In this document: in pieces, positions 1 through 52,691 of the stretch
Position numbering within the stretch: position 1 is the first letter of the stretch
Layout of the letters: each line of letters starts with the position of its first letter
Source of the DNA: a virus
IMG/VR virus record: IMGVR_UViG_3300046467_000501
Span: 1 to 52,691 of that record
DNA length: 52,691 bases
Direction: 5' to 3' (one strand)
The notes under the pieces: model-generated
What the model was told of the DNA's origin: nothing
Databases searched by the model: none
The model's input: only the letters and a program-made list of their open reading frames with translations
Position numbers and translations under genes: made by a program

Positions 1-138
1 GACGGGGTTTCAGCCGCCCTCTCTGCGCTTCGTGCCAAGATACAGGCAGAGTCTCAGGAAACACTACGCGAACGTGACCGTCTTTTACAGGAGAATCTCG
101 CCGCCCAGAAGAGAGCGATGAGGGAGGAGACACCATGA
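1..138 (+). CDS. C-terminal fragment of a charged, coiled-coil-like protein (5' end cut)
   Basis: Frame 1 is open from the first base to a TGA at 136-138 and gives 45 residues ending in REETP. The fragment is rich in Glu, Arg, Gln and Ala and looks like amphipathic helix or coiled coil. Its stop overlaps the ATG of the next gene (ATGA at 135-138), the tight packing of a phage operon, and its last codons carry the next gene's GAGGAG ribosome binding site. The N-terminus lies outside the window, so no function can be given. Confidence 0.7.
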   Translation, partial: DGVSAALSALRAKIQAESQETLRERDRLLQENLAAQKRAMREETP

Positions 139-350
139 AAGCCAGAAGAATCAGAGTGTACGACACCGTTATCGAAACCTACGAGGTGCTCGTTCCTGTG
201 GGTACGAACCACGATGAAGTAGATGAGATCTTGGCCGAAGGTGACTTTGCTCGTATGGACATAGAGCACGACCGACGCCACCGGGATTGGATTTTTACTT
301 CCAACCATACAGAAGACATCGAACTGACCACGGAGATAAAAAATGGCTGA
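135..350 (+). CDS. Small hypothetical phage protein (71 aa)
   Basis: The ATG overlaps the previous stop and has GAGGAG seven bases upstream, and the end overlaps the next gene by eight bases. The protein opens with a beta-strand-like stretch (RIRVYDTVIETYEVLVPV) and continues with an acidic, His-rich half. The layout, two strands followed by a helix, suggests a small alpha/beta fold of the kind found in many accessory phage proteins. I do not recognise a family. The reading is supported by operon continuity rather than homology. Confidence 0.65.
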   Translation: MKARRIRVYDTVIETYEVLVPVGTNHDEVDEILAEGDFARMDIEHDRRHRDWIFTSNHTEDIELTTEIKNG

Positions 351-543
351 GAATCAATGGAAGGGTTGGGTGTGGCCGTGGGAGGGCAAGAAACGAACAG
401 CGGCAACGACGCTCATCGGATTGGGCAAGATGCACGACAGGCTACTGCGTAGACGAGTGTGGGTTTACCAAGGCCCAGAAAAATACAAGCCAGTGTTGCG
501 TATCAAACAGATCGTCTCAAAGGAGAAAGAATCAAATGACTAA
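343..543 (+). CDS. Small basic hypothetical protein (66 aa)
   Basis: It starts inside the previous gene and ends eight bases into the next one, so the three are probably translationally coupled. The N-terminus is Trp-rich (a WKGWVWPWEGKK stretch) and the rest is strongly basic (LRRRVWVY, KYKPVLRIKQ). A small nucleic-acid-binding or peripheral membrane protein would fit such a composition, but this is inference from composition only. No family is recognised. Confidence 0.6.
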   Translation: MAENQWKGWVWPWEGKKRTAATTLIGLGKMHDRLLRRRVWVYQGPEKYKPVLRIKQIVSKEKESND

Positions 544-775
544 GACAGCGATCCAACACGAACACAAAGAATTTATCGACACGATTCTGGACAAGGTAAA
601 GACTCACTCACGACTAGTGTCGATGGGCGATACCATGCATACAGTTAGAAGGGGAGCGAGCCCAACAGATCATCGTGATTGGCACAGTAACCTCCGCAAA
701 GAAGCAGATACGTTGATCGAAGACATAGAGAATTCCCTCTACCGTAGGCTAGATGAAGTCGGAGACTCAGAATGA
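536..775 (+). CDS. Small helical hypothetical protein (79 aa)
   Basis: The frame is open further upstream, but the ATG at 536 is chosen because it has AAGGAG about eight bases upstream and gives the usual short overlap with the preceding gene. The residues before it read like noise. The protein is largely helical and charged, with a His-rich centre (MHTVRRGASPTDHRDWHSN) and an acidic C-terminal helix. It resembles the small DUF-type proteins of early phage operons. Function unknown. Confidence 0.6.
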   Translation: MTKTAIQHEHKEFIDTILDKVKTHSRLVSMGDTMHTVRRGASPTDHRDWHSNLRKEADTLIEDIENSLYRRLDEVGDSE

Positions 776-987
776 CAGTCACCAAGCAACACCTAATAGA
801 TCTAGAAGATGTCTGTGCTATCTTGTCAGAGATGGACACGGAGCTTGATGGATCAATGCACACCTGCACCTCATGTGGACGGGAATCATGGGAGGATCTC
901 CAAGAGGGAAGGCTCGCCAATGAGATAGCACTCATGCTACGCAAGACCCGCAGGTGCATCGGCATGGTCAGAGAGACGGTGAAGTGA
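772..987 (+). CDS. Small hypothetical protein with a CxxC pair (71 aa)
   Basis: It starts with an ATGA overlap on the previous stop. A single CTSC motif (residues 27-30, in MHTCTSCGRESW) sits between two helical segments, so a zinc- or metal-binding knuckle is possible, although only one CxxC is present and dimerisation would be needed to complete a site. The C-terminal half is basic and helical (LMLRKTRRCIGMVRETVK). No family recognised. Confidence 0.6.
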   Translation: MTVTKQHLIDLEDVCAILSEMDTELDGSMHTCTSCGRESWEDLQEGRLANEIALMLRKTRRCIGMVRETVK

Positions 988-1235
988 GAACCCGCAAGGC
1001 CAGACGACTGCTGAGACGGGGGCTCCGTGCCTCCAAGATCCGGGGCCACCGACCCGCACTCGTCTCCCACTTGGGTGCGATCAAGGTGTACGGGTGCAGG
1101 GCAAACGGATGTAACGCCATCTTAGAATGTTGGGACAATCCCGATACCGTGTCTGGCTCTATGGTTCACACCAACTGCAACCATCTAGAGCTAGGGTGGC
1201 TCCGAAGACAGCTACTGAAACTGACAGCCATTTAG
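984..1235 (+). CDS. Small basic Cys-containing protein with GTG start (83 aa)
   Basis: The GTG at 984 overlaps the previous stop as GTGA. An ATG ten codons upstream in frame would give a long overlap and a residue stretch copied out of frame from the neighbour, so GTG is preferred. The N-terminus is very basic (RTRKARRLLRRGLRASK). The middle has YGCRANGC, ILECW and HTNCNH, giving four cysteines and two histidines that could bind one zinc, as in short phage zinc-ribbon proteins. It is the last recognised gene of the left rightward operon. Confidence 0.6.
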   Translation: MRTRKARRLLRRGLRASKIRGHRPALVSHLGAIKVYGCRANGCNAILECWDNPDTVSGSMVHTNCNHLELGWLRRQLLKLTAI

Positions 1236-1245
1236 ATTCGGGCAC

Positions 1246-1306
1246 AAAAAAAACCTCCCAAGCTGTCTGTGTAACTCATCGGGGGACACACAAACAACTC
1301 AGGAGG
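1246..1306 (-). terminator. Strong intrinsic terminator of the leftward DNA metabolism operon
   Basis: Read on the minus strand, bases 1306-1288 pair with 1272-1254 over 19 positions, including several G-U pairs, around a loop at 1273-1287. Eight consecutive T follow at 1253-1246. This is the classical rho-independent layout and points left only, since there is no T-run on the plus strand. It lies about 80 bases past the last leftward gene. It also stands between the converging rightward genes and may help to block collision of transcripts. Confidence 0.85.
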
Positions 1307-1309
1307 GGG

Positions 1310-1333
1310 GCATGGTAAGAGGAGGAACCATGC
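1310..1333. other. Perfect 7-bp inverted repeat
   Basis: GCATGGT at 1310-1316 and ACCATGC at 1327-1333 flank a purine-rich 10-base loop that contains GAGGAGG. The element lies just upstream, in leftward transcription, of the 1306-1246 terminator. It could be an RNA stem that protects the 3' end or a protein site. On the plus strand the loop and arms look like a ribosome binding site with two ATGs, which is probably coincidental. Confidence 0.5.
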
Positions 1334-1386
1334 CGCTTTTACAACCCACCAATATAATTTACCAACTACAGACTCAGAGTCAATCC

Positions 1387-1554
1387 TCAAGTGTGCGGAC
1401 GATCACCAAAGTTTTTGGAGATTCCCTTCTGCACACTCTTTTCGGTAACCCAATGGGTGTTCCCGGCAAGCCAACCATAGCGGATTCCATACCTCACGCC
1501 CAACCCCACGCACACACCCAACAACACCAACGTCTTCCAGACTTTACCTTTCAT
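1387..1554 (-). CDS. Small membrane protein (55 aa)
   Basis: Found by reading past the stop of the upstream gene: the ATG at 1554 overlaps that gene by 11 bases and is preceded by GAGGAAGAGG. After MKGKVWK comes a hydrophobic stretch (residues 8-20, TLVLLGVCVGLGV), then basic and aromatic residues and a polar tail ending in RPHT. One N-terminal membrane segment is likely. It is the last gene before the terminator. Tiny membrane proteins of this sort are common in phage early operons and their roles are mostly unknown. Confidence 0.65.
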   Translation of the reverse strand: MKGKVWKTLVLLGVCVGLGVRYGIRYGWLAGNTHWVTEKSVQKGISKNFGDRPHT

Positions 1555-2047
1555 CCTCTTCCTCATCAGAGGTGGAACTAATGAGTGGCCGTATCATTAC
1601 CTTGAACGCATCAAACAATCCAAACTTGTTACGCACAAGAGATTGTTCAAGCTCATCGGTTGCCCGCTTAACACCTTTTAGATAAGGCTTGGTGTAAGTC
1701 TTCCTGTAGGCTCTGACCTCTTTCTCAGTCTGAGCTATGTAGATGCCACGCGCACAGTAAAGAACGGGAAGCACCAGTTCCTTGGCACAGTAAAACTTGA
1801 ACCTTGGGTGATGCGAGTTGAACCAAGATCTAGCTGGCCTCTCAAACTCTGTAATCGTTGGGTCCCACAACCCTACTACGGTATCCCAAAGAAATTCTTT
1901 GGACTTAGCCCTAGCCTCACCCATACAATGTTCTCTCAGTAATTTCACAAGCACATCGTAATAAACAACTTCCTTCCTACTCCATTCTGACAAGCCCTTC
2001 TCATCCATTGGCTTCTCCACTATCGCCATCTCCATTCCGTTAGACAT
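1544..2047 (-). CDS. Hypothetical protein downstream of ParB-like gene (167 aa)
   Basis: The start overlaps the end of the ParB-like gene by eight bases, so the two are probably coupled. The N-terminal half is helical with aromatic residues (SEWSRKEVVYYDVL), followed by WFNSHHPRFKFYC and a helix-rich centre. The C-terminus is an acidic tail (STSDEEEDER) such as is often seen in DNA-mimic or partner-binding proteins. No family is recognised. Its place suggests a partner or accessory factor of the ParB-like protein. Confidence 0.7.
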   Translation of the reverse strand: MSNGMEMAIVEKPMDEKGLSEWSRKEVVYYDVLVKLLREHCMGEARAKSKEFLWDTVVGLWDPTITEFERPARSWFNSHHPRFKFYCAKELVLPVLYCARGIYIAQTEKEVRAYRKTYTKPYLKGVKRATDELEQSLVRNKFGLFDAFKVMIRPLISSTSDEEEDER

Positions 2048-2954
2048 TAGAGAGAACCTCGTCTAAGGCGATAATTTCTTTTGTAATAATGCTGTGCCTA
2101 CGGGTAGTAAAACGGATTGCCTCTGGAGAAAATCTGGCGGGAGATTCTGACGCCTCTTTAATTGCATCACGATACGCAGTCATTGCGTCCATGTAATACT
2201 TCACTATCGGCTCGTCTGTTATCTCCGCCGATCTACGTTTTTCAGACTTGCGATCAGCATCCATGCTTGTAGCCCTGAGTTCCTGCTCAAAGCTGAAATC
2301 TCTACGCTTCGGGTGGCGCACCTTAATCACTGTGCTCCTTTCCCTTGCACTTGATGCGGCGTTGTGGGCCGCCAACACCTCTTCTGTTTGACCTAAATTC
2401 AATTCCTCCGAAGTAAATTTATCAGCAATCTTCCGCTTCGCTTCCCAGTCACCCTTTGCCGCCATGGCTATGGCAGTTTTTCTTAAAGATATTTTTCCAT
2501 CACTATTATGTACTACGACTCCATTATCCAGTCCCTTCAATGCTTGCATTGATCTATTTATTGTGGGTTGAGTACACCCTACCATCTGTGCCAATTCAGT
2601 TTGGCTACAGCCAAGCTTCTCTAAAAGATTCGCATAGCCACGAGCTTTTTCGACAACATCAACATCCTCTCGACATTCATTTTCCAATACCTGTTTCAGT
2701 AACGCTTCCGAATCATCAACATCCTCTACGATAGCCGCTATCGTTTCAAGTCCAGCCCTCCTCGACGCTTCAGTTCTGCGATGACCGTAAACAATCTCAT
2801 AGCCCTTGCCGTTTCGGCGTACCTTGATGGGCACCTCCTGCCCCTGCTCCTTGATAGATAAGGCCAGTGCATCCAAAGCTTCTTCGTCAAACGTGACACG
2901 AATCTGATCCTTCGATGGCCTCAGATCCTTGAGCGGTACATTCTCTACAATCAT
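2040..2954 (-). CDS. ParB/Srx-fold DNA-binding protein
   Basis: The N-terminal domain shows the ParB/sulfiredoxin fold: VPLKDLRPSKDQIR, then EALDALALSIKEQG, VPIKVR, and the GHRRTEASRRAGL box that in CTP-using ParB proteins contacts the nucleotide. A helix-turn-helix region follows (KLGCSQTELAQMVGCTQPTINRS in shape), then a charged helical C-terminal half. The ATG at 2954 is chosen over 2960 because GGGGG lies six bases before it. No ParA partner or parS-like 16-bp palindrome is visible. In phages such proteins act as transcription regulators, nucleases or methylase partners rather than in segregation, so the exact role is open. Confidence 0.85.
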   Translation of the reverse strand: MIVENVPLKDLRPSKDQIRVTFDEEALDALALSIKEQGQEVPIKVRRNGKGYEIVYGHRRTEASRRAGLETIAAIVEDVDDSEALLKQVLENECREDVDVVEKARGYANLLEKLGCSQTELAQMVGCTQPTINRSMQALKGLDNGVVVHNSDGKISLRKTAIAMAAKGDWEAKRKIADKFTSEELNLGQTEEVLAAHNAASSARERSTVIKVRHPKRRDFSFEQELRATSMDADRKSEKRRSAEITDEPIVKYYMDAMTAYRDAIKEASESPARFSPEAIRFTTRRHSIITKEIIALDEVLSNV

Positions 2955-2967
2955 TTTCATCCCCCTT

Positions 2968-3495
2968 TTACAATTTTTGAAGTGTCACCATGTCATGCGA
3001 CTTGCCGCAATGGTGTATCGCATCTAGTAGTGTGCCAATCGGGTGAAGAGCGGACTGAGGCACCATCCAATTTGGATACTCAATCGTGTCGTCCCACCAC
3101 TCATCCCGCCTCGCTTCGTCAGGACCAATCCATCCCCGAACAAAAAATACCGGCGCGATACCCGTAACGAGGACGAACCACCGATCTTCTGGGTCAGTCC
3201 GTTTGACTGGGAGCCGGTAGTTGTGACCGGGTGTCGTTCGAACCTCAATGCAATGAAGCAGGTCTGGCCCTTTCATCGTGCCCATCCCCGGAGGCCAGTA
3301 CACGCCAAGACACTTCCCCACCGCGCACTCGCCACAAGCTCCCTCAATGTGGGCATCCCACCCGCTTTTGGTGAAGCCACCCGCCCGTCCCCTGCCGTGC
3401 GCCCGGTTCGCAGACTCCCGCGCTACCCCAGAGAAAGCGGCGAACGCCATCTCTGACGCCGACAGGGTGATTTCCTCGCCCCTTGTATCACTCAT
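2968..3495 (-). CDS. PD-(D/E)XK nuclease-like phage protein (175 aa)
   Basis: The pattern matches a phage family I recall as hypothetical: an opening ITLSASEMAFAAFSGVARES helix, then HIEGACGECAVGKCLGVYW, GPDLLHCIEVRTT, and RWFVLVTGIAPVFFVRGWIG. The spacing of E (in EGACGE), D (in GPD) and E-V-R resembles the restriction-endonuclease-like core, with R where K is usual, so activity is uncertain. It lies between the ParB-like and recombination genes. It could be a host-DNA-degrading or recombination nuclease. The 24-codon ORF just upstream resembles its own N-terminal helix. Confidence 0.5.
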   Translation of the reverse strand: MSDTRGEEITLSASEMAFAAFSGVARESANRAHGRGRAGGFTKSGWDAHIEGACGECAVGKCLGVYWPPGMGTMKGPDLLHCIEVRTTPGHNYRLPVKRTDPEDRWFVLVTGIAPVFFVRGWIGPDEARRDEWWDDTIEYPNWMVPQSALHPIGTLLDAIHHCGKSHDMVTLQKL

Positions 3496-3562
3496 TCTCC
3501 ATCCTATGACAGACGCCCGTGTACCGCGCCTTCATTTCCGGCTGGGTGAGGGTGACTTGCAT
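3488..3562 (-). CDS. 24-residue ORF, likely relic of a duplicated N-terminus
   Basis: The ATG at 3562 begins one base after the stop of the upstream gene, and the ORF ends inside the next gene (its AATGAGTGA holds the neighbour's start). The peptide VTLTQPEMKARYTGVCHRMENE aligns by eye with ITLSASEMAFAAFSGVARESANR, residues 9-31 of the protein encoded next: both share TL, EM, A, GV and R at matching spacing. It is either a decayed paralogue cut to its first helix or a leader peptide coupling translation between the neighbours. Confidence 0.4.
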   Translation of the reverse strand: MQVTLTQPEMKARYTGVCHRMENE

Positions 3563-3563
3563 A

Positions 3564-4037
3564 TCAGTTCATGGTCATATCAGAAGGATCAATCGTTATA
3601 CCTAGGTTAGTGCCCACCTTCTTCATGAACACAGGCTTTAAGGTCTTCACCAAAGGACTGTCATCACCTACTTCCTTAGCTTTATCCAGCATATCCTTGG
3701 TGACCTTCTCGTCGTTCAGCCACGGATGGAGATCCTTCATGTCACTCAGCATAAACGAAACAAGCAACGACTCTCCGTCACCCTTGGTGAAAACCGTTTC
3801 TATATTCGCATCACAATTGCAGGAGTAGAGGTGGGCGAGTGCCTCATCTGAGGTGGGCTCATGCCCGCCCGTCATATCTTTTCTCTGCTCCTCTCCTTCC
3901 ATGCGCTGAAAGATGTGACAATTATCTTGGTGCAAGGTTTCAATAACTACCATCGACTCATTATCTCTGGCCAGACTGTCTATCAACAACACAATGCAGG
4001 AGATCGTGTCTCCATTGTTGCCCTCTAAAGCCACCAT
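3564..4037 (-). CDS. Acidic hypothetical protein (157 aa)
   Basis: The start overlaps the ribbon-helix-helix gene by 13 bases and has GGGAGAAAGA upstream. Residues 1-60 resemble an alpha/beta core (MVALEGNNGDTISCIVLLIDSL, then MVVIETLHQDNCHIF), followed by a stretch with HEPTSDEALAHLYSCNCDANIETVF and a helical C-terminus with VTKDMLDKAKEVGDDSP. Two close cysteines (CNC) are notable. I do not recognise the family. The operon suggests a role in DNA metabolism or in controlling it. Confidence 0.65.
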   Translation of the reverse strand: MVALEGNNGDTISCIVLLIDSLARDNESMVVIETLHQDNCHIFQRMEGEEQRKDMTGGHEPTSDEALAHLYSCNCDANIETVFTKGDGESLLVSFMLSDMKDLHPWLNDEKVTKDMLDKAKEVGDDSPLVKTLKPVFMKKVGTNLGITIDPSDMTMN

Positions 4038-4207
4038 TCTTTCTCCCTTTTTTTGACAACCTTAGATGTATCAATTTTGGCCGCGCTATCCACATACGCT
4101 TTAAGTATATCACGCATCAACTGTGACGTACTCACGCCGTCCTCTTCAGCGAACCCACGGAGGGCGGAGAGTATATCACCCTCCACCCTCAACAGGAATT
4201 GATCCAT
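4025..4207 (-). CDS. Ribbon-helix-helix (CopG/Arc-like) small DNA-binding protein
   Basis: From the ATG at 4207, two bases past the SSB-like stop, the 60 residues read MDQFLLRVEGDILSALRGF, EDGVSTSQLMRDILKAY and then a basic tail with VVKKREKEWW. A short strand, then two helices with VSTSQLMR in the turn, is the usual CopG/Arc pattern. Such proteins bind operators as dimers and often control their own operon. An upstream in-frame ATG at 4225 would add a few residues and overlap the SSB-like gene, so it is the main alternative start. Confidence 0.6.
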   Translation of the reverse strand: MDQFLLRVEGDILSALRGFAEEDGVSTSQLMRDILKAYVDSAAKIDTSKVVKKREKEWWL

Positions 4208-4208
4208 C

Positions 4209-4502
4209 TTAGAAGGGGAGTCCATCGTCCTCTTCGTCATCGACACCCACGGCAACACTCTGCATCGGTTGGATCTCCAAGCGGGCATTCTCATAGTCGA
4301 TGCCCTTCTTCGATGTCCTGTTCCAGATAGCTACCCGAACCGTAGGCATCTCGCCTTCCTTCGCGTGAGACACCATCTCCTTCAGAAACTCCCTAGTGAA
4401 TTCAATCTTCCCCGACTTCACCGGAGCTTTAGAATTTTCTTGAAACTGATTCTTGAAGATTGCGAAGTCGATCTTAACTACGTTGTCGTATTGATTAGCC
4501 AT
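4209..4502 (-). CDS. Putative single-stranded DNA-binding protein
   Basis: The 97 residues end in EEDDGLPF, which closely copies the acidic D-D-x-x-P-F tip that bacterial and phage SSBs use to recruit partner enzymes. The body (VVKIDFAIFKNQ, SGKIEFTREFLKE, MPTVRVAIWNRTSKKGIDYENARLEIQPM) shows short beta strands and an exposed basic loop, consistent with one OB fold though shorter than a typical SSB. It follows directly after the annealing protein gene, overlapping it by eight bases, which fits an exo-annealase-SSB set. Coating of single strands during recombination is the likely role. Confidence 0.65.
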   Translation of the reverse strand: MANQYDNVVKIDFAIFKNQFQENSKAPVKSGKIEFTREFLKEMVSHAKEGEMPTVRVAIWNRTSKKGIDYENARLEIQPMQSVAVGVDDEEDDGLPF

Positions 4503-5250
4503 TGAGCAGTTCCCCTTGTTCGTCTCTGTTATCGTTGAGTTTTAATGCAGCCTTCGACAATTCGTTTACTGACTGGACGAGTTTCGCTATCGCCTTGGTG
4601 TCTTTGCTTTTCAGCGCGGCCTTGATCTCGCCTTGGGTCTTGGAGTCCGGTAGCCAACCCGCTTGAGCCGCATCATTGCAAGCTTCCTTCAATGCCATAG
4701 CCATCTCATCACCTGAGACGGCTCCGTTCGATGTCGGCACCTCCACCTTCTCAGCTTTCTTGGCCTTGGCCTTCGCCTTTGCCTTGGGCTTCGCCTTCGG
4801 CGGTGCCACCTCTGCTACGGGAGCAGTTACCTCTTCCGTGGGAAGGCCGTCCCCACTGTAGATGTAATTAGCTAATCCATGAAGAGAGAAGCACTTGGTC
4901 AGGCATCTCATTTTCGCATCAGAAATATCCCGTGACGAGGGATGAGCGATGCTCTTCATCCTGTAATCCATAACAGGCAACCACATCTCCCGAACCACAT
5001 CACCAATTGTCACCGAACAACTGACCGATGCAGTACCACCCTCATAGTAAGTGGCATCTCTGGTGACGCCCTTCTCGTCAGTGGTGCCATGCCATTTGAT
5101 TGTCAACTCAGGATAATTCTCCATCATAATCCTGTAGGCATGACTCCAACTCAGGTAGGTCAACCCACCCTTCTCTTCCGTGAACTCATTGACGTTGATC
5201 TTCGACAGCGTCTTCCATATCGACGCCGCGCCCAAACTCTTAGCTACCAT
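4495..5250 (-). CDS. DUF1071 (Sak/Rad52-like) single-strand annealing protein
   Basis: Residues 10-130 match the DUF1071 pattern: IWKTLSKINVNEFTEEK, then GGLTYLSWSHAYRIM, a beta sheet region, and DAKMRCLTKCFSLHGLANYIY. This family belongs to the Rad52-like annealases of phage recombination. A flexible Ala-Lys linker (PKAKPKAKAKAKAKKAEK, about residues 150-167) joins a helical C-terminal part. The ATG at 5250 is preferred: it has a GGAGGAAGAGG site inside the preceding nuclease gene, and the longer reading adds residues that are only a frame-shadow of that nuclease. It overlaps the nuclease by 11 bases, so the pair is coupled. Confidence 0.8.
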   Translation of the reverse strand: MVAKSLGAASIWKTLSKINVNEFTEEKGGLTYLSWSHAYRIMMENYPELTIKWHGTTDEKGVTRDATYYEGGTASVSCSVTIGDVVREMWLPVMDYRMKSIAHPSSRDISDAKMRCLTKCFSLHGLANYIYSGDGLPTEEVTAPVAEVAPPKAKPKAKAKAKAKKAEKVEVPTSNGAVSGDEMAMALKEACNDAAQAGWLPDSKTQGEIKAALKSKDTKAIAKLVQSVNELSKAALKLNDNRDEQGELLNG

Positions 5251-6097
5251 TTCCTCTTCCTCCCTTCCATTGTGGGCAAAACTCCGCAACCTCACACCAA
5301 CCTTCACACCGGACATACTTCGCATCACCATCAACGATATTGTATGAACCAGTTTTCTGCTTGTTGACGTAGTCGGTTGCCTCTCTCATCGTGTCGAACG
5401 AACGTGGCTTACCACCTCCACTGTGCGTGGGGTTCACTTGATAAGCACCCCTAGCCCATCGCTCTTCGGGTGTACATGGGATCGTGCTTTCCCGTACATG
5501 AACACGGACCCGCTGATCCACATAATCATCCTGCCGCCCATCCCTCCACATGGGCACGGATAACACAACGACTGGACTATTCGGGTAATCGTACTTACCT
5601 ACCCTCGACTTCATCCAGTCACGACAAATACATACGATGCTTAACTTGGTGGCAGTGATGTCATTCTGCCTGAGCAACCAAGCGTAGAGATTTAGCTGCT
5701 TCTCCCAATCTTCTTTTAACCCACGCTGTACGGAGTAGGTTGATGTCACCTTGTAATCAACAATGGAACCATCATCTCTTATAAGGTCGATGGCACCGCT
5801 GATCGTGACACTATAGGGCGGGATCGAAGTCGTATGTTCAGCGTGGAACCTTTGTTCTTTGGTGCCCTCGCTATCTGCCTGTTCAATTGCAGCATGAACA
5901 CCAGTACCTAACAGCTTCCAAATCTGTTCTCGTACATCAACAGTGATGTCATCCTCGTGCTTGTTCCACAGGCGGCGAATCTGTGGGGGCTTGATCAACT
6001 CCGTAACACTGAAGTCTGCCCCGTCCTTCGTATATGGATCGTTGCGGACAGCATCCACAATCGAATCCGGTGCGCCATAGTTGTTTGTGAGTTTCAA
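5240..6097 (-). CDS. RecB/Cas4-like PD-(D/E)XK exonuclease
   Basis: The 285 residues carry the RecB-family motifs in order: GTGVHAAIE (His68), SGAIDLI (Asp104), IVDYKVT (Asp114 and Lys116) and EKQLNLYAWLL (Gln134 to Tyr138). The C-terminus has CEGWCEVAEFCPQW, three cysteines (264, 268, 274), which recalls the iron-sulfur staple of Cas4 and AddB enzymes with one ligand missing or placed elsewhere. Together with the annealase that overlaps its end, it is the likely 5'-3' resection nuclease of a Red-type recombination system. It also overlaps the upstream gene by four bases. Confidence 0.8.
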   Translation of the reverse strand: MKLTNNYGAPDSIVDAVRNDPYTKDGADFSVTELIKPPQIRRLWNKHEDDITVDVREQIWKLLGTGVHAAIEQADSEGTKEQRFHAEHTTSIPPYSVTISGAIDLIRDDGSIVDYKVTSTYSVQRGLKEDWEKQLNLYAWLLRQNDITATKLSIVCICRDWMKSRVGKYDYPNSPVVVLSVPMWRDGRQDDYVDQRVRVHVRESTIPCTPEERWARGAYQVNPTHSGGGKPRSFDTMREATDYVNKQKTGSYNIVDGDAKYVRCEGWCEVAEFCPQWKGGRGNGS

Positions 6098-6354
6098 GAA
6101 ATCCTCCAGACACCAACCGTTGATACCGTATCTTCTATACGCCTCACAACGTAGCGTTTCCCTTCGTCATTATTATTCCAGCGAGTGGCAGATGAACGAA
6201 CACTGCGCTCATGCTTGTTGTCTTCACATTCAACCATGAAGCACTGATCCACATCCAGCTTTCCAAAGGGATATGTTCTTCGCTCTGCCCTGTGTGGAAT
6301 GGGTACATCGTCAAGGATTCTAATGTCACTCGACTCTGTTAATGTCTCACTCAT
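6094..6354 (-). CDS. Small conserved phage protein, paralogue B of a tandem pair
   Basis: From the ATG at 6354 (GGAG six bases before, ATGA overlap with the upstream stop) the 86 residues contain IPHRAERRTYPFGKLDVDQ, CFMVECEDNK, VRSSATRWN, GKRYVVRRIEDT and a final GVWR. The plan, an LPLxxM/YPFGKLDV strand, a basic SVRSxAxRW helix, a KxYxVRR strand and GVWR, also fits the adjoining gene, so the two probably arose by duplication. Phage proteins of this plan are widespread and uncharacterised. The basic helix suggests nucleic acid binding. Confidence 0.65.
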   Translation of the reverse strand: MSETLTESSDIRILDDVPIPHRAERRTYPFGKLDVDQCFMVECEDNKHERSVRSSATRWNNNDEGKRYVVRRIEDTVSTVGVWRIS

Positions 6355-6611
6355 TGGGTTCTCCAAATTCCTATACCGTAATCGGTAATACGAACGCTAA
6401 ATTTTTTCCCAGTCTTCCTTGCCAATCTCCCTGCATAACTTCTCACTGCATTGATCTTGCTTTGCACCTCCTCACTCTCCATGGTCATCTCAATCAAGTC
6501 GCCCACCTGCACCGTATCCAACGGCAGGTGCCCCCATTTAGTAGGAGGCCCTGAGTTGGGTGGAGGAGGTCCGACTCCTTCGTAAACCCTGATTCTCTGC
6601 TTTGTATGCAC
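6351..6611 (-). CDS. Small conserved phage protein, paralogue A, non-ATG start
   Basis: No ATG is available near the ribosome binding site AAGGAG. The GTG at 6611 lies eight bases after it, with a TTG one codon earlier as an alternative. The protein has a Pro-rich head (GVGPPPPNSGPPTKW), then HLPLDTVQVGDLIEM, INAVRSYAGRLARKTGKKF, VRITDYGIGIWR. This mirrors the neighbouring gene (YPFGKLDVDQCF, VRSSATRW, YVVRR, GVWR). It is the first gene of the leftward DNA metabolism operon. Confidence 0.65.
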   Translation of the reverse strand: MHTKQRIRVYEGVGPPPPNSGPPTKWGHLPLDTVQVGDLIEMTMESEEVQSKINAVRSYAGRLARKTGKKFSVRITDYGIGIWRTQ

Positions 6612-6627
6612 CAAGGAATCTCCTTAG

Positions 6628-6656
6628 TTGCCCTGTAAATCAGTTACTGTTATAGT
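6628..6656 (+). promoter_or_regulatory. Sigma70-like promoter in the divergent region
   Basis: TTGCCC at 6628-6633 and TATAGT at 6651-6656 are separated by exactly 17 bases and point at the RusA-like gene 25 bases downstream. The reverse strand of the same spot reads TATAAC (6654-6649), so a leftward promoter for the recombination operon may overlap it, although no good -35 was found for that direction. Overlap would make the two operons compete for polymerase. Confidence 0.5.
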
Positions 6657-6680
6657 CCCCATCCAAATGGAGACGAATAG

Positions 6681-7151
6681 ATGATAGCGGAACGACAAGA
6701 TCTACGCAAGGGCCTTGACAACGACCTGTGTGAGCTTACGATAGTGGGAGAACCTGCCTCTAAATCCAACTCACGGAGGCTCGTTTCGATAAAGGGTAGA
6801 CCCGCCTTTATTAAATCAAAGAAAGCCATTGACTACTCAAAAAACTTTACGCTCCAGTGTCCCACATCTGACACCCTGTATGAGGAAGATCTGGCTATTG
6901 CTTTAAAAATTTTCTATCAATCTAAACGACCAGACCTAGATGAATCTCTGATACTGGATCTTCTTCAAGGTAAAGTATATAAAAATGATAGGTCTATCAA
7001 GTTAAAATATGTTGAGTGGGGTCTAGATAGACAGTCTCCTAGAATACTAGTAGTACTAGGACCAGTAGAAAGAAGAGAAGAGATTATTAGTAGGTTTAGA
7101 GAACTAGTAGAAAGAGAGGAGCAGGATGTTTCAACAGCTAGTACCCAATGA
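6681..7151 (+). CDS. RusA-like Holliday junction resolvase
   Basis: The 156 residues follow the RusA plan: an N-terminal strand (LTIVGEPASKSNSRRLV), FIKSKKAIDYSKNF, and the acidic set KRPDLDESLILD and LLQGKVYKNDRSI, giving Asp85, Asp87, Asp93 and Asp103 as the probable metal ligands. RusA enzymes cut four-way junctions as dimers. This would resolve branched DNA before packaging and fits the recombination genes across the divergent region. The C-terminal third (about 6990-7110) is AT-rich with many AGA, CTA and AGT codons, unlike its neighbours. The end overlaps the primase gene by 26 bases. Confidence 0.75.
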   Translation: MIAERQDLRKGLDNDLCELTIVGEPASKSNSRRLVSIKGRPAFIKSKKAIDYSKNFTLQCPTSDTLYEEDLAIALKIFYQSKRPDLDESLILDLLQGKVYKNDRSIKLKYVEWGLDRQSPRILVVLGPVERREEIISRFRELVEREEQDVSTASTQ

Positions 7152-8850
7152 GATCAAGCTCTTAGCCGATAAACTTTCACTGGGGCAATACAAAAAGAAA
7201 TGTCCTGAGTGTAACCACACCCGCTCTAAGCATAAGCACGACAAGCCTTTATCAATTAACATCGACTCAGAGGGAGTCCGATACCACTGCCATCATTGCG
7301 ATACAAATGGAGGATGGATGCACAACGAAAAGCCCCCACCACCGATAACCCCCCCCACGGGTACAAACGATATCGTCCAACGCTACCTTAAAAGCCGTAA
7401 CATTGGCGAAGATGTAATCAAAAACCACACTGTTCAGGGCACCTATACTTTCAATGGGAAGAGTGTACCAGCAGTAGGGTTCCCGTACCGTGATGGCACC
7501 AACATCGTAGCAATCAAATGGCGCAGTGCGGATAAGGGGAAGTACTACAGTCAAGAGAATGTATGTCAGGACTTTTTTAATCTGAATAGCTACGTCAAGG
7601 GCAACGACATCCTGCTCGTAGAGGGGGAGATGGATGCGCTGTCATGGCTGTCCTGTGACCTGCCAGACAACCTGACGGTCATGTCCATTCCGAATGGGGC
7701 ACCCTCCCATGTGAGAGATGGGAAGGTAGATCCTAGAGAGGACAAGAAGTTTCAGTATGTCTGGAGGGCGAAGAAGCAGATAGAGTCAGCGGGAAGAATC
7801 ATCCTGTGCTTTGACAACGACGAGGCTGGCTTCGCCCTGCGTGATGAGATCGTCAGGAGGATAGGCACCAGTAAGGTGTGGACGATGGATCTGGAGGATT
7901 ACAAGGATACATCTGAGGCACTGACTGACAAAGGAGTAGAATATCTTTTAGGACAACTGGATGTATGTGATCGCTACCCAACGGTGGGATTACACAGGGC
8001 CAAAGATTTCCGTAAAGAGTACGATATCCTCTACGAAGAAGGACAGATCCAAGGGGCATCCACTGGTATTAGGTCTATTGATAAGATGATTCAGATCGTA
8101 CCGGGAATGGTAACGATAGTTACGGGTTTCCCTTCAAGTGGTAAGAGTGATTTGATCGACCAGATCTGTCTGAACCTAGCTAGATCCGAAGGATGGAAGA
8201 CAGCGTATTGTAGTTTTGAGAAACCACCTGCTCTGCACATGGCACAGCTTGCACAGAAGCTGATGGATCAGCCCTTCTTTGAGGGCATCTCCCCAAGGAT
8301 GAAAGCAGAGGCGAAGGACTATGCCTATGAGTGGATTGATCAGCACTTTCTTTTCATGGATCACACACGCGATGGGCCTACGAAGATTGATGGGATCTTG
8401 GATGTGGCATCAGCGGCTATCATGCAGATGGGATGCAGGGTACTGGTCATTGATCCGTACAACTTCATAGAGCTACCGCCCTCAGACAGAGAGACGGATG
8501 CAATCAGCAAGATGCTGACCAAGGTACAGAAGTGGGCCAAGGCGCATGACGCCCACTGCTTCTTCATCGCTCACCCCACCAAGATTGCACCGGACAGGAG
8601 ATCGGAGAAGAAGGTGGTGGTCACGGGGCATGACATCGCAGGTTCTGCGGCTTGGTTCGCAAAGGCTGACCTAGGCATAACCGTCTGGCGGCATCCGCAG
8701 GACATGGAGCCCAGTGAGTTTCATTGTTGGAAGGTGAGGTGGGGATGGATCGGCACGAATGGTTACTGCCGACTCGACTTTGATCGTGCTACCGGAAGAT
8801 GGTCAGATCATATACGAGAATCAGTAGATGATAGACAGTGGGACTTCTAG
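7126..8850 (+). CDS. T7 gp4-like primase-helicase
   Basis: A 574-residue protein with three parts. Residues 26-58 form a zinc-binding domain (CPEC and CHHC, cysteines 26, 29, 55 and 58). The TOPRIM domain has VEGEMDA (165-171) and CFDNDEAG (228-235). The C-terminal RecA-like helicase has Walker A TGFPSSGKS (333-341), Walker B VLVIDPYN (439-446) and a later SAAWFAKADLGITV region. This is the architecture of bifunctional primase-helicases that unwind DNA and lay primers at phage forks. The ATG lies within the resolvase gene, preceded by GAGGAGC. No DNA polymerase is seen nearby, so that enzyme lies outside the window or is the host's. Confidence 0.9.
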   Translation: MFQQLVPNEIKLLADKLSLGQYKKKCPECNHTRSKHKHDKPLSINIDSEGVRYHCHHCDTNGGWMHNEKPPPPITPPTGTNDIVQRYLKSRNIGEDVIKNHTVQGTYTFNGKSVPAVGFPYRDGTNIVAIKWRSADKGKYYSQENVCQDFFNLNSYVKGNDILLVEGEMDALSWLSCDLPDNLTVMSIPNGAPSHVRDGKVDPREDKKFQYVWRAKKQIESAGRIILCFDNDEAGFALRDEIVRRIGTSKVWTMDLEDYKDTSEALTDKGVEYLLGQLDVCDRYPTVGLHRAKDFRKEYDILYEEGQIQGASTGIRSIDKMIQIVPGMVTIVTGFPSSGKSDLIDQICLNLARSEGWKTAYCSFEKPPALHMAQLAQKLMDQPFFEGISPRMKAEAKDYAYEWIDQHFLFMDHTRDGPTKIDGILDVASAAIMQMGCRVLVIDPYNFIELPPSDRETDAISKMLTKVQKWAKAHDAHCFFIAHPTKIAPDRRSEKKVVVTGHDIAGSAAWFAKADLGITVWRHPQDMEPSEFHCWKVRWGWIGTNGYCRLDFDRATGRWSDHIRESVDDRQWDF

Positions 8851-8857
8851 GGGGGGG

Positions 8858-8886
8858 TTGACAAGATTGATACAGGGTGTTAGGTT
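8858..8886 (+). promoter_or_regulatory. Sigma70-like promoter TTGACA-17-TAGGTT
   Basis: A consensus TTGACA at 8858-8863 and TAGGTT at 8881-8886 are spaced by 17 bases and precede the 78-aa gene, whose AGGAGG site is at about 8911-8916. The element belongs with two leftward promoters in the right arm that use TTGACA-17-TAGATT. The -10 is weak, so an activator or a strong start region may matter. Confidence 0.6.
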
Positions 8887-8895
8887 GATTATCAA
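8885..8895. promoter_or_regulatory. Palindrome TTGATTATCAA, possible operator
   Basis: TTGAT at 8885-8889 and ATCAA at 8891-8895 are perfect inverted copies around one base, and TCAAT recurs just after. The site overlaps the -10 and start region of the promoter at 8858-8886, the normal place for a repressor operator. No binder can be named; the CopG/Arc-like protein encoded at 4025-4207 is one candidate. Confidence 0.35.
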
Positions 8896-8924
8896 TCAAT
8901 CACCCCTCAAAGGAGGAGAGACAG

Positions 8925-9161
8925 ATGAAATTCTATAGAGTGGATACAAGAAGCGCAGAGATGAGCAGTGAGGGTTTCTACTGGTTCACTTCACGCAAAG
9001 AAGCAGAGCGGTGCAAGCGGGAATGGGACGTACGGGTAGACGGAACTTACGATAACGAAAACAGGCATTGGGCAAAGATCGAAGTCGTCACTGTTCAACC
9101 GAACAAGAAGGGTATCCTGCGGGTGTTGAACCGCTGGGCATCTGATCCATCCAACGGCTGA
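8925..9161 (+). CDS. Small conserved phage protein (78 aa)
   Basis: A strong AAGGAGG site precedes the ATG. The protein opens MKFYRVDTRSAEMSSEGFYWFTSRKEAERC, a beta-alpha start that reads well as a real fold, and ends ILRVLNRWASDPSNG. A tail of the form LLNRxAxxPxNG is one I recall from many small phage proteins. It has its own promoter, apart from the primase operon. The function is unknown; a small regulator or host-takeover factor is plausible. Confidence 0.7.
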   Translation: MKFYRVDTRSAEMSSEGFYWFTSRKEAERCKREWDVRVDGTYDNENRHWAKIEVVTVQPNKKGILRVLNRWASDPSNG

Positions 9162-9262
9162 TGTCTAATCTTATGATCTTTATTGCGGGTGTTATGGTGG
9201 GCAACCTCATTGGGATGTTCATCATGGCGTTGCTCATAGCAGCGTCCAGAAATGGGGGGTAG
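9161..9262 (+). CDS. Tiny single-pass membrane protein (33 aa)
   Basis: TGATG at 9159-9163 joins this ORF to the preceding gene by one shared base. Nearly the whole peptide is hydrophobic (MIFIAGVMVGNLIGMFIMAL, then LIAASRNGG), with Gly spacing like the short DUF3789-type phage membrane peptides. One membrane span with a short positively charged end is expected. It is too short for a composition-based gene finder but well supported by coupling and by its clean hydrophobic profile. Confidence 0.6.
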   Translation: MSNLMIFIAGVMVGNLIGMFIMALLIAASRNGG

Positions 9263-9286
9263 CCTAGACACCTTCGTGACAACCTC

Positions 9287-9325
9287 GACGCTCCTAGGGG
9301 CATCTGAAGCCCTATGAGGGGCGTC
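9287..9325. terminator. Hairpin between convergent operons
   Basis: GACGC at 9287-9291 pairs with GCGTC at 9321-9325, and inner CCT/AGG and AGGG/CCCT pairs extend the stem with a small bulge. The hairpin sits exactly between the end of the rightward genes (9262) and the end of the 38-kb leftward operon (9330). No T-run follows on either strand, so it may work as a weak bidirectional terminator, with rho, or as a 3'-end protecting stem. Confidence 0.45.
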
Positions 9326-9329
9326 GGGG

Positions 9330-9971
9330 TTATGGTGTCAGCAGGAAGACAGCGAGCCCCCCGGCAGCAGCACCGAACAATGCGACCTCTGGTATGTCGA
9401 AGATCTTCGTGAGGAAGCTGGGCGCAATGACATTTTGCTGCTCTTCGATTGTCTGAAGAGCTAGTGTCAATGAGGCGTTTACAGCAAAGAGTTCAGCCTC
9501 ATGTGCCTGTCGCTCTCTAAGGGCTGCGTCTTCAAGCGAGCGCATACGATTCTGCGCGGTGAGCAATGCAGCGGCACTCACGCGCTCGACTTCTTCGTGG
9601 GCCATGCTAGTGACGATGGCTTCTGCTCGCATCTCTTCAATGGCACGTTGAAGGATAGGCTGATCAGCGGCTAGGTTCTGAGCCCTGCGGAACGCCTCCT
9701 CCGCAGCAGCCTCTTGGGTCGCCGCTTCCTCTTCCGCTTCGGCAATGGATTCAGCCGCCTCCACCTCTTCTGCCTGAGCAACCACCACCACGCTGTCGAA
9801 TGCTGCCGCTGCGACCACGGCCACCTCATGCGCCACGGCTGTGCTGTCCTGCCAATCTTCTATCTGCTCACGCAGGGCACTGACTCGACCAAGGGCTCCA
9901 GCCAAGTTCACGACAGTCAGGACTAGGATCACAACAAGGGTTGCGATACCAGCGATAGCCCATTTACTCAT
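9330..9971 (-). CDS. Rz-like spanin candidate with long coiled coil (213 aa)
   Basis: Residues 5-25 are a membrane segment (AIAGIATLVVILVLTVVNLAG), followed by about 150 residues of Ala/Glu/Gln-rich heptad-like sequence typical of the periplasmic arm of spanins. A second hydrophobic stretch lies near the end (EVALFGAAAGGLAVFLL). It follows holin and peptidase genes and overlaps the latter by eight bases, which is the usual i-spanin position. A C-terminal hydrophobic segment is not standard for Rz and could be an outer-membrane insertion device as in unimolecular spanins, though no lipobox is present. It could instead be a coiled-coil structural protein. Confidence 0.6.
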   Translation of the reverse strand: MSKWAIAGIATLVVILVLTVVNLAGALGRVSALREQIEDWQDSTAVAHEVAVVAAAAFDSVVVVAQAEEVEAAESIAEAEEEAATQEAAAEEAFRRAQNLAADQPILQRAIEEMRAEAIVTSMAHEEVERVSAAALLTAQNRMRSLEDAALRERQAHEAELFAVNASLTLALQTIEEQQNVIAPSFLTKIFDIPEVALFGAAAGGLAVFLLTP

Positions 9972-10440
9972 TGCTGCCCCACCTAGCAGGGGACGGCCTG
10001 TTGATCATGCCACGAACGTCGATATGCGTGAACGTCTTGTATCGACCGATGCCGAACTTATCGGAATCGGGATGGCTCTCCAAGATGTCAGCCACTTCAC
10101 TTGGGGTGAACCCCGGCTTCGTTACATCGGCTGCACCGCAGGTAAGATGCATCGACCGTGAGACACCACCGATCCGGTGGTTATAAATGATGTCCCGATA
10201 CCAACTGTTAATCAGCACCGGAGTTGTCTTGAACGCTTCTCGCAGATCACAGAGAACATGGCAGAGCTTGATTGCATTAGGGACCAGATGGAACGGTGGT
10301 GACACTAGATGATAGTCACCATAAAGCCGTGCATCAGGGGCCTTGCGTCCGATGTCAGCGATCTCAAGCGGATGGAAATTCTCAATACCTTCTACCGCTA
10401 AGGCTTTGCCGCACATCTCCACCCACTCATCCTTCGTCAT
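9964..10440 (-). CDS. M15-type peptidase endolysin
   Basis: The 158 residues show the peptidase M15 signature: SWYRDIIYN, then SMHLTCGAADVT (His and Asp zinc ligands in the S-x-H-x6-D pattern) and FTHIDVRG (catalytic and third-ligand H-x-D). Enzymes of this family cut D,D or L,D bonds in peptidoglycan stems. No signal peptide is visible, so export depends on the holin encoded just upstream. Length is that of a single-domain lysin without a wall-binding part, as is usual for phages of Gram-negative hosts. Confidence 0.8.
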   Translation of the reverse strand: MTKDEWVEMCGKALAVEGIENFHPLEIADIGRKAPDARLYGDYHLVSPPFHLVPNAIKLCHVLCDLREAFKTTPVLINSWYRDIIYNHRIGGVSRSMHLTCGAADVTKPGFTPSEVADILESHPDSDKFGIGRYKTFTHIDVRGMINRPSPARWGSNE

Positions 10441-10744
10441 CTTCTCTAAATTTTGGGTTGTTGTCTAACAGTTCAGGACGCTGCAATCTTTTAGCCGCTT
10501 GTGCTATGCCCGATGCCACCGCTCCAACTTGAGGGGCGAGGTACTGAGCCACCCGTGGACCGCCTGCCCATGCAACGAGGCCGATCACCAGACTTCCCAA
10601 AAGAACATACGCAGGTTCTGGTACGTCCCAGATCATGGAGTCGAGAACGATGAGGGTGCCCGTAAAAGCTAGAGATCCGAAAAGGAATGTTCTGGCAGCA
10701 CTGAGGTTGCCGCGCTCATCTGTGAGTATTTCTTTTATCGGCAT
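10427..10744 (-). CDS. Holin-like protein with two membrane segments (105 aa)
   Basis: Residues 18-40 (ARTFLFGSLAFTGTLIVLDSM) and 46-63 (AYVLLGSLVIGLVAWAG) are hydrophobic, and the tail is charged and polar. Two spans, small size and a place directly upstream of the peptidase fit a class II holin. The ATG shares bases with the stop of the giant 2731-residue protein (TAATG at 10746-10742) and the end overlaps the peptidase gene by 14 bases, so lysis genes are coupled to late virion genes. Confidence 0.65.
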   Translation of the reverse strand: MPIKEILTDERGNLSAARTFLFGSLAFTGTLIVLDSMIWDVPEPAYVLLGSLVIGLVAWAGGPRVAQYLAPQVGAVASGIAQAAKRLQRPELLDNNPKFREDDEG

Positions 10745-13700
10745 TATGGCCTCGTACCCAAGGCAGCTTCCATCACACTACGTTCTTCCCTTATGTCGCC
10801 CATAATATTGACCATCTCCGCGAGCATATCATCACGAATCTCAAACATTCGGAAGAGTTGTCTGCGCTTGTCGTCATCGGACAGATCGGTTCTCTCAAAT
10901 AATCTGTCGCGTTCCGTCCGGTAATGCTTCATGCGGCGTTCAAAATACTGGAGCCGTCTCTTGGCATCGAACATCCCTTTATGTTCTTGCTCAAACTCCT
11001 TTGCCTCCTCATATCCCCGGCCTTCCTTGATCTGGCCCAGCGTGGTGACCAGTGTGTTCATGTCTTCGACGGCCTCATAGAAATCTTCTTGGAATCCTCC
11101 ACCTTTCTGTGCATCATATAGGAGGTCACCAAGCATCGGCATACTAGCTACGGTGCGCCAATCAAATCCGAAGTCAGCCGATGTTCCTACCACATTTTCG
11201 TCCGTCGCTTCACGGGCGAGACGATCAGCCGCAACAAAGAGGTAAGACCCTAGCGTACCCCCGTACTGCCTCATCATATACTCAAGCTTCATGGGCGAGT
11301 TCAAGAAGTCCACGTTCTTGAGGAACGGGATATCATTCAACTTGTCTCCGACCAATCTCGTGATCATGCTCGTGTACGGATTGTATTGCTCGCTCGCCAT
11401 GACAGTGTCTTCCATCCACTGCGGCACAATCGCGTCTCTTTGGTAGGCATCCTTATTTGACCATGCGTCAATCATCGGACGTATGAATTGCGGCCTGAGA
11501 TCCATCATCAGGGAGCCCTTAATTTGTCGTGCCATTTCGTCCCTGACATCCCTGACATCATGTTCCTGTTCAAACATCATCCTCAGTATCTGCTCAGGTA
11601 TAACCTTGTAGAGAGTGCCAACCTCAAACGGTATCGGGATTTTGACATGGAGGCCGTTGCCCATAGGTATCAGCCACCAATCGTTCTTCAAGTCTTCGCG
11701 GGTGTTCTTATACTCCTCGTCATCCTTGACCATGAAGTAGTACATGGCGGTGGCCCCAATGAAGAGCGCACCCCTCGACACGGCAGTCAGTTGTCTTTGT
11801 GTCCGTAATGTTTTGCTATCTACATCCGTGACTCCCTCTTCCCCGAACAATCCGGGTGCGTCCATTGAACCAGCGTGTGTCCTATAGGTTACATCCAGAC
11901 CTTGGATACGACCGTTCAAGAATGGGGACATCGCTGTCATTACAGCGAACATGGGACTCGCGCCACGGCGTCCATAGTTGATGATTTCTATCGCCTGATG
12001 GAGTGATTCGGCAGCGTTCCCGTCCGTCTTGGCCATGGTGTTGTCGTACACAGCCATCCGTGTCGCAACCTCAGATCGCTTGGACATATCACCCAGAACA
12101 TCCCACAGATTGACCGCCCAGTCGAGTGGATTCAGCCAAGCAGATGGTGACGACAGCTTACCCCTCTTCTGCTTCTTTAACTTCTTCCTAATATCTACTG
12201 CCGCCGGATCGTTGGGATCAGCCTGCCAGTCAACGGCAATCCCCAGCCCTCGCTCTTCAGCCCTTACCAGAATATCCGGTGTCGCAAAGTTCGCCATTGC
12301 CTTGAAGAACAAGGCTGGCCCACCTCCGTAGTTGACGGAAGCTTGCCATGAATCCCTGATGATGTTCTTGATCACAAAGGGTGGTGAACGCACGACCGCT
12401 TCACGCAGGATTTTTGCAGGCCCCACGACAAGCTTGGTCAGCCCTTTCCTAAGCCGCTCGTTCTTGATGGCCTTACCAAAGAAGTCCTCAATCGCTTGCT
12501 GTGGGCTGAAGCCTATGCTCATAATCGCACGGGACAATTCGGGATCTAAGACAAGGTAGCTTTTAGAAATTCCAGCTTCTTCGATACCAGTTGTTTGGTT
12601 TTCGTTATTTAAATCCGTCGATATACCCTTGGCCGTGACGATCATAGAGGAGAAACCACGCTTTTTTAAACGCTCCATCTGGTCACTTCTCTGTTCGTTT
12701 AGCTCTGTTATCGTTGCGTTCAGTTCAGTTAACTCCGTTGCCATGTCCTGTGGCATATCTTGCGTCTTCAGTTTCGCGTACTTCTCCTTTTGAATTTGCA
12801 GATACCTTTGACGGCTGAGTTGCTCGTCGGACGGTTCGATCAGTAATTCGGCAGTGCCGTTAGCAACCTCGTCGCGCATTGATCTGGTCGTGGCAATGTT
12901 GGTCATGCCATCTCTGATCATAGCTTGAACATTGCGCTGTAGGTTACCGAACAGATCGGTGCTAATTGGGAGCAAGCTTCCCCTGATCTGTTGGTCGATG
13001 AGAGGCCCTCCACGGGTAGCCACCTCCTTCTCTGCTCCTTCTGATACCGCCTTATCTTTCTTTTTTCTAACATTTTCATTCTCGCTATTGGACATGGGAT
13101 CATTATTTTCCCAGCCCATATCCCTATAGAACGGGATGAAGCTCAACTCCTGCATTATCTCACCGCGCTCAATGCTAACCAGCCCCGTGTCCATTCCAAA
13201 TTGAATCACATGGTGGTTGAAGGTGGCATACTCTTTGCCAAACTGAACGATGGCGAGATCCATCTCCGCCTCACTTGATTCAATTCTCGCAATTTCTGCC
13301 TTTGCATCGTCAATGGGTATGTTTCTCTGGCGAGGAGTCTTGAGCGGATTGGCATCATCATATGCCTGCTCCCAACTCTCCTTATTTCTTCTCGCCGCTA
13401 TGATGTCATCTACACTAGCCCCTGTCTGGATTAAAGCATCTAGTTCTTGTCTCGCCACTTCTCTCTTGGCCTGAAGGTCAACCACACGTTTCGCGGCCAT
13501 ATAGATAGTTGCACTAACTTCAGCGGCTTCACCCATCTCAACCAATGGCCCAATGATCTCATGCAGACCTTTGACATCACGCTGAAGCCTGAAGCCGCCA
13601 TCTACATAGACGATCATACCATGCGACATCACTCCGGGTATGAAGTTCATTGCATTGTCGGCAATTCTCCACGCAGCTACTGCTGAGTTCTCTGCCAGCC

Positions 13701-16700
13701 TGCTGAGAACTTCACCGTATTTCGCTATCTCCCTTTGCCACGCACGTTTTGAGGACTTCCAAGTGGCTAAACGCCTGTCAGCGAAATTCAACCTGAATTT
13801 CTCTCTTATGCTGTACTCCATCATCTTTTCAAAATCTGCTCTAGTTCCTACAAACTTTGGCCTACCGTCCTCGTCTGTCCCAACTTGGTTGTGGTAGTCT
13901 GTCGCATTGACTATCTGCTCTCCCCCGGATACACCACTAGATCCTTCTACCCATCCCTCATCAATAAATCTCTGGTTAGATGCTTCCGTCTCACTAGGTG
14001 TGACCACATCGGTTTTACCAAACCGGAAGAGACGAAGCTCTCGACTGTCGGTAGGCATACGATACGCTGGCTTCCGGCCATCCTTGAACCTGAAGTAGGC
14101 ATTCAATGATTCAAGGTCGATGTCACCATCCTCTATCGCCTTCGCATTGAGCATGGGTGATATGAAATTAGGGGTGCCTTCAATCTGTCTTCGTGCGCTC
14201 AGTTCACTGATCAGAGATTCCTGCAACCGCTGGTGGGGGGTGAGGGTTGGATCAGAGAACTCAAAGGTAGAGTCCAGTATTATATCTATGGCTTCGTCTA
14301 TTTTTGCGGGATCACCATCCTTGACGGCGTCCCTCAATCGCTTGGCATCCTCTGGTCTGGCCCGTTCAATGAGGTGCAGCGACATCACACCGTCCGGTGA
14401 TTTCGCCTTTTCCCTTCTGCGCTTCATCGTATCCACGTTCTGGAGCTTCTCAAACACCTCCAACACAGGGAGTATGTCCGCCTCTTCGGCACTACTCGCT
14501 ATGGCACCGAACACCGCCTTTAGCTGACGCTTGATCTTGCCGATTAGGCCAGAGGTTCTAGCCACTGGGATCTTGTCCTGAACAAGGGCGTCCAAAATAT
14601 GGACAGACGTTTCTTCTGTTAGTGCCTCACCCTCAAGCCGGGGGATATTATTCTCATCCGTGTAGACTTCCCCAACATACTCTCGCCAAGTCAGCCCCCG
14701 CTCATGGGCATTTGAATCAACTTCTTTGGGCACTCTGGTGCGACCATACCTATCCAATGCCTTGCGGTCGCCGTCGTTCAACCATTGTCTGACGAAATGA
14801 ATATGCGCCCCTTCGTGGGCCACGGCGTCCTTGATCAGGGTTTCGATGTCGGCCTCTTTATGCTTGCCCACAATCTGCGAGAGATTGAAAACTATCCGGT
14901 TACCATAGTTTTGCAGGGAAGCTACGGCCCCACCTTCATATGTGGGTCTGTATATGGGATTGTCATTGGCATCTTTTGCCAACTTCGGCTTGCCATCTTC
15001 TATGATGACCTTGCCATTCTCGTCCATCTCGACCACAAAGGCCCCATTGATTATGACATCCTTCACTTGGGCCATCATATCGTCCACGTTAGCCGTGAAC
15101 TCAACAATGACATTCTCCAAGCCAAGCTTCTTGAGAGTCCTCGTTACGATATCCTTATATTTTTTAACCCTTTTACTCGCTTCTTCTATGCTTTTGGCAT
15201 CACCAACTATTTGATCTTGAGGCTTAACATCAGCCATGATACCCTCACTAACTTCCCGCAGGGTCTTTGCTAACTGTTCTTTCTCTTTCTTGGCTTGTTT
15301 CGTCCTGTCTGGTATGGGTTCAGTACGCAAAACACGCTCAAAAACCATTTCTTGTTGACCACGACCCAAGTCACTCCAATCGACATCGGTGCCCAGTGTG
15401 TCACTGATTAGTTCTTTAAAGAACTTTGACTGGAATAAGCTACCCGACCTCTTCCACTGCGATACTGAGAAATTCTTTATCCCTAACAGTTCCTTGAAAA
15501 CATTTTCCGTGAGATCGTATCCACTTTTCTGGAGTTTTTCGATTAACTTTTTAATCCTACCATCAGCCAACTTGCCCAGAGTAATACCAACCCAATCCTT
15601 GGGTGGTCTTTGATCCATGCCCTCTTCTTCAATTACGTCCGCTAGAGGATCTATCGCAGCTAATCCTAGGATAGCGTCCACGGCTCTCTTGGCTTGAGTT
15701 CTGCCATGTGCCCTGCCTTCTTGTGCGGTGCCCCTTGGCCCAGCGCGTGTACTTGGCTTGGCTTCTATCGGGGATACCATGGGCCTGCGAACGGCCTTGG
15801 CTGGCACTGTCTTGCGGTGGGGAGACGCTTGCCTGCCAGTCCTGCCCGACTGCGTCCATCTTAGACTTATCCCTTCACCACCAAGGATGCGTTCGACATA
15901 GCTAGTGGCCTCTGCGGGGGTCATGCTTAGTTCTGCGTCTGCGTCTGCGGCTGCGGATAGGGCAGCTAATTCCCTGTAAGCCTCCCTTTGTTCTGGGCTG
16001 ACCAAATATTCTTCAAGTTCAAAGTTGCCATCGGGGTCAGCGGGATCTGACAAGGTGTCGATAAGGACAGGACGAGATTCGATTTCACCATAAGCTTCAT
16101 TTATTCTTCTGTTCTGATATTCTTCACTTTGCAGTTGTTTCAGTCCGCCAACTATGCGATCTCTACTGCTATTTCTAATCTGTTTTATGGCCTCTTCTTT
16201 GAATTCTGCAAGCGACAACTTTGTTATTGGCTTGCCCTTTTTTATGATGACGTTGCCATCCTTATCCCTCTGCGGGGGATCAATGTCAGGGAATTCTTTA
16301 CGCATCTTTTTTTCAGTAGCGACATCAATCGCCTTCAGGCTCTTGGCTAATTCTTCCTTTGCCGTTTTCACACCATCGCTTGCAAGCTGATCAAGCGTTG
16401 ACGGTTCAATAACGACATCGCCTTCATTGAGAGAATCCAGAAGGGCTTGGTCACGCTTTAGTCCCCCTTCAAGTCTTCTGACCTTATCTTCGGGGCTCGT
16501 CGCATTCTCCAACTGTGTTCGTAGCTCGTCCCTCCTTTTTATAGAATGATTGTACTCTCTCCTAGACCTTCTTTGGTTATCTATGTCCGTCTTCGTTGCG
16601 GGTAAAAGCGAAGCTGGATGAATCGCATTCTTTCTTGGGGTGCCATCTTTCTTGGCGGGGATCGAAGGAATCTTTCCCGCCTCTGTAAGGTCATATTCAG

Positions 16701-18939
16701 CGTTGCCCTCTGCATCTATTGCAACCGTACCCTGTATCAACCCATGATCTAGTTCATCCCTTATAGCTTCCTCTTCTGCCGCTATCAGGCCCTCAATGAC
16801 CCCTCTTTCATTTGCAAGAGCCTGACGTTGTTGAGGGCCTGCCTCCACCCCCGACTTCCATGACCCTGTGTCTTCATCGTATGTCGCTATCTTCTCTAGT
16901 TCCTTCCTTCTTTCAATAACTCTCTCGTTTAGGTGAGCCCCCTGCTCCGTATACTTAAAAACATCGGCATCGATCTTATCTTCTGTCTCAATGATTTTGT
17001 CCGCAGTTAACGGGAGCAGTCGTTTTTCGACCTGATCAACAACTTCCGTGACTGGTATGCTCGTCTTGGATGGCATCACATCTAGGGTAGGCACGGGCGG
17101 TGCCGCTGGCTCTAGTACGTTTCTAATGCCTTCAATATGTTTATCTAACTCCCCTACACGCTGATCATCCCTCTTTTTTCTAGCCTCCTTACGCTCTTGC
17201 TCTGCCTTCTCAAGTTCGTTGTTCAAGAGAATATCGTCATCGGGCTCCGCGACTATTCTTTGCGCTTCTAGCGTAGCCTCCGCTGCTTTCTGTTGTGCGG
17301 CGTCAATGCCAGATTCTTTTAGGGCAAGTGTAGACCCCAGAATGAGCATTTCTCTATCAAAGTTGGCGAGCCTATCATCTATCTGTCCTACAAATTTATC
17401 ATGTTCAGATTGGGTTATGGTTCCTGCTTTCAGGTCATCTGCTAGGCGTTTTTTTGACCTTATAGCCCTCTCTTTATTCGCCCCTGTTAATGAGTTTTTC
17501 CCTTGCTTCCTTCTGACAGATCCATCTTTGTTGAAGATAAGGTTGCCATCTCTATCTCTGGCAAATACTGAGGCACGAAGCGCATTAAGGTCTTCATCTT
17601 CCTGAATTGCCGCATCAAGTTCCTCATCAAGAGATGCTTCGGCAGCTTCTATCTCAGTTTCAGTTTGTCTTATTGCATTGTCCCGCTCTTGCTGTGTTTC
17701 ATTCGGCATTGATTCCCATCTAGCGAGAATCTCTTCTCTTGCAACTTGTTTACGTCTCTCTACATCAGCACTAACAGCGTTCAAATCGGGGCCAGTGATT
17801 AGTCGATCTATGTCTGCTTCTTGGAACTCTCCCGCCGCGACCCTTTTCTCGTAGCGTTTTTGGACACGCCTGTTAAGGTCATAATTTCCTCGCTGTCCTT
17901 TCACGTTAGCTACCGCTCTAGCACTCATCTTCAACATCAGATCGGTAACGGCACCAACCTCACCACCGATCAGTGCTTCCCTGAGTGCTTCGACACCTGC
18001 ATCGGCCATAGCTTCCTCGTCATACATATACCTAGCCACGGCAGACTGACCGAATCCTGCGAGTCCTTCCTGTATTGCTTCGTCTCTAGCCTGTCTTATG
18101 GCCGACTTACCGATCTGACCCCAAGTCATATCAGCAGCATTGGCGACCACCCTCTGCGTTGCTTCAGACGCTCCCTTCCTGCCAAGCCCTATGCCTTTGG
18201 CATATTTACCCAAGGGTGCTATTTCGCTCAAGCCAATACCAAGGCCCATACCAAGGGACAGGATCTCTTTGGCTTTGCTAATATCTTCACCAGTGCGCTC
18301 TTCGTACTCAGCCATCCTTCCGGCCTGCTCACCAGCACCCATGAGAGCGGTCGCAACGCCCGCTACACCCGTTGCAGCGGCACCACCCAATCCCAACGCA
18401 CCAGCCCCTGCGCCTAAGCCGATCATTCCACCTACCTGCCCAAGTCCCATGCCTAGGTGGACTAGGTTGGCGTCCCGATACTTGGGATCTACTTCCATCA
18501 TAAGATCGTTAAGTCTCTTTCTCAGTGCTTTTTCACGGTCAGTGTCTCTATCAGGGGTACGAAGACCTTCTGCGCCCTGTAGGGCCATTAAGCCGAATTG
18601 CCTAACTCCTCGCGGTATGCTCTTGATACCTTCCCACGCTGACCCAAGGATGGTGCCCCCAGCTTCAGTGCCGTACTCATCGGGAGGAGGTTCTTGCAGG
18701 GAAGGGATACCTACCTGCCCAGAGGGGAATCGGGCTTCCATCATTGCTTCAAGATTGGCTGATCTCTCTGCAAATGATCCACGATCTTGTGGCTCTGGCT
18801 GCATCTGTGGCTGTGGCGAGGGTGTCCCGATGTTAAACCTTGTCCTGAGTTCCCCCGCTATTTTATTGCGCTCTTCTATAGAAAGGTTATCGGGGATCTC
18901 TATTACGGAGCCATCGGGCAGACGAATCGTTTCCGGCAT
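10744..18939 (-). CDS. Giant polyvalent ejection protein with zincin and LPD38-like domains (2731 aa)
   Basis: The start MPETIRLPDGSVIEIPDNLS is a common head of such proteins. Residues about 95-260 hold long Gly/Ala-rich hydrophobic stretches (GGMIGLGAGAGALGLGGAAA) that could insert into a membrane. A very long charged helical middle follows. A metallopeptidase motif HEGAH lies at 1375-1379 with EETSVHILDAL about 85 residues later as a likely third ligand. Near 2185-2310, SPPFVIKNIIRDSW and the later INYGRRGA and MSPFLNGR resemble the LPD38 domain of polyvalent proteins. These are packaged and injected with DNA. Position before the lysis genes equals that of T7 gp16. It may span the envelope and cleave host or virion proteins. 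No lytic transglycosylase motif was seen. Confidence 0.8.
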   Translation of the reverse strand: MPETIRLPDGSVIEIPDNLSIEERNKIAGELRTRFNIGTPSPQPQMQPEPQDRGSFAERSANLEAMMEARFPSGQVGIPSLQEPPPDEYGTEAGGTILGSAWEGIKSIPRGVRQFGLMALQGAEGLRTPDRDTDREKALRKRLNDLMMEVDPKYRDANLVHLGMGLGQVGGMIGLGAGAGALGLGGAAATGVAGVATALMGAGEQAGRMAEYEERTGEDISKAKEILSLGMGLGIGLSEIAPLGKYAKGIGLGRKGASEATQRVVANAADMTWGQIGKSAIRQARDEAIQEGLAGFGQSAVARYMYDEEAMADAGVEALREALIGGEVGAVTDLMLKMSARAVANVKGQRGNYDLNRRVQKRYEKRVAAGEFQEADIDRLITGPDLNAVSADVERRKQVAREEILARWESMPNETQQERDNAIRQTETEIEAAEASLDEELDAAIQEDEDLNALRASVFARDRDGNLIFNKDGSVRRKQGKNSLTGANKERAIRSKKRLADDLKAGTITQSEHDKFVGQIDDRLANFDREMLILGSTLALKESGIDAAQQKAAEATLEAQRIVAEPDDDILLNNELEKAEQERKEARKKRDDQRVGELDKHIEGIRNVLEPAAPPVPTLDVMPSKTSIPVTEVVDQVEKRLLPLTADKIIETEDKIDADVFKYTEQGAHLNERVIERRKELEKIATYDEDTGSWKSGVEAGPQQRQALANERGVIEGLIAAEEEAIRDELDHGLIQGTVAIDAEGNAEYDLTEAGKIPSIPAKKDGTPRKNAIHPASLLPATKTDIDNQRRSRREYNHSIKRRDELRTQLENATSPEDKVRRLEGGLKRDQALLDSLNEGDVVIEPSTLDQLASDGVKTAKEELAKSLKAIDVATEKKMRKEFPDIDPPQRDKDGNVIIKKGKPITKLSLAEFKEEAIKQIRNSSRDRIVGGLKQLQSEEYQNRRINEAYGEIESRPVLIDTLSDPADPDGNFELEEYLVSPEQREAYRELAALSAAADADAELSMTPAEATSYVERILGGEGISLRWTQSGRTGRQASPHRKTVPAKAVRRPMVSPIEAKPSTRAGPRGTAQEGRAHGRTQAKRAVDAILGLAAIDPLADVIEEEGMDQRPPKDWVGITLGKLADGRIKKLIEKLQKSGYDLTENVFKELLGIKNFSVSQWKRSGSLFQSKFFKELISDTLGTDVDWSDLGRGQQEMVFERVLRTEPIPDRTKQAKKEKEQLAKTLREVSEGIMADVKPQDQIVGDAKSIEEASKRVKKYKDIVTRTLKKLGLENVIVEFTANVDDMMAQVKDVIINGAFVVEMDENGKVIIEDGKPKLAKDANDNPIYRPTYEGGAVASLQNYGNRIVFNLSQIVGKHKEADIETLIKDAVAHEGAHIHFVRQWLNDGDRKALDRYGRTRVPKEVDSNAHERGLTWREYVGEVYTDENNIPRLEGEALTEETSVHILDALVQDKIPVARTSGLIGKIKRQLKAVFGAIASSAEEADILPVLEVFEKLQNVDTMKRRREKAKSPDGVMSLHLIERARPEDAKRLRDAVKDGDPAKIDEAIDIILDSTFEFSDPTLTPHQRLQESLISELSARRQIEGTPNFISPMLNAKAIEDGDIDLESLNAYFRFKDGRKPAYRMPTDSRELRLFRFGKTDVVTPSETEASNQRFIDEGWVEGSSGVSGGEQIVNATDYHNQVGTDEDGRPKFVGTRADFEKMMEYSIREKFRLNFADRRLATWKSSKRAWQREIAKYGEVLSRLAENSAVAAWRIADNAMNFIPGVMSHGMIVYVDGGFRLQRDVKGLHEIIGPLVEMGEAAEVSATIYMAAKRVVDLQAKREVARQELDALIQTGASVDDIIAARRNKESWEQAYDDANPLKTPRQRNIPIDDAKAEIARIESSEAEMDLAIVQFGKEYATFNHHVIQFGMDTGLVSIERGEIMQELSFIPFYRDMGWENNDPMSNSENENVRKKKDKAVSEGAEKEVATRGGPLIDQQIRGSLLPISTDLFGNLQRNVQAMIRDGMTNIATTRSMRDEVANGTAELLIEPSDEQLSRQRYLQIQKEKYAKLKTQDMPQDMATELTELNATITELNEQRSDQMERLKKRGFSSMIVTAKGISTDLNNENQTTGIEEAGISKSYLVLDPELSRAIMSIGFSPQQAIEDFFGKAIKNERLRKGLTKLVVGPAKILREAVVRSPPFVIKNIIRDSWQASVNYGGGPALFFKAMANFATPDILVRAEERGLGIAVDWQADPNDPAAVDIRKKLKKQKRGKLSSPSAWLNPLDWAVNLWDVLGDMSKRSEVATRMAVYDNTMAKTDGNAAESLHQAIEIINYGRRGASPMFAVMTAMSPFLNGRIQGLDVTYRTHAGSMDAPGLFGEEGVTDVDSKTLRTQRQLTAVSRGALFIGATAMYYFMVKDDEEYKNTREDLKNDWWLIPMGNGLHVKIPIPFEVGTLYKVIPEQILRMMFEQEHDVRDVRDEMARQIKGSLMMDLRPQFIRPMIDAWSNKDAYQRDAIVPQWMEDTVMASEQYNPYTSMITRLVGDKLNDIPFLKNVDFLNSPMKLEYMMRQYGGTLGSYLFVAADRLAREATDENVVGTSADFGFDWRTVASMPMLGDLLYDAQKGGGFQEDFYEAVEDMNTLVTTLGQIKEGRGYEEAKEFEQEHKGMFDAKRRLQYFERRMKHYRTERDRLFERTDLSDDDKRRQLFRMFEIRDDMLAEMVNIMGDIREERSVMEAALGTRP

Positions 18940-18941
18940 GA

Positions 18942-20867
18942 CTAGGGTGGTGTGACCCTTACACCACTGCTACTCGCTACACGAAATCCTCCGGGTCCAC
19001 GATCTTGTACACTACTACTTACCGCAGTTGGTGGAGCAGTTTGACCACTCAAAGAACGCGACTCACCTTCATGTTTCTCTAACTGCGACACCATCACAAG
19101 GTCATTAACATTCTTAAACCAATCGGCAAAGTCTGGATTTTCCATCATCGAACTTGAGCCGATGTCAGCCAGTGATTGTACTATGGCTTCCCAGTTACCA
19201 ATGTCAGCCATTTGATTTTCTCTGTTCATTATGGCTGTTCGCATCTGGGCATCCACCTGTGCCATCGTGCTATTCCACGCACCAATCTGTTGGGCTTTTG
19301 CCTTGAACAGGTCTACATAACCGCGCATTGCATCTGCTTGACCTCTGCGACCACGATCCGCCTTTGCTAGACCAATCGTTGCCTCCATGTTGTCGATAGC
19401 AGCGTCTGCCGTGTCAAGACCTTTTTGGCTTGATCTGGTGAGATCGTAGATTCCCTCGCGTCCTTCACCTTCCAACTCAGCGCCTGCTTCGCGCTGTTCA
19501 AAGATGTCTCCCAGAGCGGTCTTTCTTTCCGATCTCAGGAGGTCATCCAAGGCCGCAAGCTTGTCACCCGTGCGCTCAAAACCAGCACCCAACCCAGTTG
19601 GTGATCCCATCAGCGTTGAACCCAGCGCACCAAGCAAACGCCCTTTCCTGCGGCTCTCGACCTCTTCGGGCGTATCCATCTCACGCATCAACTCAGCTAT
19701 CCTTTCCTCACTCATTCCAAGACTGTCCGCCAAGAGACGTTCCTGTTCTTGTATCCTTCCCTGCTCCAAGGAATGGATACCCCCGGCCCGCCGCCGATCC
19801 TCTGCCGTCGCAAATCTTCTAAGACGATCCCACTCCAGATCTTCTGGACTTTCGCCCATCGCATCTAAGAAATTTCCAATAGCCCCTTCAGCCTGCCCAA
19901 AAGCCCCCGCTTGCGTACCCATCTGTGACCCCGGTTGCCCCATCATACGCCTAATTTCTTCTAGCGTACCCGTTAACTCGTCTTCAGGATCATCCCACCT
20001 TCCAGAGGCCATAACATCGTCTGGAAGGCCCGAAGAGCTTATAGACGAAGGAGCCGTCCCAGATGCTGGTCCCGCTGTCGGTCCCGCTGTCGGTCCCGCT
20101 GTCGCCCTTGGCACTCTTAACCCGCTAACATTTGGAATTGGAAAGTCACTCATACTGGCCAAGGTACTATTAATTTCATCCAACTCAGCCCGATATTCTC
20201 TTTCCTGCGCTGTCGCGGGCGCTGTCGCTCTTCCCCCCCCACGCTGTGTGCGAATCAAACGCTCTAATTCCCTCGCCCTTGCTTCCATTTCTACCTGAGC
20301 TTCCCCCGTAGTACCAAACTCCTCGTAGGCAGAAGTTGCTCTACCCAATCTCGCCAGATCAGCCTGACGCTGATGCCCGCCGGGAGCCAAAGCCCCAGAA
20401 CGATCACTCGCCTCCAATAAGGCGTCAGGAACGCCGCCGAGATACGGTCCCCTGAACCTTACGTCGGGATCAAAGGCTCCTCCGTAGTCCGAATCTAACA
20501 TTTCTTCAAGGCCAATCTGTGTGTATCGATCATCAATTTCACCACCGTTTTGATAACCCCGGATCAGGCCACCACCAGCCGCCGTAGCGATACCTGTCTG
20601 TAATGACGGATCAGGGCCTTGCGTATTCGGATCTGCACTGGGGATGCCACCACCTAGCTCTGCTGCTCTCTGTTCAAGGACACTAGGCGGGTTCGCAGCC
20701 TGCTGCTTTGCAGCCTCTGCCGCATACCTCTTTCGCATATCCTGCCTGCGCTGTGTTTCCGTCGCAGCTAACCATGTATCCCCGGCCTCAGAGCCCTGCT
20801 TAACCAACTGTGCCAGTTGCGCGTCTGGGATATCTTTCAACTCTTCCGCTCTATCCAGTAAGCTCAT
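18942..20867 (-). CDS. Putative internal virion protein with GG motif (641 aa)
   Basis: The N-terminus has a short recurrent pattern I associate with phage internal proteins: IPDAQLAQLVKQG, WLAATETQRRQDMRKRY, then a VLEQRAAELGGGI stretch. Residues 97-110 read AAGGGLIRGYQNGGE, close to a motif in the 1013-residue neighbour. The middle has GPTAGPTAGPASG repeats (about 258-270) and the rest is helical and charged, with heptad-like stretches near 450-560. The start overlaps the upstream gene by four bases. A role as an ejection or scaffolding partner of the giant protein is inferred from place and composition. Confidence 0.65.
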   Translation of the reverse strand: MSLLDRAEELKDIPDAQLAQLVKQGSEAGDTWLAATETQRRQDMRKRYAAEAAKQQAANPPSVLEQRAAELGGGIPSADPNTQGPDPSLQTGIATAAGGGLIRGYQNGGEIDDRYTQIGLEEMLDSDYGGAFDPDVRFRGPYLGGVPDALLEASDRSGALAPGGHQRQADLARLGRATSAYEEFGTTGEAQVEMEARARELERLIRTQRGGGRATAPATAQEREYRAELDEINSTLASMSDFPIPNVSGLRVPRATAGPTAGPTAGPASGTAPSSISSSGLPDDVMASGRWDDPEDELTGTLEEIRRMMGQPGSQMGTQAGAFGQAEGAIGNFLDAMGESPEDLEWDRLRRFATAEDRRRAGGIHSLEQGRIQEQERLLADSLGMSEERIAELMREMDTPEEVESRRKGRLLGALGSTLMGSPTGLGAGFERTGDKLAALDDLLRSERKTALGDIFEQREAGAELEGEGREGIYDLTRSSQKGLDTADAAIDNMEATIGLAKADRGRRGQADAMRGYVDLFKAKAQQIGAWNSTMAQVDAQMRTAIMNRENQMADIGNWEAIVQSLADIGSSSMMENPDFADWFKNVNDLVMVSQLEKHEGESRSLSGQTAPPTAVSSSVQDRGPGGFRVASSSGVRVTPP

Positions 20868-23800
20868 CGTCCCATACCCCTACCAACTCCGATTATGCCC
20901 TGAGCATATGGCAGATAACCGCCACCCTGAGCGTATGGCAGATACCCACCACCAGCGAGGGGTGGTCCCACAGGTGGAGGTGGTTCCCCCAAAGTAGGAG
21001 TGATGGAGGTGTCAGTCGGTGGCACTGGATTAAATGGGGTTGGGCTGGATGGAGGCGGTGTTCCCATGGTGTCCGTGATGCCCGTGTCGATTGGCGGCAA
21101 GTTGCTTCCGGGTAACGTGATGTTAATGGGTGAGCCATCCGGGTTCAGTGGTCCTGTCCCAACTGGCTGTGCTGCGTGAGGCTGATTCGCTCTCCAATCC
21201 TCGACCAAGCCAGCACCGCTTATTGCTGCACCCGCCATGGTGGATAGTGGCCCAGCTTGAGGAGCATAGGTTGATTCTGACACAATGTTCTGGTAAGGCA
21301 ACGCACCCAACTGCTGACTCATCCAGCCGATCTGTCTCTCTGGGTACTGCATTGCTTGCTGGTGTTCAGCTTTCTGTATGTCTAGAGCAGCCTGTTGTAG
21401 TTGTCTCTGTTGTCCACCATAGCGATTCATCATATCGAATCGCCCCATCTGCTCTGCCTGTTGCTGTCCGCCCAGCCCCATCTGCTGCCCACCGATTCCA
21501 GCAAGTTGTCCATAAGCTCCCAATCCAGCAGCCATAGAGCGTTGCTGTCCTCCCATCATGTCGGCGGCAGTGCCGTAACCCTGTAGTTGGCGTCCTGTAC
21601 CGACATCCGCCAATCCAGCCGCACCTGTAAGCGCCCCCTCATACTGGGAGCGTCCTTGTTGCGCGGCAGCAAGAGCGGCTTGCTGTGCCGCCAAGTTAGC
21701 TTGCATTCCGCCCACAGCCGTTTGATGCGCTCCTTGTTCAACACCCAATCCAAATCTTTCCGCATCCATCCTAGCTTGATGGGCCGCTTGTTCTTGTCCA
21801 GCCCCGAACCTTTGTGCATCCATAGCCGTTTGATGAGCAGCTTGTTCTTGTCCAGCCCCAAACTGTTCTTGTCGCATTTGTTGTTGCAGTGCTTGTTGCT
21901 CTGCTGAAAGCTGTGTCGCTTGCTGGCCCGTCTCTGCCGCGAGTGCGCCCCTTTCTGCTGCCAATTCAGCCGTCTGAGCCTGTTGTTGTGCCGCTCTGTC
22001 AGCTTGGAATGCCTGTTGTGCGGACTGAAACGCTTCCTGTTGTGACTTGCCGATAATCTCAGCAGCCTGTTGTCCTGTCTGCTCCCTCAACTTTCTTTGT
22101 TCGACATCAGCACGGGCACCACCGTAAGCACCAGACTGTGCAGCTTGTGATCCTAATTCTTCCCCTTGCATCCTCTGGAATTCCATCAACTGCTGTAGCT
22201 GGGGATCGGTAACGCCAGCAGTGTATTGGGACATATACTGAGATAAGTCAGCCCCTTTCTGCAAATCAGGTGTCCCTAACTTGGTTCCTAACGCTCGTTG
22301 GGATATAGCTGACTGCGTGGCATAGTCTTTAGCAGCCTTTTCCCGTTGAAGCCCCAGCGAGGTATCCGTAGCAGTATCTGCCGCTGTTCCGTATCCTCGT
22401 TGAGCCGACGCTGCTGCGGTGCCCAGAGTACCTGCTTTCGTTCCGTACCCTCGTTGAGCCAACTCTGTAGCCTTCCCTAAAGTCCCTGCTGTCGTACCAT
22501 ATCCTCGTTCAGCTATCGCGGATGTGTCGGCAAGACCTTGTATACCTGTACCAACCTTCTCAAATGCGGTTTCAGCTTCTGTCCCCGTGGTCTTGGCCGC
22601 TGTTCCCGAAGCTTCCATCAGACCAGCAATACGTTCCTGTTCTGTGGCCGCGTCTGTTCCAAGAGTTCTTGCGCCCCTAGCCATGGTTCCATACTGACGA
22701 GCAAGAGCTTCCTGCTCTGGTATTACACCACCGATACCCTGTGCGGCCTGACTTAATGTTGACGCCGCTTGTCGGGTGCCTTGAGGACCAGCACCCCTGC
22801 CGTAAGCACCAGCACCTGCTTGTGCGGCAGCTTCCATGCCCGTGAATCCGGCAAGCTGTGGTCCTTTATACCTGACATCCTCATAGCCTCTTCCACCTGC
22901 TCTCATTATGCCCTGAGTCAGAGCGGCATACTGCTGTGCTACTTCTGGAGACAGATGTTCCTGACGCTGTGCGAACTGCCCCGGCATTCCATATCCAGCA
23001 TACGCCTGTGGGGCAGCATAGTTGGCAGGTATCCCGCCCTGCTGATAGCCCCTAATTACACCACCCTTCTGTAGCCCTACGATGCCACCAGAAGCTCGTC
23101 CGCTGGTATCGAATCCGGGGAGCCCCATCCAGAAGTTAGGTGATTCATAGGACTCAAATCTTTCATGGCGCTTTGGGGTTTTGCCTATATCCCACCACTG
23201 ACCAAAATCACCACCAACGACTGGTCGCTCGCGGGTGCGAGCCAAAGCCCGCCTGAAGTCAGGTGGTTCATAGGACTCAAATCTTTCAGGGCCTTGTAGT
23301 GTGCCTAATGGGATCTCCCTGTCTAATGGTCTTTGCTCCATTCCTTTTTGGGTATCTTCCCTAGCAGCAGTTGTTACCGAATCATGCACTATATCGGTGT
23401 ACCACCTTGGATCGTCCTCTCGTGTGGCCCAGTCTTCCCCTCTGTAATCTTCTAGGCTCATAGGTCCAGATGCCTGTTGCCGCGCCCTGCGTTCTGTCCT
23501 CGCATTGAGGAACTTAGGTAAGCTGAAGCGTCCTTCCCTCCCTATTTCTTTTTTGAGGGCGCTAAGAAAGGGCATCTCAGTTGTGCCCATGTAGGGCATA
23601 CCACGATCTGGTGTATCATACTGAGGCCATTCATGGCGAGGCCCAACATCACCCCCATTCTGTAGCCCTTTAATGCCACCCAACCCCGTAGCCAACATCC
23701 TTTTCCGCTTGGCTCTGAGTGTAGTTTTTGGATCGGCACGAACCAACTTTTTTTTGGCTCTGAGCAATGGGTCAGACAGACTATTCAAATCGGGACCACC

Positions 23801-23905
23801 TCTCCCAGAGTCGCGTTTGACTTGCTTCTTCACGCGCTCTGACAGGCCCATCACACCACCACCGTTTCTGTAACGACGATATTTATCAGGCATACTCTTC
23901 ACCAT
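20864..23905 (-). CDS. Putative internal virion protein, Gln/Ala-rich with internal repeats (1013 aa)
   Basis: Residues 14-89 are basic and hold ATGLGGIKGLQNGGDVG; residues 271-291 have ASGGIVGLQKGG and VIRGYQQGG. A repeated FESYExPxF occurs at about 209-217 and 250-258. The centre has tandem RGYGT(K/A)AGTLG repeats and the block AAHQTAMDAQRFGAGQEQ repeated three times, followed by long Gln/Ala helices. The end is Pro-rich and closes with GGGYLPYAQG twice. The helical repeats suggest a rod or tube-forming structure like T7 gp15. The ATG at 23893 is a possible alternative start, since the first four codons only read over the previous gene. Confidence 0.65.
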   Translation of the reverse strand: MVKSMPDKYRRYRNGGGVMGLSERVKKQVKRDSGRGGPDLNSLSDPLLRAKKKLVRADPKTTLRAKRKRMLATGLGGIKGLQNGGDVGPRHEWPQYDTPDRGMPYMGTTEMPFLSALKKEIGREGRFSLPKFLNARTERRARQQASGPMSLEDYRGEDWATREDDPRWYTDIVHDSVTTAAREDTQKGMEQRPLDREIPLGTLQGPERFESYEPPDFRRALARTRERPVVGGDFGQWWDIGKTPKRHERFESYESPNFWMGLPGFDTSGRASGGIVGLQKGGVIRGYQQGGIPANYAAPQAYAGYGMPGQFAQRQEHLSPEVAQQYAALTQGIMRAGGRGYEDVRYKGPQLAGFTGMEAAAQAGAGAYGRGAGPQGTRQAASTLSQAAQGIGGVIPEQEALARQYGTMARGARTLGTDAATEQERIAGLMEASGTAAKTTGTEAETAFEKVGTGIQGLADTSAIAERGYGTTAGTLGKATELAQRGYGTKAGTLGTAAASAQRGYGTAADTATDTSLGLQREKAAKDYATQSAISQRALGTKLGTPDLQKGADLSQYMSQYTAGVTDPQLQQLMEFQRMQGEELGSQAAQSGAYGGARADVEQRKLREQTGQQAAEIIGKSQQEAFQSAQQAFQADRAAQQQAQTAELAAERGALAAETGQQATQLSAEQQALQQQMRQEQFGAGQEQAAHQTAMDAQRFGAGQEQAAHQARMDAERFGLGVEQGAHQTAVGGMQANLAAQQAALAAAQQGRSQYEGALTGAAGLADVGTGRQLQGYGTAADMMGGQQRSMAAGLGAYGQLAGIGGQQMGLGGQQQAEQMGRFDMMNRYGGQQRQLQQAALDIQKAEHQQAMQYPERQIGWMSQQLGALPYQNIVSESTYAPQAGPLSTMAGAAISGAGLVEDWRANQPHAAQPVGTGPLNPDGSPINITLPGSNLPPIDTGITDTMGTPPPSSPTPFNPVPPTDTSITPTLGEPPPPVGPPLAGGGYLPYAQGGGYLPYAQGIIGVGRGMGR

Positions 23906-26900
23906 AAGTGCCGGGGAGAACCTCAGATAAATCGATAGGAGGCGCTTGTTCAGGCGAACCCGTCCTGTTCGTCCTTACATCTTCTTGCAACTGATTCAAG
24001 ACAGACGCGCCCCTCTTGCTATTACCACTTCCCAATCCAGCAACAACATCCCCCGCTACCACAAATTCACCATCGCTCGTTAAGATGGGATAAGAGTCAG
24101 GCTCACCGGGATTGACTATGCCCAGCCTGTCATCGGCCATTGCATCTCCGTCACCGGGGATAAGACCACCCGCCTGCATCGGCACCGTTTGTTCCGACTG
24201 ACCCATCATGCCCACCAATTCTTCTAATGCTCCGGGGAAAGCTTCTTGGAATCCTGTGATTGTCTGTTCTGACTCTGGATCGTTTGGATTCTGTAACGCT
24301 TCCATCACTGCATCAATAACCTGAGAGCCCGTTTCATCCTGTAGCAATTCCTCAAGAATGCTGGCAGACCCTATTGGGCCACCAGCTTGTTTCGCGGGAA
24401 GTTCTACCGGAGCGACAGGGGGTGGTGGTGGGACATAGCTTTCAGTTGGTACTGCCGGGACATAGCTTTCAACGTCAGCGGCTGGCGCATTTATCCTGTT
24501 CAACATATCTGCGGTGCCCTGATCTCCCGCTTGTGTAAACTGTGCAGCAGTTGTCGGCATACTAAACGGATTGTATCCACTGCCTTCAAACAGGTTGCCC
24601 AAGCCCTGACCTGATCCAGTCCCTGTGTCTTGGCCTCCCTGCGTTGGCATTACGCGACCATACCCCGGAACCTGTGTAGTAGCCTCTGCCTCTGCGGCTG
24701 CGGCTGCGGCTTCTGCAACCTTGGCGGCGTGTGCCTCCTGTGCCTCCCGTGCAGCCTTCCTTGCAGCATCTGCCTGCCGTGCAGCTTCTTTCGCTGCTTC
24801 TGGGTCAGCCGTTTCGATTCGTTCAGTCTCTCTTTCCTCTTGAGCAGCCTCCTCTGCATCGGTATCTACACCTACTCGTTGTTCTGGCCTCCTGCCAACA
24901 ACAGGCCCTTCAATTTCAATACCTGCTGGGGCAATTGGATTACCGAACATATCTAGACCAACCTGCTGCTCTCCACCCGCACCTACCTGCGTTGGATCTG
25001 GACCCATAGCCTGATAGTCGAATGGGTCTGGCATTCCCGGCTTCCATCCGCCCGGAATCCACGGAACTCCCGGCGGGAGATCTGAGGGTCTGGGAGGAGT
25101 CGTGGGTGTAGGCGTAGCAGTAGGTGTGGGCGTAGGCATAGCCGCTGCCGTTAACGGCGCAACAGCAGCTACATCGGGCGGCACATCCGCTGGGCCTCTG
25201 TCAGCCGGATAACCAAATAACTCTTCTGGTCCACCGAAATCAGGAGGCTCAACAGTTCGTGGTGGAACCGGAGGTTGAGCAGCAACTGGTGCAATGGGTT
25301 GTGGAGGTGGTGGCCCAAAGAAATCCTCGACAGGAGGCTCTTCCCCAATCTCAGGTGGTCTAAACGGAGATGGAGGTGGCACCGATGGCGGAGGTAGGGT
25401 CGGTGGCCCAAACTCATCAATTGTCGGTCCCACTAGGTGCCTGAAGTCATCGAAAGAAGGAGGCTCAACAGTTTGTGGTGGAACCGGAGATGGAGGTGGC
25501 ACCGATTCTCTTATTTTCTTCTGATCTTTTTTAGTAAGTTTCTTTCCTTCATCTATCTTTTTCTGTATACGCTTAGGCAGATCAGGCACTACCGGGGGCT
25601 GAAAACTCAGACCGGGGCCACCAGTGCCAGCATAGGGATCGGGCGCTGGTGGCGGAGGCGGTGCAACCGGAGGAGCAACCATTGGTGGAGGTGACGAAGG
25701 CGGATGTATCAATGGCGGCGGAAGCGCAGAAGCAGGTTGAACAGGTGCCGCCGGGGGTGGCGGAGCCATTTGTGGAGGTGGCGCAGGTACTGGAGAAGGA
25801 GGAGCAACCGGAGGCGGTGGAAGGGGCTTAGGAACAAACTCTGGAATAGCTGCTGCTGGAGGTGGTGCAGGTGCCTGACCTAATCCAGTTCCTCCTGTCG
25901 CTGCTATCCCTCCTATCATCCCCTGACCTAATCCAGTTCCTCCTATGCCCTGTAGCCTTCCTATATCTATACCCTGTATCCCTCCTGCATCACGCCTACG
26001 TTGCAAACCTTGTCCTATCATCCCCCTACCACCCCGTGTCCCCCCTTGTCTTCCCCTTATTGCTGCAATGCTTGATCCGATGCCTCCCCTACCTCTCCTA
26101 CCCCTGCTTCTTTTACCCCCTTTCTTGCCACCCTTACGGCCCCTCAATTTCTTTATATAACTGCCAACACCGTATTCGGGGATTGGTCCGCCACCGAAAC
26201 GGCGGCTGGCATAAAGATTATCTACATAGCCTCCTTGTGCCCTAGTCTGCGGTAGATGAGAGAAGAGGTTGTAGACTTGTGAGGTTGGCGCACTAACATC
26301 AGTCATCATGCCCCCACCTGCTGGCCTTCCACCACCCCCACCAGCACCAACGGTAGATATCCGGCCAGACGCTGGGCCACCTGCACCCCCAGCATGACCT
26401 GCCCCCATAGCTTCATTGGCGGCAACCATAGGTGCCATCCGCAACAGATCTTCCATACTATACTGATCTTTTAGACCGCCTAACGCACCTTCCAGTTTAT
26501 CTTGCCAGCTTCCTCCTGCCTCTCCCCAGCCTTTCTTTGCTCCCCGTAATCCCTTGGCACCCGCATAGGTGCCCATGCCAGTCATAATTCCTTTCTGTAA
26601 GGCGCTCCCCCAATCTCCACCTTGTAGTTTGGAGGAAAGTGTCTTGCTAAGTCCGCCTACCACCCCTGCCCCCAACGGTCCCATAGTAAGTCCCGCAACT
26701 ATTGGAGCAGCCTTCAGGGCCAGCTTACCGACTTGCCCCGCTTTCTTCTTGATCCAGTCGCCAAACCCATAAGCTGGGATATAGCCACCGTTGGCATAGA
26801 TCATCGGCACATAGCCACCACCAGCTAGGCCATAAGGCATCATATAACCGCCACCAGCTAAACCGATGATGCCACCAGAAGACATTGGTTCAATGCTCAT

Positions 26901-27752
26901 TTTCCAACTCGTTGGAGGTCCACCTGCACCTGCATCACCACCGCCTCCACCACCGCCTCCCGCAGATGGAGAAGGTGATGTTGGCCTAGCGAATCCTGCT
27001 GGCAATAATGCTACCTGATCCTGCACTGTTGGCTGCTGCGGCGGCGGACCATATGGTCGAGCCATATCGGTCATCTGCGGAGGCACTTGCGTCGGCGCAC
27101 TTCCGATCATGTCAGTCCGCTGTAGCGCCATCCCCGGAGGCGCTTGCATCGCCGCCTGCTGCATCTGCTGTGGCCCACTTGCCCATCCCGGTGATGGCAG
27201 CATCCCCGGCTGTGGTGGCGGAGGCCGTGCCGTGCTAAATGTTTGCAGTAACTTTTCTTCCTGTGGTGAGCGTACCGACATTCCTATCATCGGATTCGCT
27301 CGTTGCGCCTCCCCCTCTCTCTGTATCGTTGCTTGCAATGTCGCGTACTCAGACTCCATCTGCGGCGTGATTTGCTGCTGCGCTTGCTGCTGCATCATTT
27401 GCTGACGAGCTAACATCTGTTGTCGCATCTGCGGGCTGGGGCTGAACTGCTGCTGCTGCTGCCCAAACGCCTGCTGAACCCCCGCCTGCTGCTGTTGCAA
27501 CTGCCTCCCCGGAATTGGCTGGGGAAACTGCCCCTGTTGATATAGTTTATAGCCCTTGGGACTAAGGCCCATTTTCGCCGCAGGAGACGATGGATCATAA
27601 TCTGACGGCATCATAGCGGCCTGCTGGCCCATCATCTGCTGTGGTTGCTGCATCGGTCCCGGCAGTGGCTGTCCCCATCTTTGTTGCGCCTGCTGTGCTT
27701 GCTGCTGGAATTGCTGACGCAACCCACCTATACCACGACCGGGATGTGGCAT
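23886..27752 (-). CDS. Gln/Pro/Gly-rich giant structural protein with conserved C-terminal domain (1288 aa)
   Basis: Residues 10-160 are almost pure Gln/Met/Pro helices. Residues 290-335 carry SSGGIIGLAGGGY, GLAGGGYVP and ANGGYIPAYG, followed by a Lys-rich amphipathic and Gly-rich region (KKKAGQVGKLALKAAPIVAG). A Lys/Arg/Gly stretch near 530-570 and a long Pro-rich region (about 640-950) follow. The last 100 residues (GDGDAMADDRLGIVNPG, LTSDGEFVVAGDVVAGLG, LNQLQEDVRTNRTG) match a recurring phage structural domain with the core LSDGEFVVPADVV. This domain marks it as a virion protein. Such low-complexity sequence would allow an extended or unfolded state during passage through the portal. Confidence 0.65.
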   Translation of the reverse strand: MPHPGRGIGGLRQQFQQQAQQAQQRWGQPLPGPMQQPQQMMGQQAAMMPSDYDPSSPAAKMGLSPKGYKLYQQGQFPQPIPGRQLQQQQAGVQQAFGQQQQQFSPSPQMRQQMLARQQMMQQQAQQQITPQMESEYATLQATIQREGEAQRANPMIGMSVRSPQEEKLLQTFSTARPPPPQPGMLPSPGWASGPQQMQQAAMQAPPGMALQRTDMIGSAPTQVPPQMTDMARPYGPPPQQPTVQDQVALLPAGFARPTSPSPSAGGGGGGGGDAGAGGPPTSWKMSIEPMSSGGIIGLAGGGYMMPYGLAGGGYVPMIYANGGYIPAYGFGDWIKKKAGQVGKLALKAAPIVAGLTMGPLGAGVVGGLSKTLSSKLQGGDWGSALQKGIMTGMGTYAGAKGLRGAKKGWGEAGGSWQDKLEGALGGLKDQYSMEDLLRMAPMVAANEAMGAGHAGGAGGPASGRISTVGAGGGGGRPAGGGMMTDVSAPTSQVYNLFSHLPQTRAQGGYVDNLYASRRFGGGPIPEYGVGSYIKKLRGRKGGKKGGKRSRGRRGRGGIGSSIAAIRGRQGGTRGGRGMIGQGLQRRRDAGGIQGIDIGRLQGIGGTGLGQGMIGGIAATGGTGLGQAPAPPPAAAIPEFVPKPLPPPPVAPPSPVPAPPPQMAPPPPAAPVQPASALPPPLIHPPSSPPPMVAPPVAPPPPPAPDPYAGTGGPGLSFQPPVVPDLPKRIQKKIDEGKKLTKKDQKKIRESVPPPSPVPPQTVEPPSFDDFRHLVGPTIDEFGPPTLPPPSVPPPSPFRPPEIGEEPPVEDFFGPPPPQPIAPVAAQPPVPPRTVEPPDFGGPEELFGYPADRGPADVPPDVAAVAPLTAAAMPTPTPTATPTPTTPPRPSDLPPGVPWIPGGWKPGMPDPFDYQAMGPDPTQVGAGGEQQVGLDMFGNPIAPAGIEIEGPVVGRRPEQRVGVDTDAEEAAQEERETERIETADPEAAKEAARQADAARKAAREAQEAHAAKVAEAAAAAAEAEATTQVPGYGRVMPTQGGQDTGTGSGQGLGNLFEGSGYNPFSMPTTAAQFTQAGDQGTADMLNRINAPAADVESYVPAVPTESYVPPPPPVAPVELPAKQAGGPIGSASILEELLQDETGSQVIDAVMEALQNPNDPESEQTITGFQEAFPGALEELVGMMGQSEQTVPMQAGGLIPGDGDAMADDRLGIVNPGEPDSYPILTSDGEFVVAGDVVAGLGSGNSKRGASVLNQLQEDVRTNRTGSPEQAPPIDLSEVLPGTYGEEYA

Positions 27753-28082
27753 TTAACTAGTCTCTACGCCGAAGATGCTGAACGACATATCGCCTGAATT
27801 CGCGTAAATAGTGATCACATCATTTTCGCTTAGAGTTATGCCAACGATGATGAAGGTCGTATCGTTAGCGGCAACTGATTTACCGTAGTAGATGTAATGC
27901 TCATTTGCTACGGTTGCGCCCGATGGTCGCACAGCCACCCTGAAGGTGAGTGCCCCAGCGGAGCGGTTGCAAGCGGCAATAGAACTGACCGTCGTTACAG
28001 TAGCGTCCGGTACTGTATACAGATCGGTATTCGTTGTAGCGTCCGGTGCTGATTGCCCCAGTACCTTTAAGGTATCAGCCAT
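27753..28082 (-). CDS. Small conserved beta-rich virion protein (109 aa)
   Basis: The sequence from MADTLKVLGQSAPDATTNTDLY to NEHYIYYGKSVAANDT and a final NSGDMSFSIFGVE fits a widespread phage structural family of beta sandwiches. The ATG at 28082 is used. An upstream TTG at 28094 is unlikely, being inside the preceding gene with no better site. It is placed between the tail hub and the giant internal proteins, suggesting a tail-tip or fibre-associated role. The name and function are not established. Confidence 0.65.
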   Translation of the reverse strand: MADTLKVLGQSAPDATTNTDLYTVPDATVTTVSSIAACNRSAGALTFRVAVRPSGATVANEHYIYYGKSVAANDTTFIIVGITLSENDVITIYANSGDMSFSIFGVETS

Positions 28083-28278
28083 TACTAGCACCAAGCAATA
28101 AAAACTGATATTTGCGGAGTGACAGAGAACTGTCGCTATCAGCTTGTACCTTCACAGAATTGATGTCACTACTGACATCCTGAAAGTTTTGTTCAATGGT
28201 TCTGCGGGACATACTCTCATCGTATTCTTCGTATTCATGCGGTGCGCGGTTGAGCGGACGATAGACTTTGATGCTCAT
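28075..28278 (-). CDS. Small helical hypothetical structural protein (67 aa)
   Basis: The start overlaps the tail hub by four bases and the end overlaps the next start. It reads SIKVYRPLNRAPHEYEEYDESMSRRTIEQNFQDV in shape: an extended N-terminal arm, then a helix with QNFQDVSSDINSVK. The plan of 'RxIEQxFxDV' helices is common among small phage virion proteins that bridge fibres or trimers, and heptad spacing supports a short coiled coil. No family name known. Confidence 0.6.
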   Translation of the reverse strand: MSIKVYRPLNRAPHEYEEYDESMSRRTIEQNFQDVSSDINSVKVQADSDSSLSLRKYQFLLLGASNG

Positions 28279-30656
28279 CGTCTGCCATCCGTTCTGCCGT
28301 CAAGTCGTATATGGCCGACACGCCAACCATATCCGGCACCTGTACTCTGTACCTTCATCGACACCTGTCTGGCCCTGCCACGAATAAACGACTCATCTGT
28401 GCTGGACGTAACCGTGGCAGTAGCTATCTCAGATTGTGCTTGTGCGGGATAGTTATGTCCGTTCAAGCTGATTGTCACCTCATCAGCGGAATCACCACCC
28501 CTGAACTGGATGTCTGGTATGATTTTATGCAGTGACCAGAATTGATCACCTTCGCCAAGCTCAATGTCGCCCGTTTCAATATAGGCCGTCATCGCTGACC
28601 CATCATCGTCATAGCCGTTTTCGTGACTGTACAGCAGATTTGGGTATAGACCCTTCACTGTGTTTCCGCCGCCCGTGGCAGAGGATGTAGCAAGATCAGC
28701 CAAGGTAATCGTGTAAGTACTCGCATCCGTGATGGATGCAACGGTATGCTGATTATTCAGCACCACGGTCGAAAGACCACCAACCGTCGATACGTTCTGC
28801 AAAATAATCTCGTCATCGGCCTTTAGCCCATGTCCTGAATCTGTGATTGTGACAGTACCGGAAGTATTGGTTGTCGCTATCGGAGTAGTACCTAAATCCC
28901 TTTCCCGTATCGAAGAAGCGAGCGGATAAGTCTTTGTACCCGCATGATTCCATCCACCACGCACCATCGTTCCGTTATACCAGATATTTTCGGCATAATT
29001 GAAGATGACATACTTGTCGATTTCACCGTTACCGGACTCAGATGGATAGAACCATATGACTTCAGAGAAGTCTGTGTTCGATCCAGCAACCACCTTATAG
29101 GATTGGCTGTCATCAAAGTCATCGAATACGGTGCCCAATATGGGGCAGGCAAGCCTTTGCGCCGTTCCGGTATAGGTGTAAAACGCACCGCGATCCATGA
29201 AATAAACCGTACCGCCTGCGTTTACCGCCGCGTTGGGCGATACCATCGACATACCCTTGGCCGTCTCTGTAAACGAGAAATAGAAGGGGCTACCGATATA
29301 TCTCATGCTGACGATACCACAATCAGTCCATATCAGAATCTCTTGGCGCGTCATCATCGCACCCACGATCTCCGAACAAGCTGGTAATTCCTGACCACCA
29401 GCACTATTAGTCGATAGCGGTTGCCATACGCCAGCGGCTTCTGAGCTAGACCATCTAACGAGCAATGGATTGATTGTCGTCCCACCAATCTCGTTGCAAC
29501 CGAATGCAATGACATGACGGGCAACATCCGACATCATCACTTGATGAGCGGCTGTGGGCGTGTAGTAGGTTCCGGCTTTGTAGGTTGCAACTACAGCAGA
29601 ACCACCACCCGTCGCCGTGCCACTAGCATTTGCACCACCAACATCTGCCGTGAACGTGGCTTTATTTGTAACAGAGGCCACGGTCATTTCCACGTTCAAT
29701 CTCGCCGCGCTTATGCCGCCTATGGCCCCGCTCACCCCAGAAATCGTAACCGTATCTCCAGCAGTAGCCCCGTGACCAGCTTTGTCGATGATCGTAATAA
29801 CGGTAGAACCACTAGCGGTCGTTACCGGATCATTTGAAAGGGTCACGGTACGGCGTGTTATATCGCTGAGTGCTACGGCAGCAGTTCCCGTACCCACACT
29901 CTCATCCCAGTAATAGATATTTCCTTGCCGAACATTGGTGATCAAATCATCACCGAAATTTGCCATCGACCACAGGCGTAACTGATTGGCTTGACCTATA
30001 CCGGCCCCAGATCCCCAACCATCAGATCCCCAGGGATCTGCACCATAGCCAGATGCCGATACATAAGTATTGAGTCCGGTATTGATCTGGAATGCGGCGG
30101 TTACGCTACTTCCACCACCGCTCGCGCTGGACGTTGCTTTCGTAGAGCACACAACCCGAAATTTTGTGTCGGGGTTGGCATCGCTAGGATCGCCAAGTGC
30201 TACGATACGATGCTCTGTATTGAGTGCGCCTGTACCGATACCAGCCGTGGCTGTTGCGCCCGCAATGGTTACATAATCGCCTACAACCGCCCCGTGATTG
30301 GTGGCTGTTTCAATAGTAACAACAGCAGTACCATCGACAGCCGTGATCTTATCAGTACCAAGGGTGAGTGTAGTACGGGTGGGCGTAATATCGTAGTAGT
30401 TATCGCCAAGGCTTACATACAGCTTCAGATTCGTACCAACCCCGACATACTTATCGCCGGAATCGGTAGCCCAGTCATGGAGCTTTCGGGCAGTCCCTAA
30501 ATAAGTCGCCAAAACATACTTAGTCCAACCGCCGATCTTCTCAGCGAACCCCTTACGAAATCGCACCTTATCAGAATCATACCAAGTACCCTGTGCGGAA
30601 TACCTAGTACCATCCGTAAAAAGTCCAGCCGTGGGTGCGATTTTGGTAAATGACAT
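28275..30656 (-). CDS. Tail hub/nozzle beta-propeller protein (793 aa)
   Basis: The opening MSFTKIAPTAGLFTDGTRYSAQG, WYDSDKVRFRKGFAEKIGGW is that of the phage stabilisation or P22 gp10-like hub proteins, which build the nozzle below the adaptors. WSMANFGDDLIT and WGSDGWGSG patterns fit repeated propeller blades. Three copies of one beta module (GHGxxxGDxVTIxG, LNxxxxVxSV, then SxxGGG) are inserted at about residues 92-187, 267-360 and 586-669, making the protein much longer than gp10. The C-terminal part has a DGSAMTAYIETGDIELG strand. It lies after the fibre genes and before the injected proteins. Confidence 0.7.
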   Translation of the reverse strand: MSFTKIAPTAGLFTDGTRYSAQGTWYDSDKVRFRKGFAEKIGGWTKYVLATYLGTARKLHDWATDSGDKYVGVGTNLKLYVSLGDNYYDITPTRTTLTLGTDKITAVDGTAVVTIETATNHGAVVGDYVTIAGATATAGIGTGALNTEHRIVALGDPSDANPDTKFRVVCSTKATSSASGGGSSVTAAFQINTGLNTYVSASGYGADPWGSDGWGSGAGIGQANQLRLWSMANFGDDLITNVRQGNIYYWDESVGTGTAAVALSDITRRTVTLSNDPVTTASGSTVITIIDKAGHGATAGDTVTISGVSGAIGGISAARLNVEMTVASVTNKATFTADVGGANASGTATGGGSAVVATYKAGTYYTPTAAHQVMMSDVARHVIAFGCNEIGGTTINPLLVRWSSSEAAGVWQPLSTNSAGGQELPACSEIVGAMMTRQEILIWTDCGIVSMRYIGSPFYFSFTETAKGMSMVSPNAAVNAGGTVYFMDRGAFYTYTGTAQRLACPILGTVFDDFDDSQSYKVVAGSNTDFSEVIWFYPSESGNGEIDKYVIFNYAENIWYNGTMVRGGWNHAGTKTYPLASSIRERDLGTTPIATTNTSGTVTITDSGHGLKADDEIILQNVSTVGGLSTVVLNNQHTVASITDASTYTITLADLATSSATGGGNTVKGLYPNLLYSHENGYDDDGSAMTAYIETGDIELGEGDQFWSLHKIIPDIQFRGGDSADEVTISLNGHNYPAQAQSEIATATVTSSTDESFIRGRARQVSMKVQSTGAGYGWRVGHIRLDGRTDGRR

Positions 30657-30661
30657 CGCTG

Positions 30662-30964
30662 TTATTGTCCAACGATACCGTTAGTCCTCGTAACCGTTAA
30701 GCAGCGACTACCCGGATCATTGCTATCTAGATCACCCCCGACAATCTCATCGCCGGATTGCATACCTATGCCTATGAGAAAAGCTTCCCACTTGGACTGG
30801 GCATCAATATGTGCGCTACGACATTCATTCACGGACTGAAGCAAGTTCTTGGCCAAGTCGGCTTGCTCTATAGAAAAATAAATATCTCTGGTAGAGATAC
30901 CATTTGTTTTCTCCTCTGTCGGCGCACTTCCAGAGATATCTACAGCTTCCTTACTTTTTGACAT
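30662..30964 (-). CDS. Hypothetical protein in tail region (100 aa)
   Basis: The ATG at 30964 with AAGGATC upstream is preferred. The longer reading adds twenty residues that are a frame-shadow of the preceding gene. After a Ser/Lys/Glu-rich head (MSKSKEAVDISGSAPTEEK), DIYFSIEQADLAKNLLQSVN and SAHIDAQSKWEAFLIGIGM look like one helical pair. The tail is acidic and flexible. Similar helix pairs follow coiled-coil membrane genes in other phages, but I do not recognise a family. Confidence 0.55.
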   Translation of the reverse strand: MSKSKEAVDISGSAPTEEKTNGISTRDIYFSIEQADLAKNLLQSVNECRSAHIDAQSKWEAFLIGIGMQSGDEIVGGDLDSNDPGSRCLTVTRTNGIVGQ

Positions 30965-31181
30965 ATGTGATCCTTGCTTTGAGATTTTCAGTTTCCGTTT
31001 CAACCGCCGCGAGACGTTCCCCATGTAAATCCACCTTATCGTCTAATCTATTAACGACCCTCTCAATCTGAATGACCGACTGTTTCATGCCGTTCATACC
31101 TACCTTAACCCCCCCATACGCAGCCCCGGCAGCAAGTGGTGCTGCCAAAAGGGAGATCAGCGTAGTGATGTCGGCCTCCAT
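30951..31181 (-). CDS. Membrane-anchored coiled-coil protein (76 aa)
   Basis: The N-terminal half is hydrophobic and Ala/Gly-rich (ITTLISLLAAPLAAGAAYGGVKVG), and the second half is a clean heptad coil (IERVVNRLDDKVDLHGERLAAVETETENLKARI). One membrane span plus coil is typical of holin-like or antiholin-like accessory proteins and of small tail-associated peptides. The ATG at 31181 shares its first base with the upstream stop. Its neighbour has the same plan, so the two may pair. Confidence 0.6.
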   Translation of the reverse strand: MEADITTLISLLAAPLAAGAAYGGVKVGMNGMKQSVIQIERVVNRLDDKVDLHGERLAAVETETENLKARITYVKK

Positions 31182-31513
31182 CAGCGTTGTTCGTCAAGAT
31201 CCTTACGGATCTCTTCCAATTCCATGGACATAAAATCTAATCTCATATTTTGCTCCGCATCAGCAGGCAAGCTTCCTAGCTCCCCACGCGGCCAAAGAAC
31301 GCGAAATTCGCTATTCGCTTCAATCTGTACATTAGAAAGTTCTGCATCTCGTTCCAAAACACTGAGTCTCTCACCCACCCTGAAGTATCCCATGACTGCA
31401 ACTGCTGTCGCAGCGATGAGTGCTATAAGATTACGCACAGGAATCGTGACCTCGCTGCTGTCATTTAGCCGTGCTGACATAATCCCATCCTGATCTAGCT
31501 TTGATCCTGCCAT
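31181..31513 (-). CDS. Membrane-anchored coiled-coil protein with WPRGELG motif (110 aa)
   Basis: A membrane segment (VRNLIALIAATAVAVMGYF, about residues 26-44) is followed by a coil (VGERLSVLERDAELSNVQIEANSEF) and then a conserved-looking SEFRVLWPRGELGSLPADAEQNMRL stretch that I recall from many marine phages. The N-terminal 20 residues overlap the preceding gene. It may start at the internal ATG (residue 12, MSARLND), which has GATGGGATT upstream. A role at the envelope during infection or lysis is inferred. Confidence 0.6.
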   Translation of the reverse strand: MAGSKLDQDGIMSARLNDSSEVTIPVRNLIALIAATAVAVMGYFRVGERLSVLERDAELSNVQIEANSEFRVLWPRGELGSLPADAEQNMRLDFMSMELEEIRKDLDEQR

Positions 31514-31815
31514 GGAGGTGTCATCTCTTCTGTCGCTGGACTCTCCTGTTCAGCAACCTTTGCGTCGAGCGCAGTTTTGATCGCATCCACATCAAGACCA
31601 GCCTCACACCAGCCTTGGACATCGGCTTTAGTCAGGCTCTCAAATGATATGAACGGATTACCAGACTGATAATTTACCTCTAGATGTCCTCCATCACTCC
31701 AAGAAGAATCGCCATCCCTAGCGGTCAAGCGCCAAACAACATCAAACACAACATCTGTCTGGCCCTCAGAGCTTTTATAGCAATCCAACTCACCGAACTC
31801 CCAATCGTATGTCAT
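31495..31815 (-). CDS. Conserved small phage protein, paralogue 2 (106 aa)
   Basis: It starts MTYDWEFGELDCYKSSEGQTDVVFDVVWRL and ends in TPPWQDQS; the homologue 170 bases upstream starts MTYDWFFSMLDVRPSAEGQTDVVYCIHWRL and ends TPPWQEQS. The family (in memory, Pfam DUF7936) is found beside tail fibres. Mid-protein LTKADVQGWCEAGLDVDAIKTAL matches the LTKSVVEGWAVTNLGDDQV helix of its partner. They are clear products of duplication. A chaperone or fibre-tip cap role is possible but unproven. Confidence 0.7.
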   Translation of the reverse strand: MTYDWEFGELDCYKSSEGQTDVVFDVVWRLTARDGDSSWSDGGHLEVNYQSGNPFISFESLTKADVQGWCEAGLDVDAIKTALDAKVAEQESPATEEMTPPWQDQS

Positions 31816-31826
31816 CTAATTCTCCA

Positions 31827-31985
31827 TTATCCTGCACTAATTCTCACATCGCCGGAAGAGTTCCAAAGCTGACCAGCTACACCGGGATCACTGGTAACGA
31901 GTCCCGTGAGCTTGAACGCCGCGTTGTTCGCGGTGACCGCCTTGGCAGATGGCACCACTTGCTGGAGCGTCTCCGCAATCCTCAC
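31827..31985 (-). CDS. 52-residue fibre-tip-like protein, GTG start
   Basis: This short ORF lies in the gap between the two paralogues. GTG at 31985 follows the upstream stop by one base, with AGGAG about ten bases before it. It ends TSDPGVAGQLWNSSGDVRIS(AG), almost the same as the end of the 642-aa fibre, ATSDPSVAGALWNDSGTVKIS(SG). It therefore looks like a spare or detached fibre C-terminus. The first half (IAETLQQVVPSAKAV) is helical. It may be a separate tip subunit or a leftover from duplication of a fibre plus chaperone unit. Confidence 0.6.
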   Translation of the reverse strand: MRIAETLQQVVPSAKAVTANNAAFKLTGLVTSDPGVAGQLWNSSGDVRISAG

Positions 31986-31986
31986 C

Positions 31987-32319
31987 CTAGCTCTGCTCCT
32001 GCCACGGCGGCGTCATCGCTTCGGTCGTCGGTGTGATCTCTTCCGCAATCATCCCGTCGATCTTGGCCTTGAGCGCGTCCACTTGATCGTCGCCCAGATT
32101 CGTCACCGCCCAGCCCTCAACTACGCTTTTCGTTAGATCAGGATACGGTACGAACGGATCGCCCTCGGTATATGTGCATCCGACCCTGCCATATAGGAAA
32201 GCGGAATGACCAGTATTGTCGGTCCCTCCCAGCCTCCAGTGTATGCAATAGACGACATCCGTCTGGCCCTCCGCAGAGGGGCGAACGTCTAGCATTGAGA
32301 AAAACCAATCGTAGGTCAT
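31987..32319 (-). CDS. Conserved small phage protein, paralogue 1 (110 aa)
   Basis: It follows the fibre gene by four bases. MTYDWFFSMLDVRP, GQTDVVYCIHWRLGG, and LTKSVVEGWAVTNLGDDQVDALKAKIDG are shared, residue by residue in places, with the gene at 31495-31815. Differences are larger in the centre (FLYGRVGCTYTEGDPFVP against VNYQSGNPFIS), suggesting that each copy now serves a different partner. Each copy follows an ORF that ends in the fibre-tip motif, so a protein-specific fibre companion is likely. Confidence 0.7.
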   Translation of the reverse strand: MTYDWFFSMLDVRPSAEGQTDVVYCIHWRLGGTDNTGHSAFLYGRVGCTYTEGDPFVPYPDLTKSVVEGWAVTNLGDDQVDALKAKIDGMIAEEITPTTEAMTPPWQEQS

Positions 32320-32323
32320 GTCA

Positions 32324-34252
32324 TCATCCCGAAGAGATTTTCACCGTTCCCGAATCATTCCACAAAGCACCCGCAACACTCGGGTCTGAGGTCGCCATAG
32401 CCGCATGGATGATGTGACCAGCCGCAACGTACAGTGAGGCGTTGGTTTCGCCTTCGTCGGGGGCTGACGCGATGTAGACCGTCGAGGCGATTGTGATGTC
32501 ACCCGTCAGGTTGTCGCTGATCGCTGGTTCTGCGAAATAAGCCTGTGTGATTACCCCTATGCTCTCGGTCGCCGTTTGCGTGATAATGTTGTTAGCGAAC
32601 CATGAACCCACCAGAAACGAGGTATCGCCACTGGCTCCTGTCAGGGCACCTCCAATATTGAGGCCCAACAGAAGCGAAGAAGACCCGTCGCTTGTGAAGG
32701 CCCCAGCTAACTGCAACCGCGATATACCACTCGCGGACCCACCGAAGGAATGGGGTCCGGTGCCAGACACGACGAGGTTGCCCCCAACCGTGGCGGCACC
32801 CGTAGTCGTGACCGCCTTGTTGAGGTTAATAGCTGAAGAGGTAAGCTCCATCACATTGGCAGTTGAAACATGGAAGCGCATAGCGGCCCATTTTCCGTTA
32901 TCCCCGATGTCTAAAGTGTCATTTCCTGTTATGGTGTTTTCGGATATAACTACCTTATTGGCATCGTTGGCGTTATTACGGGTGAAGATCCCAAAATTCT
33001 TCTGTAGCCTTATAGTCCCAGCACCTGCGGGGTTATCACCTATCTGGATGTTAGTGCCGACATAAACATCGCGTGGCCTAGCCGCTCCTACCGCACCGAT
33101 ATCGTTATTATCGTCTGCGTGAGCGAGGAAATTGGCCCCTGAGAATTTCCAGCGATCAGTCCCGCCAACCGTAACCATTAAAACATCGCCAGAGGACTCC
33201 GACAAATATGTATTTCCAAAGCCATCGAAATACAGTTTCTTCGTCGCCTGTAGGCTAACATCCTGATCTTCGGTCATCGAAAGGATCGCACTGGAACCAA
33301 CGGTAGACCCCAGACCGATTACCAAATCATCTGCTGAGTCATCCAAGCCGATATAGAAATCCTGTGCATTACCATTGTAAATCAGTGCAGTATCTTCGGC
33401 GGTGCCATCTCCTATCGTTACATGGGCCGCAGGAAATACAAGTTTTTGATCCTCGTCAATCGTGATAGCGGGAGTCGTTCCAACAGTAGATCCCAGCCCG
33501 ATCACCAGATCATCCGCAGAATCGTCCAGCCCGACATAAAAATCTTGGGCAGCGCCGTCAAAAACGATCTTGGTATCTTCGGCTCCTGCATCACCAATCG
33601 TGAGCGTTGGGGTTGTCCCGCTGATAGTTACCGGAGAAGCGATCCCTATAGAGGAGCCATCAGCAGATATGGTGTCGAGTGCTATATCTCCGACATTTGT
33701 GATATCGGCGTCCCCAAACGATGTGGCCCCAAAACTATTTGACGACGCCGTAGAGGTGATACCACCACTAGCGGTGACGGCACCAGTGAGTGTGCTCGCA
33801 CCAGCCACCGTCAACTTAGCACTCAACTCCAGATCAGCGAGCGCATCAAGGACAGCCGCGCCACCTCCAGCACCATCGGTGAAGATTGCCGAAACATTGC
33901 CATTACCGATTGTAATGTTAGCCCCGGAACCCTGACTGATAATGATGTTTTGAGAACCGCTTGTTGCGTTCTCAATGATCCAGAACTTGTTGATGGTATT
34001 TGGTGCCAGGGTAATGGTACACGCTGAATCCAGTGTGCCCGTATACTTCATGTATATGGCTCTACCTTCATCAGCCGCACCATCTGCTACCGTAGTAGTA
34101 TGCGTATCGGCGTTGGTCGTGATGGCTTCGGTGCCAGAACCGAAAGCATCTGCTATAAGCTCTAGGTTCGTATTGGTGGAAGTGCCCCAAGTACCTGATT
34201 CGGCACCTGTAGCAATTTCCTTCAATCTCAAATTATTGACATACGTTGCCAT
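32324..34252 (-). CDS. Tail fibre protein (642 aa)
   Basis: MATYVNNLRLKEIATGAESG, TWGTSTNTNLELI is the typical anchor of phage fibres of this kind. Repeats follow: TLTIGDAGAEDTKIVFDGAAQDFYVG and the near copy VTIGDGTAEDTALIYNGNAQ, each with LDDSADDLVIGLGSTVG (about residues 228-310), then LYFDGFGNTYLS and a beta-helix-like Gly/Ser/Thr region. The last residues are AMATSDPSVAGALWNDSG, VKISSG. Fibres bind receptors and decide host range. The C-terminus lacks a cut chaperone domain. Confidence 0.75.
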   Translation of the reverse strand: MATYVNNLRLKEIATGAESGTWGTSTNTNLELIADAFGSGTEAITTNADTHTTTVADGAADEGRAIYMKYTGTLDSACTITLAPNTINKFWIIENATSGSQNIIISQGSGANITIGNGNVSAIFTDGAGGGAAVLDALADLELSAKLTVAGASTLTGAVTASGGITSTASSNSFGATSFGDADITNVGDIALDTISADGSSIGIASPVTISGTTPTLTIGDAGAEDTKIVFDGAAQDFYVGLDDSADDLVIGLGSTVGTTPAITIDEDQKLVFPAAHVTIGDGTAEDTALIYNGNAQDFYIGLDDSADDLVIGLGSTVGSSAILSMTEDQDVSLQATKKLYFDGFGNTYLSESSGDVLMVTVGGTDRWKFSGANFLAHADDNNDIGAVGAARPRDVYVGTNIQIGDNPAGAGTIRLQKNFGIFTRNNANDANKVVISENTITGNDTLDIGDNGKWAAMRFHVSTANVMELTSSAINLNKAVTTTGAATVGGNLVVSGTGPHSFGGSASGISRLQLAGAFTSDGSSSLLLGLNIGGALTGASGDTSFLVGSWFANNIITQTATESIGVITQAYFAEPAISDNLTGDITIASTVYIASAPDEGETNASLYVAAGHIIHAAMATSDPSVAGALWNDSGTVKISSG

Positions 34253-34261
34253 ACTTAACTC

Positions 34262-35026
34262 CTAGTTTATAACAGCCTTCCAATCAGGCGTTTGCGAGTC
34301 GGATACATCAGACCACCCCGGTGTCTGTGAGTCATCTACAGCAGCCCAATCTGGTGTCTGTGAATCCGATACCTCAGACCATCCCGGTGTCTGCGAATCA
34401 TCTATAGCTCCCCAATCCGGCGTCTGAGAATCATCTATGATGCTCCATACATTGACTCCAGTTATTCCCGTCGTCCCCACCACACCCGTTACTTCGATAT
34501 TCTGACTAACGCTCGTCGTAACGCTTCCTACCGCACCCGTTCCCGCAACTCCGGTGACGGTTACACTTCCTTCTCCCGTAACCGTTACCGAACCTACACC
34601 ACCTGTCGCCGCGACCCCGGTAGCCGCTATCGAAACGTCAATCGTTACCGATACCGAACCAACTGCGGCTGTTCCGGCCAATCCTGTTACCGAAACACTT
34701 CCATCACCTGTTACCGTTACGGAACCAACTGCACCCGTTCCGGCTATTCCCGTCGCCGTAACATTCGCATCAGCCGTTACGGTGACGCTTCCTACCGATC
34801 CCGTTCCCGCCAAACCAGTGACGGAAACATTTGCATCTGCTGCTACCGTGACTGATCCTACTGCCCCAGTACCAGCAACCCCTGTTACGGTAACGTTGGC
34901 ATCGGCTGTTACCGAAACACTTCCAACGCTACCCGTTCCAGCTACACCCGTTACCTCAACGGGTACTGGCTCACCCCAAGTACCGGAGCCCCAAGTAGAT
35001 CGACCCCAGCCAGTTACATCAGCCAT
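34262..35026 (-). CDS. Repeat-built beta structural protein (254 aa)
   Basis: After a Trp/Gly head (VTGWGRSTWGSGTWGEPV) come eight tandem repeats of 22 residues of the form VTGVAGTGAVGSVTVTADAN, at residues about 23-198, and then five 11-residue repeats of the form (V/I)DDSQTPDWxx. The 22-residue unit alternates Val/Thr and Gly like a beta solenoid or Ig-like thread, suggesting a spike or fibre shaft. The DNA repeats of 66 and 33 bases allow easy expansion. It overlaps the next gene by one base and lies just before the fibre in the operon. Confidence 0.65.
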   Translation of the reverse strand: MADVTGWGRSTWGSGTWGEPVPVEVTGVAGTGSVGSVSVTADANVTVTGVAGTGAVGSVTVAADANVSVTGLAGTGSVGSVTVTADANVTATGIAGTGAVGSVTVTGDGSVSVTGLAGTAAVGSVSVTIDVSIAATGVAATGGVGSVTVTGEGSVTVTGVAGTGAVGSVTTSVSQNIEVTGVVGTTGITGVNVWSIIDDSQTPDWGAIDDSQTPGWSEVSDSQTPDWAAVDDSQTPGWSDVSDSQTPDWKAVIN

Positions 35027-35460
35027 TACGCTATACGAATAATCGCGTTACTCGCATCTGCCGCAGGGAAAGCAATCGTGAACGTACCAGCAGTGGCCGT
35101 TTTCAATGCACCAAAATCTAAAATAACAACAGACGGATCACCGCTCGCGGTATCATTAAAGATCATTGCACCCATAGCCGAAAACGTAGCAGTAGACCAC
35201 GAAGTATCAGCAAAATCAGTATAGGCGGTCGTACTACTTGTTGTAGGATCTACACGAGTTAGCGTATTTCCCTTGGCAGAGTAGTTCGTGCCACTGATTT
35301 CATTAGTAGTGGTATACGCCGTAGTAGCCGCAGTGAATGAAGCACTATCTGTGTACAGTGCAATCTGGAATGTATTTCCACCGGAGTTGAGGAAGTTGTG
35401 CTTTGCTTCCATCAATTCCTTTTTGAAAGAAGTACACATAAAATTCCCTGAAAATGCCAT
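35026..35460 (-). CDS. Conserved beta-rich phage structural protein (144 aa)
   Basis: MAFSGNFMCTSFKKELMEAKHNF opens with a helix, followed by FQIALYTDSASFTAATTAYTTTNEISGTNYSAKG and a Ser/Thr-rich beta body ending NAIIRIA. I have seen this head-to-tail order (SFKxELLxGxHxF, then ALYTxxA) in many phage structural genes next to adaptors and fibres. Probably a tail tube, collar or fibre-base protein. The precise role is not established. Confidence 0.65.
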   Translation of the reverse strand: MAFSGNFMCTSFKKELMEAKHNFLNSGGNTFQIALYTDSASFTAATTAYTTTNEISGTNYSAKGNTLTRVDPTTSSTTAYTDFADTSWSTATFSAMGAMIFNDTASGDPSVVILDFGALKTATAGTFTIAFPAADASNAIIRIA

Positions 35461-35738
35461 TACAATCTCTCCACGAAGTTAGCCATGTCGTTGTGGCCTG
35501 CTGAACGCAACAAAGTAACAACCCCGGAACGGTCTTCATTGATTGCTTCGTACATATAGTACTTCACAGCTTTGTAAATGAACTCCTTGAACTCTACCGC
35601 CTGCTCCGCTATCAACGGATGTGCATCCTTGCTTACGGACACAATCTGCTCAGATGCCCGCTTTGCCCAATGATCCGGCCCAAGCGTGGTGTCGTTAGTC
35701 GTGGTGACTATGACGTTGCCCACTTCCCCGGTAAGCAT
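35460..35738 (-). CDS. Small helical phage protein near adaptor genes (92 aa)
   Basis: The ORF reads GPDHWAKRASEQIVSVSKDAHPLIAEQAVEFKEFIYKAVKYYMYEAINEDRSGVVTLL and ends AGHNDMANFVERL. The three-helix plan (HWxxRxxEQ, HPxIxxQAxxF, then GHxDxAxxxxxL) fits a common small phage family that lies between the adaptor and tail genes. It may be a neck component or an assembly factor. No enzymatic motif is present. Confidence 0.6.
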   Translation of the reverse strand: MLTGEVGNVIVTTTNDTTLGPDHWAKRASEQIVSVSKDAHPLIAEQAVEFKEFIYKAVKYYMYEAINEDRSGVVTLLRSAGHNDMANFVERL

Positions 35739-36370
35739 CAGTGAACAGGCACTCTGATTGTGCCATCTCTGTACTCATCAACAGTCATGCGGCCCTCTGC
35801 CTGCATCTTCAGAAGATCCAGTGCTTCCTGATATCGCTGTTGATACAACTGCATCATGTCCGCATCACCTTTCATGTAGGTATACGCCTCGACCAGACAG
35901 CCGTAGAGCAGGACCGTGTCGGCGTTCGTGCCCAACCATGAAGGGCTCGTGTCAACGATTGAGGCTGGCTGATAGTAGTAATGAAGCTCCGTGACGAAAT
36001 CAGCGTTGGGCGTAGGACCAACTATGAATGTGTCAACATCGAAGACACCATAATATTTCGGAACCCCTTCGGTGGACGCATTCGGATACGTTGACCTAAT
36101 GAAGTTCGCGTCCTTGTTCAGCAAAAAGATCTGGTTACTAGAACTGGTAATCGACAAAGACAATGGAAACAAAAAGTCCGTAGGCATCGACAGGTATTGG
36201 TTACCATCAGTGATGGTGCCTGCGACATTCTTACGGTTCACGGGCAGATTGACGGAACGATAAATGCGCTGTTCAGTCTGCTTGATAAACGTGGGGATCG
36301 CAGCCACGAAATTCGTTTCCGTGTTATCGCAATAATCCTTGATGGCCGCAGTCAGTTCAGCATAGGTCAT
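35738..36370 (-). CDS. SU10-type head-tail adaptor (210 aa)
   Basis: MTYAELTAAIKDYCDNTETNFVAAIPTFIKQTEQRIYR is the standard opening of the phage adaptor family that includes the SU10 adaptor. It continues with VNRKNVAGTI, YLSMPTDFLFPLSLSI, then VDTFIVGPTPNADFVTELHYYYQP and an all-helical end (YQEALDLLKMQAEGRMTVDEYR). These proteins ring the portal and link it to the tail nozzle. Placement between the gp4-like connector and the tail genes agrees. Confidence 0.75.
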   Translation of the reverse strand: MTYAELTAAIKDYCDNTETNFVAAIPTFIKQTEQRIYRSVNLPVNRKNVAGTITDGNQYLSMPTDFLFPLSLSITSSSNQIFLLNKDANFIRSTYPNASTEGVPKYYGVFDVDTFIVGPTPNADFVTELHYYYQPASIVDTSPSWLGTNADTVLLYGCLVEAYTYMKGDADMMQLYQQRYQEALDLLKMQAEGRMTVDEYRDGTIRVPVH

Positions 36371-36702
36371 GTGGTCACCGTCACGGTCCCAACTTGTCCA
36401 TGTGCCACAATGTTGCCCGATCCACCCCCATTACCATTTCCTACGGGATCGAACGCGAACAATTTCCTACTGATATCTTGTGATAAATCAGGGCGTGGAT
36501 CTTTAATTGCCTGTGGGTCAGAATAATCACCAAGTCTGCCAAGGAAGTTCTGGGGCTGATCTTTGTCCAGCATATCCTTGCCGACCATAAGACCTGTCAT
36601 GCGACCAGCCTTAATCTGAGGCACGAGATCTTTGAGCTTATATCTGAATCCCGTGCGGTCGCAAAACCCAAACGCATACTTGCCCTTGGCATATTTAGCC
36701 AT
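36367..36702 (-). CDS. Conserved neck/structural protein with FCDRTGFRY motif (111 aa)
   Basis: The N-terminal part (KYAFGFCDRTGFRYKLKDLVPQ) and GLMVGKDMLDKDQPQNFLGR form a compact pattern seen across many phages in the connector cluster, usually with more cysteines that bind zinc; here only one Cys is left. The tail is Gly/Asn-rich (NGNGGGSGN) followed by a beta strand that may add to a neighbour's sheet. It overlaps its neighbours by four and one bases. Confidence 0.65.
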   Translation of the reverse strand: MAKYAKGKYAFGFCDRTGFRYKLKDLVPQIKAGRMTGLMVGKDMLDKDQPQNFLGRLGDYSDPQAIKDPRPDLSQDISRKLFAFDPVGNGNGGGSGNIVAHGQVGTVTVTT

Positions 36703-37379
36703 CAGGAATAGCCTCCGGGCACAAAGTGGACAGAAGCCCTGTCACGATCTTCCTGTTCCGCCAATTGCCACTGAAATTCGTATTCCGCTTTTAGCTCAGA
36801 GGAACGCCCAGCCGCTTCTGGATATTTCTGCGATATCATATAGGCGAGGCCAGATACCAATGCCGGGAGGAAACGAGCGGGCACATCTGGATCAGTAGAT
36901 CCCACGGAACCCGTGTCCTCAATACGCCGTATTTGCTGATAAGCAAACGTGTAGGCTTTATTGGGCGTGGGCCAGAAATATACAACCGGAGCATCACGCT
37001 GCTTGTCGATGTACAAATTTACGGGACGCCCTTCGGTGAGCTTATTAGGGATCGTGGAATACTGAGATACACTGAACCGCGAGATTGGCAGATCGCTTTG
37101 CGATGTACCAGATCCATCGCGAATCCAATACTGAATCAAATCAACGGTATCCGAATCCATCGTGACCGTGGAGGTTCCTGCCGTCAAGGTTTTGGTGCCC
37201 TGCTCGACAGTCCAGAAGTTGAGGCCGCGATTCACCCACTCAAGGCTCAAGAGATTGAGAGATCTACGAGCCGTTTCGATGTCGTAGCCCGTTTTAGACT
37301 GAAGACCGCATCTCTCAAATGCCTCTTCGATCACCTCTGAAATTTCGAGGTTAAATGCAGAGGTTCCTGACGTAGCCAT
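36702..37379 (-). CDS. P22 gp4-like head-tail connector (225 aa)
   Basis: The order of features matches the gp4 tail accessory family: an N-terminal helix (EISEVIEEAFERCGL), TARRSLNLLSLEWVNRGLNFWTVEQ, DLIQYWIRD, and APVVYFWPTPNKAYTFAYQQIRRIED, then FLPALVSGLAYMISQKYPE. In P22 this protein binds the portal after packaging and stabilises the packaged DNA. The C-terminal helix with QWQLAEQEDRDRA is the usual tail contact arm. Confidence 0.7.
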   Translation of the reverse strand: MATSGTSAFNLEISEVIEEAFERCGLQSKTGYDIETARRSLNLLSLEWVNRGLNFWTVEQGTKTLTAGTSTVTMDSDTVDLIQYWIRDGSGTSQSDLPISRFSVSQYSTIPNKLTEGRPVNLYIDKQRDAPVVYFWPTPNKAYTFAYQQIRRIEDTGSVGSTDPDVPARFLPALVSGLAYMISQKYPEAAGRSSELKAEYEFQWQLAEQEDRDRASVHFVPGGYS

Positions 37380-37621
37380 TAGTTATCCCTGAACTTGTTG
37401 CACAAGGCAACATTGGAGTCAACCACACCCTTGGGCCTCTTAGAGCCGTTGGCGATCATGCCACCACTTCTCATACGAGCCAAGTCTGGTAGCCTCATCG
37501 CACTGCCCAAAGCTTTTTTGACCATACCGCCAGAGGCTCTAGTCTCATCGGCAAACTTACGAGCCACCTTTGGTTCATTAGCGAACAGATACTTTCTCTG
37601 TTTATCGCTTTTAAAGGGCAT
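37379..37621 (-). CDS. Small basic phage protein (MPFKSDKQRKYL family, 80 aa)
   Basis: MPFKSDKQRKYLFANEPKVARKFADE is a well-spread phage head motif (SxKQRRYLxANxP). Two later blocks, ASGGMVKKALGSAMRLP and RSGGMIANGSKRP, carry a GGM spot that resembles the GG motifs in the giant internal proteins. The chain is strongly basic. It could bind packaged DNA near the connector or act as an assembly factor. The role is unknown. Confidence 0.65.
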   Translation of the reverse strand: MPFKSDKQRKYLFANEPKVARKFADETRASGGMVKKALGSAMRLPDLARMRSGGMIANGSKRPKGVVDSNVALCNKFRDN

Positions 37622-37814
37622 CTTTAGAACGCCTTATCCAATTAGGATATTCTTTAGCGATATGGCTGGTATGCCCAATCTCTTCTTCGTGGTCAGGATA
37701 ATTTTCAACAAGCTTACTGTAATAGCCCCAGCTATGATCAGCCCCTGCCTTCTTTTCTATCATCTCGTTACAGCTTGGAGGCTTGACAGTCGGATTTTGA
37801 GGATCTTCAGCCAT
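37611..37814 (-). CDS. Small hypothetical protein (67 aa)
   Basis: The start shares one base with the stop of the upstream gene, and the end runs 11 bases into the next. MAEDPQNPTVKPPSCNEM then a helix with SWGYYSKLVENYPDHEEEIGHTSHIAKEYPNWIRR. Aromatic and His-rich, it looks folded, but I do not recognise it. Packed between known virion genes, it is probably a minor structural or assembly protein. Confidence 0.55.
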   Translation of the reverse strand: MAEDPQNPTVKPPSCNEMIEKKAGADHSWGYYSKLVENYPDHEEEIGHTSHIAKEYPNWIRRSKDAL

Positions 37815-38212
37815 TAGTAACTCTTCCTTAGATAGAGCATCACGGTATAGCGATCACCATCTGTATGGCCTGTAGTCGTGAACAGGACATCACCATTAAC
37901 ACCACCACCAGCGTTATTCGGGAGGGGACCACCACCACGGAAGTCGAAATAGCCGTATCCGCTTAGTGTCCAACAGATAACGTTAGTGCTGGCGTTCCAG
38001 AGGATATCGACGGTCATGCCAGAGCAATCATAGGAGATCTGCTCAATGGCTACCCTAGCACAGGATCTTCCCGTACCGGATTCCGTGCTGAGAGCGGAGA
38101 CATCGACTTTGGCGACAGCAGTTTCACCATTACCATCGGAGATGTTGGTGAACTTCATAACCGCGATGCGGTCGCCGTCTTGGATCGTTTGAGACGTTAC
38201 TGCGTCAGCCAT
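37814..38212 (-). CDS. Conserved beta-rich virion protein (132 aa)
   Basis: MADAVTSQTIQDGDRIAVMKFTNISDG, AKVDVSALST, then VAIEQISYDCSGMTVDILWNA, and FDFRGGGPLPNNAGGGVNGDVLFTT match a phage structural family often coded beside decoration proteins. It is beta-rich with no enzyme motif. Possibly a head or neck spike protein. The gap upstream (38213-38318) contains a long hairpin that may set its expression. Confidence 0.65.
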   Translation of the reverse strand: MADAVTSQTIQDGDRIAVMKFTNISDGNGETAVAKVDVSALSTESGTGRSCARVAIEQISYDCSGMTVDILWNASTNVICWTLSGYGYFDFRGGGPLPNNAGGGVNGDVLFTTTGHTDGDRYTVMLYLRKSY

Positions 38213-38258
38213 CTGATTCTCCCCACGAGGACAGGACTTCTAGCCCCGCTCGCTACAG

Positions 38259-38301
38259 GAGATAACGGTTACCCACCCATTTGGATGGGTAACCTTATCT
38301 C
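38259..38301. other. 16-bp bulged hairpin between structural genes
   Basis: GAGATAA (38259-38265) plus GGTTACCCA (38267-38275) pair with TGGGTAACC (38286-38294) plus TTATCTC (38295-38301), with one bulged C. There is no T-run on either strand after it, so it is not a classical terminator. A long stem in the middle of a late operon often marks an RNase III cut or a 3' stabiliser that sets different protein amounts for genes on the two sides. Confidence 0.55.
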
Positions 38302-38318
38302 AATTAACGAACCATATC

Positions 38319-38840
38319 TTACTGATCGGAAAAGGCAGGTGCATCTGCACCTTGCTGATAACCCCAAATGATCCAATTCGTTGAATCTTTTGCCAGAATA
38401 TTGATTTCAAAGATACCAAAATCTGTCAGGGTTAGTATAGAGTTTGAGTTGCCATCAGCATACACAGAAACATCATTTGCGTCGGAATCCAAATGAGCAA
38501 TACCACCAATGTAATAATTGGTATCGGAGCCCGTATCGAAGATGACGTTTTCAGTCTCTTCTGCCGCACCACCATAAATAAACTTGAACCACACTCCCGC
38601 CGTGGGCGACGGAAGGGTAATCGTCCGGTTTCCACCAAGCGCCGGAACAACATTGACCCTACCACCGTTAGCAGTAGCGGTCAGGGTGGTGTCAGCATCA
38701 CTGAACGTAATGGGAGTAACCTGCAATCCCGATCCGTCTAGGCTGAATTCCGTTGTGAATGCACCAGTTGTTGAGCTTTTCGATACTACATCGAATCCGT
38801 CTTCGGATCTAACTGGTCCTGAAAAAGTCGTGTTAGCCAT
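38319..38840 (-). CDS. Putative capsid decoration/head fibre protein (173 aa)
   Basis: The head MANTTFSGPVRSEDGFDVVSKSSTTGAFT is shared with a group of phage virion proteins that sit next to the capsid gene. A beta body follows (LTATANGGRVNVVPALGGNRTITLPSP and VWFKFIYGGAAEE), ending in WIIWGYQQGADAPAFSDQ. It comes right after the terminator beyond the major capsid gene, so it is likely expressed at a lower level than the shell protein. Decoration or fibre role is inferred. Confidence 0.6.
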   Translation of the reverse strand: MANTTFSGPVRSEDGFDVVSKSSTTGAFTTEFSLDGSGLQVTPITFSDADTTLTATANGGRVNVVPALGGNRTITLPSPTAGVWFKFIYGGAAEETENVIFDTGSDTNYYIGGIAHLDSDANDVSVYADGNSNSILTLTDFGIFEINILAKDSTNWIIWGYQQGADAPAFSDQ

Positions 38841-38885
38841 TATTTCTCCCTGTCGTGGCTAGTGTCTACCGTTTATCGGCAGTCA

Positions 38886-38930
38886 GGAAAAAAGAAAAGG
38901 GCAGGAACGGTCCCAATATGGAACCGTCCC
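38886..38930 (-). terminator. Intrinsic terminator after the major capsid gene
   Basis: On the minus strand an 11-bp stem (38930-38920 with 38914-38904, two G-U pairs) closes a 5-base loop and is followed by a T-rich tract (38901-38886, CCCTTTTCTTTTTT). It starts 26 bases after the capsid stop. As the operon goes on for 29 kb with no new promoter seen, it probably works as a partial terminator, lowering expression of later genes relative to the capsid. Confidence 0.75.
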
Positions 38931-38955
38931 CACCCCTTACCCACTACGTTACTCA

Positions 38956-39891
38956 CTACGCTCCGGGTGATCCCCAGATCCCAAGGGGATCTGAGACGCC
39001 AAAGCTGTACCGCTCGCGAGCCTTGTAGCGAACGTTTCCGGTATCGAAATCACCGTCCATGCTCGTTTCCAGAGACACACGATTGAAGTGCTTCATCCCA
39101 TTCGGAATGTCGGTAAGAAGGAACCACGCATCCGTATCGGTCAGGAAGTGATTCACAACTGTCCCACCCGGAACAACACCCATCGAACGCACCGCGTTGA
39201 TATCGTTGTCCGCAGTTCCGGGGCGAAGATCAGATTTCATTACCCGTGTCGCCACGAACTGCAAGTCGGGCGGGATAACGAGCGTCTGGGGACGAGCAGC
39301 GATCATCAGGCCACGCTCATCGGTCCATTTGCCAATCTGAATTACAGCGGCCTCAAGAGAAGTCTCGTTGAGGTCAACGGCAGTAGCTGGACGGTTGGAG
39401 TTCTTGCCACCGGAAACAAGCGGGTGACCGTCACCACCAGTTACGCCATCACTAGATGCCGTGAAAAGATTCACACCGTCGCCGCCCTGATAGGCGTTGG
39501 TAAACCCATTGTTCAATGGAACAACAGCCTTGACCTGCTTGGTGTGAGCCATGGCGCGAGCCAAGGACTTGGTGTAACGAGCCGACAAGGAATCATAGAG
39601 ATTGTCTTCCATAGCCTCTTCCGTGATGGCAAAGCCCATGGCGATAGTCTCGTGATTGTAACGAGCGGTAAAGCTCTCCTGTGCGGCGTCATACGAAATC
39701 GCGTCACCCTCATCCTTCACGGGTGCAGCGTCGAAGCCCGAAAGCTTCACTTCTTCCTCAAAAGATCTGCTAGAGCTTTCCGTCTCATAGATTTCAGAAT
39801 GCTCATCGTCATAACGTGCATACTCCATTCCGAAGAGCGCGTTCAAGCCCGGAAGCAGTTCCTTGAGAAGTTGTGCGCGTGAAATAGCCAT
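38956..39891 (-). CDS. Major capsid protein (311 aa)
   Basis: The protein has the pattern of phage major capsid proteins of the short-tailed marine type: MAISRAQLLKELLPGLNALFG, an acidic E-loop-like stretch (SEIYETESSSRSFEEEVKLSGF), AITEEAMEDNLYDSLSARYTKSLARAMAHTKQ (spine helix), RPQTLVIPPDLQFVATRVM (a P-domain strand) and YKARERYSFGVSDPLGIWGSPG at the end. The HK97 fold is assumed. It follows the scaffold and decoration genes with AGGAG at its start, and a terminator comes after, agreeing with high expression. Confidence 0.85.
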   Translation of the reverse strand: MAISRAQLLKELLPGLNALFGMEYARYDDEHSEIYETESSSRSFEEEVKLSGFDAAPVKDEGDAISYDAAQESFTARYNHETIAMGFAITEEAMEDNLYDSLSARYTKSLARAMAHTKQVKAVVPLNNGFTNAYQGGDGVNLFTASSDGVTGGDGHPLVSGGKNSNRPATAVDLNETSLEAAVIQIGKWTDERGLMIAARPQTLVIPPDLQFVATRVMKSDLRPGTADNDINAVRSMGVVPGGTVVNHFLTDTDAWFLLTDIPNGMKHFNRVSLETSMDGDFDTGNVRYKARERYSFGVSDPLGIWGSPGA

Positions 39892-39904
39892 TGCTCAGTA
39901 TCTC

Positions 39905-40522
39905 CTATAATCCAGTAGGATTGTTATAGGAATGAGGAGATGCTGTAAATGTAGACGCAGCATTAAACTTCACGATTACATCTGGATAAGTATCACTTGC
40001 CGTCGTTCCCTTCGGGGGCAGGCTCTTAGGCCCGTCAACGAAATCAATAATGCGGAGGGGAAGCGTCAGCGTTGCGGCTGGAGTGCTGCCGTCAAGCTTA
40101 TTCTTGGATTTACCGAAAGTGGTGTTGCCAGCCGAGACAACTACACCCGCATTCAATCCGCGATCAGTAGTGTTCATAGCCTCATCGGCTTGCATTTGAA
40201 ACACGACATTAGGATCATCCAAGACATAAGCCATCGCATCGGTGGCCGCATTGTCTGCGGGCCAATAGTTGGAGAATGTCTTCTGGCTGGTTGTCGGGTC
40301 CGTATACGAGCAACCCAAAAAGATCCCGACAGCAGCTAGTGTAGCAGTACCAGCATCCTTCTCAATAGTACCATTTGCAACCAACTTACAAAAATCACCG
40401 TTTGAAATCTGAGTATCATAGGTCGTGATAATCGGCAGATTTCTAGTCTTGCTGGTGAATGAACCCGAAGCACTAAGAGTGCCAACGGGTCTGGCCCCGT
40501 ATGGGGCTGCTGAAGTAGCCAT
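39905..40522 (-). CDS. Capsid decoration/stabilisation protein (205 aa)
   Basis: MATSAAPYGARPVGTLSASGSF then PIITTYDTQISNGDFCKLVANGTIEKD fit the beta-rich proteins coded directly before the shell protein in many phages. FLGCSYTDPTTSQKTFSNYWPAD and VFQMQADEAMN follow, a known order of this family. They are thought to cement or decorate the capsid. A stable hairpin precedes its ribosome binding site. Confidence 0.65.
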   Translation of the reverse strand: MATSAAPYGARPVGTLSASGSFTSKTRNLPIITTYDTQISNGDFCKLVANGTIEKDAGTATLAAVGIFLGCSYTDPTTSQKTFSNYWPADNAATDAMAYVLDDPNVVFQMQADEAMNTTDRGLNAGVVVSAGNTTFGKSKNKLDGSTPAATLTLPLRIIDFVDGPKSLPPKGTTASDTYPDVIVKFNAASTFTASPHSYNNPTGL

Positions 40523-40530
40523 AAATACCT

Positions 40531-40556
40531 CTAAATGTTAGTAGCGCAACATTTAG
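40531..40556. other. Perfect 9-bp hairpin upstream of decoration gene
   Basis: CTAAATGTT (40531-40539) and AACATTTAG (40548-40556) are exact inverted copies with an 8-base loop. On the minus strand the hairpin begins within the stop of the 156-aa gene and ends just before the AGGT ribosome site of the decoration gene at 40522. No T-run follows. It may protect the decoration and capsid message from decay or be an RNA cut site. Confidence 0.5.
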
Positions 40557-41023
40557 CGAGTTCCCTTGCCAAACGCTACACGGGTTTTACGATCAGGCGG
40601 GAGAACTGGCATCCTAGGATCGCTCTCACGCATATAGTTGTTATCGACGGCTTGCATCTGTGATTCAGCGTGATTCCTATAATAAGTACGCCTTTTCTCC
40701 ACCGTTTCCTCCGGTGCCTTACAGAGCAATAGTCCACCGACTTCGATCCCGCCCTTCTGCGCCCATTCCGATTTATGATCGCTCATAATTTGTAGTTCTG
40801 GGTGATCTTCGGCACGAACTGGTTCCCACCCTTCACGAAAACGCTTTGACACGTTCGTGTTGTCAAGAGTGCCAACCATTGAAGTTCGTATCCATCTGAA
40901 CACCCATCCGTCTTGCGGCTCTGGGTCTGGAAGTATGGATGCGGGTTCCCAAGGCATATCACGAGCCTCGTCTTCACGAGTCTCCAACGCCCTAGGTTTT
41001 TTCGGAGCGCGTTCGTCAGCCAT
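40553..41023 (-). CDS. Conserved head-region protein (156 aa)
   Basis: An Arg/Pro-rich start (ADERAPKKPRALETRE), then GWVFRWIRTSMVGTLDNTNVSKRFREGWEPVRAEDHPE, IEVGGLLLCKAPEETVEKRRTYYRNHAESQMQAVDNNYMRESDPRMP. This block order is one I recall in phages coding it between scaffold and capsid, usually without a name. It may be a head assembly or connector-associated protein. The start shares one base with the scaffold stop. Confidence 0.65.
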   Translation of the reverse strand: MADERAPKKPRALETREDEARDMPWEPASILPDPEPQDGWVFRWIRTSMVGTLDNTNVSKRFREGWEPVRAEDHPELQIMSDHKSEWAQKGGIEVGGLLLCKAPEETVEKRRTYYRNHAESQMQAVDNNYMRESDPRMPVLPPDRKTRVAFGKGTR

Positions 41024-42024
41024 CAGGCCATCTCCTTGATAAGCTGTGCAGCATACTGCTGTGGCGTTATCCCCAAGCGGTTCGCGAGTGCGACTTGGGT
41101 CGAAGTCAATGTGACTTTGCGTGGCACCGCACCGTTGTTTCTCATAGCTGGTGCAACCACGGGACTCGCCTTGCGACGAGTTGCGGGCTCAACGACCATG
41201 GACCCCGAAGAGCCGCTGCCGCTGACGCCGAAGTACTCAGGAAACTTCTCCCTCATACGTTTGTCTATTAATTCATAGTACTCTTGAGTTTCTGGGTCAA
41301 TACCTTCTTTCTTGACTAACTTCTCATGCACACCATATGCAAGGCTCGTCATCTCCTCATCATCACCAAACCAAGGATTGTTTTGTTGCCATTCCACGGC
41401 GGCAGGGTCCGCTGGTGGCGCTTCTGGAGAAGCCTCTGGCTGTTGCTGGGCCTGCTGGCGTTGTTCGGCCAATACATTCTGCTTCCACTGCTCTGTGACC
41501 CTATTTGACACCGCAGGAGCAGAAGCTTCCGCCAACTGTGCATTGGTCAGAGCCTTTTGTGCCTGAGCAATCTGATCCGATTCTCCAGATTCGTGTGCTT
41601 GCTTGAAGTTAGCTTCGGCTATGGCAACCGCAGCCTGAGCCCCGTATGTACTATGCTGGGTAAGAGCAGACTGCGAGTCTTGGACGAGCTTGAGTAGCCG
41701 TTGATTTTCGACTTGGAGGTTCTGTGTATAGTTCACAGCCTCGCCTGCAAGCCTATCAGACGCTTCTTTTGCCCTTCGTTCCTCGTGATACTCCCATTTC
41801 AGCTTCTTGATGCGTTTCTGGGCACGACTCCCATAGTTTGAGATCTCTTCGTCCGTCGCCATGTCACCATCTGATGACGTAGTCTCTCCAGCAGGACGCT
41901 GATCATCTTCGGGGCGATCATCTACGACCTCGACGTTCACTTCTTCCGATTCGGGAACTTCAATAGTATGTCTGACGCCCAGAAACTTGTCTTCTTCGCT
42001 CATTCTTCCGATTTCATCGCTCAT
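41023..42024 (-). CDS. Putative scaffolding protein (333 aa)
   Basis: An acidic N-terminal region (PESEEVNVEVVDDRPEDD) is followed by a basic coil (GSRAQKRIKKLKWEYHEERRAKEAS), long Gln/Ala-rich helices with TQNLQVENQRLLKLVQDSQ and EQRQQAQQQPEASPEAPPA, and a short basic C-terminus (TRRKASPVVAPA, then VTLTSTQVALANRLGITPQQYAAQL). Acidic, helical and flexible, with a small basic end to grip the capsid protein, it matches scaffold proteins, and it lies where the scaffold should, between portal and capsid. Confidence 0.7.
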   Translation of the reverse strand: MSDEIGRMSEEDKFLGVRHTIEVPESEEVNVEVVDDRPEDDQRPAGETTSSDGDMATDEEISNYGSRAQKRIKKLKWEYHEERRAKEASDRLAGEAVNYTQNLQVENQRLLKLVQDSQSALTQHSTYGAQAAVAIAEANFKQAHESGESDQIAQAQKALTNAQLAEASAPAVSNRVTEQWKQNVLAEQRQQAQQQPEASPEAPPADPAAVEWQQNNPWFGDDEEMTSLAYGVHEKLVKKEGIDPETQEYYELIDKRMREKFPEYFGVSGSGSSGSMVVEPATRRKASPVVAPAMRNNGAVPRKVTLTSTQVALANRLGITPQQYAAQLIKEMA

Positions 42025-42025
42025 T

Positions 42026-42436
42026 TTATGCCCTCTCCACTCCTCTGGGGTCTTCTACTACCGCTTCTACGGTATCATCATTGATTAGGCGTAGTTCCCT
42101 ACCGTGTATCTTAATCCTTGTGCCACTAAACGCCCGAAAGATCACCCAATCACCGACCTGACAGTACGGTCCATTGGGGAACCTACCATAGTTAACGTAA
42201 GCATCTGGCCCCATCGACATGACCCATCCCACAACAGTGGAGATAGACTCTTCATGTTGAGACTGTGCAGACTTGATGATGCCGCCCTCAGTCTCCTCCT
42301 CAACATCAGGAAGGGCAATTAATAGTTTGTAGCCTTTAGGCTCAGGCAACTGCGATGCGTATTTGTTTTCGTCATCCCCGTACTCCTTCTCAGGCAATAC
42401 CAACTTTTCGATAACTTCCTCTGCGAGTTCAGTCAT
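42026..42436 (-). CDS. GroES-like co-chaperonin (136 aa)
   Basis: The core reads GYKLLIALPDVEEETEGGIIKSA (residues 35-57), which matches the GroES opening and its mobile loop with the GGI tripeptide (Gly51, Gly52, Ile53) that grips the GroEL apical domain. VVGWVMSMGPDAY, CQVGDWVIFRAFSGTRIKIHGRELRLINDDTVEAVV then follow the second half of a GroES barrel. T4 gp31 is the precedent: such proteins replace host GroES to fold the capsid protein. It lies between portal and scaffold genes, which fits a capsid folding role. About 30 residues precede the barrel. Confidence 0.8.
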   Translation of the reverse strand: MTELAEEVIEKLVLPEKEYGDDENKYASQLPEPKGYKLLIALPDVEEETEGGIIKSAQSQHEESISTVVGWVMSMGPDAYVNYGRFPNGPYCQVGDWVIFRAFSGTRIKIHGRELRLINDDTVEAVVEDPRGVERA

Positions 42437-42481
42437 TGCGACCTCTCGTTGAATTGTTGCGCCATGACGGCGGGTTACCAG

Positions 42482-42679
42482 CTAAAAATCCCTCAACTTA
42501 TCTTCCAAGTCTATGATTTCACGTTCCGTCCAAGCCAATCCTTCTATCGTTCCGCACACCTTTCGGTATTCCTCCATGTCCTTAGCGCCACCCATCGCAA
42601 GATGATCCGCCAATTCATTCATCTGGTCCCTGATCTTCTTTTTGAGCAACGACAAAACATCTTCACTCACTGTCATCAT
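42482..42679 (-). CDS. Small helical phage protein (65 aa)
   Basis: The start lies inside the end of the portal gene. ATG at 42679 or 42676 are both possible, with AAAGG just before. The sequence, MTVSEDVLSLLKKKIRDQMNELADHL then MEEYRKVCGTIEGLAWTEREIIDLEDKL, forms two amphipathic helices. Small two-helix proteins of this kind (with a YxxxCGxIxGL core) are often coded right after the portal in such phages. Role unknown, perhaps assembly of the portal ring. Confidence 0.6.
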   Translation of the reverse strand: MMTVSEDVLSLLKKKIRDQMNELADHLAMGGAKDMEEYRKVCGTIEGLAWTEREIIDLEDKLRDF

Positions 42680-45179
42680 CCTTTGCTATTTCTCTGCCAA
42701 GCTTAACGCCTTCAAGCTCCTGAGAAGCTGCCATTTTCTTTTCGTCCGCATCCGTCTTTATCGCTAGTTCCTGCTCGTCCAATGCGAGCTTCTGTTGTTC
42801 TAACTGAAGTTCTGCCACATCGATTTGTTGTTCAGAGGCCATCTTCTCCTCAAGCAACGCGAGCTTCTGCTGGTCGAGTTGTTCCTTACTGGCAACCTTC
42901 TGCTGCTCCAACTGCTGTTTCGCGGCATCGGCCTGCTGTTTGCGCTGGACTTCCTGCTCCTGTATCCCAAGCTCGCGTTCGCGCTGTTGGATGATCGGGT
43001 CTTTCTGTTGCGCGGCTTGCTGTGCAGCCTGCTGTTGTTGCTGCTTCTTGCCAGTCATCTGATCGGCGGCATCGGCAACGAGTTTGCTGAGTCTGCTTTC
43101 GATATCTTCCGGTATCGGCTCACCCATCGGCGGCAGTTCCGTGCCAAGCTCTTCTTCGATTTGCTTGCGGAATTTGAAGGCCAAATGTTCGCGGAGATGG
43201 GAATCAAGCGCACCCGATATCGATTGACCAGCAGGACTGTTCTGCATCTCCTGTGCGATCTGCGGATCATTCTTGATCGCCATATGGACACGCATATGTG
43301 CCTCGTGATCCTGATATTGATACGCTTTGACAGGAGCCTGTGTAAGCATATTCTGATTTTCGCTGACGGGATCGGTAGGGGGCACCTCGTCCGTGTCGGG
43401 TACGACCTTGTCAGCGTTCGGAATACCGATCAGTTCCATCATCTGTCTGTGCAGAAGCGGGAGATCATACATATTCGGGGCTTGAGCTGCTAATTGCAGG
43501 GCAGCTTGATACTGCATGATGCGTTGTGCCATGGTAGACGCATTCGGGTCCGAAACAGGCACTACATCAATGCGGTCATCGAAATCTTCAGCCTTGATGC
43601 CTTCGCCCGCATCCGTCTCATAAGGATAGTCGGGGTCCGTATAATCATGGATGATCTTGGCTAAAATCTTGTATTCCTGCTTCAGACTCGCGTGGATACG
43701 AGCCTGAATCGCGGACTGCACCTTCATTGCCCGCTCCATGATAGCAAGAGTGGTCCCTACGGGAGCCTCTTGGTTCATGTCTGCTACTTTGAGATCAGCC
43801 ATTGACGCAAAGCGTCGGCCTTCCTCCACAATGTTACCCAACAACTGATAAAGGACCGAAGAAGGTTCCTTATAAGGAAGGAAGGTGATATTGTCACGGA
43901 TGACCCCTCCCGGTACATCAACGTCTCTGAATTCTCCCGGCATAATCGGCGTATCATCGCCTTTGATTCTGAGTCCACGAGTTTTGAGTCCTCCGGGCAG
44001 GTTGGAAAGGGTTCCTGCGTCTACAAGCTGACGCAACAGGCTGGTGGCGGACTTCGCGAGTCCACCGATCATATGGATCAAGCCTAGGTTATAGAATCCG
44101 ATGCCCGGAACGTATCCATAATGAACAAAATGCTGTTTCTTGACCTTGTGTTCATCGGATTCGTCCCAGTTTCGGTAGATTGAAAGGATCGTGGAACTGG
44201 ATTTGTCGATGGTGACCACATAAGGAAGGGCTACGCCGTCCGGGTCTTCAAAGCCCGGAAGGTCGAGATCAACGTGCATCTCCAGAAGCTGATGTCGCTC
44301 TTCGGCATCATATGAAGGCTTAACACCGCCGATCTCGTTGAACTTATCCGTGATCGGGTTCTCTTCTATGTGTGAGGTCGTGAGTTCCACATCCTTATAG
44401 AACCCGCTGACCTGAAGCTTTTTCACCTGATTCGTGCTTCGGTTCATCACATGGGTGTAACGCTCTGCCTGATCCAGATCCGCTTCGTTGTACGACACAA
44501 CGAAATCCTCTGCGGGCACGAACATCGAAGTCGGTCTGCCCAGCGACGGATCAAAATAGATTTTGCGGAACGCTGATCCGGCAAGCGGCAAGCTGAACAG
44601 GAGCTTTTCGGTTTCAGACCGATATTCGGTCATCACTTCGATAAGCTGATAGTTCATGTAGTCCTGAACACGTTTCGCTTGTTGCTGCCGTTCCTTCGTG
44701 TCAGTACCCCAAATCTGGGTCTTGACCGGACCCTTGGCTGGCATGATCTCTTGGATCGTCTGGCTCTGGAACCTGACCACGGCTTCGGACAACATGGGAT
44801 GAAAAACGCCACAGGCTCCAGCCCATGGCGTGGTGCGGTCCTCAATCTCCAGACCTAGATTGTCGAGTCCTTCCTTGTACGTTTGCTCCCAATCCGACCT
44901 GCTTCTGTTGTCGGCATTGAACTTGGCAATGAGATCGACTGCGATTGTGCGGCTGTCCTTGTCTTCGACAACTTCAGCGAGGTTGCTATCGAACTCCGTT
45001 TCAGCACTACCGACATCTGCTAACGGGTCAAAATCTATCTCGACTCCGCCGTCTTCCAATTCCGTGACCGAAGAATCGCCCGGAATAACCTCTTCTTCCT
45101 CAATAACCATGAGCCCCTCTGGACCCATATCGAAATCATCCTGATTGAATAAATTCTCCAGAGGTTTATCTATTGGCAT
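42663..45179 (-). CDS. P22-type portal protein (838 aa)
   Basis: The size, the sequence DRTTPWAGACGVFHPMLSEAVVRFQSQTIQEIMPAKGPVKTQIWG and RVQDYMNYQL, DLADLDQAERYTHVMN-like middle and NIVEEGRRFASMADLKVADMNQEAPVGTTLAIMERAMKVQSAIQARIHASLKQEYK show a large podoviral portal. The tail (from about residue 690) is a long Gln-rich coil (KKQQQQQAAQQAAQQKD, QEQEVQRKQQADAAKQQ), akin to the P22 portal barrel that projects into the head. It makes the 12-fold ring for DNA entry and exit. Confidence 0.85.
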   Translation of the reverse strand: MPIDKPLENLFNQDDFDMGPEGLMVIEEEEVIPGDSSVTELEDGGVEIDFDPLADVGSAETEFDSNLAEVVEDKDSRTIAVDLIAKFNADNRSRSDWEQTYKEGLDNLGLEIEDRTTPWAGACGVFHPMLSEAVVRFQSQTIQEIMPAKGPVKTQIWGTDTKERQQQAKRVQDYMNYQLIEVMTEYRSETEKLLFSLPLAGSAFRKIYFDPSLGRPTSMFVPAEDFVVSYNEADLDQAERYTHVMNRSTNQVKKLQVSGFYKDVELTTSHIEENPITDKFNEIGGVKPSYDAEERHQLLEMHVDLDLPGFEDPDGVALPYVVTIDKSSSTILSIYRNWDESDEHKVKKQHFVHYGYVPGIGFYNLGLIHMIGGLAKSATSLLRQLVDAGTLSNLPGGLKTRGLRIKGDDTPIMPGEFRDVDVPGGVIRDNITFLPYKEPSSVLYQLLGNIVEEGRRFASMADLKVADMNQEAPVGTTLAIMERAMKVQSAIQARIHASLKQEYKILAKIIHDYTDPDYPYETDAGEGIKAEDFDDRIDVVPVSDPNASTMAQRIMQYQAALQLAAQAPNMYDLPLLHRQMMELIGIPNADKVVPDTDEVPPTDPVSENQNMLTQAPVKAYQYQDHEAHMRVHMAIKNDPQIAQEMQNSPAGQSISGALDSHLREHLAFKFRKQIEEELGTELPPMGEPIPEDIESRLSKLVADAADQMTGKKQQQQQAAQQAAQQKDPIIQQRERELGIQEQEVQRKQQADAAKQQLEQQKVASKEQLDQQKLALLEEKMASEQQIDVAELQLEQQKLALDEQELAIKTDADEKKMAASQELEGVKLGREIAKDDDSE

Positions 45180-45180
45180 T

Positions 45181-45468
45181 TTATAACTCCCGATTCGCGT
45201 CGGATAACCTCACCAGAAATCCCGGCGTCTTGTCGCCGTGCCAGCCGCCCAATTGATTGTATTCGTAGTACTCGACTGCGCCTTCGTAGTCGTCACAGCC
45301 GTCTTCGATCAGCTTGTCGATGACCTTGGCCTTATCGTATAGCACGATAGGTTCCATGCCGTACCGTTCCAGCACACCGACCACGCAATCGTTATAACCA
45401 TCCATGATCAGCGCATCTTCGATACCAATATCCAGCAGACGCTCCGCCAGCGTGACGACACTATCCAT
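45181..45468 (-). CDS. Small conserved phage protein between TerL and portal (95 aa)
   Basis: The sequence has the pattern DALIMDGYNDCVVGVLERYGMEPIVLYDKAKVIDKLIEDGCDDYEGAVEYYEYNQLGGWHGDKTPGFL. I recall this block (DDCVVGVxERFGMEPIVxY, then EFFEFNxxGxWxGxxTPxFL) from many phages where it neighbours terminase or portal genes. It is acidic and alpha/beta in look. The function has not been established as far as I know. Confidence 0.65.
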   Translation of the reverse strand: MDSVVTLAERLLDIGIEDALIMDGYNDCVVGVLERYGMEPIVLYDKAKVIDKLIEDGCDDYEGAVEYYEYNQLGGWHGDKTPGFLVRLSDANREL

Positions 45469-45482
45469 GAAACCCCCGGCTG

Positions 45483-46964
45483 TTAGTAGTAATCTGCTTT
45501 ACGCATAGGCAGAATATCTTTCCATGGATCGTCGCTGTCCAAACTTATAAAGCCACCTTGCCTGAATCGCAACAAAGCCTGAGTCGATGAATCAACTAAA
45601 TCATCGTGGTCGCCAGTAGGGAAGGCAGCAAATTGCTCTATCACTTCTTCCGCCCATCTTTTTTTGGGTGCCCAAACATGACCACTATGGAACAGATCGG
45701 ATACCGCATTGACTCTGGCAATCTTGTCCTTGCCTCGTCCCGGCGTGTATTCCGCAACCGGGATACCGATCCTACGCAATTCAAAAATCAGTGGACTGCC
45801 CGCCGCTTTCGCTTCCACGATACACGCATCGGGTTTGTATTCCTTGTACATATCGTAAGCGCGTTTCTTCAGGTCAGGAAATTCCAGACGTTCTTGTAGA
45901 GCGTCCAATAGGATGATGTTCGCTTTCTTGTCTTTGTCTTCGCTGTAGAACACACCCCATGTCGTGCAAGCACTATAGTCGGCAGTCTGTTTGGCGAGAA
46001 ACGCCGTGTCCCAAGACTGAATCACGAATTCGCAGTCCGGTGGATCTTTCTTCGTCCATTCATTCCACCATTCGCGCTTGATGATCGCGCCTTCTTCCGA
46101 AGTCGGGTCTTGCTGATACTGGGCAGTCCATTTGCCTACCGGAAGCTCCGCTTTCAAAGCCTCAAGTTGTTCCAGTGGCCAGAACCCCGGCCACAGCGGT
46201 TTGCCGCTAGGAAGGATAGCAGGTAGTTCGATGATTTCCCACTCGTCGGAGCCGCCCCTTTCTATGGACGCCTTCAAAATAGAGCCCGTCAGATCCTTCT
46301 TCGACCAACGGGTCATCACCAGACAGATCGCACCCCCCGGTTGCAAACGCTGGCGTGGACCGGATGTGTACCATTCATAAGTCTTGTCGTAGACGGATGG
46401 ATCGTTCTGTGCCGCTTCCTGCTCAGAATGGGGATCGTCCACTATGAGAATGTCCGCGCCCTTACCTGTTACCGCACCACCAACCCCAATAGCAAAATAG
46501 TCGCCACCAACATTCGTGTTCCAACGACCAGCAGCCTTGGAGTCCACACTCAAGGAAACATTGGAAAATATTTTTGAATAATCGTCGGAGCCTACCAAGT
46601 TGCGGACCTTGCGGCCAAAGCCAACCGCGAGTTCCGCAGTGTGTGCAGTCTGGATAACCTTTCTGTCTGGGAACCTTCCCAGATACCAAGCAGGAAACAG
46701 ATGGGATGCGAATTCCGATTTGGTGTGTCTGGGCGGCATATTGATGATCAAACGCTTCAACTCGCCGCTTGCAATGCGATTGAATGCGTCCGCCATCACA
46801 CGATGATGGTCACCTTCGATGAACGCAGGCCAAACCTCTTTGACAAACTCCAGAAAATCTCCTTGGGCACCTTCCCTCATCCTAGCCGCGTTGAGTTCCT
46901 CAATAAGACCCAGAATCTCACGCTTCTCGTTGACAGGCAGCGCGTCAAGAGATTTTAGATTCAT
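45483..46964 (-). CDS. Terminase large subunit (TerL)
   Basis: The ATPase half has LIINMPPRHTKSEFASH (Walker A, about 72-88) and DILIVDDPHSEQEA (Walker B, 171-178, with a tandem Asp). MTRWSKKDLTG is the coupling motif. The nuclease half has SWDTAF (Asp319), VEAKAAGSPL (Glu384) and DHDDLVDSSTQAL (Asp454-458), the RNase H-like metal sites. With 493 residues it is complete. It drives DNA into the procapsid and cuts concatemers. No small terminase could be identified nearby; the preceding gene codes a membrane protein. Confidence 0.92.
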   Translation of the reverse strand: MNLKSLDALPVNEKREILGLIEELNAARMREGAQGDFLEFVKEVWPAFIEGDHHRVMADAFNRIASGELKRLIINMPPRHTKSEFASHLFPAWYLGRFPDRKVIQTAHTAELAVGFGRKVRNLVGSDDYSKIFSNVSLSVDSKAAGRWNTNVGGDYFAIGVGGAVTGKGADILIVDDPHSEQEAAQNDPSVYDKTYEWYTSGPRQRLQPGGAICLVMTRWSKKDLTGSILKASIERGGSDEWEIIELPAILPSGKPLWPGFWPLEQLEALKAELPVGKWTAQYQQDPTSEEGAIIKREWWNEWTKKDPPDCEFVIQSWDTAFLAKQTADYSACTTWGVFYSEDKDKKANIILLDALQERLEFPDLKKRAYDMYKEYKPDACIVEAKAAGSPLIFELRRIGIPVAEYTPGRGKDKIARVNAVSDLFHSGHVWAPKKRWAEEVIEQFAAFPTGDHDDLVDSSTQALLRFRQGGFISLDSDDPWKDILPMRKADYY

Positions 46965-47201
46965 TTATCGCCTGTCCTTAATGAACTCGACCAACAGCTT
47001 GATGTCTGCCCGAATTTCACCCACAGACACTTTGAGTTCCGATACCGCCTTCGCGTTCTCTTCGTGTCTGCGCCCAAATTCGTTCTTGACCTCGTAAAGA
47101 GAGAAGACCAAGAAGCGGTAGAGTGCGTAGATGGCTCCCAAGAGCAATACGAGCGGTAAGCCGTATGACTCTATCAGGCCCAAGATGCCGTCAGGTTCCA
47201 T
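46965..47201 (-). CDS. Membrane-anchored coil protein, first gene of late operon (78 aa)
   Basis: GLIESYGLPLVLLLGAIYALYRFLVFSLYEV is one membrane span, followed by a charged coil (FGRRHEENAKAVSELKVSVGEIRADIKLLVEF). The end abuts the TerL start. Similar peptides occur in other phages near terminase or lysis genes and are often called holins without proof. Two genes at 30951-31513 have the same plan. It does not look like a small terminase, which would lack the membrane span. Confidence 0.6.
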   Translation of the reverse strand: MEPDGILGLIESYGLPLVLLLGAIYALYRFLVFSLYEVKNEFGRRHEENAKAVSELKVSVGEIRADIKLLVEFIKDRR

Positions 47202-47255
47202 GTGGCACCGTCCTTGGAATCTTTTAGTGAGATTAATGCCCCCACCAATAAAGTA

Positions 47256-47284
47256 GTTATGCGGGTTCTGTTCCAGTCTGTCAA
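47256..47284 (-). promoter_or_regulatory. Sigma70-like promoter for the morphogenesis operon
   Basis: On the minus strand a consensus TTGACA (47284-47279) is followed after exactly 17 bases by CATAAC (47261-47256), with the start site expected near 47249 and the first gene at 47201. It is the only good promoter found for the whole 38-kb late operon. The rest of the operon must be driven from here or from internal sites that I could not see. Confidence 0.6.
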
Positions 47285-47545
47285 GTTGTTTCTTTATTGT
47301 GATGTCACGATAAGTTGAAATTTTTATATAAAATTTTTAGGGGTAGGAGTCCCAGTGCAAAATCTGGTGATCTAGCGAGCAAAATACTGTTTTATTGTGG
47401 GGGGCGGCGGCGGGCCAAAAGGGGGGGGTCGGGGGTACTGGGGCCTTGCGCCCCCCACCCTATTACCTTCTATTTGTGTCACGGAGAGAGGGGGCCACGA
47501 TGGCACCCTCAATAACTCTGTCACCCTCCATAAAGGAGAGACACC
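47285..47545 (+). promoter_or_regulatory. Divergent intergenic region: AT block, G-tracts, leader of the accessory operon
   Basis: No gene is visible in this gap. A possible rightward promoter is TTGTTT (47286-47291), 17 bases, GATAAG (47309-47314), of modest quality. An AT block at 47315-47338 ends in TTTTTAGGGG, resembling the AT block before the 10-bp repeats in the right arm. G-rich runs follow (47397-47450), including GGGGC/GCCCC hairpin arms, then a Pro-coding-like stretch that I regard as untranslated leader, and an AAAGGAGAG site for the gene at 47546. Confidence 0.4.
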
Positions 47546-47992
47546 ATGCGGTACATCACCATCACCACGGACTCCCTCTATCAACGTCTTATGGACAACG
47601 TCAGCGCACTAGCAGACGCCAACGTGTCCAAGATGGTAGAGGCAGACACGGACGAAGGGGTAGAGCTTCCCTTCAGCCCCGCCGATGCGTGGGAAGTTGA
47701 AGAAGAAGACCAGATTTCCGACCTAGGCTTTCTGACCGTCTACTACGAGAAGGTACACGATCCCAACGCGGACGATTACCAGTCTCGTTCGCTCGTTCCT
47801 GTCGAGGTCTTCGAATCGAAAGCGGGGAACATCTTGATGAGGGCCTACGATTTCCGGGCGGGATTCGTGAAAAGCTTTAGGCTCGACTCTGTACAGCGTA
47901 TCCTGATTCGGAACCAGAATCTGGGAGACTCCGAATGGGGTGTTAGAGACATCACATTTCGGGGAATCTCAGAGCGGTCCGAATCACTCTAA
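47546..47992 (+). CDS. WYL-like accessory phage protein (148 aa)
   Basis: Residues 81-121 carry RSLVPVEVF, GNILMRAYDFRAGFVKSFRLDSVQRIL, which follows the WYL-domain rhythm (Pxxl, GxxyLxAyd, then g.vrtFrlDRI). WYL domains sense nucleic acid ligands and regulate other proteins. The N-terminal half (MRYITITTDSLYQRLMDNVSAL) has no HTH that I can see. A small WYL protein at the head of an accessory operon could be a regulator of that operon or of host defence. The assignment rests on pattern only. Confidence 0.55.
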   Translation: MRYITITTDSLYQRLMDNVSALADANVSKMVEADTDEGVELPFSPADAWEVEEEDQISDLGFLTVYYEKVHDPNADDYQSRSLVPVEVFESKAGNILMRAYDFRAGFVKSFRLDSVQRILIRNQNLGDSEWGVRDITFRGISERSESL

Positions 47993-48002
47993 CCCTTCAC
48001 AG

Positions 48003-48027
48003 GGGGGGGAGCATCTAGCTCCCCCCC
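48003..48027 (+). other. Intercistronic G/C-tract hairpin 1
   Basis: GGGGGGGAGC (48003-48012) and GCTCCCCCCC (48018-48027) form a 10-bp stem with a 5-base loop, ten bases after the stop of the WYL-like gene. No T-run follows. The element recurs after each of the next three genes with different inner base pairs, so the structure and not the exact sequence is kept. Confidence 0.7.
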
Positions 48028-48054
48028 AGTACTTCACACAAGAGGAGAAACACT

Positions 48055-48312
48055 ATGTCACATCCGGGCAACGATCAGATCATCGACGCAATGCGCGACA
48101 AGATGCCTAACCTTACACCCGACCAGATAGGTCGATTGGTTTACCTGATCGATGCATATGGTAGGCATCAACATACACTGGGCCAGTTGAACATGATCAA
48201 TACATCCGATAGAAGCTCTGCATTCGATAAGCTTCGTGTCGAGTACACGCAACACTCTAAGGACACGAGGGAGGAGATCACAGAGATCATCGAGATCCTG
48301 TTCGACTACTAA
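48055..48312 (+). CDS. Small helical accessory protein (85 aa)
   Basis: An AGGAG site lies before the ATG. The sequence is helical throughout: MRDKMPNLTPDQIGRLVYLIDAYGRHQHTLGQLN, then AFDKLRVEYTQHSKDTREEITEIIEIL. It has the look of a small two- or three-helix bundle. No family is recognised. It lies in an operon of similar small genes thought to act on the host or on transcription. Confidence 0.6.
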   Translation: MSHPGNDQIIDAMRDKMPNLTPDQIGRLVYLIDAYGRHQHTLGQLNMINTSDRSSAFDKLRVEYTQHSKDTREEITEIIEILFDY

Positions 48313-48319
48313 CAAAACA

Positions 48320-48360
48320 GGGGGGGGGATTCACCCCCCCCCATCACCCCCAAATCGGGG
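48320..48360 (+). other. Intercistronic G/C-tract hairpin 2 with SD mini-hairpin
   Basis: Nine G (48320-48328) and nine C (48334-48342) enclose ATTCA. Four bases later CCCC (48348-48351) and GGGG (48357-48360) form a mini-hairpin that contains the ribosome binding site GGGGAG of the next gene. The ATG is nine bases past the G run. Coupling of the two hairpins could tune translation of the zinc-finger protein. Confidence 0.65.
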
Positions 48361-48369
48361 AGAACGAAA

Positions 48370-48741
48370 ATGTTTGAACACATCAGCACCATAATCGGCA
48401 GAGTGTTAGGGGCCACAAGTTGCCCAGACTGTGACGGTAACGACAAGAACGACGGCCCCGTGCCGAACGAGAAAGATCGGGAGATGTGGATCGATCTCGC
48501 AGGATACTATGTCGAGTGTCCCATGTGCGAAAATGGCCGAGTCTACTGGGAAGACAATTGGCTTGCAGGTGGGGAGAACCATTGGAGGGCTCGCACTCAG
48601 GAATGCGAACACTGCAAGGGCTCCGGGGAATTGAGAATTCACGACCGCTGTGGGACTTGCGGAAGGTTAGAGCAAGCCTACGGCACGGGACCGGAGAGGG
48701 TGGACGATGATGATAGGATACGCGACCACCTAGAATATTAG
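48370..48741 (+). CDS. DnaJ-type zinc finger protein (123 aa)
   Basis: Four CxxC pairs, at residues 18/21 (CPDC), 50/53 (CPMC), 79/82 (CEHCKGSGEL) and 94/97 (CGTC), could bind two zinc ions. The third pair has the exact CxxCxGxG look of the DnaJ cysteine-rich domain. No J-domain is present, so it is a stand-alone zinc domain, as in several phage proteins and in small anti-sigma or chaperone-like factors. The C-terminus is acidic. It may bind nucleic acid or unfolded protein. Confidence 0.7.
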   Translation: MFEHISTIIGRVLGATSCPDCDGNDKNDGPVPNEKDREMWIDLAGYYVECPMCENGRVYWEDNWLAGGENHWRARTQECEHCKGSGELRIHDRCGTCGRLEQAYGTGPERVDDDDRIRDHLEY

Positions 48742-48749
48742 GAAAGACA

Positions 48750-48792
48750 GGGGGGAGGCACTCCGCCTCCCCCCTCCACCCCCAGATAGGGG
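48750..48792 (+). other. Intercistronic G/C-tract hairpin 3 with SD mini-hairpin
   Basis: GGGGGGAGGC (48750-48759) pairs with GCCTCCCCCC (48765-48774) over a 5-base loop. It is followed by CCCC (48780-48783) and GGGG (48789-48792) around AGATA, holding the ribosome site of the gene at 48802. The string CACCCCCAGATAGGGGAGCA is shared exactly with the module before 49061. Confidence 0.7.
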
Positions 48793-48801
48793 AGCAGGAA
48801 A

Positions 48802-49002
48802 ATGGTTAAGATTCAGGGGTATCACTACTTCGCTAGTTCTGCGTTACACTGGCGCGTGAGCGGAGACATCTGCGATCTAGTCCGTAAGATGGATGAGATG
48901 GGGAACGAAGAATACAAGGTGTATCGTGTCCCTCTACCTCTCCATGCTACCTATGACATCATTCACTATGTGCCAGTTGTTGAAGGAATCGAAACACTTT
49001 GA
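48802..49002 (+). CDS. Small accessory protein (66 aa)
   Basis: MVKIQGYHYFASSALHWRVSGDICDLVRKMDEM, then YKVYRVPLPLHATYDIIHYVPVVEG: beta-rich with aromatic residues and a central helix. The ATG is nine bases beyond a GGGGAG site in a mini-hairpin. No family recognised. Position inside the hairpin-separated operon suggests an early or host-takeover role. Confidence 0.6.
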   Translation: MVKIQGYHYFASSALHWRVSGDICDLVRKMDEMGNEEYKVYRVPLPLHATYDIIHYVPVVEGIETL

Positions 49003-49011
49003 ATCAAGACA

Positions 49012-49054
49012 GGGGGGAGGGGCTCACCCTCCCCCCGCCACCCCCAGATAGGGG
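49012..49054 (+). other. Intercistronic G/C-tract hairpin 4 with SD mini-hairpin
   Basis: GGGGGGAGGG (49012-49021) pairs with CCCTCCCCCC (49027-49036) over GCTCA. Then CCCC (49042-49045) and GGGG (49051-49054) around AGATA hold the ribosome binding site of the small membrane gene at 49061. It shares 20 bases with module 3. Confidence 0.7.
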
Positions 49055-49060
49055 AGCATC

Positions 49061-49171
49061 ATGTACGGACAAGACGAGGTTTTCGTAGCTGTAATATTCG
49101 TTGTCGGGTTTACGATCCTGCTCGCTTGTTGGCTCGCTGAACAATTCTTTAACGGTAGGGGGAGAGACTGA
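49061..49171 (+). CDS. Small membrane protein (36 aa)
   Basis: ATG six bases past the GGGGAG of the mini-hairpin. MYGQDE, then VFVAVIFVVGFTILLACWLA (one clear membrane span) and a basic tail NGRGRD. The stop overlaps the next ATG (TGATG). It is the first of three small membrane peptides in a row, which may form a complex or be coupled only by packing. Confidence 0.65.
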   Translation: MYGQDEVFVAVIFVVGFTILLACWLAEQFFNGRGRD

Positions 49172-49308
49172 TGGACGACACATCGATTGAACTACTTAGG
49201 TCGGTCTTAATAACCGCCCTATTCGTGGCCATGGTTGGTGTTGCCTTACTGGAACTCAGGAAGGTAGTAACCCGTAAGTGGCGCGAGGTTAGAGAGGAAG
49301 GCAAATGA
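49171..49308 (+). CDS. Small membrane protein with basic tail (45 aa)
   Basis: A span from SVLITALFVAMVGVALL (about 11-27) follows a short acidic head (MDDTSIELLR), and the tail is strongly basic (RKVVTRKWREVREEGK), predicted to stay in the cytoplasm. It shares one base with the gene before it and four with the next (ATGA). No homologue is known to me. Confidence 0.65.
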   Translation: MDDTSIELLRSVLITALFVAMVGVALLELRKVVTRKWREVREEGK

Positions 49309-49391
49309 TAAACAACAACAATCCCATGCCTCTTATAGGCCTCGTAATCTTTGCCATGTTCCTGTGGGTACTGATCACCTTCAACATCTAG
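49305..49391 (+). CDS. Tiny membrane peptide (28 aa)
   Basis: MINNNNPM then PLIGLVIFAMFLWVLITFNI, a single span filling the rest of the peptide. It begins with an ATGA overlap on the preceding stop and is followed after eight bases by the next ATG, with GGAGAGAGA between. Although very short, it is supported by the overlap and by the even hydrophobic profile. Confidence 0.55.
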   Translation: MINNNNPMPLIGLVIFAMFLWVLITFNI

Positions 49392-49399
49392 GAGAGAGA

Positions 49400-49660
49400 A
49401 TGATGAAAGACGGCGTAACGATAAGGGAGATCGCGATCTGGACCTTGACCAAACACCGGGATGCAGTCGGTGAATACTTGGACCTATCTGATGAAGAACT
49501 CCAGAACCTTTTTCGACGGCTATGTGCAGACGATCCTGTGCGATTTGAGGGGGTTCTAAAAGAGGAGGAGAGATACGGACACGCTCAGTTAACTGGACAA
49601 GAACTCTATGACCATGAAAACCCTGCACCCTTAGAAAATCCAATGGACTGGGAGAAGTAA
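49400..49660 (+). CDS. Small acidic accessory protein (86 aa)
   Basis: MMKDGVTIREIAIWTLTKHRDAVGEYLDLSDEELQNLFRRL, then a helix and a Glu/Pro tail (QELYDHENPAPLENPMDWEK). The start at 49400 (or 49403) is chosen for the GGAGAGAGA before it; the open frame upstream only covers the previous membrane gene. The helix-turn LSDEELQNLFRRL is common in small phage proteins. It ends just before the operon terminator. Confidence 0.65.
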   Translation: MMKDGVTIREIAIWTLTKHRDAVGEYLDLSDEELQNLFRRLCADDPVRFEGVLKEEERYGHAQLTGQELYDHENPAPLENPMDWEK

Positions 49661-49676
49661 GTAGAGCAAGCAACAT

Positions 49677-49708
49677 GGGGGGGGCCGAAAGGCTCCCCCC
49701 TTTTTTTT
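49677..49708 (+). terminator. Intrinsic terminator of the accessory operon
   Basis: A G8CC arm (49677-49686), a GAAA tetraloop and GGCTCCCCCC (49691-49700) form a 10-bp stem with one G-U pair, followed by eight T (49701-49708). It resembles the four upstream hairpins but has the T-run that they lack, so it is the real end of most transcripts. Confidence 0.9.
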
Positions 49709-49766
49709 GTGCCTACTGTTCACCTAACTTGAGGCCACGATCCCATCCACCTAGTGAGGGTATGCG

Positions 49767-49934
49767 ATGAAGAACAAGAGGAGAGACAGTAGCCACAGCA
49801 AGAAGCATAGACGCAATCGTAAGGCTAATAACCTGCGGCGAGGCAGACCCAAGCCGAACCAGACACCCAAGCACATAAGAGAACTCAACAAGATACTAAG
49901 GCGCACGGGTCAACCGATCTTCGACAAAGGGTAG
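49767..49934 (+). CDS. Small, very basic protein (55 aa)
   Basis: The ORF has GTGAGGG six bases before its ATG and codes MKNKRRDSSHSKKHRRNRKANNLRRGRPKP, then a helix IRELNKILRRTGQP. About 40 percent of residues are Lys or Arg with almost no acid. It could bind RNA or DNA. It lies past the operon terminator, so read-through or its own promoter would be needed. No promoter was found. Codon use is sound for a gene, but evidence is limited. Confidence 0.5.
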   Translation: MKNKRRDSSHSKKHRRNRKANNLRRGRPKPNQTPKHIRELNKILRRTGQPIFDKG

Positions 49935-49970
49935 GACAGCAGGGGGGGGAAGAAAAAAAAATTAGAGACA

Positions 49971-50048
49971 GGTACGGGCGTCGGGTACGGGCGCGAGGCG
50001 CGGAAAATTTTTTAAATAAAAATTAGGTACGGGCGTCGGGTACGGGCG
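49971..50048 (+). repeat. Two pairs of GGTACGGGCG direct repeats with AT block
   Basis: GGTACGGGCG occurs at 49971-49980, 49984-49993, 50026-50035 and 50039-50048. In each pair the copies are 13 bases apart from start to start, with a TCG spacer. An A/T-only tract of about 20 bases (50004-50023) lies before the second pair. The same paired repeat recurs at 51063 and 51899. It lies in the gap between convergent genes. Confidence 0.85.
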
Positions 50049-50062
50049 CGAGGGGTAGGCAC

Positions 50063-50097
50063 AAAAAAAAGAGGGCCACCCTTTCGGGTGACCCTCT
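50063..50097 (-). terminator. Intrinsic terminator of the DUF932 gene
   Basis: On the minus strand AGAGGGTCACCC (50097-50086) pairs with GGGTGGCCCTCT (50081-50070) around GAAA, with one G-U pair, and a run of eight T follows (50070-50063). It begins 19 bases past the stop of the gene at 50116. The direction is leftward only. Confidence 0.9.
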
Positions 50098-50115
50098 CCT
50101 CTATCCCCCCTCCTC

Positions 50116-50931
50116 TTAGTTGAGTGACAGTGTTTCCTGATTCCTATCTGTCCACGTTCCCGCTTGGGTGACTAGTTCTTTCCCTAGCCTGTGGAATCTG
50201 GACATCGATGTCGGAAGCTCTATGATGTTGCGATCCTTGAGAACCTCAGTGGTGGCGTTATTGAATCCCCACATGGTCGGCTGCTCAAACTCTTCATGAC
50301 TAGGATTCCGGTACTCTTTCAGAATCTTAGGAGCGTAGGCCCATGGGAAAGCGCGAGCATCGCAAAGCCTAACGAGTAGATCGTGGGCCACGTTATTCTC
50401 TAGGCTAGTCTTCTTATAAGACTCGACCAGTTGAGTGTGGTCCGTGTGCGCTTCGTCAATCTCTCCCGCCAACTGATTGAGCCGTGACGGTAGAACCTGA
50501 CGCACGTTTACGCTGTGCTTGTGGCTCGCCTTGAACTCTCCCATGAAATCAAGGTTACTGCAAACCATGACAACGAGTCCCGCCACCATGCCCGCGCTCA
50601 TCGTCTTGTCGTGGCTGTTGCGGATGCCGATAGCCAACTCGTAATCCTCCCCGATGGCTACATCTTCTCTCTGGATTTTCAAGACACCGAATAGCCTTGT
50701 GCTATCGTATCGGATATCCTCCCCGCCAACCTCAACCTTCCCGCTTTCCAAAGCGTAACGCTGTTCGGTAATGTCCCAACCGAATCCGCCAAGCGTTCGG
50801 TTGACCATGTCGAGAAACTCACCATGCGGAAGCGGTATGTGGCTACGCGTTTCCGGCGGTGTCTCTGTCGCTCGCACCTGCTCCTCTGTTACCGTCGTGC
50901 CACCGATGAGCGTCGTTCTCACGTTCGCCAT
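50116..50931 (-). CDS. DUF932 phage protein (271 aa)
   Basis: The sequence has the family pattern I recall: HGEFLDMVNRTLGGFGWDI, RYDSTRLFGVLKI, then YELAIGIRNSHDKTMSAGMVAGLVVMVCSNLDFMGEF, and KHSVNVRQVLP. DUF932 proteins occur in phages and plasmids, often as single-gene transcription units with strong expression, and no function is settled. The gene has its own promoter (50978-51006) and terminator, suggesting an abundant and independently controlled product. A DNA-binding or anti-defence role has been supposed for such proteins, without proof. Confidence 0.7.
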   Translation of the reverse strand: MANVRTTLIGGTTVTEEQVRATETPPETRSHIPLPHGEFLDMVNRTLGGFGWDITEQRYALESGKVEVGGEDIRYDSTRLFGVLKIQREDVAIGEDYELAIGIRNSHDKTMSAGMVAGLVVMVCSNLDFMGEFKASHKHSVNVRQVLPSRLNQLAGEIDEAHTDHTQLVESYKKTSLENNVAHDLLVRLCDARAFPWAYAPKILKEYRNPSHEEFEQPTMWGFNNATTEVLKDRNIIELPTSMSRFHRLGKELVTQAGTWTDRNQETLSLN

Positions 50932-50977
50932 TTTCTTTCTCCTATGTGGGTGAATGGCCGTTCAATTAACTTACACC

Positions 50978-51006
50978 AATCTACAGTGATCGAGTCACAT
51001 TGTCAA
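50978..51006 (-). promoter_or_regulatory. Sigma70-like promoter TTGACA-17-TAGATT for DUF932 gene
   Basis: TTGACA at 51006-51001 and TAGATT at 50983-50978 on the minus strand are 17 bases apart, followed by GGTGTA. The promoter at 51727-51755 has the same -35, spacing, -10 and following GGTGTA, so the two form a family. The gene starts 47 bases past the -10. Confidence 0.7.
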
Positions 51007-51062
51007 CCACCATCACCACATTATTTTACCACCATGACCCACACCTATGTTATATTTTTTTA

Positions 51063-51085
51063 GGTACGGGCGTCAGGTACGGGCG
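51063..51085 (+). repeat. GGTACGGGCG pair, third site
   Basis: Copies at 51063-51072 and 51076-51085, spacer TCA, preceded by a T-rich block (51051-51061) in the gap upstream of the DUF932 promoter. The second copy overlaps a hairpin (51081-51106). Confidence 0.85.
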
Positions 51086-51106
51086 CGGGACATAAGCCCC
51101 GCGCCC
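51081..51106. other. 9-bp GC hairpin next to third repeat pair
   Basis: GGGCGCGGG (51081-51089) and CCCGCGCCC (51098-51106) form a perfect stem around an 8-base loop. It lies seven bases past the end of the small gene at 51113, in the terminator position for leftward transcripts, but has no T-run. It may be a rho-aided terminator, and it shares bases with the repeat, so the two may be mutually exclusive. Confidence 0.5.
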
Positions 51107-51112
51107 TATCCC

Positions 51113-51337
51113 CTAAGCAGGACGTATCTGATTCCCCCAAGCCCAATGCTCATTGTCTAGATCCACTAACACCTTCCGCTCTACAACAGTGTCCCATCCC
51201 ACAAGCTGTACATCTTCACCATACTTTGAACCATTGGATTCATTAACCTGAATCCCTCTTACCTTGACTAGTTTCTCAGGATCACTGCCCCAACCACCAC
51301 GCCACAAGACCGAGTCCCCTACTTTCAGGTCAGCCAT
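51113..51337 (-). CDS. Small beta-barrel-like phage protein (74 aa)
   Basis: MADLKVGDSVLWRGGWGSDPEKLVKVRGIQV, then KYGEDVQLVGWDTVVERKVLVDLDNEHWAWGNQIRPA. The start VGDxVxWRGGxG and the GxxxVxxI(Q/E) strands are those of a small beta-barrel family widespread in phages. SH3-like folds of this size bind nucleic acid or protein. The ATG shares a base with the upstream stop in a TAATG junction. Confidence 0.65.
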   Translation of the reverse strand: MADLKVGDSVLWRGGWGSDPEKLVKVRGIQVNESNGSKYGEDVQLVGWDTVVERKVLVDLDNEHWAWGNQIRPA

Positions 51338-51498
51338 TAACCTGTCACCTCCATTGTCTCATCATCAAAGTCGAACAACTCTTGTGGCGCACGGTGCTGA
51401 CCCAACTCCCTTCTTGCTTCCTCAAGGGCACCATCCTCATCCTCAGCCTCAAGATCAAGTGTACCTGTCCATGTATAGGTGACCTCAAAAGTTTTCAT
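51337..51498 (-). CDS. Small acidic protein (53 aa)
   Basis: Found by reading between two neighbours: ATG at 51498 shares its A with the upstream TAA (TAATG), and its own TAA shares a base with the next ATG in the same way. It reads MKTFEVTYTWTGTLDLEAEDED, then ALEEARRELGQHRAPQELFDFDDE, and ends EVTG, as does the gene upstream. It is strongly acidic, and of the beta-alpha kind seen in small 'DUF' phage proteins. An anti-host role through DNA mimicry is possible by charge only. Confidence 0.65.
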   Translation of the reverse strand: MKTFEVTYTWTGTLDLEAEDEDGALEEARRELGQHRAPQELFDFDDETMEVTG

Positions 51499-51686
51499 TA
51501 ACCTGTCACCTCCTTGTGGCGATCTTCAAAGGTTACCATCCAATCCAACAACACCTCTTGCGCCTCGTTAGTACGCAACCCAAACGCACCAGCCACATAC
51601 TGCCCCGCCCCAAACATATTCGTGACACCCGATTCACGCAGGTTGTCCAGATACTCAAAGATCTTTTCCTTTCTAACCTCGTTCAT
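51498..51686 (-). CDS. Small helical protein (62 aa)
   Basis: MNEVRKEKIFEYLDNLRESGVTNMFGAGQYVAGAFGLRTNEAQEVLLDWMVTFE. The plan, a helix with ExLDxLRESGxxNMFGAGxYLxxxFxLxxxEAxxVLxxWM, is one I recall from many phages. It ends EVTG on an 18-base string that also ends the next gene. It is the first gene behind the promoter at 51727-51755. Confidence 0.7.
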   Translation of the reverse strand: MNEVRKEKIFEYLDNLRESGVTNMFGAGQYVAGAFGLRTNEAQEVLLDWMVTFEDRHKEVTG

Positions 51687-51726
51687 CTGACTAGCTCCTT
51701 ATTGAAAGGGTTGTCTGTCGTACACC

Positions 51727-51755
51727 AATCTATAACAACACTATCACCATGTCAA
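51727..51755 (-). promoter_or_regulatory. Sigma70-like promoter TTGACA-17-TAGATT for the three small genes
   Basis: TTGACA at 51755-51750 and TAGATT at 51732-51727 (minus strand), 17 bases apart, followed by GGTGTA. The gene start at 51686 lies about 40 bases downstream with AAGGAG before it. It is a twin of the promoter at 50978-51006, and both probably work at the same stage. Confidence 0.7.
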
Positions 51756-51898
51756 GGTGTGACGTAACTGTTGGCGACCCAGCTAATCTAGAATGCTAAC
51801 CTCGGACCATGACGCCACTTCTCTGCGAAGCTATCGCGGACCTCTCTTTGCCATCGGTTAGTAGCTGGATCGCCTCACAGTTATTTAATAAATTTTTA

Positions 51899-51921
51899 GG
51901 TACGGGCGTTAGGTACGGGCG
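51899..51921 (+). repeat. GGTACGGGCG pair, fourth site
   Basis: Copies at 51899-51908 and 51912-51921, spacer TTA, preceded by an A/T-rich block (51881-51897, TTATTTAATAAATTTTT). The pair stands seven bases beyond the end of the leftward membrane gene at 51928. No gene that I can defend lies between 51756 and 51898. Confidence 0.85.
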
Positions 51922-51927
51922 TCCATC

Positions 51928-52029
51928 CTATATGATATTTAATCCGAAAAGTAACAGCAGGGTTAGGACGATCACATACACAACCTCAGAGATAACCTCA
52001 CCTATTGTCTGTTTCTTTTTGTACGTCAT
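51928..52029 (-). CDS. Small membrane protein (33 aa)
   Basis: The ATG at 52029 overlaps the stop of the gp88-like gene (ATGA). MTYKKKQTIGEV is basic, followed by ISEVVYVIVLTLLLLFGLNII, a membrane span to the last residue. The basic-in topology predicts an N-terminus in the cytoplasm. It is too short for routine gene calling. The coupling and profile support it. Confidence 0.6.
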   Translation of the reverse strand: MTYKKKQTIGEVISEVVYVIVLTLLLLFGLNII

Positions 52030-52691
52030 ACCACGAAGCCCGACATATCTTTCTTGGCCGAACCCTTAGCAGTTAGGCCGACGATGCACGGCTTCGGATC
52101 TAGGAACCTGAGATCGTGTGTGGTGCCATCAATAACGGGCACACCTAGCCATCCTTTAGGTATCTCGTCCCTAAACACCACGGCCACGTTCATTCCGTCA
52201 TCTATAGCCTTGCACCATTCGTCGTGCGTGGTCGCTTCACTCCGTGAGAAGGTGAGCGAATAGTTTTTCGGTAATCTTTTCCTGTTCTTGATCTTCGTGT
52301 AATCATAGAAGGTCACGTTAGGAAACTGCTCCATGATCCCGGTACGTTCCCACCTGAGATCCGACGTTCCGTTCAGTCTAACACACGGTTTCAGATTGTT
52401 TTTATCCGCCCGCCTCACGATAGACGCAATGTCTTTCGCGAGATCAGCCATAAACCCTGCACGATTCTCAAAAAACATCCTAGTTTTTCTTATTCGTGCC
52501 TCTTGTACCGTGTTCATGCGTCCCCTACCCTGAAAATAGAGACACGCAGTAGAACAACCCTCAGTAGCTGAAGGGCAAACCTGATAACCTGATTGGATGT
52601 GTGGGGCTAGGTGCAGAATGCCCGTGAGATACCCGTAACCTGTAGACTTGGCCGTCTTGGGGTTACTTGCGCCGTCCGTGAGAAGTTTCAT
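52026..52691 (-). CDS. Gp88-like phage protein with Cys cluster (221 aa or longer)
   Basis: MKLLTDGASNPKTAKSTGYGYLTG, then CPSATEGCSTACLYFQGRG, RKTRMFFENRAGFMADLAKDI, VRLNGTSDLRWE, NVTFYDYTKIKNR and SLTFSRSE. This order is that of a phage family named after mycobacteriophage gene product 88. The three-Cys motif suggests a metal or iron-sulfur site, and a TIM-barrel-like pattern (VRLNGTSD, FYDYTK) recalls radical-SAM folds, though no activity is proven. The window ends at the ATG, so an upstream extension cannot be ruled out. The start reads like the usual family start. Confidence 0.7.
   Translation of the reverse strand: MKLLTDGASNPKTAKSTGYGYLTGILHLAPHIQSGYQVCPSATEGCSTACLYFQGRGRMNTVQEARIRKTRMFFENRAGFMADLAKDIASIVRRADKNNLKPCVRLNGTSDLRWERTGIMEQFPNVTFYDYTKIKNRKRLPKNYSLTFSRSEATTHDEWCKAIDDGMNVAVVFRDEIPKGWLGVPVIDGTTHDLRFLDPKPCIVGLTAKGSAKKDMSGFVV

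Follow-up and report, generated by a model that had tools for sequence, protein, structure and literature searches.

The right arm of the viral DNA analysed here raises the question of which protein, if any, reads a short direct repeat, GGTACGGGCG, that recurs in the gaps between its genes. The window, that is, the whole stretch of DNA that was analysed, comprises the 52,691 bases of a virus record and represents a near-complete phage that lacks a short stretch between its ends. It encodes the large terminase (TerL), portal and major head protein, all oriented leftward; a primase/helicase, a Sak-like annealing protein and an exonuclease; and a ParB-like protein, DUF932 and GP88 (Table 1). A 2731-aa open reading frame at 10744-18939 and the adjoining ORFs of 641, 1013 and 1288 aa had no match in PHROGs.

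The eight copies of the word, arranged in four pairs of the same direction, were found on the plus strand exactly where the sequence-only reading had placed them, all of them intergenic. No further exact copy was detected on either strand of the 52.7 kb window, which bears out the claim that the pairs are confined to gaps of the right arm; the word is also missing from the region of the TerL promoter and from the window's remaining operon gaps. With up to one mismatch allowed, 12 matches were found in the window against 2.1 expected, and in none of 300 dinucleotide shuffles, performed on the intergenic DNA only, did a nine-base word reach the count of eight. The A/T-rich DNA said to lie to the left of each pair directly abuts three of the four; for the pair at 49971, a run of A lies a few bases farther away. 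A junction of A/T-rich DNA with AGGGG, previously compared to the pairs, proved to be a conserved A/T tract upstream of TerL that does not contain the word. An RNA element was rejected, as positions 46900-52691 gave no match in Rfam.

Table 1. Word pairs and neighbouring features in the window
Feature	Position	Strand	Remarks
Large terminase (TerL)	45483..46964	-	PHROG 38, E 1e-105; Terminase_6C; delimits the site-bearing interval opposite TerS
A/T tract with CCCCTA upstream of TerL	47315..47345	-	Conserved; word absent
Site pair 1	49971..49993	+	GGTACGGGCG TCG GGTACGGGCG, reading CGCCCGTACC in the TerL direction; in convergent gap
A/T-rich block	50004..50025		Left of pair 2
Site pair 2	50026..50048	+	Shares the convergent gap with pair 1
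Intrinsic-terminator-like hairpin and T run	50062..50099	-	Ends the leftward DUF932 unit, just before (leftward) pairs 1 and 2
DUF932 gene, 271 aa	50116..50931	-	Pfam PF06067, E 5e-6
Promoter-like TTGACA-17-TAGATT for DUF932	50978..51006	-	Nearest site 66 b away
A/T-rich block	51050..51062		Left of pair 3
Site pair 3	51063..51085	+	Between the 74-aa ORF and DUF932
Promoter-like TTGACA-17-TAGATT for small ORFs	51727..51755	-	Nearest site 153 b away
A/T-rich block	51881..51898		Left of pair 4
Site pair 4	51899..51921	+	Between GP88 and small ORFs
GP88 gene, 221 aa	52026..52691	-	Pfam GP88, E 9e-49; record stops at its start codon

Relatives were collected from IMG/VR contigs by a search for the double word, complemented by searches with GP88, DUF932 and the small terminase (TerS). 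The carriers of the word form a family of uncultured viruses of bacteria with up to 16 copies each; isolated phages gave neither a DNA match to the site region nor a TerS match. Many matches of a scan with loose spacing (for example, L091, L104 and L133) had no TerS or DUF932 match, and the spacings in matches of this type were multiples of three, as in intragenic repeats. Contigs such as L004, L006 and L029 bridge the two ends of the window, right to left, via a stretch absent from the window record, which holds 3-5 additional single copies of the word, spaced by about 41-53-40 in the closest relatives. The gene of a TerS of 145-146 aa lies directly beside these copies, so that in the relatives TerS and a further site cluster are located just beyond the start of GP88. 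Because the window record does not contain TerS, this gene was invisible to the sequence-only reading. As the relatives show, positions 1 and 52691 of the window are neighbours on a circular map, and the short gap between them is possibly an assembly break near the repeats. The circular map would be consistent with headful packaging, of which it is no proof.

Across 15 related loci, 167 copies of the word point one way and two the opposite way, the latter both inside the DUF932 gene (in L004 and L012), and nearly all copies lie between the TerS and TerL genes. Taken in the TerS/TerL direction, the site approximates CTNA-CGYCCGTACC-T, with the core word CGCCCGTACC or CGTCCGTACC. A/T-rich DNA usually comes next: in the family, A+T averages 72% in the 20 bases beyond a cluster towards TerL, compared with 58% on the opposite side. 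Among the relatives, identity is 98.8% in the columns of the sites and 75% between sites. The constant pitch of 13 bases holds within the window and breaks down in the relatives, where neighbouring copies are 11-63 bp apart, most often 13 (38 cases), followed by 15 (12) and 41 (8). The clusters, four to five per phage and about 1 kb apart, extend over 3-4.5 kb. A gene is typically followed, often after a terminator, by the sites, then by a promoter (TTGACA, 17, TATATT or TAGATT) and the next gene; in the convergent gap behind DUF932, which in most carriers holds at least as many copies as any other gap, no leftward promoter follows. Dispersal of the word inside genes and its absence from relatives, named beforehand as the outcomes contrary to the repeat reading, were both checked, and the results did not refute that reading. 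The proposal that the word is the target of a phage DNA-binding protein is well supported by its conservation in relatives, single direction, intergenic location and near-confinement to one interval.

The TerS matches Terminase_2 (E 1e-9) and, in a phmmer comparison, the TerS of Pam5 (E 5e-4). Its AF2 model (pLDDT 85) contains an N-terminal helix-turn-helix (HTH) domain with helices at 10-20, 25-33 and 40-51, and the top Foldseek matches were the TerS of PaP3, NV1 and E217, at a modest best E of 0.008. In every carrier whose contig extends to it, TerS adjoins the outermost cluster. The word is present in L135, with a TerS 50% identical, and entirely missing from L079-L083, with a TerS 48% identical; the TerL of both is about 86% identical to that of the window. 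The TerS cores of the two are equally diverged (42% vs 42%), as is DUF932 (36% in L135 vs 36% in L081), whereas HTH helices 2-3 of TerS are 66% identical to those of the carriers in L135 and 38% identical in L079-L083. Arg40, the residue with which the modelled recognition helix (helix 3) begins, is found in all carriers and is replaced by Asn in the wordless L079-L083 clade. L078 has the word although the identity of its TerS HTH is 50%. This one comparison of sequences suggests that the word tracks the TerS HTH, and linkage could explain much of the association.

The explanation that we put forward, with about an even chance of being right, is that the repeats are candidate recognition sites of the phage's own TerS, which together would make up a pac region of several clusters in the gaps between TerS and TerL. 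Single words would be read by the HTH domains of TerS, and a TerS ring could hold several words at once, leaving the exact spacing free to vary; the common direction of the words would set the place where TerL is loaded and the direction of packaging. The sites are extragenic and mostly located between a terminator and a promoter, which suits a mark on the DNA. As with a pac, they are close to the terminase genes, namely, in the TerS-TerL interval of the carriers covered, and a TerS with an HTH is encoded in the relatives, its gene lying outside the window record. P22, SPP1 and 9g each have one compact site; here, there are several clusters over 3-4.5 kb, so that the region can be at most a variant of a pac. 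No pac described in PMC5567051 or PMC4737164 is spread in this manner. Physical linkage could account for much of the association with TerS, which counts against the packaging reading, as do a degenerate cluster outside the interval in L078 and the presence of only three exact copies in L135. The former (CGTCCGCACC, GTCCGTACC) lies at 5351-5386 of L078, about 3 kb upstream of TerS.

The main rival to a pac is transcription control, in which a phage or host protein would bind the word as an operator, an upstream activating site, or a stoperator or insulator between leftward units. The sites do lie after one gene and before the promoter of the next, along the direction of transcription, often 47-67 b from the -35 element, and a role of this kind has been proposed for the 21-nt repeats of phage TLS. 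The stoperators of mycobacteriophage L5 are 13-bp, asymmetric, intergenic sites aligned with transcription (PMC9283540); like them, the sites described here are many, short, asymmetric, intergenic and of one direction, but the L5 stoperators are genome-wide and bound by the immunity repressor, whereas here the sites occupy one interval and no repressor was seen among the proteins searched. TLS has 18 oriented intergenic repeats (PMC11447400), and the 21-nt repeats of TLS and T1-like phages resemble the present sites also in that their function is unproven; they are located about 76 b upstream of start codons, unlike the sites analysed here, which are clustered and occur in a convergent gap as well. 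It is this gap behind DUF932, copy-rich in most carriers and with no subsequent leftward promoter, that fits regulation poorly. Moreover, distances between site and promoter also amount to 33 and 121-155 b, the sites before GP88 in L011 and L031 are downstream of a promoter, and neither the promoter region of TerL nor any other operon gap of the window has a site. Often the sites come after a terminator and are then not part of the transcripts on which a stoperator would act. Neither a repressor nor an integrase was seen among the searched proteins, with small ORFs lacking any match remaining. On balance, we consider transcription control rather unlikely.

The other alternatives fare worse. 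Iterons of a replication origin, with A/T-rich unwinding blocks and bound by a phage initiator, had been suggested by the sequence-only reading; direct repeats flanked on one side by A/T-rich DNA are what such an origin would have, and beyond this neighbour nothing positive was found. An origin is improbable given that similar clusters recur four to five times in each phage, at intervals of about 1 kb, that the spacing across the family is irregular, which rules out fixed-phase iterons, and that no initiator was identified among the proteins searched. L066 keeps the word although its recombination module is strongly diverged (Sak, 41%; exonuclease, 50%) and its locus gave no primase match; GC skew, proposed as a possible indicator, follows gene direction and shows no change specific to the sites. 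DUF932, one of the binders nominated earlier, is encoded in the interval of nearly all carriers that cover it. It is nevertheless a very improbable reader of the word: the L144 contig, which covers the interval up to TerL beginning immediately behind the TerS region, has 10 sites and no DUF932, and of L135 and L081, with their equally diverged DUF932, the word occurs in L135 alone. No DNA-binding domain was recognised in DUF932, and its AF2 model (pLDDT 54) was too poor for a fold search. Finally, the repeats could be recombination joints, conserved between cassettes for gene exchange by the Sak-like annealing protein. The gene content between clusters differs among the phages, and L003 has an additional tandem unit of 41 bp; we give this explanation hardly any weight, as it does not account for the contrast in conservation between and within sites, the single direction or the confinement.

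Several further partners and sources of the word were rejected. The ParB-like protein, also nominated as a binder, is absent from L030, L031 and L033, carriers that cover its place, so that the cognate ParB that a parS would require is not encoded there; it and GP88 can thus be discounted as partners common to all carriers. Of an RHH protein, likewise proposed, none was seen among the proteins searched. Another gene stands in place of GP88 in L008, L061 and L078, all of which retain the word, and the 74-aa small ORF has no match in L011 or L031. A host motif was dismissed on the basis of four bacterial matches to the double word, in genomes of 60-74% GC, with tandem duplications and no common gene setting noticed; these matches probably reflect chance and tandem duplication. 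The double word occurs as 2-3 tandem 13-bp units at L035 4020-4056, L036 2571-2593, L037 3717-3739 and L038 4988-5020.

The candidate pac is best compared with those of phages in which direct repeats have been described near the terminase genes. The pac of 9g comprises two 21-bp direct repeats and a distant third copy (PMC5567051). The present sites share with it GC-rich direct repeats of one direction (9g core, SRYCRCGGGRCG) near the terminase genes, in 9g with the third copy far off, but instead of two 21-bp repeats and one mapped cut site there is a 10-bp word in several clusters spread along 3-4.5 kb. The pac of SPP1 has direct repeats near TerS (PMC4737164), and the direct repeats of SPP1 and SF6, once proposed as TerS targets, resemble the present sites in lying near the TerS gene; the SPP1 and SF6 pac, unlike the region analysed here, is one compact region spanning the start of TerS. 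The boxes of SPP1 and SF6 differ from each other and have little role in binding of the HTH in vitro (PMC4737164). The TerS of pac phages bind DNA weakly in vitro, with almost no sequence preference (PMC9611059), and both observations count against the packaging reading.

Phages with a related TerL, but with none of the TerS or replication genes of the window family, have different repeats in the same interval. In psg01, GGGCCCACCC occurs five times, always in the TerS-TerL interval, never reversed, and is absent from the rest of the 50 kb read; DSL-LC04 has CGGCCCACG in the corresponding interval. Just before TerL, the L081 clade carries three copies of CTAGCTGGT, in addition to a TGAC array. 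With a looser complexity filter, the repeats of psg01, DSL-LC04 and L081 were reached in 0 of 300 intergenic shuffles and those of the isolated relatives HTVC023P and HTVC027P in 2 of 300 each, a weaker support. Under the strict filter, the intergenic shuffle test gave nothing for psg01 and HTVC027P, and in a stricter test of exact words, the TerS-TerL interval of HTVC023P and of psg01 did not stand out. The claim of own repeats is therefore tentative for HTVC023P and HTVC027P. That the lineages of the wider TerL family have their own repeats between the terminase genes is, on these sequence counts, suggestive only. A generalisation to a distributed pac, in which the terminase would load at several clusters of a lineage-specific word, the word and the TerS HTH would co-evolve, and each lineage of the TerL family, which comprises HTVC023P-type phages and their relatives, would have its own word in this interval, is conceivable, and we advance it with some reservation. 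In the small-gene region of the wordless clade, the palindrome TCTTTCGTGAAAGA occurs four times (L081 5220, 6367, 7327 and 8465).

The way in which the small terminases of headful phages identify their own DNA is unsettled, most of them showing little sequence preference in vitro (PMC9611059). If recognition by TerS is the correct explanation, a sharp, repeated and strictly conserved word whose loss accompanies a change in the HTH of TerS would be a clean natural test of TerS specificity, and packaging by uncultured phages could be traced with the word as a sequence mark.

Other repeated elements were noticed at these loci. In carriers, the gap between TerS and GP88 holds palindromes of the type CTAGATAGTCTAG / ACTAGTATACTAGT, which overlap or follow a TTGACA promoter (upstream of GP88 at L004 ~4850-4891, and equivalents) and are possible operators of another regulator. 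The window has three hairpin-like GGGGGGAGG...CCTCCCCCC elements (48312-48364, 48744-48796 and 49006-49058), followed by a CACCCCCAGATAGGGGAGCA leader, before small rightward genes, and at the matching place, L031 has a different repeated hairpin (11539-12679).
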